Origin: Pseudomonadota bacterium
GTDB lineage: Bacteria > Pseudomonadota > Gammaproteobacteria > Burkholderiales > Thiobacillaceae
DNA length: 64,000 bases
Direction of reading: 5' to 3'
NCBI GenBank assembly: GCA_029558905.1
Contig: JAKQCX010000030.1
Location: 62,001 to 126,000 of the forward strand
Part shown: piece by piece, positions 1 to 64,000 of the stretch
How positions within the stretch are numbered: the stretch's first letter is position 1
How the letters are laid out: every line of letters begins with the position of its first letter
Translations under genes and position numbers: made by a program
Notes under the pieces: generated by a model
Database searches by the model: none
What the model was told of the DNA's origin: nothing
The model's input: the letters and a program-made list of their open reading frames with translations, nothing else

Positions 1-107
1 AGGAAACCCAACTTGGGATGGATCGTGCCGCGGGTCTCTGCGACCTTGAGCCTCTCCGCCAGACGTGCCTGGAAATCCCGCAGATTCTCGCGTGCTGTCT
101 CGGCCAC
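1..107 (-). CDS. PilI-like CheW-family protein, N-terminal fragment
   Basis: A reading frame leaves the window on the minus strand directly after the pilH stop codon, with a GTG start 7 bases beyond that stop. The visible residues (MAETARENLRDFQARL and following) form a charged helix. In pilG-pilH-pilI clusters the next gene is pilI, a CheW-type adaptor that couples the twitching-motility chemoreceptor to the ChpA kinase. The identification rests mainly on gene order, because the CheW fold itself lies outside the window. The ribosome binding site is weak and another start is possible. Confidence 0.45.
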   Translation of the reverse strand, partial: MAETARENLRDFQARLAERLKVAETRGTIHPKLGF

Positions 108-114
108 GGCTGGT

Positions 115-480
115 TCAACCCAGGGCCACGATCTTGCCCAGCAACTCGTCCGCCACCACGGGCTTCACCACGTACTCCACGGCACCCTGGCGCATGCCCC
201 AGACCCTGTCCGTTTCCTGGTCCTTGGTGGTGCACATGATGACCGGGATCTTCTGGGTGACGGGGTCACGGGACAGCTGGCGTGTGGCCTGAAAGCCGTT
301 CAACCCCGGCATGACCACGTCCATCAGCACCAGGTCGGGCAGTTCGCTCTTGGCCAGGGCCACGCCCCGTTCACCGTCTTCCGCGGTAATGACCTGGTAG
401 CCGTTCTTGCGCAACAGGTCGGTGAGAAAAAAACGTTCGGTGGGGGAATCGTCCACCACCAGGATTCGCTTCACGGCCAT
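115..480 (-). CDS. pilH: Twitching motility response regulator PilH
   Basis: A 121-residue stand-alone CheY-like receiver. The phosphorylation site is the Asp in LVLMDVVMPGLNGFQ (about residue 53), the acidic pocket is VVDDS near the N-terminus, and the conserved Lys is in VVKPV. The wording around GLNGFQATRQL and TTKDQETDRVWG is typical of PilH. PilH is thought to act with PilG downstream of the ChpA kinase to set the balance of type IV pilus extension and retraction in the cytoplasm. It follows pilG on the minus strand with a 27-base gap and precedes the probable pilI. Confidence 0.9.
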   Translation of the reverse strand: MAVKRILVVDDSPTERFFLTDLLRKNGYQVITAEDGERGVALAKSELPDLVLMDVVMPGLNGFQATRQLSRDPVTQKIPVIMCTTKDQETDRVWGMRQGAVEYVVKPVVADELLGKIVALG

Positions 481-507
481 GTCGATTTCCTTGCTCGTAC
501 GGAGGAG

Positions 508-924
508 TCAGCGGTCTGCCGCGCGGTGACGGCGTACCGCGTCCAGCAGGCCGTCCTTGCTGAAAGGCTTGGTCAGATATTCGTCGGACCCCACCAGGCG
601 TCCACGCGCCCGGTCGAACAGGCCGTCCTTGCTGGACAGCATGATCACCGGCGTATCCCGGAAACGTGGATTCTTCTTGATCAGGGCACAGGTCTGGTAG
701 CCATCCAGGCGGGGCATCATGATGTCCACGAACACGACCTCCGGATGATGATCCGCGATCTTGGCCAGGGCGTCGAAGCCATCTTCCGCCAGGATGACCT
801 CGCAGCCGGCCTGCACGAGGAAGATTTCCGCGCTGCGCCGGATGGTGTTGCTGTCATCGATCACCATCACCTTGGCACCCCTCAGGCTGTTTTCGGCGGT
901 CTGTACGACCATGCCTCCATCCAT
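508..924 (-). CDS. pilG: Twitching motility response regulator PilG
   Basis: A 138-residue receiver-only regulator. It has VMVIDDSNTIRR at the start, the phospho-acceptor Asp in VFVDIMMPRLDGYQTC, and the conserved Lys in YLTKPFSKDGLL; the segment MLSSKDGLFDRARG is highly characteristic of PilG. The start at 924 is preceded by a strong AGGAGA Shine-Dalgarno about 8 bases upstream. Longer upstream extensions of the frame run into the neighbouring rhodanese gene and are unlikely. PilG is the output regulator of the Pil-Chp chemosensory pathway controlling type IV pili. Its ribosome site overlaps the stop of the upstream fusion gene, so the two may be co-transcribed. Confidence 0.92.
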   Translation of the reverse strand: MDGGMVVQTAENSLRGAKVMVIDDSNTIRRSAEIFLVQAGCEVILAEDGFDALAKIADHHPEVVFVDIMMPRLDGYQTCALIKKNPRFRDTPVIMLSSKDGLFDRARGRLVGSDEYLTKPFSKDGLLDAVRRHRAADR

Positions 925-941
925 ATGCGTGTCTCCTTGCA

Positions 942-2129
942 TCAACCGCCCTGCCGCAGGGGGTAGCCCGCGGCCTTCCAGGCCGGCAGGCCCGTGCGGA
1001 ACCAGTACACCTTCTTGAACCCGCGCCGCACCATGTAGTTTGCCGCCTTGTAGCTGTACCAGCACTCGGCGCCGTTGCACTGAAAGATCATGGGGGCACT
1101 CTTGTCCTGGGGCAGTTTACCCAGATCGAAGGTATCCACGGAATCGTCGTAGTCCACTTCCTTGGGGCTGTTCATCCTGTAGGGCACGTTGCGGGCCCCC
1201 GCGATATGGCCCTCCCGGTACTGGGCCTGGGAGCGTACGTCGAACAGCGGTACATTTCGGGCCATGAGCCGCCGGACCTGCTCGGCCGTGACCACGCTGG
1301 CGCCCGGGAGCACCTCAGGCGTGAAAAAGCCGCGTGTGGAGACGAATTCGAAGTCCGTCCGGTCGGCGGGTTCGAACGCGCCGAAGTGACTGCGTTGCAG
1401 GCGTGCCTCCAGCGCCTTGTCCATGCGCGTGAAGGCTGCGCGGATGCGATCTTCGAGACCCGCCTCCAGCTGGTCGTGCACGACCACGCCACCCGTGGGT
1501 ACGGCCGGCAGGGTCCTTATCACGCGCGCGCCCGGGTTGCGACGCAGCAGCTCGTCGACGTCGTTTGACCTGGCGGCCACCAGTTCGGCCTGGCCGATGT
1601 CCAGGGCATAGGTCACCGCGCCGTACTGGTTCATGTGCATCACCTGGCCGAAATGGCGGGAGGGAGACAGGCCCAGGGCATTCATCTCCCCGCGCACCAG
1701 ATAACTCACCAGGGATTCACGATGCGGCAGGGCGATGCGTCTGCCCCGGGCGGTTTCCAGGGAGGATGCGCGCGCACCCTTGGCGGCCACCAGCGCCACC
1801 TGGGTTTCCTCTTCCGTGCGGGCCACGGGGGTATAGCCGTTGCGCATGGCCAGGCCCACGAGTTGGGCAGGCGCCAGCAGAATGGCATAGGTACCGGTGC
1901 GGATGCGCTCACCCACCCGCTCGGCGTTCTGTGTCATGACCAGCTTGACGTTCCGGCCGATGGAGCGGCTGAGGTGCTGGGCCAGGTCATCGAATGCCGA
2001 CTGGGTGGCGACGTGATTGCGGTCCTGGTCATATTCCAGGGTCACATTGAACAGCAGGTCGCCACCGGCATGGGCCATGGCGGGCAGGCATGTCCAGGCT
2101 GTCAGAAGCATGAGCGCGACGGACCGCAT
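942..2129 (-). CDS. Periplasmic PhnD-like binding domain fused to rhodanese
   Basis: A 395-residue exported protein. A signal peptide (MRSVALMLLTAWTCLPAMAHA) is followed by a PhnD/SsuA-type solute-binding fold over about residues 25-265 (LLFNVTLEYDQ, GTYAILLAPAQLVGLA, GRRIALPHRESLVSYL). A rhodanese domain occupies about residues 290-395 (PLFDVRSQAQYREGHIAGA) with active-site loop CNGAECWYS. The start was chosen at 2129 behind a run of GGAGG repeats; the longer frame upstream has no signal peptide. The family suggests binding of a small anion combined with sulfane-sulfur transfer in the periplasm, but the ligand is unknown. It reads into pilG. The second cysteine in the active-site loop is unusual for a rhodanese. 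Confidence 0.8.
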   Translation of the reverse strand: MRSVALMLLTAWTCLPAMAHAGGDLLFNVTLEYDQDRNHVATQSAFDDLAQHLSRSIGRNVKLVMTQNAERVGERIRTGTYAILLAPAQLVGLAMRNGYTPVARTEEETQVALVAAKGARASSLETARGRRIALPHRESLVSYLVRGEMNALGLSPSRHFGQVMHMNQYGAVTYALDIGQAELVAARSNDVDELLRRNPGARVIRTLPAVPTGGVVVHDQLEAGLEDRIRAAFTRMDKALEARLQRSHFGAFEPADRTDFEFVSTRGFFTPEVLPGASVVTAEQVRRLMARNVPLFDVRSQAQYREGHIAGARNVPYRMNSPKEVDYDDSVDTFDLGKLPQDKSAPMIFQCNGAECWYSYKAANYMVRRGFKKVYWFRTGLPAWKAAGYPLRQGG

Positions 2130-2386
2130 TCCTCCTCCTCCTCTGTAAATCCCGTGCAAGGCCGCACGGAGGTATCGGCATGTCGCCGGACATTCTTGAA
2201 TGCCCGGTCCTTGGCGGGGACGCCATGCAGGCACGCGGGCCGTGCACGCGTGCCCGTGATTCGGCATGGACGACCCACAGACCTGGGCCGGGCGCACTTG
2301 TGTAATAGAATGCCCGCCAGCTTGCATCGCAAGCCGCCGTGTGCCCCGCGCCCTGCCCTTCATCCCACATCCCTGCACTCTGTTAC
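2130..2386. other. Divergent intergenic region, rhodanese fusion / thiD
   Basis: About 257 bases separate the two divergent genes. It must hold promoters for both directions. I found no TPP riboswitch signature ahead of thiD and no clear repeat or operator. A polypurine GGAGG run on the minus strand next to 2130 is the ribosome site of the fusion gene. Confidence 0.5.
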
Positions 2387-3247
2387 ATGTCTGCCCCGGA
2401 CGCATCCACACCTTCGATCCCCGCCGTGTTGACCTTTGCCGGCACGGACCCCACCGGGGGAGCGGGCCTGCAGGCGGACATCCTCGCACTGGCCAGCCTG
2501 GGCTGTCATCCATTGTCCGTAGTCACTGCCGTGACGGTGCAGGACAGCGTGGGGGTGGTGGATTATCTGCCCATGGATGCGGAATGGATCGCCGATCAGG
2601 CCAGGGCGGTGCTGGAGGACATTCCCGTGGCGGCCATCAAGCTGGGCATGCTGGGCAGTGTCGAGGCCGTGGCGGCCATCGCCGAAGTGGTGTCGGACTA
2701 TCCGGACATTCCCCTGGTGCTGGACCCGGTGATGACCTCGGGCCGGGGGGATGCCCTGGCCAGCGAGGACCTGCTGGCGGCCATGCGGGGCCTGCTCCTG
2801 CCGCAGACCACCATCATCACCCCCAACAGCCTGGAGGCCAGACGTCTGGCCGAGAACCAGAAGGATGAGGAAGACGACCTGGAGACGGAAGAGCCGGAGG
2901 CGAGCCTGGGCCTGCAGGATTGTGCCCGTCAGCTCATCGGCCTGGGCAGCGCCTATGTGCTCATCACCGGCGCCCATGAGCAGGGCAACCAGGTGATCAA
3001 CACCCTCTACAACGTCCGCGGCGTGGTGCATCGCCTGCACTGGGAACGCCTGCCGGGCTCCTACCACGGCTCCGGCTGCACACTGGCTTCCGCTCTGGCG
3101 GCTTGCCTGGCCCGGGGTCGGGATGTGGCCGAGGCCGCCCGCGAGGCCCAGGACTATACCTACCAGACCCTGCGGGCTGCCTTCCGCCCGGGCATGGGGC
3201 AGTTCATTCCGGATCGGTTGTTCTGGGCACGGGAGAGCGATGACTGA
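2387..3247 (+). CDS. thiD: Hydroxymethylpyrimidine (phosphate) kinase
   Basis: A 286-residue ribokinase-fold enzyme that phosphorylates HMP and HMP-phosphate to HMP-diphosphate for thiamine synthesis. Visible signatures are FAGTDPTGGAGLQADIL (substrate side), VLDPVMTSGRGDAL in the middle, and SYHGSGCTLASALAAC with the anion hole and catalytic Cys/Gly region near the C-terminus. An acidic insertion (NQKDEEDDLETEEPE) around residue 155 is longer than usual. The first ATG of the frame lies 48 bases upstream; the start at 2387 gives the normal N-terminus. The stop overlaps thiE by 8 bases, indicating translational coupling. Confidence 0.9.
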   Translation: MSAPDASTPSIPAVLTFAGTDPTGGAGLQADILALASLGCHPLSVVTAVTVQDSVGVVDYLPMDAEWIADQARAVLEDIPVAAIKLGMLGSVEAVAAIAEVVSDYPDIPLVLDPVMTSGRGDALASEDLLAAMRGLLLPQTTIITPNSLEARRLAENQKDEEDDLETEEPEASLGLQDCARQLIGLGSAYVLITGAHEQGNQVINTLYNVRGVVHRLHWERLPGSYHGSGCTLASALAACLARGRDVAEAAREAQDYTYQTLRAAFRPGMGQFIPDRLFWARESDD

Positions 3248-3884
3248 GCCGTTGCCCGCAGCCTTGCGCGGACTGTACGCCATCACGCCGGACTGGCACG
3301 ACACCCGCCGTCTGTTGACGGTCACCTCGGCCATCCTGGCCGCGGGCTGCCGCCTCCTGCAATACCGCAGCAAGACCGGCACGGACCGCCACCGTCAGGA
3401 ACAGGCTGTGGCCCTGCGCGGGCTCACGCGCGAGTACGGCGCCCTGCTGCTTGTCAATGATGAACTGGACCTGGCCTTGTTTTGCGAGGCGGACGGGGTG
3501 CATCTCGGGCATGGAGACGGCGATCTGGCCCATGCCCGCGCGCGTCTGGGCACGGGCAGGATACTGGGTGCTTCCTGCTATCAGGACCTGGAACTGGCGT
3601 GCAAGGCGGCCCGGGCCGGGGCGGACTATCTGGCCTTCGGCAGCTTCCATGCCTCGCCCAGCAAGCCAAGGGCCCGGCGCGCCGGGCTGGATCTTCTGGC
3701 CGCGAGCAGGGCGGCGGGGCGGCCGCTGTGCGCCATCGGTGGCATCACCCCGGACAACGCCCCACCCCTGATCCAGGCTGGGGCGGACATGGTGGCGGTC
3801 ATATCCGCCCTGTACCACGCGGCCGATCCCGGCGCCGCCACCCGGCGATTCATCCGACATTTCACACAAGAGGACCACCCATGA
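3240..3884 (+). CDS. thiE: Thiamine-phosphate synthase
   Basis: A 214-residue TIM-barrel enzyme that couples HMP-diphosphate to the thiazole phosphate to give thiamine phosphate. It begins [14 protein letters not shown], has the diphosphate-binding [28 protein letters not shown], and the glycine-rich phosphate loops [11 protein letters not shown] and [26 protein letters not shown]. The start at 3240 overlaps the thiD stop, and the stop overlaps the hemL start (ATGA). The three genes therefore form one tightly coupled unit joining thiamine and tetrapyrrole synthesis. Confidence 0.92.
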
Positions 3885-5167
3885 CCTCCCGCAACGACCA
3901 GCTCTTCGCCCAATCCCTGCAGCGCATCCCCGGTGGCGTGAACTCCCCCGTGCGCGCCTTCCGCTCCGTGGGCGGCACGCCCCGCTTCTTCACCAAAGGG
4001 CTCGGGGCAAGGGTATGGGACGCGGACGGCAAGGCCTACATCGACTATGTGGGTTCCTGGGGCCCCATGATCCTGGGCCACGCGGACCCGGACGTGATCC
4101 GCGCCGTGCAGGATGCCGCCGCCAACGGCCTGTCCTTCGGCGCCCCCACGGAGATGGAACTGGTGATGGCGGAAAAGATCGCCTCCATCCTGCCCAGCGT
4201 AGAGAAGGTCCGCCTGGTCTCCTCCGGTACCGAGGCCACCATGAGTGCCATCCGCCTGGCCAGGGGCCATACCGGCCGGGACCTGCTCATCAAGTTCGAG
4301 GGCTGTTATCATGGCCATGCCGACAGCCTGCTGGTGAAGGCCGGTTCCGGTGCCCTGACCTTCGGATCCCCCAGTTCCGCCGGTGTACCCGCCGACACCT
4401 CCAGACACACTCTGGTGCTGGATTACAACGACACCGGGCAGGTGAACCGGGTCTTTGCCGAAAAGGGTGGCGAGATCGCCTGTGTCATCGTCGAGGCCGT
4501 GGCCGGCAACATGAACCTCGTCAAGCCCGAGCCTGGTTTCCTGGAGGCCCTGCGGGAGAATTGCAGCCGATATGGCGCCGTGCTCATCTTCGATGAAGTG
4601 ATGACCGGTTTCCGCGTGGGCCCCACCGGGGTGCAGGGGTTGTACGGCATCCGCCCGGACCTCACCACCCTGGGCAAGGTCATCGGCGGTGGCCTGCCCG
4701 TGGGGGCCTTCGGTGGGCGCGCGCAGATCATGGACAAGCTGGCCCCCCTGGGTCCCGTGTATCAGGCCGGCACCCTGTCCGGCAACCCAGTGGCCGTGGC
4801 CGCGGGCCTGAAGACCCTGGAAAAGATCGGCGCCCCCGGTTTTTTCGAGGCCCTGAGCCGGCAGACCCGGCGTCTGGTGGATGGCTTCAACGCCGCCGCC
4901 CGGGATGCCGGCATCCTGGCCTGTGCCGACAGTGTGGGCGGTATGTTCGGCATCTACTTCAGCGCCAGGCCGCCCACCTCCTACGCCGAGGTCATGGCGA
5001 GCGACAGGGAGGCCTTCAGCCGCTTCTACCATCTCATGCTGCACGAGGGCGTGTATCTGGCGCCTTCTGCCTTCGAGGCGGGTTTCGTTTCCGCCGCGCA
5101 CACGGATGCGGACATCGACGCCAGCGTGGCGGCCGCCGCCCGGTGCCTGGCCAAACTGACGGGCTGA
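3881..5167 (+). CDS. hemL: Glutamate-1-semialdehyde 2,1-aminomutase
   Basis: A 428-residue PLP-dependent class III aminotransferase that makes 5-aminolevulinate from glutamate-1-semialdehyde in the C5 tetrapyrrole pathway. It opens with the family signature [20 protein letters not shown] and contains [27 protein letters not shown] and the PLP lysine in [15 protein letters not shown]. Length is normal for the family. It is coupled to thiE through an ATGA overlap and is followed after 43 bases by dsrS on the same strand. Confidence 0.95.
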
Positions 5168-5210
5168 AACCCATCCCCCGACGGGAGAGCAGGTAATCCA
5201 CCACGCGACG

Positions 5211-6320
5211 ATGATGACCGACGAACTTGCCCCGGAAGACCAGCTCCGGCTTCAGGTCCTGCTGGCCCAGGACGTCAAGGCGGTACGCCTGGACGAAGGC
5301 AGCATGACCCTGCACGCCCTCACCCCTGGCGGCGAGGCCAGTATTGCCCTGGTGCCCAACTGTCGTGCGGACCGCTACGCCCGCCTGGTGCGTGAGCAGC
5401 TCTCCGGCCATGCCCTGGGCTCTCCCGGTGGTTATCCGGTGTTCCTTTCGCGCTGGACTCGGCATGGGCAGGTGGAGGGCCTCAACCTGGGCAAGCTGCT
5501 GCTCACGGGCGAACCCGAAGCCGTGGTGGCCGTGGTGCACTCCCCCGCCCTGACCGATGAGTTGGCGGAATATGCCTGGTGGGCCCAGCCCAGCATCGAG
5601 AACGCCCGGCTCATGCTCTGTCGCGAGTCCGTGGCGCGCGGACGCATGGGGCCCGTCCTGGCTGCGTTCCTGGCCGAGCACCTGCCCTTTCTTCAGGATG
5701 ACCATCTGGGCATCATGGACACGGTGGCCGTGCTCATCTATTCCGGCGCCCTTGGGCCCGCGCAGCTGGAGACGGTCTGGAACCGGGGCAGGCACAGCAA
5801 CAGCTACTACGTGGCCTTTCTGGAAATGGCGGCCCTGGATACGCCCCATCCGCTGCCCTGCTTGCGCACCGTCCATCCCGATCTGGCGGTCACCCAGGCG
5901 GCCCTGGGTGACCCTCCGAGGCCGGGCGACCTGGCTGCGCGCGCCCTGCTCAAGGCCTTTTCCGCCGAGGGGCAAGCCTTTCTGGCCGCCGCGGCCGACA
6001 TCCTGGCGCGGCCCGAGACCCAGGAAGTGGTCAGCCGCACCCTCAATGCCATCGGCCGTTACTTTGGTTCGGGTGGCAAGGCCGCAGACACGGCGGGCGT
6101 GCCGGACGACGCCGCCCTGCGGCATCGTCTGGACGCCGCAGGACATCTGGCCATGGCGAGCGACGCCTCCCTGCAGGCCATCTTCATCCGTTCCACCGCC
6201 ATCGGTTCCCTCATGCGCCGCAAGATCGAACCCGTCGTCACGCCCCTGGTGGCGGATATCCAGCGGCTCCTGGCGGAAAACAGGACGGGCGCCTCCAGGC
6301 GCCCGTCCAAGCCACGCTGA
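5211..6320 (+). CDS. dsrS: DsrS-like sulfur-oxidation-associated protein
   Basis: A 369-residue soluble protein without signal peptide or obvious catalytic motif. Segments such as LRLQVLLAQDVKAVRLDE, GSPGGYPVFLSRWTRHGQ, ALTDELAEYAWWAQPS and ENARLMLCRESVARG match my recollection of DsrS proteins, which sit at the end of dsr operons in purple sulfur bacteria and are of unknown function. Here it stands alone behind hemL, not beside other dsr genes. Two adjacent ATG codons could start it; a GGGAGAGCAGG element lies upstream. The 3' end of the reading frame encodes a perfect 11-base-pair stem. The assignment comes from memory of the family, not a search. Confidence 0.65.
   Translation: MMTDELAPEDQLRLQVLLAQDVKAVRLDEGSMTLHALTPGGEASIALVPNCRADRYARLVREQLSGHALGSPGGYPVFLSRWTRHGQVEGLNLGKLLLTGEPEAVVAVVHSPALTDELAEYAWWAQPSIENARLMLCRESVARGRMGPVLAAFLAEHLPFLQDDHLGIMDTVAVLIYSGALGPAQLETVWNRGRHSNSYYVAFLEMAALDTPHPLPCLRTVHPDLAVTQAALGDPPRPGDLAARALLKAFSAEGQAFLAAAADILARPETQEVVSRTLNAIGRYFGSGGKAADTAGVPDDAALRHRLDAAGHLAMASDASLQAIFIRSTAIGSLMRRKIEPVVTPLVADIQRLLAENRTGASRRPSKPR
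6283..6308 (+). terminator. Perfect 11-bp stem-loop at the dsrS 3' end
   Basis: GGACGGGCGCC pairs perfectly with GGCGCCCGTCC across a TCCA loop, inside the last codons of dsrS. A second inverted repeat (CCCCGCG at 6323-6329, CGCGGGG at 6341-6347) follows in the convergent gap and the end of the opposing gene. No U-run follows the first stem, so it may protect the 3' end or aid termination rather than act as a classical terminator. Confidence 0.45.
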
Positions 6321-6331
6321 GGCCCCGCGCG

Positions 6332-7264
6332 CTATCTGTTCGCGGGGGGTGTCGTGGTGTCCACGGGTTTCAGGAACTTCTGCATGAACGCGGCCGGGTC
6401 GAACAGCGCCGGACCCGCGCCCTCGCCGGTCTCCGGTTTGGGCGCGGCGGCTTCCGGCGTGGCGGGCTTGGCCGCGGGCTGCGTCCATGGCGTGGACTGG
6501 GGTGCGGCGGGGGCCGCCGGTGCCGTGGGGGTCAGGCCGGGCAGCATGCCGGTGGGTGGAAGCGGCCCGGGCAGGTAAGGCGTCTGGGTGGCCGGAGCGC
6601 CTGCCCCGGGCCATTGCCCCGGGACAGGCGTGGGCATGTTCTGGAAGGGCAGCATCGGCGCCGGGTATTGCGTCGAGGCCTGAGGTGGGGTCCAGGGTGG
6701 CGCCAGCACGGGGGCGGGCGCGGCCGCGGGGGGCAGGGGTACCGGCCCGGGCATTGGGCCGCCACTGGATGCGGGGGCTCCCGGGAACGGCAGGGCCGGG
6801 TTTTGCGCAGGCGCAGCGAAGGGCAGGGGCAGGGTGCCCTGGGCGGGCGACAGGGGCAGGGTGGGCATGGAGGGCGAGAAGCCCGGCGGCGCGATGGGAT
6901 TCGGATACGAGGGGCGCAGGTAGGGGTTGCCACCGTAGGGCACGCCACCGTATTGCATGTATTGGCCATAGGGCAAGACGTTGGGCGGGAGCTGCATGCC
7001 CGGGTAGCCGAACTGTCCCATGCCCATGGGATTGAGAAGGGTGGGGGCCAGTGAAGTGACGACCGGCGCGGCCAGCATGCCCAGGGAACCCAATGCGCTC
7101 AGGGTGTTCAGGCCGTTGAGGCCACCGGCCAGGCCGCCATACGGGTTGCCCAGTCCCAGCGCGGGCAGGGCCGCCGGGTTCAGCAGCTGCAAGGGGTTGG
7201 GCAGGGCTTGCGCGGCCGCCTGGGTGGTGAAGGCGACGAGCAGGAGTGGCGAAATTCGCTGCAT
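6332..7264 (-). CDS. Secreted Pro/Gly/Leu-rich low-complexity protein
   Basis: A 310-residue protein with an N-terminal signal peptide (MQRISPLLLVAFTTQAAAQA) followed by low-complexity sequence rich in Pro, Gly, Ala, Leu and, in the middle, Tyr (QYMQYGGVPYGGNPYLRPSY). The C-terminal third is Pro/Ala-rich with short TP and AP repeats and ends LKPVDTTTPPANR. I do not recognise a named family. It is the last gene of a minus-strand set with an exported rhodanese and a DUF302 protein. A structural envelope role, possibly around stored sulfur, is speculation based on context and composition. The codon pattern is like its neighbours, so it is likely a real gene. Confidence 0.6.
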   Translation of the reverse strand: MQRISPLLLVAFTTQAAAQALPNPLQLLNPAALPALGLGNPYGGLAGGLNGLNTLSALGSLGMLAAPVVTSLAPTLLNPMGMGQFGYPGMQLPPNVLPYGQYMQYGGVPYGGNPYLRPSYPNPIAPPGFSPSMPTLPLSPAQGTLPLPFAAPAQNPALPFPGAPASSGGPMPGPVPLPPAAAPAPVLAPPWTPPQASTQYPAPMLPFQNMPTPVPGQWPGAGAPATQTPYLPGPLPPTGMLPGLTPTAPAAPAAPQSTPWTQPAAKPATPEAAAPKPETGEGAGPALFDPAAFMQKFLKPVDTTTPPANR

Positions 7265-7339
7265 GGAACTCTCCTTGGGGGCAGGAACCGGCCCGCGTGC
7301 GGGCCGGCCGGTGGGCGTGCGTGGAAGGGCTTGTGGTTC

Positions 7340-8050
7340 CTACAGATCACCCGCTGCCGCGGCGCGCATGATTTCGTCCATCTTGTCGCGGATATCGACC
7401 GCATACTTCAACAGCTCCGAGGGGGCACCCATCTTGCCGGATATGGAATCCAGCCAGGCGGTGTTCCAGTCCAGGGTCAGCACCCAGAGCTTCTTGTGCG
7501 CGTCTTCCATGATGGCGATGCGGCAGGGCAGGAAGACGATGGACTCGGGGGCGTATTTGAGCACCTCGCGCCCGGCGGCGATGTCGCAGTAGTGGAATAC
7601 CTCCATGCGTGGCGCCTCCTTGTCCCCCAGCACGGCCTGGATGTCCTTCCACATGGGCGAGTGGCCCACCTGCTTGAAGTTGAGCTGGTTGGCGCGCAGT
7701 TCCATGGACTGCACCACGTCGTCGAAGGTCAGGCCTTCCTTGACCGGGTACTTGACGGCCATGAGGTTCATGACGTCCTTCACGTCCATGCGCGTGATCA
7801 GGTTCATCATGGGCATCATCTGCTTCATCAGCTTTTCTTTTTCTTCCGGCGGGATGATGCGGGACATCTCATAGGGCAGGGTGCCGCGGCCGCCCGGACT
7901 GATGGGCAGGGCGATGGGGCCGGCGGAAATGGGCACATTCTGCAGATAGGGGTTGCCGGACTGCTGGGCCTGGAGCGTGCCGGATAGGGGCAGCACGAGG
8001 CTGAGGCTCAGGACGGACAGCAAGGAACGCTTGGCAGGGGAACGGTTCAT
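7340..8050 (-). CDS. Exported DUF302 protein
   Basis: A 236-residue protein with a signal peptide (LLSVLSLSLVLPLSGTLQAQ) and a C-terminal DUF302 domain over about residues 120-225, recognised from VFHYCDIAAGREVL and SIVFLPCRIAIMED. The region before it is rich in Met (KQMMPMMNLITRMDV). The two cysteines in YCD and PCR are the conserved positions of this group. DUF302 proteins have no established biochemical role, though many occur in sulfur oxidisers. A GGAAGAGA ribosome site precedes the start. It lies 55 bases after the rhodanese gene and 75 before the Pro-rich gene, all in one direction. Confidence 0.75.
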   Translation of the reverse strand: MNRSPAKRSLLSVLSLSLVLPLSGTLQAQQSGNPYLQNVPISAGPIALPISPGGRGTLPYEMSRIIPPEEKEKLMKQMMPMMNLITRMDVKDVMNLMAVKYPVKEGLTFDDVVQSMELRANQLNFKQVGHSPMWKDIQAVLGDKEAPRMEVFHYCDIAAGREVLKYAPESIVFLPCRIAIMEDAHKKLWVLTLDWNTAWLDSISGKMGAPSELLKYAVDIRDKMDEIMRAAAAGDL

Positions 8051-8105
8051 GTCTCTTCCTTTCGTTTGTTGAGGCCTGCTCGGTAGGTTTGCTCGGCGAT
8101 GAAAC

Positions 8106-8762
8106 TCAGTCGGGCGCCACGGTGGTCAAACCGAGACCCTTCCAGTCCTGCATGCCGCCACGGTACCACTTGAGCTTGTGGGCCGGGTAGCCCATGGACA
8201 GCAGTTGCTTGATGTTGGTGGGAGACTGCCCGCACCAGGACCCGTTGCAGTACAGCACCAGGGTCCGGGCGTTCTCGAAGTTCCACACGTTGCCCACGCG
8301 GGCGGCGCCAAAGCGGAGCACCAGGGTGTCGGCAATCCTTTCCGGGTCGGTATGCGCGGGGTGCAACTCCTGCCAGGGGATGGACACGGCACCTGGGATG
8401 ATGCCCGAGCGCCGTGGCCAGTCCCCATCCCGGGAGTCAACGAGCGTGATACTACCGCCCCGGCTCGCCTGTTGCAGATAGTCCAGAACTTCCAGTTCGG
8501 CGATGGTCTCCACACCGGGAGCCAGGTGCATGGGCTGGATGCAGAAAGGTGGACAGGGGCGCGAGGTGAGGGCGTAGTCCGGGTCGATCATGTTGAACGT
8601 ATCCGGATTGCGCTCGATGCGCACCGGTCTGCCCTGGTGCAGGACCTGCACCGACTGGATGGTGGCCGTGATACCCACCTCCTCCTCGGCGGGAGCGGGT
8701 CCTGTCCAGGCCAGGCAGGCCATGGCAAGAATCAGGGCCCGTCTTCGCGCATGCAACCACAT
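8106..8762 (-). CDS. Exported rhodanese-domain protein
   Basis: A 218-residue protein with a signal peptide ending about PAPAEE, an N-terminal segment containing RPCPPFCIQPMHLAPG, and a rhodanese domain (TLVDSRDGDWPRRSGIIPGA, then active-site loop CNGSWCGQS). The expected reaction is sulfane-sulfur transfer in the periplasm via the first loop cysteine. The second loop cysteine and the CPPFC pair could form disulfides. The start at 8762 is preceded by GGTGAGGAGAG at good spacing, making it better than the ATG five codons upstream. It heads the rhodanese, DUF302, Pro-rich gene set. Confidence 0.82.
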   Translation of the reverse strand: MWLHARRRALILAMACLAWTGPAPAEEEVGITATIQSVQVLHQGRPVRIERNPDTFNMIDPDYALTSRPCPPFCIQPMHLAPGVETIAELEVLDYLQQASRGGSITLVDSRDGDWPRRSGIIPGAVSIPWQELHPAHTDPERIADTLVLRFGAARVGNVWNFENARTLVLYCNGSWCGQSPTNIKQLLSMGYPAHKLKWYRGGMQDWKGLGLTTVAPD

Positions 8763-8853
8763 CTTTGCTCTCCTCACCCGTCCTGCCGTGACGGCTCGTG
8801 CAGGGAATTGTGGCGGGGAGCCAGACGGACGGCAAGGTCATCCGGCCCCCGGG

Positions 8854-9438
8854 TCAATCCATGTATTCGAAGATCTTGACCACCTTGTTCACGCCCCTGG
8901 TGCGGGCGGCCACCTCGGCCGCCGCGTCCCCTTCCTCACGGGTGACGATGCCCGTCAGGAAGACGGTGCCAGCCTCCGTCACCACCTTCACGTGATTGGC
9001 GTTGAAGCGCCGGTCGTCGAACAGGCGGGTCTTCACCTTGGCGGTAAGGTAGGTGTCGTTGGTACGGGCGCCATAGGTGCTTACACTGCCGATGAGCAGC
9101 TCGTTGTTCACCGCGTTCACGTTGGGAACTTCCGCCACCCGTGCCGCCACCTGGCTGCGCACGGCGTCATTGGGCACCTCGCCGGTAAGCAGCACACGCC
9201 GGTTGTAACTGGTCACATTGGCGTGCACTTCCTTGCCGAAGGTCTCGCGGATACGGCTGGCCGCGCGCAGCTCGATCTCCTCGTCCATCATGTAGGTGCC
9301 GGCGGTGCGGCGGTCCTCCGCCATCAGCACACCGGTGCCCGCGCCCACGGCCACCAGGGGCACGCAACCGGACAGCTGCACGCCAGACAGGCCCAGCAGG
9401 GCCGCCAGACTCAGTTCACGCAGGCAAAGCTTGTTCAT
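8854..9438 (-). CDS. dolP: BON-domain outer membrane lipoprotein DolP
   Basis: A 194-residue lipoprotein. The signal peptide ends in a lipobox (LSGC, Cys at about residue 25). Two BON domains follow: about residues 50-115 (ELRAASRIRETFGKEVHANV to LLTGEVPN) and 125-190 (YLTAKVKTRLFDDRRF to VFLTGIVTREEGDAAAEVA). DolP (YraP) supports outer-membrane integrity and binds phospholipid at division sites. It begins one base after the diaA stop, the same order as in other gammaproteobacteria (yraN-diaA-dolP). Confidence 0.9.
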   Translation of the reverse strand: MNKLCLRELSLAALLGLSGVQLSGCVPLVAVGAGTGVLMAEDRRTAGTYMMDEEIELRAASRIRETFGKEVHANVTSYNRRVLLTGEVPNDAVRSQVAARVAEVPNVNAVNNELLIGSVSTYGARTNDTYLTAKVKTRLFDDRRFNANHVKVVTEAGTVFLTGIVTREEGDAAAEVAARTRGVNKVVKIFEYMD

Positions 9439-9439
9439 T

Positions 9440-10018
9440 TCATGCTCCTAACAAAAAGAAATCGATGCCATCACACAGGCAGTGGATCACCAGAAACTGT
9501 GCCTCCACCACGCGAGGCACGGAAGAACTCGGGATGCAGATCAGCACATCCTGCTCCCGCAGGATCCGCGCCAGTGGTCCCCCGTCGCCGCCGGCGAGGA
9601 CCAGCACGCGCATGTCCCGTTCATGGGCCACGCGCACCGCGTCCCGCACGCCATCCGCGCCACCAAACACGGACAGGGCCACCAGGATGTCCCCGGGATG
9701 CCCCAGGGCCGCCACCTGGCGGCCCAGGCCCAGGCCCGGGTGTGCATCATCCATTACGGACGCGCCATCCCGTGCCAGGGCAATGGCCGCCAGGCCGGGA
9801 CGATCCTGCGCAAAGCGGTCCGCCAGTGCGGTGGCCAGATGTTGCGCCGCCAGGCCCGCGACTCCCTGACCACACACCAGGATCTTGCCCGCCCCCATCA
9901 GGCACTCGGTCAATACCTGCACTGCCTGCTCGATGGGTTCCACCAGCACGGACTGTGCATCCCGTGCAGCCTGCATGCTGGCCTGGAACTGATCCTGGAT
10001 GCGCGGGGATAGGGACAT
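9440..10018 (-). CDS. diaA: SIS-domain DnaA initiator-associating protein
   Basis: A 192-residue single SIS-domain protein of the GmhA/DiaA group. Visible elements are KILVCGQGVAGLAAQHLATAL (phosphosugar-binding loop region), GDILVALSVFGG and IPSSSVPRVVEAQFLVIHCLC. Placement between yraN and dolP favours DiaA, a DnaA-binding regulator of replication initiation, over phosphoheptose isomerase GmhA. The C-terminal FFLLGA tail is typical of this genomic group. The gene is separated from yraN by about 146 bases containing a possible promoter. Confidence 0.82.
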   Translation of the reverse strand: MSLSPRIQDQFQASMQAARDAQSVLVEPIEQAVQVLTECLMGAGKILVCGQGVAGLAAQHLATALADRFAQDRPGLAAIALARDGASVMDDAHPGLGLGRQVAALGHPGDILVALSVFGGADGVRDAVRVAHERDMRVLVLAGGDGGPLARILREQDVLICIPSSSVPRVVEAQFLVIHCLCDGIDFFLLGA

Positions 10019-10155
10019 GAGGCAGCGTTAGGGTCGGCCCTGGACGAGGCGGCTTTGCCACCCATGCCAAGATGGTCGCCCGGCGCAATCAGGGCCCCGG
10101 ACGTCCAGCTGGGCGGGCATGGCAAATGGAAGGGTTTCCTGAAAAATCAGCGCGA

Positions 10156-10161
10156 ATTATA
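10156..10161 (-). promoter_or_regulatory. diaA: Possible -10 element upstream of diaA-dolP
   Basis: A perfect TATAAT on the minus strand lies just downstream of the yraN stop and about 138 bases before the diaA start. No good -35 hexamer is visible at 16-18 bases. It could drive diaA-dolP separately from yraN. The 10019-10164 gap shows no RNA gene that I can recognise. Confidence 0.35.
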
Positions 10162-10164
10162 GCC

Positions 10165-10506
10165 CTATGCCCCGAAGGCTCCCTGGATCCAACGCAGACT
10201 TCCGTCCTGTACCAGTACCGCATCGAAACGGCAGGGCAGATCCAGGCCCTGCGCAGCAAGAAAATGCCGTGCCGCGAGGATCACGCGGGCCTGCTTGGCG
10301 GAGGTGATGCTGTCCGCCGCCCCGCCAAAGGCCATGCCCCGCCGGGCCCGCACCTCCACGAATACCAGAGTGGCCCCGTCCCGCATCACCAGATCGATCT
10401 CGCCACCTCGGCAGCGCCAGTTGCGCGTCACCAGCCGCAAACCCCGGGCAGCAAGGAAGTCCGCCGCCGCCTGCTCGGCCGCCTGGCCTTTGGCACGCGT
10501 GCCCAT
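10165..10506 (-). CDS. yraN: YraN / UPF0102 endonuclease-like protein
   Basis: A 113-residue small protein with the UPF0102 signature GQAAEQAAADFLAARGLRL, RNWRCRGGEIDLVMRDG and LVFVEVRARRG. The E-x-D-L and V-E-V-x-R positions match the PD-(D/E)XK-like nuclease fold known for this family; the cellular role is unsettled. The start is preceded by GAGGAAGGG. In many gammaproteobacteria an lpoA gene precedes yraN; here the upstream 200 bases hold no lpoA. Confidence 0.9.
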   Translation of the reverse strand: MGTRAKGQAAEQAAADFLAARGLRLVTRNWRCRGGEIDLVMRDGATLVFVEVRARRGMAFGGAADSITSAKQARVILAARHFLAAQGLDLPCRFDAVLVQDGSLRWIQGAFGA

Positions 10507-10704
10507 TACCCTTCCTCGGGACTCGGCCTGCCGCGCCTGCCCTTGCCGAGTGCCTGGGTGCTTATCCTGGCCATGGTCGGGCGCCTCCGTTTCCGCGGTG
10601 GGCCCAAATCGATCCGCAGCGTCCCCGGCCGCCGGGCTGCCCGGCGGCCCGCCATGTCCAGTGGGGCATGACCGGTGCGCTACGAGGTTGGATGGGCATG
10701 AAGA
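10507..10704. other. Gap upstream of yraN
   Basis: Only a 49-codon minus-strand frame from 10655 is seen. It is very rich in Arg, Gly and Pro, and its TAA overlaps the yraN ATG as TAATG. The overlap makes translational coupling possible, but composition alone could generate such a frame. No lpoA and no RNA gene are recognisable here. Confidence 0.25.
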
Positions 10705-11138
10705 TCACGAGCAGAATCCGCCTACTCGCCAAACCTGACTGCCCTGGGCATCCATATGGCCCCATGTAGTAAGGTCTATGCCGCGTTCGCAAGTGACTTT
10801 CATGACTGCATCCGCGCCGATTGCCATGGCCTTTTCACTGAGGGCTGCATTGACCTGCTCTTTGGCCGGGTCTTTGTGAAGACGGTCGATTTCCTGACGC
10901 TTGCTTCCACTGGTCCAAGTTCCCTGTATTTCCGGTCCGGAATGTCCCACGGGATCAAGACGTTGGTGCTCGAGGCCACGGGAGGTACCGATTCGGTGGC
11001 CATGTTCGAGCCGGTAGGGTAGCTTGCGCACCCTGCTGGTACCGAGGCGACGATGTCCGCAGGCATGGGGGGGAATTTCATCCGGGACATGATGGATCTT
11101 CCGCGCACGAAAAGGTCCAGGATCAGAAGCAGCCGCAT
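10705..11138 (-). pseudogene. Frameshifted small lipoprotein-like gene
   Basis: Two overlapping minus-strand frames encode successive parts of one protein. The upstream frame gives PAGCASYPTGSNMATESVPP and RKYRELGPVEASVRK. The downstream frame continues HKDPAKEQVNAALSEKA, then AIGADAVMKVTCERGIDLTTWGHMDA. Joining them near 10878 (TTCAC where TTCCAC would restore the frame) gives the usual order of a small lipoprotein family I recall only from pattern (ELGPVxASV..., HKDP..EQVN, LREKA, GADAV, LTTWGYMDA). The segment before the Cys lacks a proper hydrophobic signal core, so the N-terminus may be damaged as well. A sequencing error cannot be excluded. Confidence 0.6.
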
Positions 11139-11165
11139 GAGAGCCCCTTTTGCCGCATCGGCGGA

Positions 11166-11567
11166 TCAGCCGCCAGCGCCCTGACCGAGTACGGCCGCGA
11201 TGAGATGCTCGGCCGGTCCCAGCAGCGAAGCCAGCTCCGGCGGGAGCGCATGCCGCCCTATGAGCTCGGATACGGCGGTGGACATCACCACAACCTGATC
11301 GGGCTCAGGTTCATAGACGAGCACCTTGAGCGGCAGATCGACGCCCGCTTGCGGATTGGCGAGCATGAGCGGCGTGCCCGCTTTGGGATTGCCGAAGACA
11401 ATGAGCGTGGTCGGCGGCATCGTCAGGCCGACAGCCCGGGCTTCCGCCTGTTGGTCAATGGTTGCGAAGACTTTGATGCCTTGCGCCGCGAAGGCCGCAA
11501 GCAGCCGCTGAACGGTATCGGTGAATCCGTATGGGCTTTGGAGTCGGATGATGGGTCGGGATGACAT
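11166..11567 (-). CDS. Cytoplasmic DUF302 protein
   Basis: A 133-residue protein without a signal peptide that is essentially one DUF302 domain: YGFTDTVQRLLAAFAAQGIKVFATIDQQAEARAVGL, then TLIVFGNPKAGTPLM and DLPLKVLVYE. The fold is known, the function is not. Cysteines present in the exported paralogue at 7340-8050 are absent here, so the two are unlikely to do the same chemistry. It stands alone, flanked upstream by a 335-base gap and downstream by the frameshifted lipoprotein gene. Confidence 0.8.
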   Translation of the reverse strand: MSSRPIIRLQSPYGFTDTVQRLLAAFAAQGIKVFATIDQQAEARAVGLTMPPTTLIVFGNPKAGTPLMLANPQAGVDLPLKVLVYEPEPDQVVVMSTAVSELIGRHALPPELASLLGPAEHLIAAVLGQGAGG

Positions 11568-11902
11568 GGGGTGCGTTGGCAGCGTGTCTCGGTAGGTCGG
11601 TGGCGTCCTGCATCGAATGGTCGAAGGCCTGGAGTGCTTTTGATTTCATCTGGAAATCTGACTGTCGATCGCGCAGATCCGGCATATCGGTGCCAGGCGG
11701 TAGCTCGATACCTCCGCCCGGGCGTTCACACAGCCCGCCTGATCCGGCGGGCCGTCGGGAAGACCGGCGGCGCTACCTTATCAGGGAGGGATGCCGACGA
11801 GAAGACGTGCGCGCGGGTTTTGCGCAATGCGCGCGAACCGCCTGCCCGGAAGGCGCGGATCGAAGGGTGGTGCTGGCCTATGGGGTGCGCCTGGGGGTGG
11901 GG
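11568..11902. other. 335-base intergenic region
   Basis: No supported gene. A 7-bp perfect hairpin (GCCCGCC at 11733-11739, GGCGGGC at 11746-11752) lies downstream of the zinc-ribbon membrane protein gene, but no T-run follows on either strand. The promoter of the DUF302 gene should lie in the part nearest 11567; I see no convincing hexamers. Confidence 0.4.
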
Positions 11903-13123
11903 TCACCCATCCGGGGCTTCCCAGCCGCAGGCCATGCAGTAGCGGCCATGCCTAAGGGTGGCCTGCTGGCAGTGGCCGCAGGTGCGGTATTGCGCGGCAC
12001 CGCAGGCCGGGCAGTGTTGGCCGCCACCCGGCAGATGCAGGCCGCAGGCATGGCATTCGCCCTTGGCCAGGCGGCGCTGCGTGAGGCGCTCCTGGGAAAA
12101 CAGCTTCTTCTGGAACAGATAGATCAGGGCCAGGGCGGTGGCGACGCTGGCGGCAATGACCAGGTAATGCCAGAGGGCCACCAGCTTGAGGCCCTCCAGG
12201 AGTTCGATGAGATGGCGGATGAGTCTGTGGGGGATGATGTCGTACGCCAGGCGCAGGGTCTCGAAGAGGACCGGGATCATGGTCACGGCCAGCAGATGGG
12301 CGGACACCAGGGTCTGGTAGGGACGGTCGCGGGTCAGGCTGCGGCTGTTCCAGAAATAGAACACGGTCAGCAGGGGGAGCAGGAACAGCAGCTCCATGCC
12401 CAGGCGCCTGACCGGGTGCCAGAAGTACAGGCGCTGCTGATCCTTGATCAGGGCCGTGCGCTGCGCGGGGCCGATACGGTCCAGCTGCTGGAAGAAGCGC
12501 TGGATGCTGGTCTCCGCCTGCAGGCGTTGGCGCAGGCTGGCGCTCTGGGCGGTGATGCCCTCCAGCCTGCCGGTGAGTTCCGCCATCTCCCCGCGCAGGG
12601 CCTGGGGCGTTACACCGGCGTCGGGTTCTCCGGCGATCTTTTCCAGCAGGTGGGTATCGTAGGCGCCCTTCAACCGCTCCACGCGGGCACGCAGGCCGGC
12701 AGTCTCGTGTTCGAGCCTGACCAGTGTGTGCAGCTGGTCGGCTTGCGCCGTGTCGGCGTGAATGGCCTGTAAGCCCTCGATCAGGGGGCGGCAGATGGGA
12801 TGCGGGCGGGCGTGGTCCACCAGACTGATTTCCCCCTGCAGCTGCGGACTCGGGTGCGTCCGGACCAGTTGCGCGAGCCGGTCCAGCCGGTTGCTGGTGT
12901 TCCAGGTCTGGTCGATGACGATGTTGCGGCACGCAGGCGGGATGATCTCGTCCGGGGCGGCGAGCTGACGGGTTTGCGCATCCAGCCCACGGAACAGGGA
13001 AGACAGGATGAACAGGTCCAGGAAGATGACCACCAGCAGGGCGGCCTTGCCCAGGGGCCGGCCTTCCAGGCGCATGAGTCGTTGCCGGATCACACGCGCC
13101 CTGTCGAGGATCGTCCGCGGCAT
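11903..13123 (-). CDS. Membrane protein with C-terminal zinc ribbons
   Basis: A 406-residue protein of no named family. It has one membrane segment near residues 27-46 (ALLVVIFLDLFILSSLF), then a long, mostly helical, probably periplasmic region of about 190 residues. Three further membrane segments follow around 240-340 (GMELLFLLPLLTVFYFW, AVTMIPVLFETLRLAYD, YLVIAASVATALALIYLF). A cytoplasmic tail carries paired CxxC motifs (CHACGLHLPGGGQHCPACG and CGHCQQATLRHGRYCMACG), giving two zinc ribbons. The topology suggests a periplasmic sensor region linked to cytoplasmic metal knuckles; that is inference. Confidence 0.65.
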   Translation of the reverse strand: MPRTILDRARVIRQRLMRLEGRPLGKAALLVVIFLDLFILSSLFRGLDAQTRQLAAPDEIIPPACRNIVIDQTWNTSNRLDRLAQLVRTHPSPQLQGEISLVDHARPHPICRPLIEGLQAIHADTAQADQLHTLVRLEHETAGLRARVERLKGAYDTHLLEKIAGEPDAGVTPQALRGEMAELTGRLEGITAQSASLRQRLQAETSIQRFFQQLDRIGPAQRTALIKDQQRLYFWHPVRRLGMELLFLLPLLTVFYFWNSRSLTRDRPYQTLVSAHLLAVTMIPVLFETLRLAYDIIPHRLIRHLIELLEGLKLVALWHYLVIAASVATALALIYLFQKKLFSQERLTQRRLAKGECHACGLHLPGGGQHCPACGAAQYRTCGHCQQATLRHGRYCMACGWEAPDG

Positions 13124-13175
13124 CGATCGGGTCTCCCAGTCGAGGATGATGGTATCGGCGCGGGGAAGCGACGGC

Positions 13176-14030
13176 TCAGTTCAACGCACTGGACAGTCTG
13201 CGCCGGTATTCCGACACCAGGGGGTGGCCGCCCAGCAGACTGAATACGGCCAGCATCTGCTTACGCGCGGCTTCCTCGTTCCAGGCCCGGTCGTGACGGA
13301 TCATCCACAGCAATTCGTCCATGCCTTCGGCGTGGCGCCCCTGGCCCACCAGCAGGTTGGCCAGGTTCAGGCGGGCCTGCATGTCATCGGGCTGGCGGGC
13401 GATTTGCTCCCGCAGCGCGGCCTCATCGTCGCTCCCCTGGCCGCCCGGTACGAAACTCAGGCGGGCGCGCAGGCGCTGTACCCGATCGTCCATCTGGGTC
13501 AGGGCGGTGAGGCTGTCCAGCAGGCGGCGGGCTTCGTCCAGCTGCTCGAGGTCCAGGAGGATGTCGGCGGCATCGATGCGTACCTGTTCGTTCTCCATGT
13601 CCAGCTTCGAGGCCTCTCCCAGGGTTTGCAGGGCGGCGGCCAGGTCGCCGCCGGCACGCTGCTCCGCCGCCTGGATGCGCAATTCCTCGGCGGGGGAAGG
13701 GATGATGCGGGCGAGGAATTCCCGCACCGCGGCTTCCGGCAGGGCGCCGGAAAACCCGTCCACGATACGTCCCTGGTGGATGGCCTTCACGTCCGGGATG
13801 CCGCGCACGCCGAACTGGGCCGCCAGTTCCTGGTTTTCGTCGGCATTCACCTTGGCCAGGATGAACTTGCCCTGGAATTCGTCGGCCAGTTTTTCCAGAA
13901 GGGGTTTCAGGGTCTTGCAGGGGCCGCACCAGGGTGCCCAGAAGTCCACCACCACCGGTACCTGCTGCGAGCCGTCCAGGACGATGCGCTGAAAGTTGGT
14001 GGCGTCGACGTCGAATGCAAACTGTCCCAT
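13176..14030 (-). CDS. cnoX: Thioredoxin/TPR chaperedoxin CnoX (YbbN)
   Basis: A 284-residue protein with an N-terminal thioredoxin domain (VVDFWAPWCGPCKTLKPLLEKLA, cis-Pro in FGVRGIPDVKA) and a C-terminal TPR region from about residue 115 (GGDLAAALQTLGEA and DMQARLNLANLLVGQGRHAEGMDEL). CnoX protects unfolding proteins from oxidation and passes them to chaperones. The active site is WCGPC, so this version should be redox active, unlike the E. coli protein. The start at 14030 has GAGCGAGGG upstream; the frame extends 13 codons further with no signal. Confidence 0.88.
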   Translation of the reverse strand: MGQFAFDVDATNFQRIVLDGSQQVPVVVDFWAPWCGPCKTLKPLLEKLADEFQGKFILAKVNADENQELAAQFGVRGIPDVKAIHQGRIVDGFSGALPEAAVREFLARIIPSPAEELRIQAAEQRAGGDLAAALQTLGEASKLDMENEQVRIDAADILLDLEQLDEARRLLDSLTALTQMDDRVQRLRARLSFVPGGQGSDDEAALREQIARQPDDMQARLNLANLLVGQGRHAEGMDELLWMIRHDRAWNEEAARKQMLAVFSLLGGHPLVSEYRRRLSSALN

Positions 14031-14118
14031 GGCAATCCCTCGCTCCTGCTTGACTGAAATGCCTTTCATATGAAGCCGCCGGGACGTAGTTCAAGCGCGC
14101 CGGACGGCCTTGCCGGGG

Positions 14119-15393
14119 TCAGCGCTTGAAGTCCAGGTGGCCGTCGATGAGGGTGTAGCGCACCCGGCCCTGGAGCTCCAGGCCCAGGTAGGGACTGTTC
14201 TTGCCCAGACTGGCCAGACTGGCGGGAGTGACGGTCCAGGCAGCCTCGGGGTCGAACAGGCACAGGTCCGCCGGGCCGCCCAGGCGCAGGTAACCCGCCG
14301 GGATGCCGAGGATCTCTGCCGGGCGGTGGGTGATGAGGCCCAGGGCCTCGACCATGGGCAGGCCGGCCTCCCGGGCCCATTTCAGGGTCAGGGGCAGGAG
14401 CAGTTCCACCCCGGTGGCGCCGGGCTCGCTTTCCTGGAAGGGCAGCTGTTTGGCATCCTCGTCCACCGGCGCGTGGTCCGAGCAGATGGCGTCGATGGTG
14501 CCATCCAACAGGCCTTGGCGCAGGGCGTCCCGGTCCCGCAGGCTGCGCAGGGGCGGCACCAGGTGGCAGTTGGCGTTGAAGTCGGCGGTATCCATTTCCG
14601 ACAGGTGCACGTGGTGGATGCCCACGTCGCAGGTCACGGGCAGACCGTCATGCTTGGCGCGCCGCACCATCTCCATGCCTGCCCGACTGGACAGGCGGGC
14701 CAGGTGCACGCGCGCACCCGTTTCCCGCACCAGCAGCAGGATGGTGGACAGGGCAACGGTCTCCGCGGGTACCGGGATGGCGGGCAGGCCCAGGCGGGCG
14801 GCAACCACGCCGTCATGGGCCACGCCGTTGCGGCCGATGAAGGCATCCTGGGGGTGTAGCCAGACCGGCAGATCGAAGGTCCTGGCGTATTCCAGGGCGC
14901 GCAGCAGCACTTCCGTGTTTTCCAGGCGGGCATCCGCCTGCGAGAAGGCGATGCAGCCGGCCTCGTTCAGTTCCGCCAGCTCGGTCAGACGCTCGCCCTG
15001 CAGCTTCCAGGTCAGGGCGCCCACGGGGTACACCCGGGGGCCGGGCATGTGCTTGGCGCGGAACTTCAGCATCTCGATGAGACCCGGCTCGTCCAGGGGC
15101 GGGTCCGTGTCCGGCGGGCAGGCCAGGGAGGTGATGCCCCCGGCGGCGGCGGCATGCATCTCGGATTCCAGGGTGGCCATGTGCTCGCCCCCCGGTTCCC
15201 GCAGGCGTACGGCCAGGTCCACCAGGCCGGGGCACACCACCAGGCCGGTGGCGTCGATGACCTGGTTGGGATGGAAGCCATCCGGCCCCTGGCCCAGGCC
15301 AACGACATGGCCCGCGGCCACGAAGATGTCCCGCGTCTGGTCCAGGCCGCTGGCCGGGTCGATGACACGGCCGTTCCTGATATGCACCTTCAT
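14119..15393 (-). CDS. pyrX: Dihydroorotase-like PyrX (metal-site-deficient)
   Basis: A 424-residue amidohydrolase-fold protein. Where active dihydroorotases have DxHxH near residue 60, this one has [12 protein letters not shown], so both histidines are missing. SDHAP and a His pair (GIHHVHL) are retained. In Pseudomonas the equivalent inactive protein is encoded next to pyrB and is required for assembly of aspartate transcarbamoylase. Its start overlaps the pyrB stop (ATGA), as expected for subunits made together. A catalytic pyrC should lie elsewhere in the genome. Confidence 0.85.
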
Positions 15394-16361
15394 GTCTGCC
15401 CTCCCGCCAGCAGGCTCATGACGGCCATGCGCACGGCAATGCCGTAGGTGACCTGGGGCAGGATCACCGCCTGCTTGCCATCGGCCACCTCGGAGTCGAT
15501 CTCCACACCCCGGTTCATGGGGCCGGGATGCAGGACGATGGCATCGGGCCTGGCGTACTTGAGCTTCTCCGGCGTCAGCCCCCAGCGCTTGTAGTACTCA
15601 CCGGCGCTGGGCAGTCGGGCGCCCTGCATGCGTTCGTTCTGCAGACGCAGCATGAGCACCGCGTCCACGCCCCGGATGCCTTCCTCCAGGCGTTCGTACA
15701 CATGCACCCCCATGCTCTGCATGTCACGGGGCAGCAGGGTGCGGGGGGCCACCACCCGCACCTCGGGACAGCCCAGGGTGGTGAGGGCATGAATCTGCGA
15801 GCGGGCCACGCGCGAGTGGAGCACGTCGCCGACGATGGCCACGCGCAGGTTGTGAATGGGGCCCTTGAAGTGGCGCAGGGTGTACATGTCCAGCAGCCCC
15901 TGGGTGGGGTGTGCGGCGCGGCCGTCCCCGGCGTTCACCACACGGATGTGGGGCGCCACGTGGCGGGCGATGAGATGGGCGGCACCCGCGGCAGAGTGGC
16001 GCACCACGAACATGTTGGCCTGCATCGCGGCCAGGTTGTCCACGGTATCCAGCAGGGTTTCGCCCTTGCTCTGCGAGGAGGTACCGATGTTCAGGTTCAC
16101 CACATCGGCAGACAGGCGTTTGGCGGCGATCTCGAAGGTGGTGCGCGTGCGTGTGGAGTTCTCGAAGAAGATGTTGAAGATGGCCACGCCCCGCAGCAGG
16201 GGTACCTTCTTCACCTCGCCGGTATCGGCATTGATGAAGGATTCGGCGGTATCCAGGATCTGGTGGAGGATGCGGGCCGGCAGGCCGTCCAGGGTGAGCA
16301 GATGACGCAAGCGGCCGTCTTCCGTGAGCTGCGGGTTGGGAGTCATCCTGAGGCTCATCAT
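15390..16361 (-). CDS. pyrB: Aspartate carbamoyltransferase catalytic subunit
   Basis: A 323-residue enzyme making N-carbamoyl-aspartate in pyrimidine synthesis. It shows the carbamoyl-phosphate motif [18 protein letters not shown], the [12 protein letters not shown] loop, and the aspartate-binding [12 protein letters not shown] and [12 protein letters not shown]. The start could also be the Met six codons in (MTPNPQL). No pyrI is present, which fits the pyrX-dependent class. It lies in the minus-strand run yqgE-ruvX-pyrR-pyrB-pyrX and is separated from pyrR by 2 bases. Confidence 0.95.
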
Positions 16362-16363
16362 GC

Positions 16364-16867
16364 CTACCCCCTGGACACCTTGAGGGACAGGCGGCCGTCT
16401 TCGGTCCGATCCAGCTTGATGCGTTCCCGCGCGGGCAGCTCCAGGCGCAGACCGGCGTAGTCGGCACAGATGGGCAGCTCACGCCCACCCCGGTCCACCA
16501 GTACGGCCAGGCGGATGCTGGCGGGGCGGCCATAGTCGAACAGCAGATTCATGGCGGCGCGCACGCTGCGACCCGTGTTGAGCACGTCGTCGATGAGCAG
16601 GATGTGCCGGCCGGCCACGTCGAAGGCGATGCGCGAGGGCTTCACGTCGTCGTGCAGGCCACGCTGACTGTAATCATCGCGGTAGAAGGCGGTATCCAGG
16701 GTGCCGCTGTCCAGATGGGACATATCCAGGCGTTCCACCAGGGCCTGCATGACCCAGACGCCGCCGGTATGCATGCCCACCAGGGCCAGGGCCGTACCTT
16801 CCTGGATGTGGGGGGCCAGCTGGGCTACCAGCCGGTCCAGCAGTTGTTCAGGGCTGGGCAGGTTCAT
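16364..16867 (-). CDS. pyrR: PyrR bifunctional regulator / uracil phosphoribosyltransferase
   Basis: A 167-residue type I phosphoribosyltransferase. The PRPP-binding signature is [19 protein letters not shown], with [20 protein letters not shown] before it and [16 protein letters not shown] at the end. In Pseudomonas-type pyrBC' operons PyrR is a regulator of the downstream genes. The start at 16867 lies 20 bases inside the ruvX frame, so the genes overlap and are probably translated in sequence. Confidence 0.9.
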
Positions 16868-17330
16868 GCGGATGTCGATCCAGTAGGTCTTGCAGGATGC
16901 GCTGGGCCGCCAGGGCGTCGTCCAGACCCTTGCGGGCACCGCCTTTCACGCCGGCCTCACGCAGGCGCAGGTCGGCATCGAAGGAGGTGAGACGCTCGTC
17001 CACCAGCTGCACGGCCAGGCCGAAGCGGCCGTGCAGCTGGTTGGCGAAGCGTCGCGCGCGGCGGCTGAGCTCATGCTCTGCCCCGCGCATGGAGCGGGGC
17101 AGGCCCACGACCAGGGCCAGGGCACGCCATTCCGAGATGAGGGCAGCGATGCGATGAAAGCGGGTGGCGTTGTCTTGCGCGTCGATGACTTCCAGAGGGT
17201 GGGCCAGGCGGGTCTCCCAGTCTCCCACCGCCACACCGATGCGGCGCGTGCCGAAGTCAAAGGCCAGGAGGGTGCCGCTTTGGCAGGGCGGCGGCGGGGA
17301 CGCGGGCATGTCCGGGACCACCGGTTTCAT
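16848..17330 (-). CDS. ruvX: Holliday junction resolvase-like RuvX (YqgF)
   Basis: A 160-residue RNase H-fold nuclease. Visible parts are [17 protein letters not shown] with the first catalytic Asp, [29 protein letters not shown] with the catalytic Glu, and [13 protein letters not shown] with the last acidic residue. The family is implicated in pre-16S rRNA 5' maturation. The start at 17330 overlaps the yqgE stop (ATGA); an internal Met seven codons later is possible. The short Pro-rich N-terminal extension is not conserved. Confidence 0.9.
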
Positions 17331-17887
17331 GCGTGGCCGGCTTCCTCGGACAGCATGGAAAGATCGATGCCCAGGAGGCGCATGGCGGCGGCCAGGCGTT
17401 CCTCCGGCGGCCGATTGAAGATCACCTCGGGGTCCGCCTCCACCGTCAGCCAGGCGTTCTGCTTGATTTCGTCTTCCAGCTGCCCCGGTCCCCAGCCGGC
17501 ATAGCCCAGGGTCACCAGGATTTCCTTGGGACCCTCCTGCCGCGCCGCGGCCTCCAGGATGTCCTTCGAGGTGGTGAGCCCAACCCGGTCTTTCACAGAC
17601 AGGGTGGAGCCCCACTCGCCCACGGGGCGGTGCAGCACGAAACCCCGCTCCGTCTGTACCGGCCCGCCGTAATAGACGCTGGATCTTTTCAATGCCTCGT
17701 CCGTCAGTTCCAGGCCGATCTGGGAAAACAGGGTTTCCATGTCCAGCTCAATGGGCCGGTTCACCACCACGCCCATGGCCCCCTGTTCGCCGTGGTCGCA
17801 GACATAGGTCAGTGTCCCGGCAAAATTGGGGTCCAGCATGCTGGGCATGGCGATGAGGAAGTGGTCGGTGAAGTTGGCGCTTTCCAT
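17327..17887 (-). CDS. yqgE: YqgE / UPF0301 (DUF179) protein
   Basis: A 186-residue protein with the family opening [21 protein letters not shown] and [18 protein letters not shown], followed by [16 protein letters not shown] and [17 protein letters not shown]. The function is unknown. It is almost always upstream of ruvX, as here, and is the first gene of the minus-strand pyrimidine run. It is divergent from the DOMON-like gene, with 87 bases between the starts. Confidence 0.93.
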
Positions 17888-17974
17888 AAGGCATTCGGCG
17901 AAGAGGGTTTCATTGTACCTCTCCGCCAGGGCCCCCGTGCCTACGGGTGCTGCGAGCCCCTATCATGCACGGGC

Positions 17975-18511
17975 ATGTGGACACATCCCCTCGATGCCCA
18001 TCCGGATACCCCGTGCCCCAGCGTACGGGGCATGCGTGTGGGCGCGCTTTTCACTCCTTCCGGTGCGCTCGCGCTGCGCTACGTGCTGGAGGCCGATCCG
18101 GCACGCCTGCGGATCCCCGCGGCCGGCCCGGCCAGCCGCCAGGAGCGGCTCTGGCGGCATACCTGCTTCGAGGCCTTCATCCAGGGAGAGGATGCCCCGG
18201 CCTACCTGGAATACAACTTTTCTCCCTCCGGTCAATGGCAGGTCTATGCCATGACCGATTACCGCCAGGGCGCTCCCCTGCAAGCGGTGCCGACACCTTC
18301 CCTGGAGCGCCTGGATACCCCCGGACAGCTCGCCCTGAGCTGCGTGCTGCCCAGGGCCGGACTGCCTCCGGGCAATCCGCTGCGCCTGGGCCTCACGGCC
18401 GTCATCGAGGCCGTGGATGGGGGCTTGTCCTACTGGGCGCTCTGCCACCCGTCGGACAAACCCGATTTCCACCATACTCGCGCTTTCGTCCTGACTCTGC
18501 ACCGCCCATGA
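17975..18511 (+). CDS. DOMON-like domain protein
   Basis: A 178-residue protein without a clear signal peptide. The segments LWRHTCFEAFIQGEDAPAYL, EYNFSPSGQWQVYAMTDYR and LSYWALCHPSDKPDFHHT match proteins described as DOMON-like or type 9 carbohydrate-binding-like. Such proteins commonly sit directly upstream of the DUF1343 gene, as here: the stop overlaps the next start (ATGA). Binding of a sugar or cell-wall fragment would fit but has not been shown. Confidence 0.72.
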   Translation: MWTHPLDAHPDTPCPSVRGMRVGALFTPSGALALRYVLEADPARLRIPAAGPASRQERLWRHTCFEAFIQGEDAPAYLEYNFSPSGQWQVYAMTDYRQGAPLQAVPTPSLERLDTPGQLALSCVLPRAGLPPGNPLRLGLTAVIEAVDGGLSYWALCHPSDKPDFHHTRAFVLTLHRP

Positions 18512-19728
18512 AATCCGGTCTGGACCGATTCCTGCTGGAGCCGGCGCTGCGCGCGCCCCTGCAGGGCCGCCGCGTGGCCCTGCTGGCTCATCCGGCTTCA
18601 GTGACCTCCGAACTGATCCATGCATTGGATGCCCTGATGGTGTTATCGGACATCAGGCTCACCGCCGCCTTTGGGCCCCAGCACGGCCTGCGGGGCGACA
18701 AGCAGGACAACATGATGGAGTCGCCGGACTACCAGGACCCGACGCATGGCATCCCGGTGTTCAGCCTGTACGGTGAGGTGCGCCGGCCCACCCAGGCCAT
18801 GCTGGACAGCTTCGACGTGCTGCTGGTGGATCTGCAGGACCTGGGCTGCCGCATCTACACCTTCATCACCACCCTGCGCTATGTGCTGGAGGCCGCTGCC
18901 CGACATGGCAAGTCCGTATGGGTGCTGGACCGCCCCAACCCGGTGGGCCGTCCCGTGGAGGGCCTGTGCCTGCGGTCCGGTTGGGAGAGCTTCGTGGGCG
19001 CGGGGCCCATGCCCATGCGCCATGGCCTCACCCTGGGGGAGCTGGGCCACTGGTTCATCCGCACCCTGGGATTGGACGTGGACTACCGGGTCATCGAAAT
19101 GCAGGACTGGCAGCCGCACTCGGCCCCTGGTTTCGGCTGGCCCCTGGGGCGACGGGAATGGATCAATCCCAGCCCCAACGCCCCCAACCTGTCCATGGCC
19201 CGCTGTTACGCCGGCACGGTGATGCTGGAGGGCACTACCCTGTCGGAAGGCCGGGGCACCACCCGGCCCCTGGAGCTGTTTGGCGCCCCGGACCTGGATG
19301 CCGCGCGTGTCATACGCCGGATGCAGGCCCTGGCTCCCCAGTGGCTGCGCGGCTGCCACTTGCGGCAGTGCTGGTTCGAACCCACCTTCCACAAACACAT
19401 GGGCAAGTTGTGTGCGGGCGTGCAGATCCATGTGGAGGCCACGCAATACGACCATGATGCTTTTCGCCCCTGGCGCCTCCAGGCCCTGGCCTTCAAGGCC
19501 ATCCGTTTGTTGTATCCGGATTATCCGCTGTGGCGGGATTTTCCCTACGAGTATGAGTACGACCGCCTGGCCATCGATCTCATCAGTGGCAGTGAGCTGT
19601 TGCGCCTGTGGGTGGATGATGCGGCCGCACAGGTGGGCGACCTCGAGGCACTGGCCCTGGCGGATGAACGGACCTGGCGGGCCGCGTGCGCGGACCTGCT
19701 GTCCTACCGTCGGGGGGACGCTGCGTGA
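18508..19728 (+). CDS. namZ: DUF1343 / NamZ-type exo-N-acetylmuramidase
   Basis: A 406-residue protein of the DUF1343 family: RRVALLAHPASVTSEL, AAFGPQHGLRGDKQDNMMES, VLLVDLQDLGCRIYTFITTL and NPSPNAPNLSMARCYAGTVMLEGTTLSEGRGTT in pieces along the chain. The Bacillus member NamZ removes N-acetylmuramic acid from peptidoglycan ends. No signal peptide is visible, so a cytoplasmic muropeptide-recycling role is more likely here than secretion. The start overlaps the stop of the DOMON-like gene. The family assignment is firm; the activity is by homology. Confidence 0.82.
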   Translation: MKSGLDRFLLEPALRAPLQGRRVALLAHPASVTSELIHALDALMVLSDIRLTAAFGPQHGLRGDKQDNMMESPDYQDPTHGIPVFSLYGEVRRPTQAMLDSFDVLLVDLQDLGCRIYTFITTLRYVLEAAARHGKSVWVLDRPNPVGRPVEGLCLRSGWESFVGAGPMPMRHGLTLGELGHWFIRTLGLDVDYRVIEMQDWQPHSAPGFGWPLGRREWINPSPNAPNLSMARCYAGTVMLEGTTLSEGRGTTRPLELFGAPDLDAARVIRRMQALAPQWLRGCHLRQCWFEPTFHKHMGKLCAGVQIHVEATQYDHDAFRPWRLQALAFKAIRLLYPDYPLWRDFPYEYEYDRLAIDLISGSELLRLWVDDAAAQVGDLEALALADERTWRAACADLLSYRRGDAA

Positions 19729-20022
19729 TGCGGCGGCGCGGCGCAGGATGGCCACGCCCGAGGGTTTTCCGCCGCAGCTCCGGGGCGAGGTCCCCCTGGA
19801 TTTCCGCGCGTCTTCCCGCCCGGTCTGCCGGCCGGCAGGGTGCAAGTCAGGCGCAGCCTTCCGGGCAGCGGCCGGATTGTCGCTTCAGTCGGGCAAAAAA
19901 TCGCCGATACAGGCGCGCACAGGCCCGAAACGCGCCTTGCGTCCCCCGCGCAGCCTGTATATACAGCATTCCTGCCACACATCCTTCGCAACGCCACAAC
20001 TCTTGCACAGGTGAGGAGCACC
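19729..20022 (+). promoter_or_regulatory. Leader of the TPR-protein gene with a possible promoter
   Basis: This 294-base stretch holds no gene. TTGCGT at 19937-19942 and TATACA at 19960-19965 with 17-base spacing form a weak sigma-70-like promoter. The -10 overlaps a 12-base perfect palindrome CTGTATATACAG (19955-19966). Another perfect palindrome, CTGCCGGCCGGCAG, lies at 19825-19838. Confidence 0.35.
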
Positions 20023-22899
20023 ATGGGTCCGTCACATCGCAGCCGTCGCAGCCACAGCAAAACACGCCGCATGATGCGGACCTATCTGCCCATCGCCCTG
20101 GCCGTCCTGGTGGGTGGCGCCGCCATAGGAGGCGGGGTGTACTACCTGGGCCGGAAGTCGCCCGAAGATCACCTCAAGGCCGGCATCGAAATGCAGGAGC
20201 GCGGTGATCTGAAAGGCGCGCTCATCGAGCTGAAAAACGCCCTGCAGGGTATGCCCAACAATGCACAGGCCCGCTTCCGCCTGGGACAGATACAGTTCGA
20301 AGAGGGGGACTACCAGGGTTCGGAAAAGGAATTGCGCAAGGCAAGGGAGCTGGGATTGCGGGATGACCGGCTGGACCCCCTTTACGCCAGGACCCTGCTG
20401 GCGATTCGGGAGGCCAAGCGTTTGCTCGACGAGGTGTACCCGTTGGAGAGCATGTCATCCGATACGCGCGCGACCGTGCTGGCCCTGCGTGCGCGGGCCC
20501 ATCTCATGCTCGATGATCCGGCCGCCTGCCAGGAAAGCCTGCGGGAGGCGGATGCCGTCCTGCCGGATCACCCCGAGACCCTGATCAGCCGCGCCTATCT
20601 GGCCCTGGCCGATTCCGCGCCGGGCACCCTGAAGCCCATCGACCAGCCCATGATCGATGTGCCGAAACAGGCCACGCAGGCCCTGGCCTATGTGGACAAG
20701 GCCATCGCGCAGGTCCCGGACCGTGTGGAGTTCCTGCTCCTGAAGGCCAATCTGCTGCACGCTACCAAACAGCGGCAGCCCGCCCTGCAGGCCTACGGCC
20801 AGGTGCTGCGTAAGGAGCCGGCCAATGACGCGGCCCTGCGCGCCCGGGCCCAGGTGTATCTGGAGCTGGCCGACCTGGACAGGGCGGAGGCGGACCTCAA
20901 GACGTTGCTGAAGCACCAGCCCAAGGATGCCTACGGCCGCTACCTGCGGGCCTTCATCGAGTTCAAGCGCGCGCGTCCCCAGGAAGCCGAGGCCACCCTG
21001 CAGGAAGTCTTGCAGGTGGCGCCCAATTTCCTGTCCGCGCATCTGCTGGCCGGAGCCGTGAATATCCAGTTGGGCAATCGTGAGGCCGCGCGCAACCATC
21101 TGGACAAGGTGCTGGCCGCCGCCCCCCAGCAGCCCCTGGCGAGGAAGTTGATGGCTGCCACGGCGGCCGATATGGGAGACCTGAGCAAGGCCCGGGAACT
21201 GGTCAACTCCCTGGGCAGCGGCGACGAGGATGCCTTCTCGCACGCCATCAAGGGCGTCATCGCCCTGCGCCAGGGGGATTACGCCGAGGCGCGGAAAAAT
21301 CTGGAACAGGTCACCGGGACGGCGGCCAGCAACGTCCAGTACCTCACCGACCTGGCGGCCAGCCGTCTGGGCAGCGGCGACGACAGGGGCGCCATCGCCG
21401 CCCTGAACAAGGCGGCGGAACTGGATGTGGACAACACCCAGCCCGATGTGTTGTTGGTCATGACCCACCTGCGCGAAAAACGACCCGATGAGGCCATGCA
21501 GGTGGTGAACCGCCTGGAGAAGCAGCGCCCCAGGGACCCACTGGTGTACAACCTGCGGGGTGCCATCCACATCAGCCAGAACGACATGCCCCTGGCACGG
21601 GCCGCCTTCAGCAAGGCCCTGGAGCTTCAGCCGGACTATTTCCCGGCGGCCTCCAACCTGGCCCTCATGGATGTCAAGGACAAGGCTCCGGACGCGGCAC
21701 GCGGACGCTTCAAGAAGCTGTTGCAGCACAATCCCAAGGAGTACCGGGCCTGGATGGCCCTGGCGGCCTTCGATCTGCAGGCACGTGACGAGAACGCCTA
21801 CCTGAAGGATCTGGAAGCGGCGAAAAAGGCTAACGAAAAGGCGCCCCAACCCAGGGCCCAGCTGGTCCGTTACTGGCTGGGCAAGAAGGACCCGGCCAAG
21901 GCCCTGGTGGAGGCACGCGCGGCCCTGGACGCCACGGGGCGCGTGGAATTCAACGAACTGATCGGCATGGCCCAGTCCGCCCAGGGAGACCACGCCAATG
22001 CCGTGGCCACTTTCGGCAAGTGGTCCGAAGCCAATCCCAGCGACCCCCTGGCCCACTTCCGCCTCGCGCAGGAGCAGGCCGCCAACCGCGACACGGCCGC
22101 GGCCCTCAAGACCCTGGACAAGGTTTTGGCCCTGCGCGCGGATTTCGTCGATGCCGCGATACTCAAGGCGGTCCTGCTGGGTCAGACGGGCCGTGCCGCG
22201 GAAGGCATCAAGATCACGCGGGCGCTGCAGGGCAAGAATCCCGAGCAGCCAGCCGGCTATCTGGCCGAAGCCGACCTCCTGATGCAGGACAGGCAGTTTG
22301 CCGAGGCCGGCCGCCTATATGCCAAGGGCGCGCGACTGGCCGGCAGCGGCATACCCCTGGTCCTGGCCGCCCAGTCCCTCGCCCGTGTCGGACAGTCCGC
22401 GGTGGGCGAGAAGCTGCTGACCGATTGGCTCGAGACCAGGCCCAACGATGCCGCGGTACGCCATCAGCTCGCGCAGACCCTTCTCGGCGGCAAGCGCCTG
22501 CCCCAGGCCGCGGAGCAATACCGCATCCTGGCCCGGGCCAACCCCAAGGATCGGGTGGCGCTCAACAACTTGGCCTGGATCCTAGGCGAACTGGGTGACA
22601 AGGATGCCCTGAGCGTGGCTGAACAGGCCTACAAGCTGGATTCCGGTTCGGCGAATACCCTGGATACCCTGGGCTGGATCCTGGTGAATGCGGGCCAGAC
22701 CGCACGCGGTCTGGACCTGATCGGACAGGCCGCTGCGAAGGCCCCCAATGCGCTCGAAATCCGCTGGCATCTGGTCGTGGCGCTGGCCAAGGCCGGCAAG
22801 CGGCAACAGGCCAGACAGGAACTGGAGAGACTGGTGAACGCCGGCTTTGCCATCCCGAAGGACGAGAAGTCCAGGCAGCTGCTGGATTCCCTGAAATAG
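20023..22899 (+). CDS. TPR-repeat protein, PrsT-like (PEP-CTERM system type)
   Basis: A 958-residue protein with one N-terminal membrane segment (YLPIALAVLVGGAAIGGGVYYLG, about residues 22-44) and then TPR repeats to the end. The opening SPEDHLKAGIEMQERGDLKGALIELKNALQ is characteristic of the PrsT group found with exosortase/PEP-CTERM systems. No exosortase or PEP-CTERM protein occurs in the window. The start follows GTGAGGAGCACC. The many TPRs suggest a scaffold for extracellular polysaccharide or sorting machinery; a generic TPR anchor protein is the alternative. Confidence 0.7.
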   Translation: MGPSHRSRRSHSKTRRMMRTYLPIALAVLVGGAAIGGGVYYLGRKSPEDHLKAGIEMQERGDLKGALIELKNALQGMPNNAQARFRLGQIQFEEGDYQGSEKELRKARELGLRDDRLDPLYARTLLAIREAKRLLDEVYPLESMSSDTRATVLALRARAHLMLDDPAACQESLREADAVLPDHPETLISRAYLALADSAPGTLKPIDQPMIDVPKQATQALAYVDKAIAQVPDRVEFLLLKANLLHATKQRQPALQAYGQVLRKEPANDAALRARAQVYLELADLDRAEADLKTLLKHQPKDAYGRYLRAFIEFKRARPQEAEATLQEVLQVAPNFLSAHLLAGAVNIQLGNREAARNHLDKVLAAAPQQPLARKLMAATAADMGDLSKARELVNSLGSGDEDAFSHAIKGVIALRQGDYAEARKNLEQVTGTAASNVQYLTDLAASRLGSGDDRGAIAALNKAAELDVDNTQPDVLLVMTHLREKRPDEAMQVVNRLEKQRPRDPLVYNLRGAIHISQNDMPLARAAFSKALELQPDYFPAASNLALMDVKDKAPDAARGRFKKLLQHNPKEYRAWMALAAFDLQARDENAYLKDLEAAKKANEKAPQPRAQLVRYWLGKKDPAKALVEARAALDATGRVEFNELIGMAQSAQGDHANAVATFGKWSEANPSDPLAHFRLAQEQAANRDTAAALKTLDKVLALRADFVDAAILKAVLLGQTGRAAEGIKITRALQGKNPEQPAGYLAEADLLMQDRQFAEAGRLYAKGARLAGSGIPLVLAAQSLARVGQSAVGEKLLTDWLETRPNDAAVRHQLAQTLLGGKRLPQAAEQYRILARANPKDRVALNNLAWILGELGDKDALSVAEQAYKLDSGSANTLDTLGWILVNAGQTARGLDLIGQAAAKAPNALEIRWHLVVALAKAGKRQQARQELERLVNAGFAIPKDEKSRQLLDSLK

Positions 22900-22900
22900 C

Positions 22901-22946
22901 GACCGGACAGTCCCGGCAGGGCGAGTGGATGCCCTCTTAGCCGGTC
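22901..22946. terminator. Possible bidirectional terminator or cruciform
   Basis: Between two convergent genes, GACCGG (22901-22906) pairs with CCGGTC (22941-22946), and an inner AGGGC (22918-22922) pairs with GCCCT (22931-22935). There is no T-run, so its role in termination is a guess from position. Confidence 0.3.
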
Positions 22947-22955
22947 TCGCGCGGC

Positions 22956-23825
22956 TCAGGGTATGCGACCGGGTTCTTCCCCCAGGCCTGCGCGCACACT
23001 GGGGTAGAGGTGGCGGAACCCCAGTTCCCGCTTGATGCGCCGGTTGGATAGCCGGCGCGACTCGCTCAGGAAGGTGCGCATGGCAGGCGTGACGGCGGCC
23101 ATGACCTCTGCCTTGGAGAGTCGGGGCGGGCGCGCCAGACCCAGATGGTCCGCCACCACGTCGAACCAGTCCCCCATCCGCAGATCACTGTCATCCACGG
23201 CGTTGTAGACCCGATTGGGCCGTCCCCGGAAGAGGGCGGTGATGGCCAGGCGGGCCAGGTCCTGGGCGTGAATGTGATTGGTATAGACATCGTGTTCTGC
23301 CTGGATGGCAGGCAGTCCTTGGCGCACCCTTGCCGCCGGCATGCGCTCCCGGCTGTAAATTCCCGGCGCGCGCAGGATGCAAATCCTCCCGCGCCGCCGT
23401 CCGAAGCGCCGCAGGCGTACCTCGGCGTCGGCCCGGCGCCGGGCCCGGGTATTGTTGGGCCGGACCGGCCAAGTCTCTGCCACCCGGGCCCCAGCACAGT
23501 CACCATAGACACCGCTGGTACTGATGTACACCAGGCAGCGTGCTAGACTCCTGCGCCCCAGGGCCGCAAGCAGATGTCTGCTGCGGGGATCGGTTTCTCC
23601 CTGGGGCGGCGGGGGCGCAAAGTGCAGGACGTGGGACGCCAGAGCGGCGATGCGTGCCAGGCCGCGACGCTGGTCCAGATCCCCGGGAATGGGTGTGATG
23701 CCGGCGGCGCGCAACTGCACATGTCCTTCCGGGGATGGGCTGAGGCCGTAGAGCCGTGCCCGTCCCCGCAACAAACCGGCGGCCCGCAGGCCCACGTCGC
23801 CACAGCCGACGATGAGGATACGCAT
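22956..23825 (-). CDS. NAD-dependent epimerase/dehydratase (YeeZ-like)
   Basis: A 289-residue extended short-chain dehydrogenase fold. The NAD-binding start is MRILIVGCGDVGLRAAGLL, then SHVLHFAPPPPQGETDPRSR, the substrate-site STSGVYGD with Tyr, and HIHAQDLARLAITALF and YNAVDDSDLRMGDWFD. This pattern matches YeeZ-type proteins of unknown substrate. It converges with the TPR gene and is divergent from the reductase gene at 23851, with only 25 bases between starts, so their promoters must lie within coding sequence or overlap. Confidence 0.78.
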   Translation of the reverse strand: MRILIVGCGDVGLRAAGLLRGRARLYGLSPSPEGHVQLRAAGITPIPGDLDQRRGLARIAALASHVLHFAPPPPQGETDPRSRHLLAALGRRSLARCLVYISTSGVYGDCAGARVAETWPVRPNNTRARRRADAEVRLRRFGRRRGRICILRAPGIYSRERMPAARVRQGLPAIQAEHDVYTNHIHAQDLARLAITALFRGRPNRVYNAVDDSDLRMGDWFDVVADHLGLARPPRLSKAEVMAAVTPAMRTFLSESRRLSNRRIKRELGFRHLYPSVRAGLGEEPGRIP

Positions 23826-23850
23826 AGAAAAGTTCGAGAGGAAAGGTTTG

Positions 23851-24864
23851 ATGTCTTACCAGGTCAAGATCCAACCCAGCGGCCATGAGTTTACCGTCAA
23901 AGCGGACGAACCCCTGCTGACGGCGGCCCTGAATGCCGGTTTTGCGCTGCCTTACGGCTGCCGCAACGGGGCCTGCGGGTCCTGCAAGGGCAAGGTGCTG
24001 TCCGGTGAGGTGGATTACGGCGTGCACCAGGAGGATACCCTGACCGCGGAGGACAAGGCCAAGGGACTGGCCCTGTTCTGTCGCGCCACGGCACGCTCGG
24101 ATCTCAGCATCGAGGTAAAGGAAGTGGGAGCGGTAAAGGACATTCAGGTGAAGAACCTGCCCTGCCGTATCGAGCGCATGGAGAAGCTGGCACCGGATGT
24201 CATGTCGGTGTGGCTCAAGCTGCCCTCCAACGAGCGCCTGCAGTTCCTGCCGGGGCAATACATCGACTTCCTACTCAAGGACGGTGCCCGGCGCAGTTTT
24301 TCCCTGGCCAACACTCCGGAGGAGGATGCCCTGCTGGAACTGCACATCCGCCATGTGGATGGCGGCAGGTTCACCGACCATGTGTTCAACACCATGAAGT
24401 TGAAGGACATCATGCGCATCTCCGGGCCCTATGGCAGCTTCTTCCTGCGGGAGTCGGACAAGCCTGTCATTTTCCTTGCGGGTGGCACGGGTTTCGCACC
24501 CATCAAGAGCATCCTGGGGCATGCCTTCCATCATGAGCTGGACCGCCCGTGCGTGCTGTACTGGGGGGTCCGTGGCTTGGCGGATCTGTATCAGCCCCTG
24601 GTGCCCTCCGGTTGGCAGCAGCGTCAGAAGAACTTCAGCTTCATCCCCGTGCTGTCGGCCCCGGCCGCGACGGACGACTGGCCGGGGCGTACGGGCTATG
24701 TGCACGAGGCCGTGCTGGCGGACTTTGCCGATCTGTCAGGCTATGAGGTCTATGCCTGCGGCGCCCCTGCCATGGTGGAGGCCGCACGCACCGGCTTCCT
24801 GCAGCGGGGACTGCCGGAAGACGCGTTTTTCGCGGATTCCTTCGACTTTCAGTCCACGCCCTGA
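23851..24864 (+). CDS. 2Fe-2S/FAD reductase (AscD/RfbI-like)
   Basis: A 337-residue oxidoreductase with an N-terminal plant-type ferredoxin domain (YGCRNGACGSCKGKV, distal Cys in LFCRATA), an FAD domain (RRSFSLANTPEED) and an NAD domain (VIFLAGGTGFAPIKSIL, VYACGAPAMVEAA). Such proteins are often annotated as CDP-6-deoxy-3,4-glucoseen reductase, but no dideoxysugar genes are near, so the electron acceptor is unknown. The start behind GAGAGGAAAGG was preferred over the ATG 39 bases upstream. The 3' end overlaps hemY by 16 bases in convergent orientation. Confidence 0.82.
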   Translation: MSYQVKIQPSGHEFTVKADEPLLTAALNAGFALPYGCRNGACGSCKGKVLSGEVDYGVHQEDTLTAEDKAKGLALFCRATARSDLSIEVKEVGAVKDIQVKNLPCRIERMEKLAPDVMSVWLKLPSNERLQFLPGQYIDFLLKDGARRSFSLANTPEEDALLELHIRHVDGGRFTDHVFNTMKLKDIMRISGPYGSFFLRESDKPVIFLAGGTGFAPIKSILGHAFHHELDRPCVLYWGVRGLADLYQPLVPSGWQQRQKNFSFIPVLSAPAATDDWPGRTGYVHEAVLADFADLSGYEVYACGAPAMVEAARTGFLQRGLPEDAFFADSFDFQSTP

Positions 24865-25280
24865 GGGGCGGCGTCCGGCGGAGCGTCGGGCACGGGTTTT
24901 CCCAGGCTGGCCCGCAGCCGCTCCAGCAGGTCCTGTGCCGTACAATCCCCTGCCTTGTCCAGTTGCTTGCGCAGTAGGGGAACATTGCCGTCGAGATGGG
25001 CGCGCAGGGCATCCAGCAAGGCCAGGTCCGCGCGTTCCCGCTGACGCCGTTGCCGCCAGGCCCGCAGGTCATCCGGCAGCCGCAGGGCGGTGCGTGCCAG
25101 ACGCAGCACGAAGCCCGCCAGCACGAATCCTCCCACCAGCAGCACCAGGGTCAGCATGAAGGACATCTCCAGACGCCAGGGTGGAAACACCACGATGACA
25201 TAGCCCTGGTCCAGACGTGCCAGGAGGGTGAAGGCCACGGCCAGGGCGAACAGGGCCAGCACCCACAGGATGAGCCTCAC
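24849..25280 (-). CDS. hemY: HemY N-terminal domain protein, short form
   Basis: Only 143 residues, against about 400 for usual HemY. It has the family N-terminus: membrane segment LILWVLALFALAVAFTLLA, DQGYVIVVFPPWRLEMSF, second segment TLVLLVGGFVLAGFVLRLA, then a basic LRAWRQRRQRERADLALLDALR helix. The C-terminal TPR domain is missing and the protein ends in a Pro/Ala-rich tail. A GTG start overlaps the hemX stop (GTGA). It may be a genuine short variant or a truncation remnant. The role of HemY in tetrapyrrole synthesis is not defined in this group. Confidence 0.8.
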   Translation of the reverse strand: MRLILWVLALFALAVAFTLLARLDQGYVIVVFPPWRLEMSFMLTLVLLVGGFVLAGFVLRLARTALRLPDDLRAWRQRRQRERADLALLDALRAHLDGNVPLLRKQLDKAGDCTAQDLLERLRASLGKPVPDAPPDAAPQGVD

Positions 25281-26305
25281 GGCCGCCCCCCGCGCAGGGC
25301 CTGCAGGGCCTCCAGACTGGCCTGGATCTGGGCATCCTTCAGCGCGACCGGGACTTGGGACAAGGCGTTCAGGCTGGCAATGAAGGCTTGGGTGGTGGGA
25401 TCGCGGCGGTTGAAATAATGCTCCGCCCACGACCGTGCGGCCCCCAGATCGGCGCGGAAGCCCGCCTCGTCCCGCTGCAGCAGCGTCAGACGCGCGGCGA
25501 GCAGGCGCAATTTCAGGTTCTGGTTGAGGAAATAGCTTTGCGCGGGGGTGAGCAGGGGCAACTCCGGGTGGTCCAGGCGGCGGATGCGCAGCAGGCCCTT
25601 GATCTCCTTCCAGGTCTCCCGGCCGAAGCTTTCCAGGGTGTCGAGTGTGCCGCTGCCGCCGGGAACGGCGGCAGCGGGCGGAGGTTCGGCCTCGGATTCG
25701 GGCTTGAGCTGGTCCACGCCCTGGATGAGGGCTTCCAGACGCGCGTTGATCCCGTCGATATCGGCCGCGGGCATGAGCCTCAGACGTTCCATGTCCCGCA
25801 CGATGGCCTGGCGCAGGCCCGCGAACTGGCTTTTGCCCAGCTTGGCCAGACGTGTGTCCGCCGCCTCCAGGCCAATGAGGGCGGCACGCACGTTGCCCGC
25901 CAGCTGCAACTGTTGGCGGGCCAGCAGCAGGGTCTGTTCCATGTCGGCCAGCACCCGCTCATCTGCGCTGTCGGCCAGTTCCTGGTACATGGCGGTGAGG
26001 GCGAGCTGTTGGTTCTGGGCCTCCTGGGCACGGGTCTCCATGGCCATGAGACGACTCTGCAGGTCCGCCAGGGCCTCGTTGGCGGCCTTGGCCGCGCCCC
26101 GGGCTTCCCGGCTGGCGGCATCGAACTCACCGATGCGACGGGCCAGCTGCACCTCCAGGGAGCGCATTTGCGTATAGCCCTGCCAGCCCAGGGCCAGGGT
26201 CCCCAGCACGGCGATGAGGGCAAGCACCATGGCGGCGGGCGCAATCCAGCCCGGGCGGGCGGGGGAACGCGCCGTGGTCTGGGGAATCACGTCTTCTTCA
26301 GGCAT
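25277..26305 (-). CDS. hemX: HemX membrane protein
   Basis: A 342-residue inner-membrane protein with a short cytoplasmic N-terminus, one membrane segment (PAAMVLALIAVLGTLALGW, about residues 26-46), a long coiled coil (ARRIGEFDAASREARGAAKA onward), and the conserved C-terminal region (IKGLLRIRRLDHPELPLLTP, YFLNQNLKLRLLAARLTLLQ). The fold and position after hemD mark it as HemX, whose function is uncertain; the name reflects operon position and homology. The start at 26305 overlaps hemD by 8 bases. Confidence 0.88.
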   Translation of the reverse strand: MPEEDVIPQTTARSPARPGWIAPAAMVLALIAVLGTLALGWQGYTQMRSLEVQLARRIGEFDAASREARGAAKAANEALADLQSRLMAMETRAQEAQNQQLALTAMYQELADSADERVLADMEQTLLLARQQLQLAGNVRAALIGLEAADTRLAKLGKSQFAGLRQAIVRDMERLRLMPAADIDGINARLEALIQGVDQLKPESEAEPPPAAAVPGGSGTLDTLESFGRETWKEIKGLLRIRRLDHPELPLLTPAQSYFLNQNLKLRLLAARLTLLQRDEAGFRADLGAARSWAEHYFNRRDPTTQAFIASLNALSQVPVALKDAQIQASLEALQALRGGRP

Positions 26306-27086
26306 GCGAGAAGTATTCCACAAGGCTGAGGATCAGTCGGGTTTCTCCATCCGGACTCGAGAGGATGTTTTGTACGCCCCGGGTCGCGGCATGGCTGGCG
26401 ATACGGGGGTGTGGCACGAACAGGGGGGTGCGCCGCAGGAATTCGGCCCCCGCCGGACCGAGGAGATGGAAGAGATTGTCCAGGGTTTCACCACTGTAGG
26501 CGGTCACAGCCTGGATGCGGCCCGCCGCGAATGCCGCCAGCACCGGTGCGGCGTCCGCCTCTGCGGGCAGATCACGGCGGTAGCACACGGCATGGGTGAC
26601 ATGCGCGCCCCGTGCGTCGAGGGTATCCGCCAGGCGGGGACTGCCGCCTTCGCCACGGAAGAGGATCACGGCCTGTCCATCCACGTCCTGGAGCCGGGGC
26701 ATGGCCAGCAGGTGGGTACTGTCGGCGCCGGCATCGGGCACAAGCACATCCCGGATGCCGCATGCCGCCAATGCCCCCGCAGTGCCTTGGCCCACGCAGG
26801 CCACCGCCAGTTGGGGGGGCCAACTGCCCCGGGCACGCACGGCGGCCATGCCTTTTTCCACCGCGCTGGGACTGATGAAGATGGCAAGCTGAAAGTCCGC
26901 CAGTCCTGCCAGGACACGGTCCAGGGCGTCCGCATCCCTGGGCGGCAGTATGGCTAGGGCCGGGAATGCAATGGGCCGGGCCCCCAATGACGCCAGGGTT
27001 TGGATGAGATCCTGGGCCTGATCCGGCGGCCGGGTGACCAGGATGCCGATGTCCTGCAGGACGGTCGCGGCAGTGGAGGTGTTCAC
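26298..27086 (-). CDS. hemD: Uroporphyrinogen-III synthase
   Basis: A 262-residue enzyme that cyclises hydroxymethylbilane with inversion of ring D. Typical parts are [55 protein letters not shown], and [18 protein letters not shown] at the second domain. Sequence conservation in this family is low, but the order hemC-hemD-hemX-hemY makes the call secure. The start overlaps the hemC stop by 4 bases. Confidence 0.92.
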
Positions 27087-28018
27087 GGGCCGCGGTGTAC
27101 GAGTTCCGCCAGCAGACGATCGGCGCCCTGACGGATCAGGGCCTCGGCCGCGGCCAGACCCACGGCCTCCGGGTCATCCATGGTGCCTGTGGTTTCGCTG
27201 CGGTAGAAACGGGTGCCTTCCAGGTCCGCCACGAAGGCGCGCAGGTGGATACGGCCGTCACGTAACTCGGCGTAGCCGCCGATCGGGGCCTGACAGCCAC
27301 CCTGGAGCTTGCGGCCCATGGCTCGCTCGGCGCGCACGCAGGCGGCGGTTTCCGGGTCATTGAGGGGGGCCAGCAGGGTAGTCAGGTCCGGGCGGCCGCT
27401 ACGGATCTCGATGCCCAGGGCACCCTGTCCCACGGCAGGCAGGCTGTCCTCGGGAGAGATCTCGCTGCGGATGCGGTGCGTGAAACCCAGGCGCTTGAGG
27501 CCGGCGGCAGCGAGGATGATGGCGTCATACTGGCCTTCATCCAGCTTGCGCAGGCGGGTGTTGACGTTGCCCCGCAGGGTATCGATCAGCAGATGGGAGA
27601 AGTAGGCCCGCAGCTGGGCCTGGCGGCGCAGGCTGGAGGTGCCCACCCTGGCACCCCGGGGCAGGGCATCCAGGCTGGCAAATCGATTGGAGACGAAGGC
27701 ATCGCGAGGGTCTTCCCGCACACTGATGGCCGCCAGCTCGAAGCCCTCCGGCAGGTCCATGGGCACGTCCTTGATGGAGTGCACGGCCAGGTCGGCGCGG
27801 CCTTCGGCCATGGCCACTTCCAGCTCCTTCACGAACAGGCCCTTGCCGCCGATGCGGGACAGGGGGGAATCCAGGATCTGGTCGCCCTGGGTGGTCATGC
27901 CCAGCAGTTCCACCTCCAGCCCGGGGTGCAATGCCATGAGACGGGCCCGTACATGACTCGCCTGCCAGAGGGCGAGCTGGCTTTCCCGGGTGGCGATGAC
28001 GATCTTCTTGTCAGGCAT
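27083..28018 (-). CDS. hemC: Hydroxymethylbilane synthase
   Basis: A 311-residue porphobilinogen deaminase. Signatures are [50 protein letters not shown] and the dipyrromethane-cofactor cysteine in [13 protein letters not shown]. It joins four porphobilinogen units for tetrapyrrole synthesis. It is the first gene of the minus-strand hem run and is divergent from the periplasmic thioredoxin gene, with 77 bases between starts. Confidence 0.95.
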
Positions 28019-28095
28019 GATGGATGCCCTGGGGCGGACAGACTATTTTGCGCACGCGATGGCCTGTATAGAATGGGAGCCTGTATCGGAAAATC

Positions 28096-28599
28096 ATGAT
28101 GAAACAAAGACTTGTCTGGATTTTGCTGATTGTAGCATGGGCCCTGCAGTCCTTCGTGGCGGCGGCGATGGATGAGGCCGTGCCGGATGCGCGTGACCTG
28201 CAGCATGACGCCGGGCTGGCCCAGCAGAAGAATGGCATCGTGCTCGTGATGTTTTACAACGAGTTCTGCGGCTATTGCGCGCAGGTACTGAACGAGTTTC
28301 TCATCCCCATGAGCCGCAATCCGGATTATCAGCGCAAGCTGGTCATGCGCCGGGTGGACAATGCCAGCGACGCACCCCTGAAGGGCTTCGATGGCCGCAT
28401 GCGCACGCATCGCCAGTTCACCCGGGACCTGAGGGTGCGCCTGGTGCCCACGGTCATGCTGTTCGATACCCGGGGGCGGCCCCTGGGCAAGCCGCTGATC
28501 GGCATTACCACCGTGGATTACTACGGCTTTTATCTGGACGAAGCCATCGACCAGGGTCTGGCCATGGTGCGCAGCGGCAAGGCGGCCAACGGGCAGTGA
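28096..28599 (+). CDS. Periplasmic thioredoxin-fold protein (CxxC)
   Basis: A 167-residue exported protein: signal peptide (LVWILLIVAWALQSFVAAA), thioredoxin-like fold with redox motif in VMFYNEFCGYCAQVLNEFL, and cis-Pro in RLVPTVMLFDTRGR. The CGYC pair suggests a reductase of periplasmic disulfides or thiols, of the SoxW/DsbE-like broad class; the partner is unknown. It lies between the hem genes and algR, converging with algR. Confidence 0.8.
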   Translation: MMKQRLVWILLIVAWALQSFVAAAMDEAVPDARDLQHDAGLAQQKNGIVLVMFYNEFCGYCAQVLNEFLIPMSRNPDYQRKLVMRRVDNASDAPLKGFDGRMRTHRQFTRDLRVRLVPTVMLFDTRGRPLGKPLIGITTVDYYGFYLDEAIDQGLAMVRSGKAANGQ

Positions 28600-28666
28600 G
28601 GGGTCCGTGCAAGGCAGGTGCGTGGGGAGGAACCCGATCTTTGCCCTTCCCCTTGCCCGGGAGGGC

Positions 28667-29404
28667 TCAGGCGCGCGAGAAGGACTTCACCACATGGGTC
28701 TGACGTCGGGACACGGGCAGCTGTTCGGGCCAGTCCCGCAGCATGCAGACCCAGTGCCCGCCCTCCGCATCCTGGATACGCCGGAAGCCTTGCAGGTGCA
28801 GGCGTGAAGCCAGGCAGTTGCGGTGGATGCGCACGAAGCTGTGCGCGAATTCCTCTTCCAGCCTGGCCAGGGACTCGTCCAGCAGGAATTCCCGCTCCCG
28901 CGTACGGGCCGTGACATAGCGCTGTTCGGCCCGCAGATAGAGCACCTCGGGCACGGGAATGCGCCACACCCGGCCCCGGTCCTGGGCGATGAAATGGCTG
29001 CGCCTGGCAGGAGGGGGGCGCCGGGGTATGCGGCTCAGTGCCTCATGCAGACGGTTCAGGCGCACGGGCTTGAGCAGGTAGTCCACGGCGCGCAGATCGA
29101 ATGCCCGCAAGGCGTGCGCGTCGTAGGCGGTGACGAAGATGACGGCGGGGGGGTCGGGCAGGGCGGCGATATGCTGCGCGGCTTCCAGGCCACTGATACC
29201 GGGCATCTGGATATCCAGCAGGATCACATCCGCGGCTGCGCCGACGCACTTGGCCAAGGCAGCCTCGCCGGTGGAGGCCTCCGCCACCACGGTGCTGGGC
29301 AATGCCTCCGCCAGGTCCGCCAGCTGGGCCTTGAGCCGTGCGCGTGCCGGTGCTTCGTCGTCCGCGAGGATGATGCGCAGGGGTTGCTGCGTGGCCTGAC
29401 TCAT
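28667..29404 (-). CDS. algR: LytTR-type response regulator AlgR
   Basis: A 245-residue regulator with a receiver domain (IILADDEAPARARLKA, phospho-Asp in VILLDIQMPGISGLEAA, Lys in YLLKPVRLNRL) and a LytTR DNA-binding domain from about residue 145 (VLYLRAEQRYVTARTREREFLLDESLARLEEEF in sections, FVRIHRNCLASR). The position between hemC and argH is the same as algR in Pseudomonas, where it controls alginate and type IV pili. Its usual partner kinase algZ (fimS) is not adjacent. Confidence 0.88.
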   Translation of the reverse strand: MSQATQQPLRIILADDEAPARARLKAQLADLAEALPSTVVAEASTGEAALAKCVGAAADVILLDIQMPGISGLEAAQHIAALPDPPAVIFVTAYDAHALRAFDLRAVDYLLKPVRLNRLHEALSRIPRRPPPARRSHFIAQDRGRVWRIPVPEVLYLRAEQRYVTARTREREFLLDESLARLEEEFAHSFVRIHRNCLASRLHLQGFRRIQDAEGGHWVCMLRDWPEQLPVSRRQTHVVKSFSRA

Positions 29405-29493
29405 GTCACGGCCCCTGAAATGGGGGCAAAGGCCCCAGTCTCCTTTGTCATAATCCGCCCCTGTGATGTTTTTCCGGCAAACGCTACCACCCC

Positions 29494-30888
29494 ATGAGTC
29501 AAAAAGAAACGCGGAGCCCGGTGCAGGCCTGGTCGGGCCGGTTTACCGAGCCGGTATCGGAACGGGTCAAGCGCTATACCGCCTCCATTCCCTTCGACTG
29601 GCGCCTGGTCCCCTTCGACATCCAGGGCTCCCTGGCGCACGCGGCCATGCTGCACCAGGTGGGCGTTTTGTCGGCGCAGGATCTGATGGACATCCGGCGC
29701 GGCCTGGGGGAAATCCTCGCCGCCTTCGAGGCGGGGGACTTTCCCTGGACCCTGGACGACGAAGACGTGCACTTCACCATCGAGCGGGCCCTGACCCGCA
29801 AGGTGGGAGACGCGGGCAAGCGCCTGCACACCGGCCGGTCCCGCAACGACCAGGTGGCCACGGATGTGCGCCTGTGGCTGCGGGATGCCATCGACCGCAT
29901 CCAGGCGTTGCTGCGGGAGGCGCGGGCCGCGCTGCTGGACCAGGCGGGGCGGCATGCGGACACGGTGATGCCGGGCTTCACACATCTGCAGGCCGCCCAG
30001 CCGGTGACCTTCGGCCACCATCTCCTGGCCTGGCACGAGATGCTGGCCCGGGACGGTGAGCGTCTGGCGGACTGTCGTAGACGGGTGAACCGTCTGCCCC
30101 TGGGAGCGGCCGCCCTGGCGGGCACCAGCTTCCCCATCGACCGGGGATTCGTGGCCCAGGAACTGGGCTTCGAGGCCCTGTGCGAGAACTCTCTGGACGC
30201 AGTGTCGGATCGGGACTTCGCCATCGAATTCCTGGCCGCCGGCGCCCTCATCATGACCCATCTGTCACGCATGTCCGAGGAACTGGTGTTGTGGATGACG
30301 CCCCGCTTCGGCTTCATCGACCTGCCGGACCGCTTCTGCACGGGTTCATCCATCATGCCGCAGAAGAAGAACCCGGACGTACCCGAGCTCATGCGCGGCA
30401 AGACCGGGCGCATGAACGGCCACCTCGTGGCCCTGCTGACCCTCATGAAGGGCCAGCCCCTGGCCTACAACAAGGACAACCAGGAAGACAAGGAGCCCCT
30501 GTTCGATGCCGTGGATACCCTGGTAGATTCACTTGCCATCTTCGCCGAGATGGTGCCCGGCATCCGGGTGCGGGCCGGGGCCATGCGCCGGGCTGCTATC
30601 GAGGGCTTTGCCACCGCCACGGACCTGGCGGACTATCTGGTGAAGAAGGGGTTGCCCTTCCGTGAGGCCCACGAGGCCGTGGCGCGGGCCGTGCGCGCGG
30701 CGGAGGAGCAGGGCCTCGACCTGGCGGACCTGCCCCTGGCCACCCTGCAGGGCTTCTCTCCACTGGTGGATGAGGACGTCTACGCCGTGCTGACCCTAGA
30801 GGGTTCACTGGCCGCCCGGGACCACATCGGCGGTACCGCTCCCGCCCAGGTCAGGGCGGCGGTGGTCCGGGCGCGGGGCAGGCTATGA
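29494..30888 (+). CDS. argH: Argininosuccinate lyase
   Basis: A 464-residue fumarase-superfamily enzyme making arginine and fumarate. It opens [20 protein letters not shown] and shows [37 protein letters not shown] and the superfamily signature [20 protein letters not shown]. Length and composition are normal. It is divergent from algR (89 bases) and converges on cyaY with a 6-base overlap of the coding ends. Confidence 0.96.
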
Positions 30889-31209
30889 ATCGCCGCGCAG
30901 GCTGATGTCGCTGCCTGCCTGCTCGCTGGCGAGACGGGACAAGGCGGCGAACAGCTCCTCGCCCCCGCGGGTATCCCGCCATGCGGCACCGTCCCAACGG
31001 AAATGAAAACCGCCGTTGCGCGCGGCCACCCAGATTTCCTGGGCCGCGGCCTGCTTGTTGATGACGATCCTGCTGCCGTTGTCGAACCCCACTTCCAGGA
31101 TGCCGCCCGCGGCCAGCTCGAAATCCAGGTCGACGTCCGCGGCCTCCAGGGCATGCTCGATACGCCGCAGGGTGGTGTCGGCAAGACGGGTGTACTCGCT
31201 CTCGTTCAT
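30883..31209 (-). CDS. cyaY: Frataxin-like iron protein CyaY
   Basis: A 108-residue frataxin: [25 protein letters not shown] with the acidic helix that binds iron, [38 protein letters not shown], and a C-terminal helix. It modulates iron-sulfur cluster assembly. The start at 31209 fits the family; the longer frame upstream overlaps the divergent lptM gene and has no support. It is transcribed away from lptM-lysA, with 46 bases between starts, as in many gammaproteobacteria. Confidence 0.92.
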
Positions 31210-31255
31210 GCAAGGCTCCATGCTAGACTCGGCAGCGGATTTTAACGGTGTCCCC

Positions 31256-31393
31256 ATGCCTTTTCCGAGCCGCCCTCTCGCCTGTCTCTGTCTCCTTTGT
31301 GTCCTGCTCGCCCTGGGCGCCTGTGGCAAGAAGGGCAGCCTCTATCTGCCGGACCCGCCGGATTCGCCCGCTGCCAATCAGGCGGCGAAATGA
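31256..31393 (+). CDS. lptM: Small lipoprotein LptM (YifL)
   Basis: A 45-residue lipoprotein. The signal peptide LACLCLLCVLLALGAC ends in a lipobox with the acylated Cys, followed by the hallmark GKKGSLYLPDPP. LptM helps the LptD/LptE complex form its disulfides in the outer membrane. The stop overlaps the lysA start (ATGA). The order cyaY / lptM-lysA is conserved among gammaproteobacteria. Confidence 0.92.
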   Translation: MPFPSRPLACLCLLCVLLALGACGKKGSLYLPDPPDSPAANQAAK

Positions 31394-32634
31394 GCCGCCT
31401 GAGCCGGCGGGATGGCCTGCTGCATGTGGAGGACGTGGCCCTGGAGGCCATCGCCCGAGAGTTCGGCACACCCTGTTATGTCTATTCCCGCAGCGCCGTG
31501 GAAGCCGCCTACCGGGCCTACGCGCAGGCCCTGGCCGCGCATCCCCATCTGATCTGCTATGCGGTCAAGGCCAACTCCAGTCTGGCCATCCTCTCTGTCC
31601 TGGCCCGTTTGGGTGCGGGCTTCGATATCGTCTCCGGTGGCGAGCTGGCGCGGGTGCTTGTTGCCGGCGGAGATCCGGCCAAGGTGGTGTTCTCGGGGGT
31701 GGGCAAGAGTGAAGCGGAGATGCGCGCCGCCTTGGCGGCGGGCATCCATTGTTTCAATGTGGAATCCGAGAGCGAGCTGGTCCGGCTCAATCGGGTGGCG
31801 GGGACGATGGGGTGCGTGGCTCCGGTGAGTCTGCGGGTGAACCCCGATGTGGACGCCCGTACCCACCCCTACATCTCCACCGGCCTGAAGGAAAACAAGT
31901 TCGGCATTGCCCACGACCAGGCCCTGGATGCCTACAGGCAGGCCGCCGGCATGCCCAATCTGCGCATGCGTGGCATCGATTGCCACATCGGTTCCCAGTT
32001 GCTGGACGCGGCCCCCTATGCCGAAGCCATGGACAGGGTGTTGGAGCTGGTGGACGCATTGCAGGCCGAGGGCATCGAGTTGGCGCACATCGATATGGGT
32101 GGCGGTGTGGGTATCCGTTATCGTGAGGAGACCCCCCTCTCACCGGGTGATCTTGCCCGCACCCTGCTGGCGCCCATGGCCGGCCGCCGCGAGACCCTCA
32201 TCATCGAACCCGGCCGTTCCCTGGTGGGAAACGCGGGCTGGCTGCTGACCCGTGTGGAATATCTCAAACATGGCGGAGTCCGGAACTTCGCCATCGTGGA
32301 CGCGGCCATGAACGATCTCATGCGTCCGGCCCTGTATGACGCCTGGCATGACATCCTGGCGGTGCAGGAACGCCGGGGCGTGGGCCGCGCCTACAGCATC
32401 GTCGGGCCCGTATGCGAGAGCGGCGACTTTCTCGGCCACGACCGCAACCTGGTGCTGGCCGAGGGCGACCTGCTCGCCATCTGTTCCGCGGGGGCCTACG
32501 GCATGACCATGAGCTCCAACTACAACACGCGTCCGCGCCCGGCCGAGGTCATGGTGCAGGGTGCGCAGATGCAGGAAATCCGACCTCGCGAGCGGGTGCA
32601 GGACCTGTTCGCGCAGGAGCGTGTGCTGCGATAG
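31390..32634 (+). CDS. lysA: Diaminopimelate decarboxylase
   Basis: A 414-residue fold-type III PLP enzyme, the last step of lysine synthesis. The PLP lysine is in LICYAVKANSSLAIL, with HIGSQLLDAAPYAEA, HIDMGGGVGIRYREE, LIIEPGRSLVGNAGWLL and, at the other barrel face, GPVCESGDFLG with the catalytic Cys. The start overlaps the lptM stop. A hairpin followed by seven T residues lies 30 bases downstream and should terminate the transcript. Confidence 0.96.
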   Translation: MSRLSRRDGLLHVEDVALEAIAREFGTPCYVYSRSAVEAAYRAYAQALAAHPHLICYAVKANSSLAILSVLARLGAGFDIVSGGELARVLVAGGDPAKVVFSGVGKSEAEMRAALAAGIHCFNVESESELVRLNRVAGTMGCVAPVSLRVNPDVDARTHPYISTGLKENKFGIAHDQALDAYRQAAGMPNLRMRGIDCHIGSQLLDAAPYAEAMDRVLELVDALQAEGIELAHIDMGGGVGIRYREETPLSPGDLARTLLAPMAGRRETLIIEPGRSLVGNAGWLLTRVEYLKHGGVRNFAIVDAAMNDLMRPALYDAWHDILAVQERRGVGRAYSIVGPVCESGDFLGHDRNLVLAEGDLLAICSAGAYGMTMSSNYNTRPRPAEVMVQGAQMQEIRPRERVQDLFAQERVLR

Positions 32635-32664
32635 CGTGGATCGACAACAAAATTGTTCGTAAAG

Positions 32665-32697
32665 GCGCGCTACCCCTTGCGGGACGCGCATTTTTTT
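32665..32697 (+). terminator. lysA: Rho-independent terminator after lysA
   Basis: GCGCG (32665-32669) pairs with CGCGC (32685-32689), enclosing a CCCC/GGG inner pairing, and the stem is followed by TTTTTTT at 32691-32697. Position directly behind lysA fits a terminator. Confidence 0.65.
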
Positions 32698-32787
32698 GTT
32701 CTAAAATCGAACCGCGCCTCATTCACCTGCAAACGCTTGAGGCACAAGGCTTTTCGGCCGATTACCTTAACTGCAGAGGAGTCATCC

Positions 32788-33153
32788 ATGCCTGTTGCCA
32801 AGAGCACCACGAAAGCGAGCAGCAAGACCACGAAAGCAGCGGATCCCGTAAGGAAGGTCACGGTCGCCAAGGCCGCCGTAAAGAAGGCCGCGGCACCGAA
32901 GGCCGCGGCACCGAAGGCCGCCGTGATGAAGAAGGTCGCGGCACCGAAGGCCGCCGCCACCAAGGCTGCCGTGCAGAAGGCCGCGGCACCGAAGGTTGCC
33001 ACCGCCAAGCCCGCTGCGAAGAAGGCTGCAGCACCGAAGGCCGCCGCCACCAAGGCCGCCGTGCAGAAGGCCGCGGCACCGAAGGTTGCCACCGCCAAAC
33101 CCGCTGCGAAGAAGGCTGCAGCGCCCAGGGTCGCCACGAAGAAGGCGGCCTGA
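32788..33153 (+). CDS. Lys/Ala-rich histone H1-like protein
   Basis: A 121-residue, very basic, almost entirely Ala/Lys/Pro/Val/Thr protein built of KKAAAPKAA-like units (for example PAAKKAAAPKAAATKAAVQK). It resembles the C-terminal tails of histone H1-like bacterial proteins (HC2, AlgP), which bind DNA without sequence specificity. There is no folded domain. The start has GCAGAGGAGT upstream, and a strong terminator follows the stop. Two near-identical 90-base units inside the gene show recent tandem duplication. Confidence 0.78.
   Translation: MPVAKSTTKASSKTTKAADPVRKVTVAKAAVKKAAAPKAAAPKAAVMKKVAAPKAAATKAAVQKAAAPKVATAKPAAKKAAAPKAAATKAAVQKAAAPKVATAKPAAKKAAAPRVATKKAA
32941..33120 (+). repeat. 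Two tandem 90-bp direct repeats in the H1-like gene
   Basis: Copies at 32941-33030 and 33031-33120 differ at only two positions that I can see (GCT/GCC and AAG/AAA, both silent). Each encodes 30 residues. The silent differences suggest a recent duplication kept in frame; the copy number probably varies between strains. Confidence 0.9.
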
Positions 33154-33172
33154 AATCGCATCCCCTCCGGGA

Positions 33173-33196
33173 AGGCGGGCTCGTCCCGCCTTTTTT
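33173..33196 (+). terminator. Rho-independent terminator after the H1-like gene
   Basis: GGCGGG (33174-33179) pairs with CCCGCC (33185-33190) around a CTCGT loop, followed by six T residues. It lies 20 bases after the stop codon. Confidence 0.85.
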
Positions 33197-33709
33197 CTGG
33201 AGGCATCACGAGGTACGGTAAGCCGTGATGTGTCGTGTCTGCGGTCCGCCATGTCCGTGTGGCGTCGCAGCGCCAGATTTGCGTCCGGCGGCGTCATTGC
33301 ATAAAATCCACGTCCGCCCTCGAAGATTTGGGCATTTACGCATCTGCTGGTTGGAGAGGACGCCATGTCTGACGACGCCCTGTTCCAATTGGGGATAGTT
33401 TCAGCCCGTCTGAACGCCTCCCAAACGGAAATTTCGACGCGGGAATCTGCGCCATACCCGAATTCCCGGGATTCCGGACGCCGAGGTGCCAGGCCATGTG
33501 CCCGCGGTGTGCAGGGTCGTGGGGACGCGGCCGTCCTGCACCTGTTCCGTCCCCACCATCTACGACGATACCCTGCGCTGCCTCGCGATCAGCGCTCTTC
33601 CTGATCGCCTGCGGAAGCGCGGACCATACGCCTGCACGGCCCATGCCGTGCCATGCCGGTCAGACTTCCCACACTCCTTTGACGGTTCACCCGGTCCGTT
33701 GCGCAAGCC
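33197..33709. other. Long leader region upstream of nspC
   Basis: About 510 bases between a terminator and nspC. One short plus-strand frame with a good ribosome site (33365-33604) is listed separately. No tRNA or clear structured RNA is recognisable. The stretch is long for this compact genome, so an untranslated leader or a decayed gene is plausible. Confidence 0.4.
33365..33604 (+). CDS. Short ORF upstream of the carboxynorspermidine genes
   Basis: A 79-codon frame beginning MSDDALFQLGIVSARLNASQ, preceded by TTGGAGAGGACGCC, a good ribosome site. The first 25 or so residues look like protein. The remainder is Arg/Pro-rich and resembles random high-GC translation, as if a frame were lost. 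I do not recognise the family. It may be a leader peptide for the polyamine genes or the 5' remnant of a broken gene. Confidence 0.35.
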   Translation: MSDDALFQLGIVSARLNASQTEISTRESAPYPNSRDSGRRGARPCARGVQGRGDAAVLHLFRPHHLRRYPALPRDQRSS

Positions 33710-34807
33710 ATGATCCAGACGCCCTACTACCTGATCGACCAAGCCCACCTGCTGGCCAATATGCAGCGTATCGACCATCTGCGTCGGACCTCCGGCGCCA
33801 AGATCCTACTGGCCCTGAAGTGCTTTGCCACCTGGTCGGTGTTTGACCTCATGCGGCAATACATGGATGGCACCACCTCATCTTCGCTGTATGAGGTACG
33901 TCTGGGGCGGGAAAGGTTCGGAGGCGAAACACATGCCTATTGCGTGGCCTATGCCGGGCACGAGATGGATGAGGTAGTGGCCCATGCCGACAAGATCATT
34001 TTCAACAGCCTGGGACAACTCGGCCGTTATGCTTCGCGGTGTGGCGAAAAGCCCGTGGGGCTGCGCCTCAATCCCGGCGTCAGCGCTTCGGATTTCGACC
34101 TGGCGGATCCGGCCCGTCCTTTCAGCCGACTGGGCGAGGGCGATCCGGCCCGCATCGCCCAGGCCATGGAAAGGATCAGTGGCTTCATGATCCACAACAA
34201 CTGTGAAAATGCGGATTACGACCGCTTCGATGCTATGCTGGCCGACATCGAGGCGCGATATGGTGAGCTGTTCGCACGTGTGGACTGGATCAGCCTGGGA
34301 GGCGGCATCCATTTCACCGCTCCGGACTATCCCTTGGACGCCTTTTCCGCCCGGCTCAAGGATTTCGCCGAACGCCATGCGGTGCAGGTCTATCTGGAAC
34401 CCGGCGAGGCCGCGGTGACCGGGAGTGCCAGCCTGGAAGTCACGGTGCTGGATACGCCGCACCATGGCAAGCCCCTGGCCGTGGTGGATGCCTCCACCGA
34501 GGCACACATGCTGGACCTGCTCATCTACCGCGAAAGCGCGTGCGTGGCGCCCAACAGCGGCCCGCATCGCTATCTCGTCTGCGGCAAATCCTGTCTGGCG
34601 GGAGACATCTTCGGCGAGTTCGATTTTCCGGAGCCCTTGCAGGTAGGCGACCGGATCTCCTTCCGCGATGCCGCCGGTTACACCATGGTCAAGAAAAACT
34701 GGTTCAACGGTCTGACCATGCCGTCCATCGCCGTCCGGGAACTGGACGGCAGCGAGCGCCTGGTACGTCGCTTCGCATTCCGGGATTACGTCAACAGCCT
34801 TTCGTGA
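33710..34807 (+). CDS. nspC: Carboxynorspermidine decarboxylase
   Basis: A 365-residue fold-type III PLP decarboxylase. The PLP lysine is in KILLALKCFATWSVF, with HNNCENADYDRFDAML, WISLGGGIHFTAPDYPLDAF, VYLEPGEAAVTGSA, and the second-face Cys in CGKSCLAGDIFGEF. It removes CO2 from carboxy(nor)spermidine in the alternative polyamine pathway. The ribosome site is weak. The partner dehydrogenase follows 33 bases downstream, so the two genes form an operon. Confidence 0.92.
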   Translation: MIQTPYYLIDQAHLLANMQRIDHLRRTSGAKILLALKCFATWSVFDLMRQYMDGTTSSSLYEVRLGRERFGGETHAYCVAYAGHEMDEVVAHADKIIFNSLGQLGRYASRCGEKPVGLRLNPGVSASDFDLADPARPFSRLGEGDPARIAQAMERISGFMIHNNCENADYDRFDAMLADIEARYGELFARVDWISLGGGIHFTAPDYPLDAFSARLKDFAERHAVQVYLEPGEAAVTGSASLEVTVLDTPHHGKPLAVVDASTEAHMLDLLIYRESACVAPNSGPHRYLVCGKSCLAGDIFGEFDFPEPLQVGDRISFRDAAGYTMVKKNWFNGLTMPSIAVRELDGSERLVRRFAFRDYVNSLS

Positions 34808-34840
34808 GGCATGGACGGTCGCAATGGAGAGAGTCCCCGC

Positions 34841-36094
34841 ATGAAAAAGAACATCCTCATCATCGGCGCCGGTGGCGTGGCCCATGTGGCGGCGCACAAG
34901 GTCGCCTGGAGTGGCGGGTTTGCCGAGTTGCACATTGCCTCCCGTTCCCTGCACAAGGCGGATGCCATCGTTGCATCCATCCGCGACAGGGGTGATCCAG
35001 GCGCCACCGTGCTGCGCACACATGTCCTGGACGCCCTGGACGTGACCGCCACCACCGCGCTGATCCGTGGTATCCGGGCCGACATCGTGCTCAACCTGGG
35101 TTCGGCCTTCCTCAACATGTCGGTGCTGGAGGCCTGTCTGCGAACCGGCGCCGCCTATATCGACACCGCCATCCACGAGGAGCCGGACAGGATTTGCGAA
35201 CCGCCTCCCTGGTATGCAAACCACGAATGGAAGCGTCGCGAGGCCTGCGCACAGGCCGGTGTTACCGCCATCCTGGGGACCGGATTCGACCCAGGCGTGG
35301 TGAATGCCTATGCCCGTCTGGCGGTGGACGAATACTTCGACCGGATCGACGCCATCGACATCATCGACATCAATGCCGGCAGCCATGGCCGCTACTTCGC
35401 CACCAACTTCGACCCGGAGATCAACTTCCGCGAATTCACCGGCACCGTCTGGTACTGGCAGGAGCGGAAGTGGCGGTCCGCCGGGATGTTCGAAATCCGG
35501 CGTGAATGGGACCTGCCCGTTGTGGGGCGCCAGACCACCTACCTGACCGGCCACGACGAACTGCACTCCCTGTCCAGGTACCTGGATGTGCCGGACATCC
35601 GCTTCTGGATGGGCTTTGGCGAGCATTACATCAACGTCTTCAGCGTGCTGAAGAACTTGGGACTGCTGTCCGTGCAGCCGGTGCGTACCGCCGAAGGGCT
35701 GGAAGTCGTGCCCCTGAAGGTGGTCAAGGCTGTGCTGCCCGACCCGGCCTCGCTGGCCGCCACCTATACCGGCAAGACCTGCATCGGTGATCGGGTGCGT
35801 GGCGTCAAGGATGGCAAGGTGCGTGAAATCTTCCTCTACAACATCTCCGACCATGCCGAGAGCTACCGTGAAGTCGGCAGCCAGGCCATCTCCTACACCG
35901 CCGGTGTACCCGCCGCCGCCGCCGCCCTGCTCATCGCCCGGGGTGACTGGCATGTGCGCCGCATGGCCAACGTCGAGGAGCTGCCCGCTCGCCCATTCCT
36001 GGAACAGCTGGCGGAGCTTGGCATGGAAACCTGGCTGCGCGAAGGTGGTCGGGACTGGCCCGTAGCCATGCAGCAGGAGCCCGTGAGAGCCTGA
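34841..36094 (+). CDS. Carboxynorspermidine synthase (saccharopine dehydrogenase family)
   Basis: A 417-residue NADPH-dependent enzyme that condenses aspartate semialdehyde with a diamine. The nucleotide-binding start is NILIIGAGGVAHVAAHKVAW, followed by NLGSAFLNMSVLEACLRTGAAYIDTA in parts and ILGTGFDPGVVNAYARLA. GGAGAG lies ten bases before the chosen ATG at 34841, which gives a normal N-terminus; the frame extends ten codons further. With nspC it provides the spermidine or norspermidine route that does not use decarboxylated SAM. Confidence 0.92.
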   Translation: MKKNILIIGAGGVAHVAAHKVAWSGGFAELHIASRSLHKADAIVASIRDRGDPGATVLRTHVLDALDVTATTALIRGIRADIVLNLGSAFLNMSVLEACLRTGAAYIDTAIHEEPDRICEPPPWYANHEWKRREACAQAGVTAILGTGFDPGVVNAYARLAVDEYFDRIDAIDIIDINAGSHGRYFATNFDPEINFREFTGTVWYWQERKWRSAGMFEIRREWDLPVVGRQTTYLTGHDELHSLSRYLDVPDIRFWMGFGEHYINVFSVLKNLGLLSVQPVRTAEGLEVVPLKVVKAVLPDPASLAATYTGKTCIGDRVRGVKDGKVREIFLYNISDHAESYREVGSQAISYTAGVPAAAAALLIARGDWHVRRMANVEELPARPFLEQLAELGMETWLREGGRDWPVAMQQEPVRA

Positions 36095-36193
36095 GCGGTT
36101 TCACCGTCGCGTGTCGCCGGACGGGCAAAGGGCGAATGCGACCGCCGGCCTACCCTGGCGCCTGGTACAGGCCAGTGCAGGCGGGAAAACGGT

Positions 36194-37006
36194 TCAGCGC
36201 GCGGTGGCCTGCATCCCCAGATCCGTTTCCAGGTCCTGGGCGTGGTAATGGAAGTGCACCGGCCCTTCCGGTTGCGCATGCAGGAACTGGTGCACGAAGG
36301 GATCGCGCGAGTGGATGATCTCCTGGCTGGGGCCTTCGGCCACGATCCTGCCGTCCGCCAGGAAATAGACGTAGTCCACCACCTTGAGGGATTCGGAGAC
36401 ATCGTAGGTGACCACGATGGACGAGGTGTCCAGGGCGTCGCTCAGACGGCGCAGCAGCCTGGCGATGACGTTCAGGGAGATCGGATCCAGTCCGGCGAAG
36501 GGTTCGTCGTACAGGAGCAGCATGGGGTCCAGGGCGGTGGCGCGGGCCAGGGCCACGCGCCGTTCCATGCCACCGGACAGCTCACCGGGCATGAGCTGGC
36601 GCGCCCCGCGCAGGCCCACGGCGTGGAGCTTCATCAGCACCAGATCGCGGATCATGGCCTCCGGCAGATCGGTATGCTCGCGCATGGGAAAGGCGACGTT
36701 CTCGAAGGTGGACAGGTCGCTGAACAGGCCGCTGACCTGGAACATCACCCCCATCTTGCGGCGCAGTCGGTAGAGGTCATCGTTGTCCAGGGCATGCACA
36801 TCCTCGCCATCCACCAGCACCCGGCCCCGTTCCGGCTGCAGCTGACCCATGATGAGCTTGAGCAGGGTGGATTTGCCGCAGCCGCTGGCGCCCAGCACCG
36901 CCACCTTGCTGCCCCGGGGGATGGACAGGCTGACGCCGTTCAGGATCTTGCGCTTCTCGTAGGAGAAGTGCAGATCGTGGATTTCGATGATGGGGGCGGC
37001 GGACAA
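36194..37006 (-). CDS. MlaF-type ABC transporter ATPase, orphan
   Basis: A 270-residue ABC ATPase of the Mkl/MlaF group, which drives phospholipid exchange between membranes. Walker A is GASGCGKST, the signature is LSGGMERRVALARA, and Walker B is LLLYDEPFAGLDP. The H-loop reads SIVVTYDVSESL, so the usual switch histidine is Tyr (codon TAC). No MlaE permease, MlaD or MlaC gene lies alongside, so the partners must be elsewhere. It converges with the carboxynorspermidine synthase gene. Confidence 0.8.
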   Translation of the reverse strand: MSAAPIIEIHDLHFSYEKRKILNGVSLSIPRGSKVAVLGASGCGKSTLLKLIMGQLQPERGRVLVDGEDVHALDNDDLYRLRRKMGVMFQVSGLFSDLSTFENVAFPMREHTDLPEAMIRDLVLMKLHAVGLRGARQLMPGELSGGMERRVALARATALDPMLLLYDEPFAGLDPISLNVIARLLRRLSDALDTSSIVVTYDVSESLKVVDYVYFLADGRIVAEGPSQEIIHSRDPFVHQFLHAQPEGPVHFHYHAQDLETDLGMQATAR

Positions 37007-37048
37007 CGCGGGCTCCAGGGCATGCAGGCAACAGGCGGATGGTACCGA

Positions 37049-38224
37049 TCAGGCCAGGGCCCGCGCTAGTCTTGCCAGGGCCTCGTCCAGTCGCGCACGC
37101 GGCAAGGCCACGTTCATGCGCATGAAGCCGCTGCCTTCGGTGCCGAACTGGGTGCCGGGCGTGAGACCCAGACCGGCGTCCACCAGGTGTCGATGCAAGG
37201 CGTCGTCGTCCAGATCCCGGGTCCGGCACCAGGCGCGGCAGTCCAGCCACAGCAGGAAGGTGGCCTCGGGCATGCGACAGGCCACCAGGGGCAGGTGCCG
37301 GTGGATGTGTCGGCAGGCGTGTTCCAGGTTGCCTTGCAGGTAGTCCAGCAGGGCCCCCAGCCAGGCCTCCCCCTCCCGGTAGGCGGTCTTGAGCGCCACC
37401 AGGCCGAGGAGATTGGCGCCTTCCAGGTGCAGGCGCCGCACGCCGGCATGGAAGCAGGCACGCAGTTCCCGGTTCGGGATGATGGCGTAGGCGGTATGCA
37501 GGCCGGCGGTGTTGAAAGTCTTGCCCGGGGAGTTGAGTGTGATGGTGCGTTGGGCCAGCTCCGGTGCAAGGCTGGCCAGGGGGACATGCCGGTGGCCGGG
37601 AAATACCAGGTCGGCATGGATTTCGTCGCTCACCAGCACCAGGTCATGGCGCAGGACGATCTCCCCCAGGGCTGTCAGTTCGTCCCGCCGCCACACCCGG
37701 CCACCCGGGTTGTGTGGATTGCACAGGTGCAACAGGCGGCAATGCGCGCCGAGATCGGCGGCCAGCCGCGCCAGGTCCATGCCGTGACGACAGTCGTTCC
37801 ATACCAGGGGGTTGCGCAGCACGCGCCGCTCGTTGCGCAGGGCGCTTTCGAAGAACGGATTGTAGACCGGGGGCTGCACCACGATGGCCTCGCCAGGCTG
37901 CGTGAACGACTGGACGCACAGATCCAGACCGGGCACCACTCCGGGCAGCAACACGATCCACTCCGGCTGCACGCGCCAGCCATGACGGCGCCACTGCCAA
38001 TCCAGGATGGCCTCGTACACCTCCGCGTCGGTATGGGTGTAACCGTAGATGGGATGGGCCACCCGTGCGGCCAATGCCCGGCGCACGCAGGCCGGGGCGG
38101 CCAGATCCATGTCCGCCACCCACAGGGGCAGCACGTCGCCGCGCCCGAACCGGGCCTGGCGCTGATCATACTTGACACTGTGGCTGCCCAGGCGGGAGAC
38201 GGGGGTGTCGAAGTCGTAGCTCAT
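37049..38224 (-). CDS. MalY/PatB-type PLP C-S lyase
   Basis: A 391-residue fold-type I aminotransferase-like enzyme: SYDFDTPVSRLGSHSVKYD opening, WVADMDLAAPACVRRAL, LHLCNPHNPGGRVW, LVSDEIHADLVF, and the PLP lysine in LNSPGKTFNTAGLH. This group cleaves carbon-sulfur bonds (cystathionine beta-lyase, PatB). The start overlaps the stop of the upstream ovothiol-type methyltransferase (ATGA). This suggests the lyase works on a related substrate such as a histidyl-cysteine sulfoxide (OvoB-like role); that is inference from coupling. Confidence 0.82.
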   Translation of the reverse strand: MSYDFDTPVSRLGSHSVKYDQRQARFGRGDVLPLWVADMDLAAPACVRRALAARVAHPIYGYTHTDAEVYEAILDWQWRRHGWRVQPEWIVLLPGVVPGLDLCVQSFTQPGEAIVVQPPVYNPFFESALRNERRVLRNPLVWNDCRHGMDLARLAADLGAHCRLLHLCNPHNPGGRVWRRDELTALGEIVLRHDLVLVSDEIHADLVFPGHRHVPLASLAPELAQRTITLNSPGKTFNTAGLHTAYAIIPNRELRACFHAGVRRLHLEGANLLGLVALKTAYREGEAWLGALLDYLQGNLEHACRHIHRHLPLVACRMPEATFLLWLDCRAWCRTRDLDDDALHRHLVDAGLGLTPGTQFGTEGSGFMRMNVALPRARLDEALARLARALA

Positions 38225-39003
38225 CGTTTTTCCCAGATGCTCATCTCCGCCAGGGTGTGCTGGTACTTGCGCGCCGTCTCGCGGATCACGAACGGGATCT
38301 GGCGGGGTTCCCCCAGGGAGAGGAAGTGGGCATCCAGCACCTCGTGCAGTCCCTGCAGGCCATGCACGGCGCGTCCCTGGCGCAGGAACCCCCCCAGCCA
38401 TTCCTCCTTGGGCGTGAATGCCGTCAGCCAGGTGTAGGGAGAGGTGAGGATGAGCAGACCGCCCTGCCGCAGGCGTGCGTGGATCTGTCCGAGGAGGCGA
38501 CGCGGGCAGCGCAGGCGATCGATGAGGTTGGCGGCGAGGATGAGGTCGTAGGCGTCGAGCCCGGGCGCTAGAGCGCAGGCATCGCCGTGCTGGAAGGCCA
38601 CGCGTGCGCGCGTCTGCGTCAGGCCCAGTTGCCGCAGGTGCACCGTGCGCCTGCTGCCGAGCTCGCCTTCACCGGGCACGACATGACTCACCCGAGCGCC
38701 CGCCTGCAGGGAGCGGGCCAGGCGGATGAAGCGCGCACAGGCATCCACGCCATCCACATGGTCGAACCCGCGCGCAAGTTCGAAGCTGGCACGGCCCACG
38801 GCACAGCCCAGATCCAGGGCGCGCCGTGCCGGTCTTCCGTCCATGGCCCGCAGGCACAGGTGGGCGCAGGTCGCGGGAAAGTTGCCCACGCCCAGGTATT
38901 CCGGTCCATAGTGGAACTCGCAATACTGGGCCAGCTGCGCGTCGGATTCATAGACTCCGCCGTGGATCACCCGCGGCGTGCCCGTCGATGTTTGTGAAGA
39001 CAT
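38221..39003 (-). CDS. Ovothiol-type 4-mercaptohistidine N1-methyltransferase
   Basis: A 260-residue SAM methyltransferase. The opening GGVYESDAQLAQYCEFHYG is the hallmark of the putative mercaptohistidine methyltransferase that is often fused to the C-terminus of OvoA. ALDLGCAVGRASFELARGFD is the SAM-binding motif, and the end reads PFVIRETARKYQHTLAEMSIW. Here it is stand-alone, with no OvoA sulfoxide-synthase domain in the window. It is translationally coupled to the downstream PLP lyase. The family name is well matched; its action in this organism is inferred. Confidence 0.82.
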   Translation of the reverse strand: MSSQTSTGTPRVIHGGVYESDAQLAQYCEFHYGPEYLGVGNFPATCAHLCLRAMDGRPARRALDLGCAVGRASFELARGFDHVDGVDACARFIRLARSLQAGARVSHVVPGEGELGSRRTVHLRQLGLTQTRARVAFQHGDACALAPGLDAYDLILAANLIDRLRCPRRLLGQIHARLRQGGLLILTSPYTWLTAFTPKEEWLGGFLRQGRAVHGLQGLHEVLDAHFLSLGEPRQIPFVIRETARKYQHTLAEMSIWEKR

Positions 39004-39096
39004 GGGGGGTGGATGCGGACAACGGGGTATCTATAGCACAGGACGCGGACGGCACGCCGCCGCCCGGCTGGCGACACCGCCGGCCGAGACGGGCGC

Positions 39097-40299
39097 TTAT
39101 TGGGTGCGCAGCCGCTCCGTCACCGCCTGCATGCGCTGGGCCATGGCACTCAGGCCGCGCGTGGCCTCGGCGGTGTGCTGGATGGCCCGGCTGTAGCCGC
39201 CGGCCATGTGGGTGATGGCATCGACGTGCTGACGGATGCGCTGGCTGGCGTCGGACTGCTGCTTGACCGACTGGCTGATGCGGCGCATGCCCTCACTGGC
39301 CTGTTGCGCGCTCTGATTGGCGTTCGCCAGTACCCCGGCCACCATTTCCACGAATTCCAGGCTGGTGTCCAGGGCCCCCTGGCCGGTCTCGATGCGCTGC
39401 ATGACCTCCGCCGACTGCTGCTCCAGGGTCCGGGTCACGCCGTCGATCTCGCTGGCGGAATGGGCGGACTTCTCGGCCAGCTTGCGCACTTCGTCCGCCA
39501 CCACCGCGAAGCCGCGGCCCTGCTCCCCGGCGCGCGCGGCCTCGATGGCCGCGTTCAGGGCCAGCAGGTTGGTCTGCTCGGCGATGTCACGGACCTGGCG
39601 GGTCATGTCGGTGATGCGGGTGCTGTTCTGTACGAAGGCCTGCACCGAGCTGGCAATGTCACGCATGGCGCCTTCCACCCGGTCGATCTCCCCGATCAGT
39701 TCGGCGATCCGCACGTTGCCCTCCTGGGCACTGGCCACGCTTTGGGCGGACAGGGCATGCACCGACTCGGCATTGTCTGCCACGCCGGCGATGCCCAGGC
39801 TGATTTCGGCGATGGAGGCCGCCGTGCTGGCCGCGGCCTCGCTTTGCATTCTGGAGCCTTCAGCCACCTGGCCGGCTGCGGTGGACAGTTCTTCCACCGC
39901 GTGGCCCACCTCCCGGGATGCACGCACCAGCTCGGACACGAGCTTGCCCAGGTCCAGACGCGTGCGTTCCGCGCTGTGTGCGATCTGACCGATCTCATCC
40001 TGGCCAGCGCCGTGGATGGTGGCGCTGAAATCACCCTGGGCCATGCGCTCCAGATCCCGCACCAGCCTCCGGGCTGGGCCCACGATCTGCCTCTGCACGG
40101 CGGTGACGAACCAGGCGAAGGCCACGACGATGGCCAGCGACATCAGACCCAGGCTGGGCAGCAGTCCCTCCAGTTCGTTCTTTCCCAGGGAGGGGAAGGA
40201 CCACATGAAGCCGGTGATGGCCGCGGCCACGACCAGGGCGGTACTGACGCCGGTGATGACCAGCAGCCGGTTGCGTATGCTGCGTGCTATCCAATCCAT
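39097..40299 (-). CDS. Methyl-accepting chemotaxis protein without a sensor domain
   Basis: A 400-residue receptor. Two membrane segments ([20 protein letters not shown] and [19 protein letters not shown]) are separated by only about a dozen residues, so there is no periplasmic ligand domain. A HAMP-like segment follows ([19 protein letters not shown]), then the signalling domain with the hairpin tip [20 protein letters not shown] and [19 protein letters not shown]. No C-terminal pentapeptide is present. It may sense membrane or energy state, or act through a partner. Confidence 0.88.
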
Positions 40300-40446
40300 T
40301 CCTGCACCTCCCGCGCGGGTGGAAGACCCTTCCCGTGGAAAGGCTGCAGGTGATTACGGAAGGCAGGAAAAAATCTTTACCTGCGGCATGTCAGGCGCGT
40401 CCGCCATGCGCCGGGCCAAGGTGCAGCAGGAGATGCCACGGGTGAT

Positions 40447-40908
40447 TCAGCCCGTGTTGCCCAGCAGCCCGGCCGGTACCAGCCAGTGACGCAGCATCCG
40501 GGCCAGGCCGTTGCGCGCGGGGCGATGACCCAGGGTCAGCAGGTCGTGGCGCCCACCCAGGTAGCCCGTGTCGTATTCGGCCACCACAAGATCAGGTTGC
40601 CAGTGCCGTATGCCATCGGCGAATCCGCGATGCGCCTGGCCATAACGCGCCAGCAGTTCCACCTCGCCGGCTCCCAGCGTGCCGCGCAGGAAGTCCAGAC
40701 GGCGCAGCGCGGCCTGTTCGAATTCCCGTGCCTCGGTCTGACGACCGGGCCCAGGATAACCGCCGTCCAGCGCGGGATCGGGCGGGATGAGATGCAGGAA
40801 CGCCAGGCGCGCGCCTTCCAGGCTGGCCAGACCGAGGGCGCGGCGCGCCACGCTGGTGCCCGCGTGCGTGAAATCCACCAGGGCGAGGATGCGGCGATAG
40901 TCATGCAT
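40447..40908 (-). CDS. Universal-stress-protein family protein
   Basis: A 153-residue UspA-like protein (YRRILALVDFTHAGTSVARRALGLA opening, then LAFLHLIPP, and DLVVAEYDTGYLGGRHDLL). The C-terminal nucleotide-binding GxxG...GS motif is poorly kept. The start lies 8 bases inside the 3' end of the upstream SulP gene, so they are coupled. USP proteins linked to SulP genes recur twice more in this window, suggesting a functional tie. Confidence 0.75.
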   Translation of the reverse strand: MHDYRRILALVDFTHAGTSVARRALGLASLEGARLAFLHLIPPDPALDGGYPGPGRQTEAREFEQAALRRLDFLRGTLGAGEVELLARYGQAHRGFADGIRHWQPDLVVAEYDTGYLGGRHDLLTLGHRPARNGLARMLRHWLVPAGLLGNTG

Positions 40909-42703
40909 GCGGGGGCTCCGTTTGCGTGTGTTTGGGTGTGCCTGCCGATGGGGCGCCACATTCAAGGAAGATGCGCGCCCTGCAGCCACGGCAGATTTCC
41001 GGATCCAGGCGGCCATGGAGTGCGCGCACGGCCTCGGTCTTGGAATCGAACAGGTTGCAGCCACCGATGGCCTTGAGGGCACCGCTTTCCGCCAACTGCT
41101 CCTGGACGATGTCCTTCACCCGCACCAGGGACAGGCTGCCCCCCCTGGTCTGACGCCGCCTGGCCTCTTCGGCAAGAAAGTCGGCGCCCTCCTTGTCGAT
41201 GAAATTGATGCCATGCGCGATGATGGCCAGGTGCCTCTGCGCGGGCATGGCCCGGTCCTGTGCGCCGATCTGGTCGCGCAGGTAGGACACCGCGCCGAAG
41301 TAGATGGAGCCGTCCACGCGCGCGAAGCGCAGCTGCGGACATTGGGGCGCATGCGTGGCGTCGGTGGCATCGGTGAACTTGCGCCGGGCGTCGTGGGGGT
41401 TGGGGACGCGCACGCGCACATTGGGTCTGGCTGTGCGCGCCAGGTAGACGGCCAGGGACATGAACACACCCAGAATGATGGCCTCTTCCAGGGTCAGGAA
41501 CAGGGTGCCGGCGAAGGTGGCCAGGAGGATGGAGCTCTCCACCCTGCTGGTCCGGAGGGTGTGGGCAATCTCCCTGAAGTCGATCAGACCCCAGGCCACC
41601 TGGAAGAGTATGCCGGCCATGGCGGCATTGGGCAGGTATCGGGCCCAGGGTGCCACAAGCAGCACCAGCAGTAGCAGGAACACTCCGGCGAGCATGGCGG
41701 CGATGGGGGTGCGGGCGCCTGCGGCATAGTTGACGCCGCTGCGGTTGAAGGAACCCGTGGCCACATAGCCGGAGAAGAAACTGCCGAACAGGTTGGACAT
41801 GCCCTGGCCCACGAACTCCTGGTTGCCGTCCACGTGCTGGCCGGAGCGGGCCGCCAGGGCCCGGGCGATGGACACCGCCTCGGTCAGGGCCAGCAGGGTC
41901 ACGGCCACTACGCCCGAGGCCACGGCGCGGATGCTGTCGCCATCCAGGCTGGGGGCGGACAGGGGTGGCAGGCTGGCGGGCAGGGCCCCCACGGTGGGCA
42001 GGGACGCGCCACTCCAGGCCGCCAGGGCCGATCCCCCCAGCATGGCCACGATCATGTAGGGCCATCTGGGCAGCCAATGTTTCACGCCCATGCCCAGCAG
42101 CAGGGTGGCCAGGGCCACACCGAAGATGGCGGGATCGATGGCGCCGGCGTGGCCGACGACCATGCCCCAGGTGTCGGTGAAGGAAGCCCCCCGGGGTATG
42201 GCCAGGCCGGTGAAGTGCCTTACCTGGTTGGTGGCGATGAGGATGGCGGCGCCGGCGGTGAAGCCGGTCACCACGGAATGGGAAATGAAGTTCACCAGGC
42301 TGCCCAGCCTGGCCAGGCCCATGGCGACCTGGATCACGCCCACGAGGAAGGTGAGGGTCAGGGCCAGGCTGACATATGCCGCCGTGCCCGGCTCGGCGTG
42401 CAGGGAGAGCACGGAGAACACGACGATGGAGGCGGCCGTGGTGGGACCGGACACCAGATGCCAGGAGGACCCGAACAGGGCGGCGACGACCGCCGGGATC
42501 ATGCCGGCGTAGAGACCGTATTCCGGCGGCATGCCGGCGATGGTGGCGAAGGCCACGCCCTGGGGCAGGGCTACCAGGGCGCCGGTGAGGCCGGCCAGGG
42601 TATCGGCCTTGGCGCTCGCCCGGTCCACCCGGGGCAGCCAGGTGAGGAAGGGGGCGAAGGGCCTGACCCAGGTGGGCAGGGTGTTCAGGGAGGGCAGGGA
42701 CAT
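40901..42703 (-). CDS. SulP-family anion transporter with STAS domain (600 aa)
   Basis: Ten or more membrane segments lie in the first 430 residues, with the SulP motifs GLTGALVALPQGVAFATIAGM and GLYAGMIPAVVAALFGSS in pieces, and QEFVGQGMSNLFGSFFSGY. A cytoplasmic STAS domain spans about residues 455-570. The tail carries a cysteine cluster CRGCRARIFLEC. SulP proteins transport sulfate, bicarbonate or other anions; autotroph members often take up bicarbonate. It lacks the insert seen in the two 707-residue paralogues. The coupled USP gene follows. Confidence 0.85.
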   Translation of the reverse strand: MSLPSLNTLPTWVRPFAPFLTWLPRVDRASAKADTLAGLTGALVALPQGVAFATIAGMPPEYGLYAGMIPAVVAALFGSSWHLVSGPTTAASIVVFSVLSLHAEPGTAAYVSLALTLTFLVGVIQVAMGLARLGSLVNFISHSVVTGFTAGAAILIATNQVRHFTGLAIPRGASFTDTWGMVVGHAGAIDPAIFGVALATLLLGMGVKHWLPRWPYMIVAMLGGSALAAWSGASLPTVGALPASLPPLSAPSLDGDSIRAVASGVVAVTLLALTEAVSIARALAARSGQHVDGNQEFVGQGMSNLFGSFFSGYVATGSFNRSGVNYAAGARTPIAAMLAGVFLLLLVLLVAPWARYLPNAAMAGILFQVAWGLIDFREIAHTLRTSRVESSILLATFAGTLFLTLEEAIILGVFMSLAVYLARTARPNVRVRVPNPHDARRKFTDATDATHAPQCPQLRFARVDGSIYFGAVSYLRDQIGAQDRAMPAQRHLAIIAHGINFIDKEGADFLAEEARRRQTRGGSLSLVRVKDIVQEQLAESGALKAIGGCNLFDSKTEAVRALHGRLDPEICRGCRARIFLECGAPSAGTPKHTQTEPPHA

Positions 42704-42789
42704 GCAGCGGGATCTGCGCGCGGGATGGATACCGGCGCATCCTGCGGCAAGGCCCGTTGCGGGCGCGTCATGATCACGTCAAGGAGACG

Positions 42790-44064
42790 TCAAGCCCCAG
42801 GACCGGTGGCGAAGTACAGCACTGCCTCGGTGCCCCGACCCTCTTCGCTGTCGAGCCGGACCCGCCAGCCATGGCGCTCGCAGATCTTTTGCACCAGGGC
42901 CAGGCCGATGCCCGTGCCCCGGCTATGACGTCCCTTGTAGAGGCGCTGGAAGACACGCTCCAGATCCGCCTTGGGAATGCCCGGACCGGTGTCGCGGATC
43001 GTGAGGCGGTCCATTCCCAGGCATACGCTGACCTGGCCGCGTTCCGTATAGCTAAAGCTGTTGCGCACCAGGTTGGCCAGGACGATGGCCAGCAGGCTGG
43101 GATCGGTGGCCGGTGCGGGGCGGGCGCGTATCTCCAGTCTCACCTCCACGGCCTTGCCGCGCAGCAGGTGCCGGTGTTTGTCCAGGGTGTCACGCAGCAG
43201 CTCGGCCACGTCAACGGGATCGCACCGCCCGTCTCCGCGTTCACGCGCCATCGCCAGCAGGGCGGCGATGAGGTCCGCCATGTCGGCGGCGGCGTGTTCG
43301 ATGCGCGCCAGGCGCTGCCGCTCCTTTTCCGGCCGGGTTTCGTCCGCCAGCAGGACCTCCGCCGCGCCCCGGATCACCGCCAGGGGGGTGCGCAGCTCGT
43401 GCGAGACATCGGCGGTAAAGGCACGTTCCCGTTCGATGAAGGCCGCCAGGCGGTGCAGGCTGCGCTCGAAGGCGCGCGCCAGCTCACCGACCTCGTCCGG
43501 CGCGAAGTCGGCGGCCAGTTCGGCATGGGGCGTGCCGGGGCCGATGTGGCGCAGGCGCCGGGCCAGCTCCTTCACCGGTTCGATGACCCGTTCCGCCAGC
43601 CAGAAGGCGATGCCGCCGGAGAGCAGCATCATGAGGGCCACGCAGGCCCCCAGAAAGGCGCTGAGCTGGGACTGGCGCTCCCGGAACAGGGTTTCGTTGT
43701 GCAACAGGTAGTAGCGCAGGCCCCGGTGGTCGGTCACCAGCAGGCGATAGGGCATACCGTCCAGTCGCAGGCTGTGGCGCCCCGCAGGCCTTTCCAGCAG
43801 TGCCCGGGGCGGTTCCGGGTCGTGCGCTGCCGCCGGTGCCACATAGCCCATCAGGGTGGCGGTGGCCGGAGGGGGGGAATGTGGGTTGCGCGCGCGACGG
43901 CTCTGGTAGTCCTGCATTTCGGCGTTCAGGGTCTCGTCGATGAGGCGCTGGCCCGCATCCCGCACGCCGATGTACAGACCCACGGCAATGATCAGCGAAA
44001 CGCCTCCGCCCATGGCCGCGAAGGCCAGGGCCGCGCGTGAGCGCAGGCTGTGTGAAAAGCGCAT
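42790..44064 (-). CDS. Two-component sensor histidine kinase (OmpR partner)
   Basis: A 424-residue kinase with two membrane segments (AAMGGGVSLIIAVGLYIGV and SAFLGACVALMMLLSGGIAF), a periplasmic sensor of about 100 residues, HAMP, a His-box FTADVSHELRTPLAVIRG, and ATPase motifs NLVRNSFSYTE, DTGPGIP and GTGIGLALVQKI. The architecture resembles QseC/PmrB-like kinases; the signal is unknown. It begins 9 bases after its response regulator gene and is followed by the sulP gene. Confidence 0.88.
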   Translation of the reverse strand: MRFSHSLRSRAALAFAAMGGGVSLIIAVGLYIGVRDAGQRLIDETLNAEMQDYQSRRARNPHSPPPATATLMGYVAPAAAHDPEPPRALLERPAGRHSLRLDGMPYRLLVTDHRGLRYYLLHNETLFRERQSQLSAFLGACVALMMLLSGGIAFWLAERVIEPVKELARRLRHIGPGTPHAELAADFAPDEVGELARAFERSLHRLAAFIERERAFTADVSHELRTPLAVIRGAAEVLLADETRPEKERQRLARIEHAAADMADLIAALLAMARERGDGRCDPVDVAELLRDTLDKHRHLLRGKAVEVRLEIRARPAPATDPSLLAIVLANLVRNSFSYTERGQVSVCLGMDRLTIRDTGPGIPKADLERVFQRLYKGRHSRGTGIGLALVQKICERHGWRVRLDSEEGRGTEAVLYFATGPGA

Positions 44065-44073
44065 GGATGTGTT

Positions 44074-44751
44074 TCAGGGCGTGGCCGCCAGGCGGTAGCC
44101 AATGCCCCGCAGGGTGTGGATCAGCGTGGTTTCGCCGGCCTCTTCCAGAGCGGCGCGCAACACGTGCATGTGCGCCCGCAGGGCATCGGAATCGGGGGGC
44201 TCGTCCCCCCAGACGGCCCGTTCCAGCTCGCTGCGTTTCACCACCCGGGGCGAGGCCCGCATCAGGGTCTCCAGCAGTTTCAGGGGGATGGGGGGCAGAT
44301 GCACGTGGCGTGCGCCACGCTGGGCACGCATCAGGGCCGGGTCGTATTCCAGATCGGCCACCCGCAACAGGGTGGCCGCGGCCTTGCCACCGGCACGGCG
44401 CTGGAGGGCCCTCAGGCGGGCCTCGATCTCCCGCAGGGCGAAGGGCTTCACCACATAGTCGTCGGCGCCGCATTCCAGGCCCGCCACCCGATCGTCCAGT
44501 GCGTCCCGGGCAGTGAGCATGAGCACTGGCGTGTCCCGGCGCGCCACCTCGCGCAGGCGCTGGCACACCCCGAAGCCATCCATACCCGGCAGCATCACGT
44601 CCAGAATGATGGCGTCATAGTCCTGGGTCACCGCCAGGTGCAGGCCCGTGATGCCGTCCCCGGCCGCGTCCACGTCGTGTCGCTTGGCCTCCAGAAAGTC
44701 GCAGAGGTTGGCGGCCAGGTCCGGGTTGTCCTCGATGATGAGGACGCGCAT
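44074..44751 (-). CDS. OmpR-family response regulator
   Basis: A 225-residue regulator. Receiver: MRVLIIEDNPDLAANL, phospho-Asp in AIILDVMLPGMDGFG, Lys in DYVVKPFALREIEAR. Winged-helix DNA-binding domain from about residue 130: LPPIPLKLLETLMRASPRVV, ELERAVWGDEPPDSDALRAH and IHTLRGIGYRLA. The start was chosen at the canonical receiver N-terminus; the frame extends 26 unlikely codons upstream. It pairs with the kinase immediately downstream. Targets could include the neighbouring sulP-usp genes. Confidence 0.9.
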   Translation of the reverse strand: MRVLIIEDNPDLAANLCDFLEAKRHDVDAAGDGITGLHLAVTQDYDAIILDVMLPGMDGFGVCQRLREVARRDTPVLMLTARDALDDRVAGLECGADDYVVKPFALREIEARLRALQRRAGGKAAATLLRVADLEYDPALMRAQRGARHVHLPPIPLKLLETLMRASPRVVKRSELERAVWGDEPPDSDALRAHMHVLRAALEEAGETTLIHTLRGIGYRLAATP

Positions 44752-44880
44752 CACATCAGGCCTCACCCACGCGCGGGCGCCCGCGCAGGTCAGCCGATGC
44801 CGCGTGCCGCCGAAGCGGCGCGCAGGCAAGCACCTCCGGCCGGGTGGATGTGGCGTGGCATTCCGTGCGCAACGGCCTGC

Positions 44881-45954
44881 TCAGGCGGAGCGGGTGGCGA
44901 CGGCGGCCTGGCGGTGCTCGGCCATGCCGCGGATGAGGGCGACGAGGATGGTGAGGCCCCCCACGGCCAGGGCCAGCACCAGGGTGGCATCGCCCGCCAG
45001 CTTCAGGTTGGCGATGCTGCCATCCGACAGGGGCGTGATCATGCCCAGCTTGGACAGATAGCCGGGCACGTAGAAGAAGCGGGAGAACAGCACGATGATC
45101 ATGATCAGCCCCATGACGAGCTTGACGATGGAATCACGCACATAGGTGGTGCCGATGGCGCCGATCTGGATGCCAAACAGGGAACCTGCCAGGATGATCA
45201 TGGCCAGGCGGATGTCCACCACGCCGTCCAGGGCGTAGAGGAGGGTACCGCCCACACCCATGACGAAGGCGACGACCAGTTCCGTGGCCGAGGCCATGAG
45301 GGCCGGGGCGCCCAGCACATAGATCATTGCGGGCACGCCGATGAAGCCGCCCACGGCGATGGTGGCGGCCAGCATGCCGGTGGCCAAGCCCAGAGGCACG
45401 ATGAACAGCACCGAGACCCGGGCCTTGAGACTGTCGAAGTACACCATGGTGCCGGGGATATGCACGGACTGGATCCAGCGCGCCAGCCGGGTGACCGGAT
45501 GTGCGGCCTCCCCGCCGCCTGCCCTTTCCCGCCGGAACATGTGCAGGGCATCCCGCAGCACGAAACCGCCCACCACCGCCAGAACGACGACGAACACCAC
45601 CGAGACATACAGGCTGGTACCGATGTCGCCATAGGTATCCTTGATGCCGGTCATGACGTGTTTGCCGGCGATCACCCCGAGCTCGGCGAAGACCCCCATG
45701 ATGATCCCCAGCTTCAGGTCCACCTGGCCGTACTTGTGGCGCTTCATGGCGCCCACCAGGGACTTGGGAAACTTGTGACACATGTTGGAGGCCACGGCGA
45801 CGATACCGGGTACGCCCAGGGTCATCATGGCCGGCGTGAGCACGAAGGCACCGCCCGAGCCGATGAAACCGGAGACCATGCCGCCCACGAAGCCCACCAC
45901 GAACAGGGCCAGGGCGGAATACAGGTTGATGTCGATGAACAGACCGCTATCCAC
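44881..45954 (-). CDS. TauE/SafE-family sulfite/sulfoacetate exporter
   Basis: A 357-residue membrane protein with about eight to nine segments, including the family repeats VGFVGGMVSGFIGSGGAFVL and GLATGMLAATIAVGGFIGVP. A cytoplasmic loop lies at about residues 135-165. TauE/SafE members export sulfite or organosulfonates or move sulfur anions. This long subtype is common near sulfur-oxidation genes. It is the last gene of a sigma-54 operon with a USP protein and a small membrane protein. The transported anion is inferred. Confidence 0.85.
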   Translation of the reverse strand: MDSGLFIDINLYSALALFVVGFVGGMVSGFIGSGGAFVLTPAMMTLGVPGIVAVASNMCHKFPKSLVGAMKRHKYGQVDLKLGIIMGVFAELGVIAGKHVMTGIKDTYGDIGTSLYVSVVFVVVLAVVGGFVLRDALHMFRRERAGGGEAAHPVTRLARWIQSVHIPGTMVYFDSLKARVSVLFIVPLGLATGMLAATIAVGGFIGVPAMIYVLGAPALMASATELVVAFVMGVGGTLLYALDGVVDIRLAMIILAGSLFGIQIGAIGTTYVRDSIVKLVMGLIMIIVLFSRFFYVPGYLSKLGMITPLSDGSIANLKLAGDATLVLALAVGGLTILVALIRGMAEHRQAAVATRSA

Positions 45955-45966
45955 TTGCGCTCTCCC

Positions 45967-46212
45967 TTATTTCCCGCTGCCGGACCTGGCGGCGTGCAGG
46001 CCCAGGGATTCCCAGAAGTGGCCAGTGAAGGCCCCGTGGAAATAGGAGAACACGAAGGCCACCAGCACCGGGATGATGAACAGGATCCGGTTCTCTCTCG
46101 TGTGCTGGGCCCACTGCACGAACAGGTCGGCATGGCTCAGGAGCAGGGTGTAGAGCGCGAGACTGGCGGTGCCGTAGAGCAGGGTTGCGGCGATGGATTT
46201 CTTGGGGGTCAT
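45967..46212 (-). CDS. Small two-segment membrane protein
   Basis: An 81-residue protein with two membrane helices (AATLLYGTASLALYTLLL and ILFIIPVLVAFVFSYF) and a short charged tail. It lies 12 bases before the TauE gene. I do not recognise a named family. A tiny partner gene directly before a TauE-type permease suggests an accessory subunit. Its N-terminus MTPKKSIAATLLYG fits an inside-positive orientation. Confidence 0.7.
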   Translation of the reverse strand: MTPKKSIAATLLYGTASLALYTLLLSHADLFVQWAQHTRENRILFIIPVLVAFVFSYFHGAFTGHFWESLGLHAARSGSGK

Positions 46213-46238
46213 GTCGATGCCTCGGGTTTGGAAAAAGG

Positions 46239-46790
46239 TCAGTGCGCGGAGGCCAGCTGGGGCGTGGCGCTTGCGTTCCGGCCGGCGTCGGGCGTGGGGC
46301 CCACGACGACGACGGGAACCGGTGATTTGCCTGCAGGCAGGCCGCGACGGCCGCCCAGCAGGCTTGCCACCGGGTCTTCCGGTGTAGCGGATACGGCAAA
46401 CAGGACTTCCGTGCGCCGGGACAGAAGCCCCAGCACGGCGCTACGCGCGTGGCGCTTCAGTTCGGCGGTCTCGCAGCGGATGCCGGCCAGATCCGGCAGA
46501 TAGGGGTCGAGCATGTAGCGCACGGCCATGGCGTCGTGGGTGATCAGCAGCAGATCGGCACCCATGCGGCGGCAGGCGCCGATGACATAGGCCATCACTG
46601 CCGGCGGCAGGTGGTCGCCCACGCCCAGGGCGATCATGCGCCGCGTGCACGGCGCGTCATCGGCCCGCGTGTGGGTGGCGGGCTTGCCATACAGCGCTGC
46701 GTGCATGGCGGCGCGGCCCGAGCGCTCGCCCAGGTCCGCGAAGGCCAGGGCTGCCATGGCCTGCTTGAGTTGCTCTGTCAGATGTTTCAT
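46239..46790 (-). CDS. USP-like protein, first gene of the TauE operon
   Basis: A 183-residue soluble protein with a Rossmann-like pattern: AYVIGACRRMGADLLLITHDAMAVRYML in pieces, and VPVVVVGPTPD near the end. It lacks a full UspA ATP loop. The start at 46790 sits about 23 bases from the predicted sigma-54 transcription start. It leads the set usp, small membrane protein, TauE exporter. Similarity to universal stress proteins is weak, and the function is unknown. Confidence 0.6.
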   Translation of the reverse strand: MKHLTEQLKQAMAALAFADLGERSGRAAMHAALYGKPATHTRADDAPCTRRMIALGVGDHLPPAVMAYVIGACRRMGADLLLITHDAMAVRYMLDPYLPDLAGIRCETAELKRHARSAVLGLLSRRTEVLFAVSATPEDPVASLLGGRRGLPAGKSPVPVVVVGPTPDAGRNASATPQLASAH

Positions 46791-46824
46791 GGGGACTCCG
46801 GTGTGGATGCACGCCCTGCCTATC

Positions 46825-46839
46825 GCAAGCCACGTGCCA
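46825..46839 (-). promoter_or_regulatory. Sigma-54 promoter of the USP-TauE operon
   Basis: The minus strand reads TGGCACG-TGGC-TTGC, an exact match to the sigma-54 consensus TGGCACG-N4-TTGC, with GG-N10-GC spacing. Transcription should begin near 46813, about 23 bases before the ATG at 46790. A palindromic activator-type site lies about 63 bases further upstream. Confidence 0.85.
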
Positions 46840-46901
46840 TCCCGTGTTTTGATGTATCTCGTTGATTTCATTTGGAGGGATGGGAGGCGACACGAGGATG
46901 G

Positions 46902-46921
46902 ATGTTTCACGGATGAAACAT
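46902..46921. promoter_or_regulatory. Palindromic activator site 1 (ATGTTTCA-N4-TGAAACAT)
   Basis: A perfect 8+4+8 inverted repeat, ATGTTTCA-CGGA-TGAAACAT, placed as expected for an enhancer of the sigma-54 promoter at 46825-46839. The NtrC-type regulator gene at 48472 belongs to the divergent operon and is the natural candidate ligand. Confidence 0.7.
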
Positions 46922-46950
46922 GACCAGGCTCATCGGGTCTAACCCCATGA

Positions 46951-46981
46951 TTGACAACGGTCAGTCGGAGACGTTTAGAAT
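46951..46981 (+). promoter_or_regulatory. Sigma-70-type promoter of kinase-regulator pair 1
   Basis: TTGACA at 46951-46956 and TAGAAT at 46976-46981 with a 19-base spacer, a little longer than ideal. The predicted start near 46988 abuts the second palindromic site. Confidence 0.5.
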
Positions 46982-46988
46982 CCGCAAC

Positions 46989-47008
46989 ATGTTTCATTTT
47001 GGAAACGA
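46989..47008. promoter_or_regulatory. Palindromic site 2, degenerate copy at the kinase start
   Basis: ATGTTTCA-TTTT-GGAAACGA repeats the architecture of site 1 with a perfect left arm and five of eight bases kept in the right arm. It overlaps the predicted +1 and ribosome region of the kinase gene, where binding would be expected to reduce expression (autoregulation). Confidence 0.5.
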
Positions 47009-47011
47009 AGC

Positions 47012-48475
47012 ATGTCCAGCATCCGCGGCAAGGTCACTCTGGGCTATCTTGCCCTCGCCACGGGTGTGGGGGGGTTCGTGCTGTTTGCCTCTGCCGATCT
47101 GCGCTATCTGGAAAACCGGGTGCGCGAAGGGGTGGCGATCTCCGCCTTCCGCGATGGCGTGCAGGAACTGCGGCGTCACGAGAAGAACTACTTTCTCCAC
47201 CACGGCGCCGCCGAACTGGATGCGGCGCGTGCCCTGGCGAGCCAGCTGGTGCGCACGCTGAACGACGAGGCCGGGGCCCTGGCGGGCGTGGCGCGCGGGG
47301 ACGAACTGCCGGTCCTGCGCCGGACCATGCGGCGCTATCTGGATCTGATCGAGCAGCCCATCGAATTTGGCCAGCAGGGTGGCCCGTCGGCGGAGCCCGG
47401 CATACGCGCCGCGGGTCATGCCGTTTCCGTGGCGAGCGACCGGCTGGCGGGGCGTGAGCGCGCGTTCCTGGCGAGCGTGCTGCGCCAGTCCCGTCTGGCC
47501 CTGGTGGGGGGAGTGGGCATGGTGGTCCTGCTGGCCCTGGCCGGCGGGCATCTGCTCTACCGCGCCGTGGGACGGCCGCTGAAGCGCCTGGAGGATCAGT
47601 TGCAGCCCCTGGCCGAAGGACGCTTCCAGGCCTTTACCCAGGTTTCCGGAGACCGAGAGATCGTTTCTTTCACCGCCGCCCTCAACCGCATGCTGACGGA
47701 GCTCGATCTGCGCCGGCGCCAGGTGCTGCAGGCGGAAAGACTGGCGGCCCTGGGTACCCTGGCCTCCGGCGTGGCGCACGAGCTCAATAACCCCCTGGGC
47801 AACATCTCCGGCGCCTGCCAGATCCTGCTGGAGGAACTGGGTGGTCTGGATGCGCTGCCGGCCGGCACGCGCGTGACCCTGCTGACATGGCTCACCCAGA
47901 TCGACGACGAGACCGAACGCGCCCGCCGCATCGTGCGCACCCTACTGGACTACAGCCGCAAGCCGGGTCTGAAGGGCATGCCCTGCCCATTGCACGAGGT
48001 CCTGGAGAAGTCCCTGCTCCTGCTGCGCAGGCGGCTGCCGGGCGAGGACTGCGTGCGCCTCGACGTGCCAGCCGACCTGTGGGTCCGCGCCGACCCCCAG
48101 CGCCTGCAGCAGGTATGCATCAACCTCGTCCAGAACGCATTCGATGCCGGTGCCCGCGAAGTACGCATCCAGGCGCGACCGGGCTTGCCGGGCGACTGGC
48201 CTCCCGCGGACGCCGGCCTGGTGGTGGGCGCGGGCACGGGGCGGCAGGCGGTGCTCATCCGGGTGGAGGATGACGGACCCGGCATCCTGCCGCGGGAGCT
48301 GGACCACATCTTCGATCCCTTCTACACCACCCGGGAACCGGGCGAGGGCACGGGCCTGGGCCTCTACATCGTCAGCGAGATCGTGCAGGAACAGGAGGGC
48401 GCCATCGCCGTGCGCAGCGTCCCCGGGGCCGGCACCCGTTTCGAACTGTGGCTGCCCCGCGGGGAGGAGGTATGA
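47012..48475 (+). CDS. Sensor histidine kinase, NtrB-type, pair 1
   Basis: A 487-residue kinase. It has a membrane segment at about residues 8-28, a periplasmic helical sensor of about 130 residues containing LRRHEKNYFLHHG, a second membrane segment at about 163-183, and a HAMP-like linker. The His-box is LASGVAHELNNPLGNISGA (His about 256), and ATPase boxes are NLVQNAFDAGA, DDGPGILPREL and GEGTGLGLYIV. The periplasmic RRxEKNxFL motif is shared with the paralogue at 54171-55673 and resembles helical-bundle sensors of chemoreceptors. It is coupled to its regulator by an ATGA overlap. Confidence 0.9.
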   Translation: MSSIRGKVTLGYLALATGVGGFVLFASADLRYLENRVREGVAISAFRDGVQELRRHEKNYFLHHGAAELDAARALASQLVRTLNDEAGALAGVARGDELPVLRRTMRRYLDLIEQPIEFGQQGGPSAEPGIRAAGHAVSVASDRLAGRERAFLASVLRQSRLALVGGVGMVVLLALAGGHLLYRAVGRPLKRLEDQLQPLAEGRFQAFTQVSGDREIVSFTAALNRMLTELDLRRRQVLQAERLAALGTLASGVAHELNNPLGNISGACQILLEELGGLDALPAGTRVTLLTWLTQIDDETERARRIVRTLLDYSRKPGLKGMPCPLHEVLEKSLLLLRRRLPGEDCVRLDVPADLWVRADPQRLQQVCINLVQNAFDAGAREVRIQARPGLPGDWPPADAGLVVGAGTGRQAVLIRVEDDGPGILPRELDHIFDPFYTTREPGEGTGLGLYIVSEIVQEQEGAIAVRSVPGAGTRFELWLPRGEEV

Positions 48476-49839
48476 GCAGCCCTGCGCCCCCTCGTCTTCT
48501 GCTGGTGGACGACGAGGCCGCGGCCCTGAAGACCCTGGCCCACCTGTTCCGCAAGGCCGGGTATGAGGTGACAGCCCGGCAAAGCGGCCAGGCGGCGTTG
48601 CAGGAATTGCGCGCGCGGGAATTCGACGTGGTCCTCACCGATCTGCGCATGAAGGGCGTGGACGGCCTGGAGGTCTTGCGCCAAGCGCGGACGTTGCAGC
48701 CCGACGTGGAGGTCATCGTCCTCACCGGCCACGCCACGCTGGACTCCGCCGTGGCGGCCATGAAGGAAGGCGCCTTCCATTACGTGGCCAAACCCTATCG
48801 CCTGGACGAGGTGCGGCAGGTGGTGAAGAGCGCCCTGGACGTGGTGGGCCTGAAGCGGGAAAACCGCGATCTGCGCCGACGCATCGAGGGCTATCGGGAA
48901 CCGGTCAACATCATCACCCAGGACCCTGGGCTGCAGCGCCTGCTGGATACGGCCCGCCAGGTGGCGCCGACGGACTGCAACATCCTCATCAGCGGAGAAT
49001 CCGGTACCGGCAAGGAGCTCATGGCCCGCTACGCGCACCTGCACAGTTCCCGCGCCGGCCAGGCCTTCGTGGCCGTGAACTGCGGTGCCCTGCAGGAGGA
49101 ATTGCTCGCCAACGAGCTGTTCGGGCACGAAAAGGCTGCCTTCACCGGTGCCGACCGCATGAAGCGGGGCCTCATTGAGATGGCGGAGGGCGGCACCCTG
49201 TTCCTCGACGAGATTGCCGAGATGAGCCTGACCATGCAGGTGAAGCTGTTGCGGGTGCTGCAGGAGCGGGAGCTGATGCGTGTGGGCGGCACGCAGCCGG
49301 TGCGCGTGGATGTGCGCTTCCTGGCCGCCACCAACCGGGACTTGCAGGAAAACGTGGGCAGCGGCCGCTTTCGTGCCGATCTGTATTTCCGCCTGAATGT
49401 GGTGAACCTGACCCTGCCGCCCCTGCGCGAGCGGCGCGACGACATCCCCCTGCTGGCTTTCTACTTCCTGAAGAAATTCGCCCTGGCCATGGGCAAGCCG
49501 GTGGACGACATCGACCCGGAGGCCCTGAACTTGCTGGCCCGCTACGATTACCCGGGCAATGTGCGAGAGCTGGCGAACCTGGTGGAGCGGGGCGTGGCTC
49601 TGGCGCGGGGCAGTCTGCTGCAGGTCGCGCACCTGCCGGAAAGCCTGCGTCACCTGCATGTGCGCGTCGCCGCCGCACCCATTGCCATGGGCGAGTTCTC
49701 CAGCCTGGAGGCCAACGAGGCCGCCCACATCGCGCGCGTGCTGGCGCACACCGGCGGCAACCGCAATCAGGCGGCGGAAATCCTTGGCATCGACCGGGTC
49801 TCCCTGTGGCGGCGCATCAAGCGCTACGGCCTGGAGTGA
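48472..49839 (+). CDS. NtrC-family sigma-54 response regulator, pair 1
   Basis: A 455-residue regulator. Receiver: PRLLLVDDEAAALKTL, phospho-Asp in VVLTDLRMKGVDGLE, Lys in YVAKPYRLDE. AAA+ domain from about residue 140: Walker A ISGESGTGKEL, Walker B GGTLFLDEIAE. The sigma-54 contact loop reads KAAFTGA instead of GAFTGA. A Fis-type HTH forms the end (NRNQAAEILGIDRVSLWRRI). A GGGGAGGAGGT ribosome site lies in the end of the kinase gene. Likely targets are the palindromic sites at 46902 and 46989. Confidence 0.9.
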   Translation: MSSPAPPRLLLVDDEAAALKTLAHLFRKAGYEVTARQSGQAALQELRAREFDVVLTDLRMKGVDGLEVLRQARTLQPDVEVIVLTGHATLDSAVAAMKEGAFHYVAKPYRLDEVRQVVKSALDVVGLKRENRDLRRRIEGYREPVNIITQDPGLQRLLDTARQVAPTDCNILISGESGTGKELMARYAHLHSSRAGQAFVAVNCGALQEELLANELFGHEKAAFTGADRMKRGLIEMAEGGTLFLDEIAEMSLTMQVKLLRVLQERELMRVGGTQPVRVDVRFLAATNRDLQENVGSGRFRADLYFRLNVVNLTLPPLRERRDDIPLLAFYFLKKFALAMGKPVDDIDPEALNLLARYDYPGNVRELANLVERGVALARGSLLQVAHLPESLRHLHVRVAAAPIAMGEFSSLEANEAAHIARVLAHTGGNRNQAAEILGIDRVSLWRRIKRYGLE

Positions 49840-49863
49840 GCCGCGCTCCGGGGCCGGATGCCA

Positions 49864-51987
49864 TCAGGCCCGCGTCGGCAGCAGGCAGAAGGCGTCTTCC
49901 CGTGCTTGCTCGCCCAGGCGTGCCTGAATGGCGGCGATGGCCTGATCCTCGGTGGCGAAGATGTTGTCCTGGCCGATCAGGTCGAACAGGCCGGTGGCGC
50001 GCATCACGTCCAGGATCTGCTTTTTCAGGCCCGAGAACACCACCTCCATGCCATTGCCGCGCAGGCGCTCCACCAGGTGGTGCACCACCTCCTCGCCGGA
50101 GGCATCCAGCTGGTTGATGGCATCGCCCACCACCAGCAGATATCGGGCATCCGGCTTGGCCGCGATCAGCTCCAGCACGGTGTCTTCAAAGTAGGCGATG
50201 TTGGCGAAGTACAGGGAACCGTCGAAGCGCATGGCGATGATGTACGGACTGGTGGGCAGGGTCGGATGGACCTTGATGTCCCGCAGGGTGCCATCGGCAA
50301 AGCGGCCGAGCTGGGCCACGCGCGGTTTCATGGTGCGGTACAGGTAGAGCACGATGGCCAGGCCCGCGCCGATCAGGATGCCCTTGTCCAGGTGCGGGGC
50401 GGCGATCAGGGTGATGACGAAGGTGACGCCGGCGACGATGCCGTCGAACCTGCTGGCCTGCCAGGTGTGCTTGAGGGCCTTGGGTGTGATCAGGCTGCTC
50501 ACCGCCAGCAGGATGATGACCGCCAGCGTGGCCTTGGGCAGGTGGTACAGGTAGTCGGTCAGGAACAGCAGGGTCACGGCCACGAACAGACCGTTGAATA
50601 CCATGGCGAAGCCGGTCCTGGCTCCGGCCTGCAGGTTGATGGCCGAGCCGGTGAAGGAGCCACAGGCCGGATAGGCCTGGAAGAACGCCCCCCCGATGTT
50701 GGCCAGGCCCTGGCCGATGAGTTCCTGGTTCGGGTCGAGGCGCTGCTTGGTCTTGGCCGCCAGGGCCTTGGCCATGGAGATGGATTCCATGAAGGCCACC
50801 AGGGCGATGATGAAGGCGGCGGAGAGCAGTTGCAGCATGGCATCCAGGGACAGGGGTGGCAGACGTAAGCCAGGCAGGCCGGACGGGACCTTGCCCACCA
50901 CATCGCCCCCGCTCACCAGCTTGATCTCCCCCTGCTCGATCTTCTTGATGTGCCATTGGCGCGTGTCGGATTCCGGGCCGACGGGCGCCTTGCCCGCCAG
51001 GTAGAGGGTGGCGGCCCCCCGCGCATCCGTGTCCACGCGCGTGAAGTCCAGCCTGCGGATGGCGTGCATGCGCGCCTTGTTTTCCGTTTCCAGGCCGGCG
51101 ATGTCCAGCTTGAGCACGGAGATGGCGTATTCCAGGTCCGCGGCGCCACGCGCGTCGCGGGTCTTGTGCGCCAGGCGCGCCTGGCTGGACAGGGCGGTGA
51201 CCCTGGCGCTCATCTCCTGGATGCGCCGGTCGGCTTCGGCATAGGCGCTCACCAGGGCCCGGGCTTCCGGATCGGCGATGTGCGCGGGGCTGGCGCTGAC
51301 CTTGCGCTCGAACCCCGTCAGGGCGCTGACGGCGATGGTCACCACCACGGCGATCAACACGGACAGCTTGGACAGGGCGGGGACCCTTTTCAAACCCAGC
51401 ATGAGCAGCAGTGCGAACACGGACATGGCCAGGGTGGGCAGATGGGTGTCGGGCAGGTAGCCGAACATCTCCCAGATGTCGTAGAGGAAGGAATCGCTGC
51501 GTCCCTTGGGGATGCCCAGCAGCATGTCCAGCTGCGACAGAGCGATGATCACCGCCGCCGCGTTCATGAAACCCAGGATCACCGGGTGGGAGACGAAGTT
51601 GACGATGCTGCCCAGCTTGATCACCCCCAGGCTGAACTGGATCACGCCCACCATCAGGGAGAGGAGCAGGGCAAGGCCGATGTATTCCTCGCTGAAAGGC
51701 ACGGCCAGGGGGGTGATGGCGGCCGCCGTCATGAGCGAGACGATGGCCACCGGACCGGTGGAAAGCTGACGGGACGAGCCCCACAGGGCGCCCAGGATGG
51801 CCGGCACGAAGGCCACGTACAGGCCGTAATAGACCGGCAGGCCGGATAGCTGCGCGTAGGCCATGGCCTTGGGCACCAGCACCAGGGCGCCGGTGATGCC
51901 GGCGATCATGTCACCACGCAGCAGGGTTGAGCTGATGGGAAACCAGGCCAGGAAGGGAAAGAGACGCAGCAGCAAGGGGTTGTTCAT
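49864..51987 (-). CDS. SulP-family transporter with coiled-coil insert and STAS (707 aa)
   Basis: A SulP protein: GDMIAGITGALVLVPKAMAY, GLYVAFVPAILGALWGSS, NQELIGQGLANIGGAFF. A hydrophilic insert occupies about residues 228-365, rich in Ala/Glu/Lys heptads (AEADRRIQEMSARVTALSS), between the two halves of the transport domain. The normal SulP pattern VGKVPSGLPGLRLP follows directly. A C-terminal STAS domain carries DASGEEVVHHL. It faces the gamma-carbonic anhydrase gene across an operator-like region, suggesting bicarbonate as substrate, though sulfate cannot be excluded. Confidence 0.88.
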   Translation of the reverse strand: MNNPLLLRLFPFLAWFPISSTLLRGDMIAGITGALVLVPKAMAYAQLSGLPVYYGLYVAFVPAILGALWGSSRQLSTGPVAIVSLMTAAAITPLAVPFSEEYIGLALLLSLMVGVIQFSLGVIKLGSIVNFVSHPVILGFMNAAAVIIALSQLDMLLGIPKGRSDSFLYDIWEMFGYLPDTHLPTLAMSVFALLLMLGLKRVPALSKLSVLIAVVVTIAVSALTGFERKVSASPAHIADPEARALVSAYAEADRRIQEMSARVTALSSQARLAHKTRDARGAADLEYAISVLKLDIAGLETENKARMHAIRRLDFTRVDTDARGAATLYLAGKAPVGPESDTRQWHIKKIEQGEIKLVSGGDVVGKVPSGLPGLRLPPLSLDAMLQLLSAAFIIALVAFMESISMAKALAAKTKQRLDPNQELIGQGLANIGGAFFQAYPACGSFTGSAINLQAGARTGFAMVFNGLFVAVTLLFLTDYLYHLPKATLAVIILLAVSSLITPKALKHTWQASRFDGIVAGVTFVITLIAAPHLDKGILIGAGLAIVLYLYRTMKPRVAQLGRFADGTLRDIKVHPTLPTSPYIIAMRFDGSLYFANIAYFEDTVLELIAAKPDARYLLVVGDAINQLDASGEEVVHHLVERLRGNGMEVVFSGLKKQILDVMRATGLFDLIGQDNIFATEDQAIAAIQARLGEQAREDAFCLLPTRA

Positions 51988-52021
51988 GATCGCAGGGCCT
52001 AGACGGTAAGCGCGGGGTCAT

Positions 52022-52054
52022 CGTGCATGATGATTGCATAATGCAACATGCACG
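52022..52054. promoter_or_regulatory. TGCAT-type palindromic operator between sulP and gamma-CA
   Basis: A perfect 13-base palindrome TTGCAT-A-ATGCAA (52034-52046) nested inside an outer CGTGCAT...ATGCACG repeat (52022-52028 and 52048-52054). The same TGCAT-N-ATGCA box occurs upstream of orf66 and kinase 2. No GG-N10-GC sigma-54 element is visible here, so control may be through a sigma-70 promoter. Confidence 0.65.
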
Positions 52055-52122
52055 TGAAAAATTGCACCATTTTAGCAAAGTCTGATACACCTGCCAGTTC
52101 CACGACCTGCCGAGGAGCCTCC

Positions 52123-52683
52123 ATGATCCGCCGCAACCCCAACGGTGACGTGCCCGTCGTGCATGAAACCGCGTTCGTCGATCCCACCGCCATCCTGTGC
52201 GGCAAGGTCCTCGTGGAGGCCAACGTCTTCATCGGCCCCTATGCGGTCATCCGCGCCGACGAGGTGAACGAGGCGGGTGAAATGGAGCCCATCGTCATTG
52301 GCGCCGGCTCCAACATACAGGACGGCGTGGTGATCCACTGCAAGGCCGGTGGTGGCGTGCGCATCGGCAAGGAGAGTTCCATCGCCCACCGCTCCATCGT
52401 GCATGGCCCCTGCCAGGTGGGGGATCGGGTGTTCATCGGCTTCAATTCGGTGCTCTACAACTGCACCGTGGGCGACGGCTCGGTGGTGCGCCACAACGCC
52501 GTGGTGGAAGGCTGCGGCGTGCCTCCCGGTTTTTATATCCCCTCCACCACCAACGTGCATTCCGACGAGGAACTGGCCCGCATCGTGCCCGTCACCGCGG
52601 ATCAGACCGGTTTCTCGGAAAGCGTGGCCCAGGCCAACCTTGAACTGGTGAGAGGCTATAAGCGCATCCGCAACGAGTTTTGA
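52123..52683 (+). CDS. Gamma-class carbonic anhydrase family protein
   Basis: A 186-residue left-handed beta-helix protein with hexapeptide repeats. It keeps the zinc-type histidines in NIQDGVVIHCKA and IAHRSIVHGPCQVGD, and has the Cam-like IRADEVNEAGEMEPIVIGAG. It should interconvert CO2 and bicarbonate. The start at 52123 follows CCGAGGAGCC; the frame extends 25 codons upstream through the operator and is not used. It is divergent from sulP, so both can respond to the same operator. Confidence 0.85.
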   Translation: MIRRNPNGDVPVVHETAFVDPTAILCGKVLVEANVFIGPYAVIRADEVNEAGEMEPIVIGAGSNIQDGVVIHCKAGGGVRIGKESSIAHRSIVHGPCQVGDRVFIGFNSVLYNCTVGDGSVVRHNAVVEGCGVPPGFYIPSTTNVHSDEELARIVPVTADQTGFSESVAQANLELVRGYKRIRNEF

Positions 52684-52821
52684 ATGGAGGGGAGCAGGGC
52701 CGGGCGGCCTTATCGGCATGCCCGCAAGGCCAGCATGGGGGCCGCAGGGAGCGGGCGGGGGAAGTCCGGGCCCCGGGCGGGATATCCATGATCTCCGCCC
52801 GTGTTCGGCTCCCGCGTGGCC

Positions 52822-54174
52822 TCAACCCTTCTCTTCCCCGTATTTCTTCAGCTTGCGCCACAGCGATACCCGGTCGATGCCCAGCAGCTGGGCGGCCAGG
52901 GTCTGGTTGCCGTGGGCCTCGGCCAGCACCCAGAGGATGTAGTCCTTCTCCTGTTCTTCCAGGGGGATGACCTTGCCGTCCCGCCGGCGGAAGGCGCGTA
53001 TGGACAGGTCGCGCAGGTCATCGGGCAGGTGGGCGGTTTCCAGGGTGTCGCCCTGGCACAGGGCCACGCCCCGTTCGATGATGTTCTCCAGCTCGCGCAC
53101 ATTGCCTGGGAAGTCATAGGCCTTGAGCAGGGCCAGGGCGTCCGCGGATAGGTCGCGCACGGCCTTGCCCATGACCGGAGCAGCGCGCTCCAGGAAGTGC
53201 TGGGCCAGCAGTGGGATGTCCTCGCGCCGCTGGGACAGGGGCGGGATGTGCAGGTTGACCACGTTCAGGCGGTAGTAGAGGTCCTGGCGGAAGCGGCCGT
53301 CCGCCACCCAGTCCTTCATGTTGCGGTTGCTGGCGGCGATGAAGCGTACGTCCACCCGCACCGGCCGGGTGCTTCCCAGGGGCAGTACTTCCTTCTCCTG
53401 GATGGCGCGCAACAGCTTGACCTGCATGGCCGGCGACATCTCCGTGACCTCGTCCAGGAACAGGCTGCCGCCGTGGGCGGCCTCCAGCAGGCCGGTCTTG
53501 CCCACGGCGCCGGTGAAGGCCCCCCGGGCATGGCCGAACAGCTCGTTGGCCAGCAACTCCTCGTTGAAGGCGCCGCAGTTGATGGCCAGGAAGGGGCCGT
53601 CCGGATGGGTACCCTGTGCGTGCACGTAGCGGGCGAAGAGCTCCTTGCCGGTGCCCGATTCGCCGGTGATGAGCACGTTGCAACCCGTGGGCGCCACCTG
53701 GCGCGACATGTCCAGCAGCCTTTGCATGCCGCCATCCCGGGTGATGATGGGCACCCGGCCACGGTAGGCATCGAGCTGCTCGCGCAGGGCGCGGTTTTCC
53801 CGCTTCAGGCGGATCTTTTCCAGGGCCTCGGCCACGGTCTGGCGCACCTCGTCCAGGCGGAAGGGCTTGGCGATGTAGTGGAAGGCGCCTTCCTTCATGG
53901 CCTCCACTGCGGATTCCAGGGTGGCGTAGCCGGTGAGCATGATGACCTCGATGTCCGGGTATTGCGCCTTGCAGCGGCGCAGCAGCTGCATGCCATCCAC
54001 CCTGTCCATGCGCAGATCGGTGAGCACCAGGTCGAAGGGCTGGGCATGCAGCAGGTCCAGGGCATGCACGCCACTCTGCGTAGCGGTGATCCGATGGCCC
54101 TCCCGGGTCAGCACGTGTTGCAGGTTGCGCAGGGCGATTCTTTCGTCGTCGACCAGCAGGATGCGTGCGCTCAT
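52822..54174 (-). CDS. NtrC-family sigma-54 response regulator, pair 2
   Basis: A 450-residue paralogue of the regulator at 48472. Receiver: ARILLVDDERIALRNL, phospho-Asp in LVLTDLRMDRVDGMQ, Lys in YIAKPFRLDEVRQTV. AAA+ domain: Walker A ITGESGTGKELFA, intact GAFTGA loop (GHARGAFTGAVGK), Walker B GGSLFLDEVTEM. Fis-type HTH: NQTLAAQLLGIDRVSLWRKL. The start overlaps the stop of kinase 2 (ATGA). The TGCAT-N-ATGCA boxes near 52035 and 55700-55800 flank this pair and are its likely targets. Confidence 0.92.
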   Translation of the reverse strand: MSARILLVDDERIALRNLQHVLTREGHRITATQSGVHALDLLHAQPFDLVLTDLRMDRVDGMQLLRRCKAQYPDIEVIMLTGYATLESAVEAMKEGAFHYIAKPFRLDEVRQTVAEALEKIRLKRENRALREQLDAYRGRVPIITRDGGMQRLLDMSRQVAPTGCNVLITGESGTGKELFARYVHAQGTHPDGPFLAINCGAFNEELLANELFGHARGAFTGAVGKTGLLEAAHGGSLFLDEVTEMSPAMQVKLLRAIQEKEVLPLGSTRPVRVDVRFIAASNRNMKDWVADGRFRQDLYYRLNVVNLHIPPLSQRREDIPLLAQHFLERAAPVMGKAVRDLSADALALLKAYDFPGNVRELENIIERGVALCQGDTLETAHLPDDLRDLSIRAFRRRDGKVIPLEEQEKDYILWVLAEAHGNQTLAAQLLGIDRVSLWRKLKKYGEEKG

Positions 54175-55673
54175 GGGGTATCCGTGGTTTGTTGCGCGTG
54201 CGCGGCGGGCAGGCGGATGTGGAACTCGGCGCCGCCGTTGACGCGGTTGGTGGCGACGATGCAGCCGCCGTGCTCCGCGATGATCTCGTAGGCGATGAAC
54301 AATCCCAGGCCGCTGCCCTGACCGACCGGCTTGCTGGTGAAGAAGGGGTCGAAGACCCTGGGTAGCAGCGCTTCGGGGATGCCGGGCCCGGTGTCGGCCA
54401 GGCTCAGGTCCACCACCGCGGCGCCCGGCCGGCACTGGCCCATGGGGGCAGGAAAGCGGTCGTGCGACGCGCCTGCCCGAGCCGCCCGGGCGTGGATGCT
54501 CAGCACGCCCGTCTTGCCCATGGCGTCGTAGGCGTTCACCAGCAGGTTGAGCAGCACCTGCTGCAGGCGTGGGCGATCGCCGCACACGGCCAGCCATGGG
54601 GCGATGTCCACGCGCACCTCCACGCCCGCCGGGCGCATGTTCCGGAGGAAGCGCAGGGTTTCCTGCACCAGGTCCGCCAGGTGCACGGGGACAGGCTTGA
54701 ATTCCCGCTCGCCGGCGTAGTCCAGCAGGGCGCGCACGATGCGCCGGGCCCGCAGGGTCTCGGCATCGATGTCCTCGATGAGCTGGCGCTGCAGGGTGCT
54801 CAGCGTGCCGTCCGGCACCTCCGCGTGTGCCCCCGGGTCCGGCGCGGGGGGGAGCTCCTCCTTAAGGATCTGCGCCGAGGAGGAGATGTTGGACAGGGGG
54901 TTGTTGAGCTCGTGCGCCACGCCGGAGAGCAGGGTGCCGAGGGAGGCCAGCTTTTCGGCGCGTACCAGGGTGTGCTGGCGCCGTTCCAGCTCGTCCAGCA
55001 CATGATTGAAGGCATCGGACAGGGATGCCAGTTCGCGTTCGGGGCCGTCCGCGCTCAGACGGGTAAGCTGGCCGCTGGCCACGGCCTGCATGCGCTGCTC
55101 CATGGCCTGCAGGGGGCGGGTCACCTGGCGCGCGGTGAGCAGGCCGGTGAGCACGAGAAAGACGGCCACCACTGCCAGGGACCAGAGCAGGGTGCGCTGG
55201 TGCGCGGCCAGGGCGGCATTCGTGGACCGGCGCTCTAGGCTGGACAGTCGCTCCCCCAGTGTGACGATGCGATTGCCCAGGCCACGCACCTCGCCGGCCA
55301 GCCGCTCGTCGCCTGCACGCCCGGCATGGGCCCGCATGGCGCGCTCGTAGCGTTCCAGATCCGCACCCAGGCCGGCGCTGGTACCGGCACCAGCCAGACT
55401 GTCCAGGGTATCCGCGTTGCGCCGCAGCAGTTCCCGTGCCCGCGCCGAAAAGCGGGCATGCTCGCTCAGGTCGTGGGCCTGGTGGTAGAGGAAATGATTC
55501 TTTTCGAAACGGCGCATTTCCAGGGTGGCGTCGAACAGTTCCGCCACCTTGCCGCCTTCCCGCGCCTTGTCGGCGATGCGCTCCAGTTCCACCAGTGCCA
55601 CGATCGCCAGGCCGACGATGAGTGCGGTGAGCGCGAGATAGACGAAGACGATCTTGGCTTGCAGGGAACGCAT
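54171..55673 (-). CDS. Sensor histidine kinase, NtrB-type, pair 2
   Basis: A 500-residue kinase with membrane segments at about residues 8-28 and 161-180, a periplasmic helical sensor with MRRFEKNHFLYHQ, a HAMP linker, His-box LLSGVAHELNNPLSNISSS (His about 254), and ATPase boxes NLLVNAYDAMG, DTGPGIPEALL and GQGSGLGLFIA. It is closely parallel to the kinase at 47012. The start MRSLQAKIVFVYLAL gives the expected first helix; the longer frame runs through the operator region. A CTGTTACACT extended -10-like element lies about 5 to 15 bases upstream of the start. Confidence 0.9.
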   Translation of the reverse strand: MRSLQAKIVFVYLALTALIVGLAIVALVELERIADKAREGGKVAELFDATLEMRRFEKNHFLYHQAHDLSEHARFSARARELLRRNADTLDSLAGAGTSAGLGADLERYERAMRAHAGRAGDERLAGEVRGLGNRIVTLGERLSSLERRSTNAALAAHQRTLLWSLAVVAVFLVLTGLLTARQVTRPLQAMEQRMQAVASGQLTRLSADGPERELASLSDAFNHVLDELERRQHTLVRAEKLASLGTLLSGVAHELNNPLSNISSSAQILKEELPPAPDPGAHAEVPDGTLSTLQRQLIEDIDAETLRARRIVRALLDYAGEREFKPVPVHLADLVQETLRFLRNMRPAGVEVRVDIAPWLAVCGDRPRLQQVLLNLLVNAYDAMGKTGVLSIHARAARAGASHDRFPAPMGQCRPGAAVVDLSLADTGPGIPEALLPRVFDPFFTSKPVGQGSGLGLFIAYEIIAEHGGCIVATNRVNGGAEFHIRLPAAHAQQTTDTP

Positions 55674-55695
55674 GGCGCGAGTGTAACAGGGGTGT

Positions 55696-55706
55696 TGCAT
55701 GATGCA
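55696..55706. promoter_or_regulatory. TGCAT-N-ATGCA box A
   Basis: TGCATGATGCA, with GTG and CAC arms extending the symmetry outward to 55692-55710. It lies about 70 bases upstream of the sigma-54 -24 element of the orf66 operon and next to the start of kinase 2, so it could serve both directions. Confidence 0.65.
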
Positions 55707-55754
55707 GCACCCAAGTAGGCATGGCCCCGTCATTACCATCGAAAAATCAATGGG

Positions 55755-55766
55755 ATGCATATGCAT
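55755..55766. promoter_or_regulatory. TGCAT-ATGCA box B
   Basis: A perfect 12-base palindrome ATGCATATGCAT, a version of the box without the central base. It lies directly upstream of the -24 element at 55774. Confidence 0.5.
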
Positions 55767-55773
55767 GACGGCT

Positions 55774-55788
55774 TGGCATGCATGCTGC
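55774..55788 (+). promoter_or_regulatory. Sigma-54 promoter of the orf66-usp-sulP-dab operon
   Basis: TGGCATG-CATG-CTGC matches TGGCACG-N4-TTGC with two changes and has exact GG-N10-GC spacing. Transcription should begin near 55800. A further degenerate box, TGCATGACGCA (55786-55796), overlaps the -12 region. Confidence 0.72.
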
Positions 55789-55822
55789 ATGACGCAACTT
55801 CCTCACACCAGGATCGTCAACC

Positions 55823-56023
55823 ATGCACCCGAACCCCCTCCAGACCCTGCTCGCCGAGCGCCTCCAGTCCGCGCGTGGCCTGGGCTGGGAGATGCCCGCT
55901 CCCAGCCAGGAACCCGGGGCCGTCCAAGCCGCGCGGACCCGTGGACGAAAAGGGGTCCGCGCAGCGCGCTGGCCCCGCATGCTGATGCCCGTCGTGCGCC
56001 GCCTCGGCCTGACGGGTGAATGA
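55823..56023 (+). CDS. Small basic protein heading the carbon-uptake operon
   Basis: A 66-residue protein (MHPNPLQTLLAERLQSARGL opening, Arg-rich middle, PRMLMPVVRRLGLTGE end). It begins about 23 bases after the predicted sigma-54 start, and its stop overlaps the next start (ATGA), which supports translation. It is not similar to anything I recognise. The ribosome site is weak (CCAGGA). It could be a regulatory or accessory subunit. Confidence 0.5.
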   Translation: MHPNPLQTLLAERLQSARGLGWEMPAPSQEPGAVQAARTRGRKGVRAARWPRMLMPVVRRLGLTGE

Positions 56024-56391
56024 AACGTCGGGTCGTCGTCGCCCTGCGTCCGGTGTCGCCCGTGGAGCGACTGCTGTCCGTGGGAGCCTCCCTGTGCCGG
56101 CGCATGGATGCTGAACTGGAGGTGTTGGCCGATCCGCGCCGGCCGGATTGGCGCGACCTCGAGACCCGTCTGGCGGCCCTGCGGGACGCGGGCGTCAGCG
56201 CGCGCCTGAGCTCCGCGCCTGGGCTGGACGCCAGGCAAGTGGTGGAGCATGCCCGTGGCCACGAATGCGTTACCACCGTGGTGGTGGATCGTCCCGCCGC
56301 CTGGGCCTCGGAAGGCACCGACCCCTGGGTCCGCCTGGACTGTCCCCTGGTGGCCGCCTCCGATCATCCCGATTTGCCCGAAGAAAAGTAG
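56020..56391 (+). CDS. Small USP-like protein
   Basis: A 123-residue protein with a Rossmann-like start (RRVVVALRPVSPVERLLSVG) and LDARQVVEHARGHECVTTVV, suggesting a shortened universal-stress fold without the ATP loop. It lies between the small basic gene (overlap) and sulP (12 bases), the third USP-like gene linked to an anion transporter in this window. Function unknown. Confidence 0.6.
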   Translation: MKRRVVVALRPVSPVERLLSVGASLCRRMDAELEVLADPRRPDWRDLETRLAALRDAGVSARLSSAPGLDARQVVEHARGHECVTTVVVDRPAAWASEGTDPWVRLDCPLVAASDHPDLPEEK

Positions 56392-56403
56392 CCGAAACCC
56401 GTC

Positions 56404-58527
56404 ATGCAAAAATTCGCCCGCTTCCTGCCCTTCCTGCGCTGGTTCCCCCTGACCGGGGACACGGTCAAGGCCGATTTCATGGCCGGCATCACCGTGGCCC
56501 TGGTGCTGATTCCACAGTCCATGGCCTATGCCCAGCTCGCCGGCCTGCCGGCCTATTACGGTCTGTACGCGGCCTTCCTGCCGGTGGCCGTGGCCGCCCT
56601 GTGGGGTTCGTCCCACCAGCTGGGTACAGGGCCAGTGGCGGTGGTGTCCCTGCTGACCGCCTCCAGCCTGGCGGTGTACGCCACGCCGGGTTCGCCCGAC
56701 TTCGTCGCCCTGGCCATCATGCTGGCCCTGCTGGTGGGTGTCATTCAGCTGCTGCTGGGGGTGTTCAAGCTGGGGGTCATCGTCAACTTCCTGTCGCATC
56801 CGGTGATCGTCGGCTTCACCAACGCGGCGGCCATCATCATCGCCCTGTCGCAGGTGTCCAAGCTGTTCGGGGTGCCCATGGCGCGCAGCGAGCACTTCAT
56901 GCACGACATCGTCGGCGTGTTCGGACAGCTTGGCGATACGCACCTGCCCACCCTGGCCATGGGCATCGCCGCCATCGCCATCATGTGGGCCGTGAAACGC
57001 TTCGCGCCCAGACTGCCTGGAGTGCTCATTGCCGTGGCGCTCACCACCCTGGCGGCCTGGGGCATGGGCTTCGAGAAGAAGGCCACCCTGCACCCGGACG
57101 GTGTGGCCGATCCGCTGATCGTCGACATGCTCAGGGAATACGAGACCACGGCGGGACGCCTGGCCGAAATGAAGGACAAGGCCATGGCCAGTGACGCCGA
57201 GGCCAAGCGGCTGGAAAAACAGGCCGGCCACGATGTGCAGCAGGCGCTGACGCTCAATTATCGCGCCGACATGCTGCATTCCCAGGTCCATGCCCTGGAG
57301 GAGGCCAACGCCAAGCGCCTGCAGGACCTGCGCAGGCTCAGGTTCGAGCGTGAGGTGCGCGCCAATGGCGAGCCCGGCCTGCTGCACCTGGCCGGGACCG
57401 CGCCGATCGGGATGAAGACCGATGGCGGTGCCTGGAAGATCGCCACGGTGGCCCCGGGCGAGATCAGGCTAACCGGCGGGGGTGAGGTGGTGGGCGGCAT
57501 CCCCGAGGGACTGCCCAGTTTTGCCCTGCCCAGGTTCGATCTGGACAAGCTGGGCACCCTGCTGTCCGCTGCCCTGGTGATTTCCCTGGTGGGTTTCATG
57601 GAGGCCATCTCCATCGCCAAGGCCATCGCCGCGCGGACCAAGCAACGCCTCGATCCGAACCAGGAGCTGGTGGGCCAGGGCCTGGCCAACATCGTCGGCT
57701 CCATGACCCAGGCCTTTCCCGTATCCGGCTCCTTTTCCCGCTCGGCGGTGAACATGAATTCCGGCGCGCGCAGCGGCATGAGCTCGGTGTTCACGGCCGT
57801 GTTCGTGCTGCTTACCCTGCTGTTCCTCACCCCCCTGCTGTATCACCTGCCCCAGGCGGTACTGGCCGCCATCATCATCATGGCCGTGGCGGGACTGGTG
57901 AACGTGCGGGCCATCCGCCATGCCTGGCAGGCCAACCGGCACGACGGCATCGCCGCCGTGGTGACCTTCGTCGCCACCCTGGCCTATGCCCCGCATCTGG
58001 ACAACGGCATCATGGTGGGCGCCGGCCTGGCCCTTGTCCTCTTCCTGCTGCGCACCATGAAGCCGCGCGTGGCACAGCTGGGCCGCTTCAAGGACGGCAC
58101 GCTGCGCGACATCAAGGTGTATCCGGAACTGCCCACCAGCGAGCACATGGTGGCCATGCGCTTCGACGGCCAGCTCTATTTCGCCAACGTGTCCTATTTC
58201 GAGGACACGCTGCTGGCCACGCTGGCCGACCACCCCAAGGCCAGGTTTCTGCTGGTGGTGGGCGACGGCATCAACCAACTGGACGCGTCCGGAGAGGAAG
58301 TGATCCACCATCTGGTCAGCCGCCTGAAGGAAAACGGCGTCACCCTGGTGTTTTCCGGCCTGAAGAAGCAGGTCCTGGACGTGATGCGCGCCACCGGCCT
58401 GTTCGACCTGATCACCCAGGACAACATCTTCGCCACCGAGGATCAGGCCATCGCCGCCATCTACGAGCGCCTGGGGGACGAGGCCCGGGACGATCTGTTC
58501 TGTGCCCTCAAGCCGGCGATGGCGTGA
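56404..58527 (+). CDS. SulP-family transporter with coiled-coil insert and STAS (707 aa), paralogue
   Basis: Same length and architecture as the protein at 49864-51987: FMAGITVALVLIPQSMAYAQ, GLYAAFLPVAVAALWGSS, NQELVGQGLANIVGSMTQAF. An insert at about residues 230-365 is rich in heptads (LAEMKDKAMASDAEAKRLEK and HSQVHALEEANAKRLQDL), then VGGIPEGLPSFALP, and a C-terminal STAS with DASGEEVIHHL. It lies in a sigma-54 operon with a DabA/DabB pump, making bicarbonate uptake the best guess. Confidence 0.9.
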   Translation: MQKFARFLPFLRWFPLTGDTVKADFMAGITVALVLIPQSMAYAQLAGLPAYYGLYAAFLPVAVAALWGSSHQLGTGPVAVVSLLTASSLAVYATPGSPDFVALAIMLALLVGVIQLLLGVFKLGVIVNFLSHPVIVGFTNAAAIIIALSQVSKLFGVPMARSEHFMHDIVGVFGQLGDTHLPTLAMGIAAIAIMWAVKRFAPRLPGVLIAVALTTLAAWGMGFEKKATLHPDGVADPLIVDMLREYETTAGRLAEMKDKAMASDAEAKRLEKQAGHDVQQALTLNYRADMLHSQVHALEEANAKRLQDLRRLRFEREVRANGEPGLLHLAGTAPIGMKTDGGAWKIATVAPGEIRLTGGGEVVGGIPEGLPSFALPRFDLDKLGTLLSAALVISLVGFMEAISIAKAIAARTKQRLDPNQELVGQGLANIVGSMTQAFPVSGSFSRSAVNMNSGARSGMSSVFTAVFVLLTLLFLTPLLYHLPQAVLAAIIIMAVAGLVNVRAIRHAWQANRHDGIAAVVTFVATLAYAPHLDNGIMVGAGLALVLFLLRTMKPRVAQLGRFKDGTLRDIKVYPELPTSEHMVAMRFDGQLYFANVSYFEDTLLATLADHPKARFLLVVGDGINQLDASGEEVIHHLVSRLKENGVTLVFSGLKKQVLDVMRATGLFDLITQDNIFATEDQAIAAIYERLGDEARDDLFCALKPAMA

Positions 58528-58604
58528 GTGCCGGGCCCGCTACGGCGATGGCCGTCTGCCTTCCCCACGTGCGGGGGTGGGCATGACCCACTAAAATCCG
58601 CTCC

Positions 58605-60053
58605 GTGCTGCGTATCCTCCTCCTCCTGCCCCTCATCGGGGCCCTGCTGATCGTCTTCCTGCCAGGCGGCAATGGCGTGCTGCTGCGCCGCTCCGCCATG
58701 GCCGTGTCCGGCGCCACCCTGGTGTGGGCTCTGTGGCTGGCCAGCGCCTTCGATCCGGGCCAGGCGGGTGTGCAGCTGTTCGAGACCCAGGTCTGGAACC
58801 CGCGCCTGGGCAGCACTTTCTCGCTGGGGGTGGACGGCATTTCCCTGCCCCTGGTGTGGCTGGCCGCCCTGCTGGCCTTCATCGCCGTGCTGGCCTCCGG
58901 TGGCGTCCGGGACAAGCCCAAGGGCTACTACATCCTGATCCTGCTGCTGGAGTCGGCCATGCTGGGGGTGTTCGTGGCCCGCGACTGGTCGCTGTTCTAC
59001 GTGTTCTGGGAACTGACCCTGCTGCCCCTGTTCTTCCTCATCGACCGCTACGGCGGCCGGCTGCGCAGCCGTGCGGCCCTGAACTTCGTGCTCTACACCA
59101 TGGGCGGCTCGGTGTTCATGCTCATTGCCCTGCTCATGCTGTACGACGCCGCACCGGGACAATCCTTCGACATGGACGCGATCCGGCATGGTGCCCGGAT
59201 GCTGCCGGAGACCACCCAGGTGGGCCTGTTCCTGGGTCTGCTCATCGGCTTCGGCGTGAAGATGCCCATCTTCCCCCTGCATGGCTGGCTGCCCCTGGCC
59301 CATGTGGAAGCACCCAGCCCGGTGTCCATCCTGCTCTCCGGCATCCTGCTCAAGATGGGTTCCTACGGACTGATGCGCGCGCTGGAGACCCTGCCCGCCG
59401 CTGCCGTGGCCCTGCAGGGCCTGCTCATGGCCCTGGCCCTGGCCAGCATCGTCTACGGCGGCGTGCTGGCCTGGAAGCAGAGCGACCTGAAGGCCATGGT
59501 GGCCTATTCCTCCGTATCGCACATGGGCGTGGTGCTGCTGGGCCTGGCGGCGCTCAACACCGCCGGCTTCACCGGCGCGATGCTGCAGATGGTGGCGCAT
59601 GGCCTGGTGGCCGGCGCCCTGTTCCTGCTCATCGGACTGTTGTATGAGCGCACCCACACGCGCGAGCTGGCGGACTATGCCTCGCTGGCGCAGGTCATGC
59701 CGCGCTTCGCCCTTTTCACCGTGCTGGCCTTCATCGCCGCGGTGGGCATGCCCGGCACTGCCGGCTTCGTCGCCGAACTGCATGCCCTGGTCGGCGGGTT
59801 CGAGCGCTGGGGGGCCTGGATGGTGCTGGTCTCCCTCACGGTGCTTCTCACCGCCGCTTACGCGATACGCACCATCAGCCGCCTGTTCACCGGGCCGGTG
59901 TCGGCACGCATGCGGCATCTGCCGGACCTGACCCGGGGCGAGTTCACCGCCGCGGCCGCGCTCACTGCCGGCAGCCTGATCCTGGGCTTTTACCCCGCGC
60001 CCATCCTGTATCTCATCCGCGCCACCATCGGTGGCTATGCGGGGTTGTTTTAG
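58605..60053 (+). CDS. NuoM-like proton-translocating subunit of the Dab operon
   Basis: A 482-residue protein with about 14 membrane segments of the complex I / Mrp antiporter family. The essential Glu lies in FYVFWELTLLPLFFLI, and the Lys-bearing FGVKMPIFPLHGWLPLAHVE and WKQSDLKAMVAYSSVSHMG are typical of NuoM. A GTG start is used. It lies 2 bases before dabA. Most described Dab systems have only the NuoL-like DabB, so a second antiporter-like subunit is notable. No other complex I genes are present. Confidence 0.88.
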   Translation: MLRILLLLPLIGALLIVFLPGGNGVLLRRSAMAVSGATLVWALWLASAFDPGQAGVQLFETQVWNPRLGSTFSLGVDGISLPLVWLAALLAFIAVLASGGVRDKPKGYYILILLLESAMLGVFVARDWSLFYVFWELTLLPLFFLIDRYGGRLRSRAALNFVLYTMGGSVFMLIALLMLYDAAPGQSFDMDAIRHGARMLPETTQVGLFLGLLIGFGVKMPIFPLHGWLPLAHVEAPSPVSILLSGILLKMGSYGLMRALETLPAAAVALQGLLMALALASIVYGGVLAWKQSDLKAMVAYSSVSHMGVVLLGLAALNTAGFTGAMLQMVAHGLVAGALFLLIGLLYERTHTRELADYASLAQVMPRFALFTVLAFIAAVGMPGTAGFVAELHALVGGFERWGAWMVLVSLTVLLTAAYAIRTISRLFTGPVSARMRHLPDLTRGEFTAAAALTAGSLILGFYPAPILYLIRATIGGYAGLF

Positions 60054-60055
60054 CC

Positions 60056-63000
60056 ATGGGCCACGCGCATCCCCACACCAACGGGCAGGACGGGTCGCAC
60101 GCGCTGCTGCACCGGCTGGAGCAGGTGCTGCCCGCCCAGGCGCCCATCCAGGATTTCGTGCACCACAACACCCTGCACGGCTTCCAGCACCTGCACTTCC
60201 GGGCGGCCCTGGCCGCGGCCGAGGCCGCCACCGGCAACCAGGGCTATGAGACGCCGGAAGCCTTCCGCGCCTATTTCCGGCAGGGCCGCATCGATCTGTC
60301 GGACCTCAACGCCGCCCTGGATGAAACCCCGGAACTGGCGCCGGATGCGCCTGCGGTCGGACACATCACCCGCCGCCAGGTATTCCTGGCCGGCCTGCGC
60401 TTCGACCTGGAACCCTTGCCAGCGGCCGCCCTGCGCTGGCGGATGACGGAAGGCGGCGCGCTGCGCCGCTGTCATGACGACGTGCCGGCGGCAACCCGTC
60501 TGGTCCTGTTGACGCGGCAGGGTGGTGAGGAGGCGATGCTGACGGCCCTTTGGCAGGCCTGCGCCGCCGCCACCCGCGTGGCCCCGGCGATCGAGTCGCC
60601 CCCCGTGCACGAGTCCGAGGAGGCCGCCCTGCTCTGGGACCGGCATCGCGTCAAGCACGAGGCCCAGGCACGGCTCGATGGGCTCCTGGCGCGTTTCGGC
60701 AAGGACCTGAGCCTGCGTGGCCTGCTCATGCGCCTTGCCGGCGAGGACCTGATGCACGCCCTGCGGCCCTATCTGGTGCGTCATCTCGCCGCCCACCTGG
60801 ATCTGGGCCTGGCGGCCTGGCGCAATCCGGCTCGCGCACGCGGCTTCTACGCCGCCTGGCTGGACAGTGCTCGCCGCGATCCCTATTTCGGCTACTGCGA
60901 GCTGACGGGCTGGGACACGCTCCTGGAGCGCCTGCCCGAGGACGCCGAGACCTGCATCCCGCAGGAGCTGGATCGACTGGGCCTGCCGCAGACACGGCGG
61001 GCCGCCTACCTGGAGACCCTGGCCAAGGAGCTGCCGGGCTGGTCCGGCATGTTCCTTTGGCGCCACGGGCATCCGGGTTACGGGGGCGAAACCACGCCGG
61101 TGCACATGAGCGATTATCTGGCCGTGCGCCTGGTGCTGGAACGCCTCTATGCACAGCAGATCGCGGCTACCCATTTCAAGACGGAAGTCAGCCTGTTTGC
61201 CCTGCGCGGCTATCTGCAGCGCCATCCCGCGGAACTGCTGGTGCGTCTGCACCTCTTCGCCGAGGATATCGACCCACCCCTGCCGGAATGGCTGCAGGCG
61301 CAGGGCCACCGCCTGGTCTGGGAGGCCTGCGGCAGGGCCGGCGAGGAAGACGACGCCGACTGGCTCGCCGTGGCGCGGCTGATCCTCGATTCACACCCTT
61401 CCCCGCGGGTGGATACGGGCCGGGAGGTGGCGGAGGACGGGCCGCATCAGGCAGTCGATCCTCCTCACGTCCAACCGTTCCCCCACCCGCGCCGGAGGGG
61501 CGAGGCATGGTCCCTGTTCCTGCTCTGCCAGCATCTGGGTCTGCATGCCGGGGCCCTGGCCGAATTGGGCGAGCAGGCCCCCCGGGCCCTGCTCGCCTGC
61601 CTGGCGGAACTGACTCCCGAGCGCATGGGCTGGGTCTGGCTGCAGGCCTATGAGCGTCATTACCGCCAGGAGATCCTGGGGGCCCTGGCCGCCAATGCCG
61701 GGCGCGGTGCCTGGAAGACCCGGGATGAGCCACCCGTCGCCCAGCTGATGTTCTGCATCGATGACCGGGAAGAGGGCCTGCGCAGGTATCTGGAAGAAGG
61801 GACTCCAGGCGTGGAAACCCTGGGCGCGGCCGCCCACTTCAACGTGCCGCATGCCTGGCGCGGCCTGGATGCAGAGCAGGCCGTGGCCTTGAGTCCGGTG
61901 GTGCCCAGCGTGGTGGTACCGGCGCATGAGGTGCGGGAATTGCCTCTCGAGGGGGCCGATGGCGTGGGCATGTATGACCGCCACGTGCGTCGCCGCAGAC
62001 TGCGTCTGGACTGGAAGGCGCGCCTGATCCAGGGCACCCGCCTGGGCTGGATGACGCCCGCGTTCATGAGCCTGGCCGCGGCCCCCGTCACCCTGGGCGT
62101 GCTGCTCGGCAAGGCCTTCATGCCTGCCACCCTGGGCCGCCTGGTGGAACGCCTGCGTCTGGGCTTCGATATTCCCGTGGTCACGCGGATCGGCCTCAGC
62201 GCGCCCAACGACAGCCCCGAGGCGAAACCGGAGGCGCGCCGCCTGGGCTTCACCGACCTGGAGCAGGCCGACCGGGTGCAGGCCCTGTTGCGCAATACCG
62301 GTCTGACCCATGGTTTTTCTCCCCTGGTGGCCATCGTCGGCCATGGTTCCCACAGCCTGAACAACCCGCATGCCTCTGCCTACAGCTGCGGCGCCTGCGC
62401 CGGCCGCAACTCCGGGCCCAACGCACGCCTGGTGGCGGCCATGGCCAACCGGCCCGAGGTGCGAGCCCTGCTGCGGCAACGCGGCATCGACATTCCCGAG
62501 ACAACCTGGTTCATCGGCGCGGAGCACGATACCTGTGACGACATCGTCACCTGGTATGACGAGGTGATGGTGCCCGAGGCATTGAGACCCGCCCTGGGCC
62601 GGTTGCAGCAGGACATGCAGGCCGCCTGCCTGCTGCATGCGCGGGAGCGCTGTCGGCGTTTCGTGTCGGCGCCCCTGGAGCTGAGTCCGGAGGCCGCCTG
62701 GAAGCACGTCACCGGGCGTGCCAACGACTACTCCCAGGCCCGGCCGGAGCTGGGCCATGCCACCAACGCCTGCGCCTTCTTCGGACGCCGCGCCTTTTCC
62801 CGCGGGGCCTTCTTCGACCGGCGTGCCTTCCTGGTTTCCTACGATCCCAGTCAGGATCCGGAGGGCGAACTGCTGGAGCGGCACCTGGTCATCAACGGCG
62901 CGGTGGGAGCCGGCATCAGCCTGGAGTACTACTTTTCCAGTGCCAACAACGAACGCTACGGCTGCGGCACCAAGGTCATGCACAACATAGTCGGTCTGAG

Positions 63001-63355
63001 CGGCGTCATGCAGGGCGCCGCCTCCGACCTGCGCACCGGCCTGCCCCGGCAGATGATCGAGGTGCACGAGGCCATGCGCCTGCTGGTGGTGGTGGAGCAC
63101 AGACTGGACGTGCTCACTGCCATCTACCAGCGTCAGCCCGCCGTGCGGGAACTGGTGGACAACGAATGGGTGCAGCTGGTGGCCATCGACCCGGACAGCG
63201 GCGTGCTGCACCGCTTCCTGGTGGGTACGGGCTGGGTGGAATGGCGGCCGGAAGGCCCGGCGCCGGCCACGGTACCCACCTCGACGGACTGGGTCCGTGG
63301 CCGGCGCGAGCCGCTGCCGCCGGTGCTCATCGAACAAGGAGCGCGGGCGACATGA
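60056..63355 (+). CDS. dabA: DabA-type inorganic-carbon transport protein (DUF2309)
   Basis: A 1099-residue soluble protein of the DUF2309 family. The zinc site is intact: Cys567 and Asp569 in LMFCIDDREEG, His763 in VGHGSHSLNN and Cys778 in SCGACAGRNSG. The spacing of 2 and 15 between pairs matches the known DabA site. DabA works with a membrane NuoL-like subunit to hydrate CO2 vectorially and accumulate bicarbonate. It is a long form, with an extra region around residues 430-500. Its stop overlaps the dabB start. Confidence 0.92.
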   Translation: MGHAHPHTNGQDGSHALLHRLEQVLPAQAPIQDFVHHNTLHGFQHLHFRAALAAAEAATGNQGYETPEAFRAYFRQGRIDLSDLNAALDETPELAPDAPAVGHITRRQVFLAGLRFDLEPLPAAALRWRMTEGGALRRCHDDVPAATRLVLLTRQGGEEAMLTALWQACAAATRVAPAIESPPVHESEEAALLWDRHRVKHEAQARLDGLLARFGKDLSLRGLLMRLAGEDLMHALRPYLVRHLAAHLDLGLAAWRNPARARGFYAAWLDSARRDPYFGYCELTGWDTLLERLPEDAETCIPQELDRLGLPQTRRAAYLETLAKELPGWSGMFLWRHGHPGYGGETTPVHMSDYLAVRLVLERLYAQQIAATHFKTEVSLFALRGYLQRHPAELLVRLHLFAEDIDPPLPEWLQAQGHRLVWEACGRAGEEDDADWLAVARLILDSHPSPRVDTGREVAEDGPHQAVDPPHVQPFPHPRRRGEAWSLFLLCQHLGLHAGALAELGEQAPRALLACLAELTPERMGWVWLQAYERHYRQEILGALAANAGRGAWKTRDEPPVAQLMFCIDDREEGLRRYLEEGTPGVETLGAAAHFNVPHAWRGLDAEQAVALSPVVPSVVVPAHEVRELPLEGADGVGMYDRHVRRRRLRLDWKARLIQGTRLGWMTPAFMSLAAAPVTLGVLLGKAFMPATLGRLVERLRLGFDIPVVTRIGLSAPNDSPEAKPEARRLGFTDLEQADRVQALLRNTGLTHGFSPLVAIVGHGSHSLNNPHASAYSCGACAGRNSGPNARLVAAMANRPEVRALLRQRGIDIPETTWFIGAEHDTCDDIVTWYDEVMVPEALRPALGRLQQDMQAACLLHARERCRRFVSAPLELSPEAAWKHVTGRANDYSQARPELGHATNACAFFGRRAFSRGAFFDRRAFLVSYDPSQDPEGELLERHLVINGAVGAGISLEYYFSSANNERYGCGTKVMHNIVGLSGVMQGAASDLRTGLPRQMIEVHEAMRLLVVVEHRLDVLTAIYQRQPAVRELVDNEWVQLVAIDPDSGVLHRFLVGTGWVEWRPEGPAPATVPTSTDWVRGRREPLPPVLIEQGARAT

Positions 63356-64000
63356 TGCCCTATGCCCTGGTCGCCCTGGCGCCGCTCCTGCACCTGCTGG
63401 CCGCCTTGCTCGTCGTCCTGCTGCATCTGGCCGGCCGAGCCCGGGGAGAGGCGGGAGAACCGCTCACGGCCCGGCTCACCCTGGGGGCCTGCGTACTGGC
63501 TTGCGGGGTCCTGCTGATACTGGATGGACTTGCCCTGGTGCAGGGCGCCCCTGGCCAGGTGCGGGTGGCGGAGTGGTTTGCCAGCGGCACGCTGCGGGTG
63601 TCCCTGTCCTTCACCCTGGATGGCCTCTCCCTGGGCCTCGGCACACTGGTGGCGGCCATCGGCCTGGTGACGCTGCGGTTCTCGGCGCAATACATGCATC
63701 GGGAAGCCGGTTTCCACCGCTTCTTCATCGGCATGAACCTGTTCGTCGCCGGCATGCTGGGCATCATCCTGGCGGGCAACGCCGTGCTGGCCTTCGTGGG
63801 CTGGGAGCTCGTCGGGTTGAGTTCCTGGATGCTGATCGGCTATGCCTTCGAGCAGGAAACGGCCACCGTCAATGCGCAGCGCGCCTTCCTCACCAACCGG
63901 GTGGGGGACGCGGGCTTCCTGCTGGGCATCGCCCTGGCCCAGCTCTGGCTGGGCAGCCTGGAGTGGGCCGACATCGCCGTGGGCGCGGGGCATCTGCCCA
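63352..64000 (+). CDS. dabB: DabB NuoL-like subunit, N-terminal part
   Basis: The first 216 codons of a NuoL-family membrane protein run off the window end. Membrane segments are visible (ALVALAPLLHLLAALLVVLL), then SFTLDGLSLGLGTLVAAIGL, with the essential Glu in LAFVGWELVGLSSWMLIGYA and AFLTNRVGDAGFLLGIALAQ. The start overlaps the dabA stop (ATGATG; either ATG may be used) behind AAGGAG. With DabA it forms the energy-coupled bicarbonate accumulation complex. Confidence 0.9.
   Translation, partial: MMPYALVALAPLLHLLAALLVVLLHLAGRARGEAGEPLTARLTLGACVLACGVLLILDGLALVQGAPGQVRVAEWFASGTLRVSLSFTLDGLSLGLGTLVAAIGLVTLRFSAQYMHREAGFHRFFIGMNLFVAGMLGIILAGNAVLAFVGWELVGLSSWMLIGYAFEQETATVNAQRAFLTNRVGDAGFLLGIALAQLWLGSLEWADIAVGAGHLP

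Follow-up and report, generated by a model that had tools for sequence, protein, structure and literature searches.

How does a cell that encodes two SulP-family transporters choose between them? To our knowledge, inorganic-carbon sensing and transporter choice in chemolithoautotrophs are little known, the familiar control being of the LysR type. The question is raised by a locus in the stretch of 64,000 nucleotides analysed here (the window), in which two genes for such transporters, two paralogous two-component systems and a carbonic-anhydrase-like gene lie beside an operon encoding DabA:

47012-48475, + strand: HK1, paralogous kinase (Pfam)
48448-49839, + strand: RR1, paralogous sigma-54 response regulator (Pfam)
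49864-51987, − strand: SulP1, 707 aa, SulP and STAS domains, insert of about 130 residues
52123-52683, + strand: gamma-type carbonic-anhydrase-like hexapeptide protein (PF00132; best NCBIfam models CcmM and carb_anhyd, both below cut-off)
52822-54174, − strand: RR2, receiver, sigma-54 AAA+ domain (GAFTGA and Walker A GESGTGK) and Fis-type HTH (Pfam, motif check)
54171-55673, − strand: HK2, membrane histidine kinase with all-helical sensor region, HAMP, HisKA and HATPase (Pfam)
55823-56023, + strand: orf66, small protein with an LxERLQSARGLGW-like stretch that recurs in several relatives
56020-56391, + strand: orf123, no family in Pfam and NCBIfam
56404-58527, + strand: SulP2, 707 aa (NCBIfam)
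58605-60053, + strand: NuoM-like proton-translocating subunit (Pfam, NCBIfam)
60056-63355, + strand: DabA (PF10070, E 9.3e-225)
63352-64000, + strand: DabB-like, NuoL-type by eye, open frame running past the window end, named from operon order

DabA reaches 748.9 bits against a PF10070 cut-off of 25 and thus belongs to this inorganic-carbon transporter family. Both SulP proteins pass the general SulP cut-off but stay far below that of the BicA equivalog of NCBIfam (109.9 and 116.4 bits versus 880). The carbonic-anhydrase-like protein is a member of the hexapeptide family and remains below the NCBIfam equivalogs (carb_anhyd, 120.7 versus 380 bits; gamma carbonic anhydrase, 55.3 versus 250). RR2 has the domain set of the NtrC class; it matches 120 NCBIfam models, among the 25 listed none above its own cut-off, and its scores for the equivalogs NtrC (372.5 versus 558.6 bits), GlrR (382.6 versus 763), ZraR (402.6 versus 760) and AtoC (412 versus 714) do not assign it to any of these. 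The name usp, previously given to orf123, has to be dropped, as no Usp domain match was obtained. An rpoN gene is present in the genome. The structure model of SulP1 is too weak for use (mean pLDDT 68.7).

The initial annotation had proposed a palindromic operator, TGCAT-N-ATGCA, that joins sulP1, the carbonic anhydrase gene, the regulator pair and the Dab operon in one carbon-uptake regulon under sigma-54 and RR2. Two of the boxes are indeed read in the window sequence, TGCATAATGCA at 52035-52045 and TGCATGATGCA at 55696-55706, and a motif scan of the whole genome (2,605,569 bases) finds exact TGCATNATGCA at two sites, which are just these intergenic regions, as compared to none for the reversed pattern. 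A box common to the Dab-operon/regulator region and the sulP1/carbonic-anhydrase intergenic region is well supported. Scored as 15-mers, both boxes match 11 of 12 positions and a third, at 55786, matches 10; the fourth, at 55755-55766, is no box because it has a gap of 2 and scores 5/12. The sigma-54 promoter was found where it had been claimed and reads into orf66, giving the following arrangement between HK2 and the operon:

55680-55688, − strand: possible extended −10 of HK2-RR2, TGTTACACT, 5 bp downstream of the box (by eye, no statistics)
55694-55708, + strand: putative upstream activating box, GTTGCATGATGCAGC, centred 73 bp before the −24 element, adjoining the HK2 promoter and kept in relatives
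55774-55788, + strand: sigma-54 promoter, TGGCATGCATGCTGC, of the orf66-to-dabB operon (sequence search)
55784-55798, + strand: weaker box, GCTGCATGACGCAAC, over the −12 and start, 10/12, possible governor site

Is this arrangement conserved? Kinase-side regions from 41 loci were reduced to 31 by removing those identical in their first 150 bases; the set retains the near-duplicates L041 and L042, two HK1-type regions (L025 and L026) and several distant HK2 relatives (40-47%), and 7 of 26 loci, belonging to other kinases, were left out. The sequences are related, so that these and the following region and locus counts are not independent. In all 31 regions the best box matches 10-12 of 12 positions, as compared to 0.8 regions expected from dinucleotide-model shuffles, and a TGG(C/T)A-N7-NGC-type element, for which alone there is no separate control, lies between the kinase and the divergent gene. 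The proximal box is centred at −70 to −74 in 23 regions and at −81 to −84 in 6, spacings of about 72 and 82 bp that are one DNA turn apart; the remaining 2 have a distal box only. Every region hence offers a putative site 70-200 bp upstream of a −24/−12 promoter, as expected for a regulator of the NtrC class. The place equivalent to 55784 carries a box of at least 9/12 in 6 of the 31, and elements similar to the possible HK2-RR2 −10 are visible by eye in the relatives.

The relatives also correct the motif, which as first written is too narrow. With one mismatch allowed, TTGCA-N3-TGCAA occurs in 30 of the 31 kinase-side regions versus 11 for TGCAT-N1-ATGCA, and GTTGC-N5-GCAAC in 20 of 23 sulP1 regions versus 9, whereas in 20 mononucleotide shuffles no dyad of any kind exceeded 5 (kinase side) or 4 (sulP1). 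The conserved unit is GTTGCA-N3-TGCAAC.

At sulP1 the same box stands in another promoter context:

52033-52047, − strand: predicted main operator of sulP1, GTTGCATTATGCAAT, which begins 21 bp past the −10
52054-52068, − strand: second, degenerate box, GGTGCAATTTTTCAC, immediately following the −10, 21 bp from the main box (8/12 by eye)
52069-52077, − strand: predicted extended −10 of sulP1, TGCTAAAAT (regex/by eye)
52083-52091, + strand: possible −10 of the carbonic anhydrase gene, TGATACACC (by eye)

A matrix trained on the kinase side detects boxes of at least 12.5 bits at 22 of the 23 sulP1 orthologs (background, 6 sites of at least 12 bits in 123 kb), and simple matching finds 10/12 or better at 20 of them. 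The two registers seen at 52033 and 52054 recur: the distance from the end of the −10 to the box start is 0 bp at 9 loci, 21 bp at 9 and 22 bp at 5, the last figure counting L142, which has no real box. These −10 elements were recognised by regex or eye, three variants having been added to the regex post hoc, and the −35 elements look poor by eye. None of the 23 orthologs has a convincing sigma-54 element, the single regex match (L141) coinciding with the extended −10, and in the window itself the 420 bp scanned upstream of sulP1 and of the carbonic anhydrase gene contain none. A loose match, TGGCAGGGGCCATGC at 52415 (−), falls inside the carbonic anhydrase gene, roughly 430 bp upstream of sulP1; it was rejected because the C/T that normally follows TGGCA is missing.

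Since an extended −10 ends 0 or 21-22 bp ahead of the box and there is no sigma-54 promoter, the box is best read as a repressor site on a predicted sigma-70-type promoter. This bears directly on the original view that RR2 activates sulP1, the carbonic anhydrase gene, the regulator and the Dab operon alike as one positive sigma-54 regulon. That the box is common to all these regions and lies upstream of the likely carbonic anhydrase promoter would fit such a scheme, and its link between operon and boxes stands; uniform positive control, however, is difficult to reconcile with a box in a place unexpected for an activator and with the missing sigma-54 element at sulP1, and we consider it unlikely. 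What the locus does present is the pairing expected of a dual regulator, one box over a promoter predicted to be of the sigma-70 type and another upstream of a sigma-54 promoter.

The carbonic anhydrase gene is at most a candidate member of a box-controlled regulon, because only 4 of 13 upstream regions (window and relatives) carry a box of at least 10/12. Three of these four are divergent from sulP1; an element like the possible −10, TGATAAACC, recurs in some relatives with a divergent carbonic anhydrase gene.

Which of the two response regulators would act on the boxes? The RR1 side has a box of its own:

46904-46919, − strand: RR1-type box, GTTTCATCCGTGAAAC, 72 bp before a sigma-54 element at 46839-46825 (−)

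This type, GTTTC-N6-GAAAC, is present on the RR1 side in 9 of 10 examined genomes that also have RR2, and absent from the RR2 side (best 9/12) and the sulP1 side (best 8/12). Because the paralogous pair has a different box, and RR2 orthologs adjoin GTTGCA boxes, RR2 is their likely owner, in agreement with the initial assignment. It could be argued that RR1, which adjoins sulP1 and whose HTH is very similar to that of RR2, acts on the GTTGCA boxes too or in place of RR2; given that its own box is missing at the RR2 targets, we regard this as very unlikely. The HTH letters (WRR in RR1, WRK in most RR2) do not account for the two box types, and this idea was dropped because the RR2 of L020 has WRR and keeps a GTTGCA box. 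The box split is seen within one genus. The second kinase of genome G043 fits neither the HK1 nor the HK2 class, and in G100, whose HK2-like kinase stands at 43%, the HK1-like gene is accompanied by a hybrid box.

HK2 (at least 52% identity) and SulP1 (at least 70%, near full length) occur together in 21 genomes of the family, HK2 alone in 1, SulP1 alone in 2 and neither in 93. Of the two loci with SulP1 alone, only L142, from a genome that is 77% complete, has lost the box; L139, which tells against the link, has kept it (14.1 bits, as compared to 12.5-15.4 in HK2-bearing congeners). At L068 and L069, RR2 has no receiver domain and HK2 is missing there; box, sigma-54 element and orf123 still adjoin RR2.

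Box and promoter were also searched for jointly. In the genome of the window the combination occurs at exactly one place, 55695. Within the family 36 of 117 genomes have it, at 38 places in total, the reversed control yielding none. Of 30 loci taken from these places, 23 adjoin a relative of HK2 or RR2 (L077 at 40% identity) and 22 of the 23 also orf123 or sulP2; four (L059, L081, L082 and L083) have none of the sought genes nearby and were taken as chance. Of 399 genomes from across the order, 22 have the pattern and 1 has its reversed control; the 22 comprise 4 of the 12 that belong to the same family and 18 of the 387 from others, among the matches a genome with an HK2 relative (G076, L205). 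The matches in other families count against the proposed circuit. Boxes, spacing, conservation and linkage to the regulator are shown by sequence comparison.

Single boxes are another matter. With up to two mismatches, TTGCANNNTGCAA has 428 sites in the genome versus 187 for the reversed control, a difference that is not interpretable because the control has another composition. Of 11 examined sites with 0-1 mismatch beyond the two window boxes (contig C17), 3 are candidates with a suitably oriented TGGCA-type element. Individual sites are:

C8, 8073: box 9/12, TGGCA-type element at +92
C2, 57319: box 9/12, TGGCA-type element on the opposite strand at a distance of 155 bp
C8, 2211: box 10/12, TGGCA-type element at +117, after an aprA gene

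On contig C32 an 11/12 box precedes aprB and the gene before it, which we take to be aprM-like; it reaches at least 10/12 in only 2 of 30 cases and was rejected as a conserved target, which is why single boxes mean little. One might then suspect that all boxes are ordinary palindromes for another factor, for instance a nucleoid protein, spaced from the promoters by chance. The unconserved C32 box is in line with this, as is the lack of enrichment of TGCAT-N-ATGCA with 2 mismatches within the window (29 observed versus 32.3 expected). Conservation at fixed spacing in 31/31 and 22/23 regions, with no reversed-pattern match in 117 genomes, makes it extremely improbable.

Taken together, we favour, with a probability of roughly 0.6, the view that HK2-RR2 is an NtrC-class dual switch which activates the SulP2-Dab operon via sigma-54, represses sulP1 and limits its own synthesis. 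We infer from the sequences that RR2 would bind GTTGCA-N3-TGCAAC directly and in a phosphorylation-dependent manner. At orf66-orf123-sulP2-nuoM-dabA-dabB, an operon predicted to serve energy-coupled uptake of inorganic carbon, it would work as enhancer-bound activator of sigma-54 RNA polymerase from a single box or a pair, placed about 72/82 bp (and 150-200 bp) ahead of the −24. At sulP1 it would repress, from one box or from two that are two DNA turns apart, lying across the sigma-70 start and just behind it. The box beside HK2, near the likely −10, would probably mediate negative feedback on HK2-RR2. The cell would thereby exchange SulP1 for SulP2-Dab.

What signal might drive such a switch? 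The label of a carbon-uptake regulon is plausible from gene content, given DabA, the DabB-like frame and NuoM in the operon and the carbonic-anhydrase-like gene adjoining sulP1. Elsewhere, promoters of this type precede Hyf-like or TauE/SulP operons in place of Dab, with Hyf-like proton-pump subunits in L044 and a TauE/SafE gene in L041. The TauE/SafE gene would equally suit the same circuit responding to a sulfur oxyanion (sulfate, sulfite or thiosulfate), with SulP proteins that move or exchange sulfur anions, as would the low BicA scores of both SulP proteins. Moreover, box and sigma-54 element also precede sox-type genes at L078, L080 and L086 (SoxA confirmed in L078 only). Then again, the one sox locus seen with a regulator, L080, has an adjacent NtrC-type protein that best matches RR1 (41%), not RR2, and the Dab and NuoM genes, the Hyf-like subunits and the carbonic-anhydrase-like gene also tell against it; a sulfur signal is possible, with the odds against it. 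For the dual switch, one may even imagine that HK2, with a helical fold like that of NarQ or QseE, senses inorganic carbon in the periplasm by recognising bicarbonate or another planar oxyanion, SulP1 being its transporter partner. Active RR2 would then shut down SulP1 in favour of energised SulP2-Dab or SulP2-Hyf, and HK2-RR2-SulP1 would be a constant core and the sigma-54 operon an exchangeable payload. This is speculative and, in its entirety, improbable.

Among the matches listed in the open-licence literature, judged mostly by title and abstract start, we recognised no sigma-54/NtrC-type control of SulP or Dab genes. Term searches find no mention of NtrC or two-component in PMC10880623, nor of bicarbonate, SulP or carbonic anhydrase in a survey of sigma-54 regulons (PMC12316311). 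In a 2025 study of Thiomicrospira pelophila, only one transporter is up under carbon limitation, three possible explanations are offered, few chemolithoautotrophs are said to have been studied so far, and NtrC, two-component, RpoN and LysR are not mentioned (term search; PMC12628692). Because its box is defined, its signs at two transporters are predicted to be opposite and receiver-less natural variants exist, the proposed sigma-54 switch can be tested gene by gene; if true, it would offer the engineering of carbon uptake a promoter that can be induced.

How does the proposed switch compare with known systems? CcmR exerts LysR-type control of inorganic-carbon genes, and LysR-type regulators such as CbbR and CcmR are a class unrelated to the NtrC type. 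Carbon genes are controlled in either case, yet regulator class and promoter type differ from those here; CbbR controls genes of carbon fixation and uptake (PMC6458275). DabA with its DabB/NuoL-type partner frame resembles the DAB/DAC complexes, to which NuoM, SulP2 and a sigma-54 promoter are added here; the DAB2 structure paper PMC13144422 makes no mention of operon, LysR, promoter or transcription (term search). For the HK2 sensor (residues 1-240, model of mean pLDDT 85.7), the sequence profile finds the QseE kinase chain 9m08_C as best solved relative (E 2.9e-6), whereas the top six matches of the fold search are NarQ; a NarQ-type ligand was not adopted, fold matches alone pointing to it. 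The periplasmic domain of HK2 carries the invariant R54/R55. GlrR is the sigma-54 partner of QseE (GlrK), from which pair our system differs in these NarQ matches and in the low GlrR score of RR2. TspS-TspR of Acidithiobacillus caldus is, like HK2-RR2, a sigma-54-dependent two-component system of a sulfur oxidiser that adjoins its target and has an upstream activator sequence, but its published box, TGTCCCAAATGGGACA (PMC6335251), differs in sequence, and the target is sox (sox-II), with thiosulfate as proposed signal. The closest likeness in logic is to E. coli NtrC at glnA, which represses the sigma-70 promoters glnAp1 and glnLp and activates the sigma-54 promoter glnAp2 (PMC3870243). As predicted for RR2, one enhancer-binding regulator acts there as sigma-54 activator, sigma-70 repressor and controller of itself; sensor and targets are different, and the repressed and activated promoters here would serve two different transporters.

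Scored as a GTTGCA-N3-TGCAAC dyad, three of the four TGCAT-N-ATGCA boxes that the initial annotation had read as a shared operator stand, with 11, 11 and 10 of 12 positions, and the one at 55755 drops out with 5 of 12. Exact sites of the original pattern (TGCATNATGCA) number just two in the whole genome (2.6 Mb in 35 contigs, 89.8% complete), both in the window (52035 and 55696), and the reversed control has none. With two mismatches allowed the window holds 29 sites against 32.3 expected, and information is thus confined to near-perfect boxes. The sigma-54 element proposed at 55774-55788 was confirmed, the genome contains rpoN, and the RuBisCO large subunit gives one match. A loose sigma-54 regex match lies at 52415. 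The features concerned are:

40901-46997, minus strand, gene row facing HK1-RR1
48448-49839, RR1, regulator of the paralogous neighbour pair HK1-RR1
49864-51987, SulP1, divergent from a carbonic-anhydrase-like gene
52822-54174, RR2, sigma-54 regulator
54171-55673, HK2, its kinase
55823-56023, orf66, head of the operon
56404-58527, SulP2, in the operon

The activated side was examined upstream of HK2 relatives drawn from 80 related genomes and a named genome collection; a cut of 300 bits and a start within 5 residues left 41 regions, 31 after removal of identical ones, two of them of the HK1 type (L025, L026). All 31 carry an element of the TGG(C/T)A-N7-NGC type, and their best boxes score 10-12 of 12, a level (at least 10) that shuffles reach in 0.8 of 31. 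In 23 regions the box is centred 70-74 bp upstream of the -24 element and in six 81-84 bp upstream, the remaining two having a distal box alone; a looping activator would require spacings that differ, as these do, by one DNA turn. Where the intergenic region is longer, a further box tends to be present some 150-200 bp away. Of 117 family genomes, 36 have box and promoter jointly, at 38 places altogether, against none for the control; the genome studied here has one such place, and 18 of 387 genomes outside the family show the pattern. Among 30 such loci fetched, an HK2/RR2 relative adjoins the place in 23, another three are promoters of sox type and the last four seem to be chance matches.

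What the promoter drives varies. The link to Dab that had been proposed is real here, where the operon reads orf66-orf123-sulP2-nuoM-dabA-dabB, and a relative (L036) has sulP2-nuoM-dabA and a further frame behind the same promoter type. In another (L044, 1519-7002) an orf, orf123 and sulP2 are followed by two NuoL/M-type subunits flanking a NuoH-type one, a Hyf-like set in place of NuoM-DabA-DabB, and in L041 the operon comprises orf123, a small ORF, TauE, a carbonic-anhydrase-like gene and a SulP of 546 residues; several further relatives have weak NuoM matches in comparable positions. Since the operons behind this promoter type differ, the constant part is HK2, RR2 and SulP1, and Dab does not belong to it. 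Orf66 is a small protein that matches no family; its LxERLQSARGLGW-like stretch is seen again at the operon head in several relatives.

In the model, residues 1-240 of HK2 form helices throughout. Its six best solved structures in Foldseek are all NarQ (E 6.3e-5 to 3.8e-4), the best sequence profile match is QseE (E 2.9e-6), and all 26 rows have R54 and R55. That this sensor binds bicarbonate is a guess. Sulfur oxyanions are a serious alternative as the signal, because sox-type promoters in relatives (L078, L080, L086; SoxA confirmed by NCBIfam for L078 alone) combine the same box type with a sigma-54 element and because the L041 operon includes TauE.

At sulP1 the uniform positive sigma-54 control envisaged initially found no support. 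Near-full-length SulP1 orthologs of at least 70% identity occur in 23 of 117 genomes, and a matrix trained solely on kinase-side boxes finds a box of at least 12.5 bits in 22 of the 23 upstream regions, the exception being L142 (background: 6 sites of at least 12 bits in 123 kb); simple matching gives at least 10 of 12 at 20 of 23. These boxes lie shortly downstream of an extended -10 (such as TGCTAAACT or TGCTAGAAT; the regex was widened post hoc by three variants), and the distance from its end to the box start is 0 bp at nine loci, 21 bp at nine others and 22 bp at five including L142. No convincing sigma-54 element was found among the 23, the sole regex match (L141) coinciding with the -10. 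The location is a predicted repressor position, and where both registers hold a box, as in several regions, two dimers two turns apart would cover the start and the stretch after it. By eye, in some relatives with a divergent carbonic anhydrase gene the sulP1 promoter stands back to back with a TGATAAACC-like element; of 13 regions upstream of carbonic anhydrase genes only four hold a box of at least 10, three of the four in common with sulP1. Both SulPs have an insert of ~130 residues (about 228-360) between the transporter halves, which in SulP1 may be a helical hairpin plus strands according to a weak model.

Three lines of evidence point to RR2 as the binder of the GTTGCA boxes. Both HK2 (at least 52% identity) and SulP1 are present in 21 genomes; one has only HK2 (G013, with a SulP1 fragment), two have only SulP1 and 93 have neither. 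The two with SulP1 alone offer a weaker test that came out half as expected, the box being lost at L142 (genome 77% complete) and kept at L139. At two loci without HK2 (L068, L069) RR2 lacks the receiver domain, yet its AAA+-HTH part is retained (83-85% identical), as are box, sigma-54 element and orf123 beside it, and this RR2 would be a natural, possibly constitutive activator; SulP1 of 70% identity was not found in these genomes, which are 58% and 86% complete. Finally, HK1-RR1 has its own sigma-54 element and a GTTTC-N6-GAAAC box at the same -72/-73 spacing. This box recurs at HK1-RR1 in nine of ten examined genomes also holding RR2, the tenth (G043) giving a second kinase of another type, outside both classes. 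Where an RR2 of that grade is missing (11 genomes fetched), the HK1-like region carries in the same position a box nearer the GTTGCA type (8-11 of 12, versus 6-8 for the other type); in one of them (G100) the box is a hybrid and there is an HK2-like kinase of 43%. Neither the RR2 side nor the SulP1 side has the RR1-type box, the best matches there reaching 9 and 8 of 12. The most parsimonious interpretation is insulation of the operators by the two paralogs, which may have happened once, within a single genus.

RR1 reads AAFTGA against the canonical GAFTGA of RR2, and a GAFTGA regex found none in RR1. The row at 40901-46997 contains small ORFs and a TauE/SafE permease and, by eye, response-regulator-like, kinase-like and SulP-like genes; within 46825-47011 it has a sigma-54 element of its own (TGGCACGTGGCTTGC) along with GTTTC-N6-GAAAC-type boxes, and HK1-RR1 and this row may form a parallel circuit beside that of HK2-RR2.

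Elsewhere in the genome, a 9 of 12 box on contig C8 (L119, 8073-8500) lies 92 bp before TGGCATTGATCATGC, with small exported-protein-like ORFs and another kinase/NtrC-type regulator pair downstream, possibly a further sigma-54 unit. At C2:57156-57331 (L121) a sigma-54-type element (TGGCACGTATGTTGC) has a weak box 155 bp off and an exported-protein-like ORF after it. An 11 of 12 box at C32:48924 (L120), ~131 bp before an aprM-like gene and aprB, was rejected as a conserved regulon member and ascribed to chance or to a species-specific site, as only 2 of 30 orthologs retain at least 10.

We recognised no description of NtrC-class control of SulP/Dab genes in the open-licence literature, although subscription papers may contain one; what is proposed here is the assignment of such a regulator to these genes, with predicted action in two directions. 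There is a precedent in NtrC at glnA, where one regulator switches on a sigma-54 promoter and holds down sigma-70 promoters, that of its own operon among them (PMC3870243). RR2 resembles it in architecture and in the apparent use of one regulator on both promoter types, but differs from NtrC proper in scoring 372.5 bits against a cut-off of 558.6. RR2 would work as an NtrC-class dual regulator that is not NtrC itself, with signs of control, phosphorylation and signal presumed.
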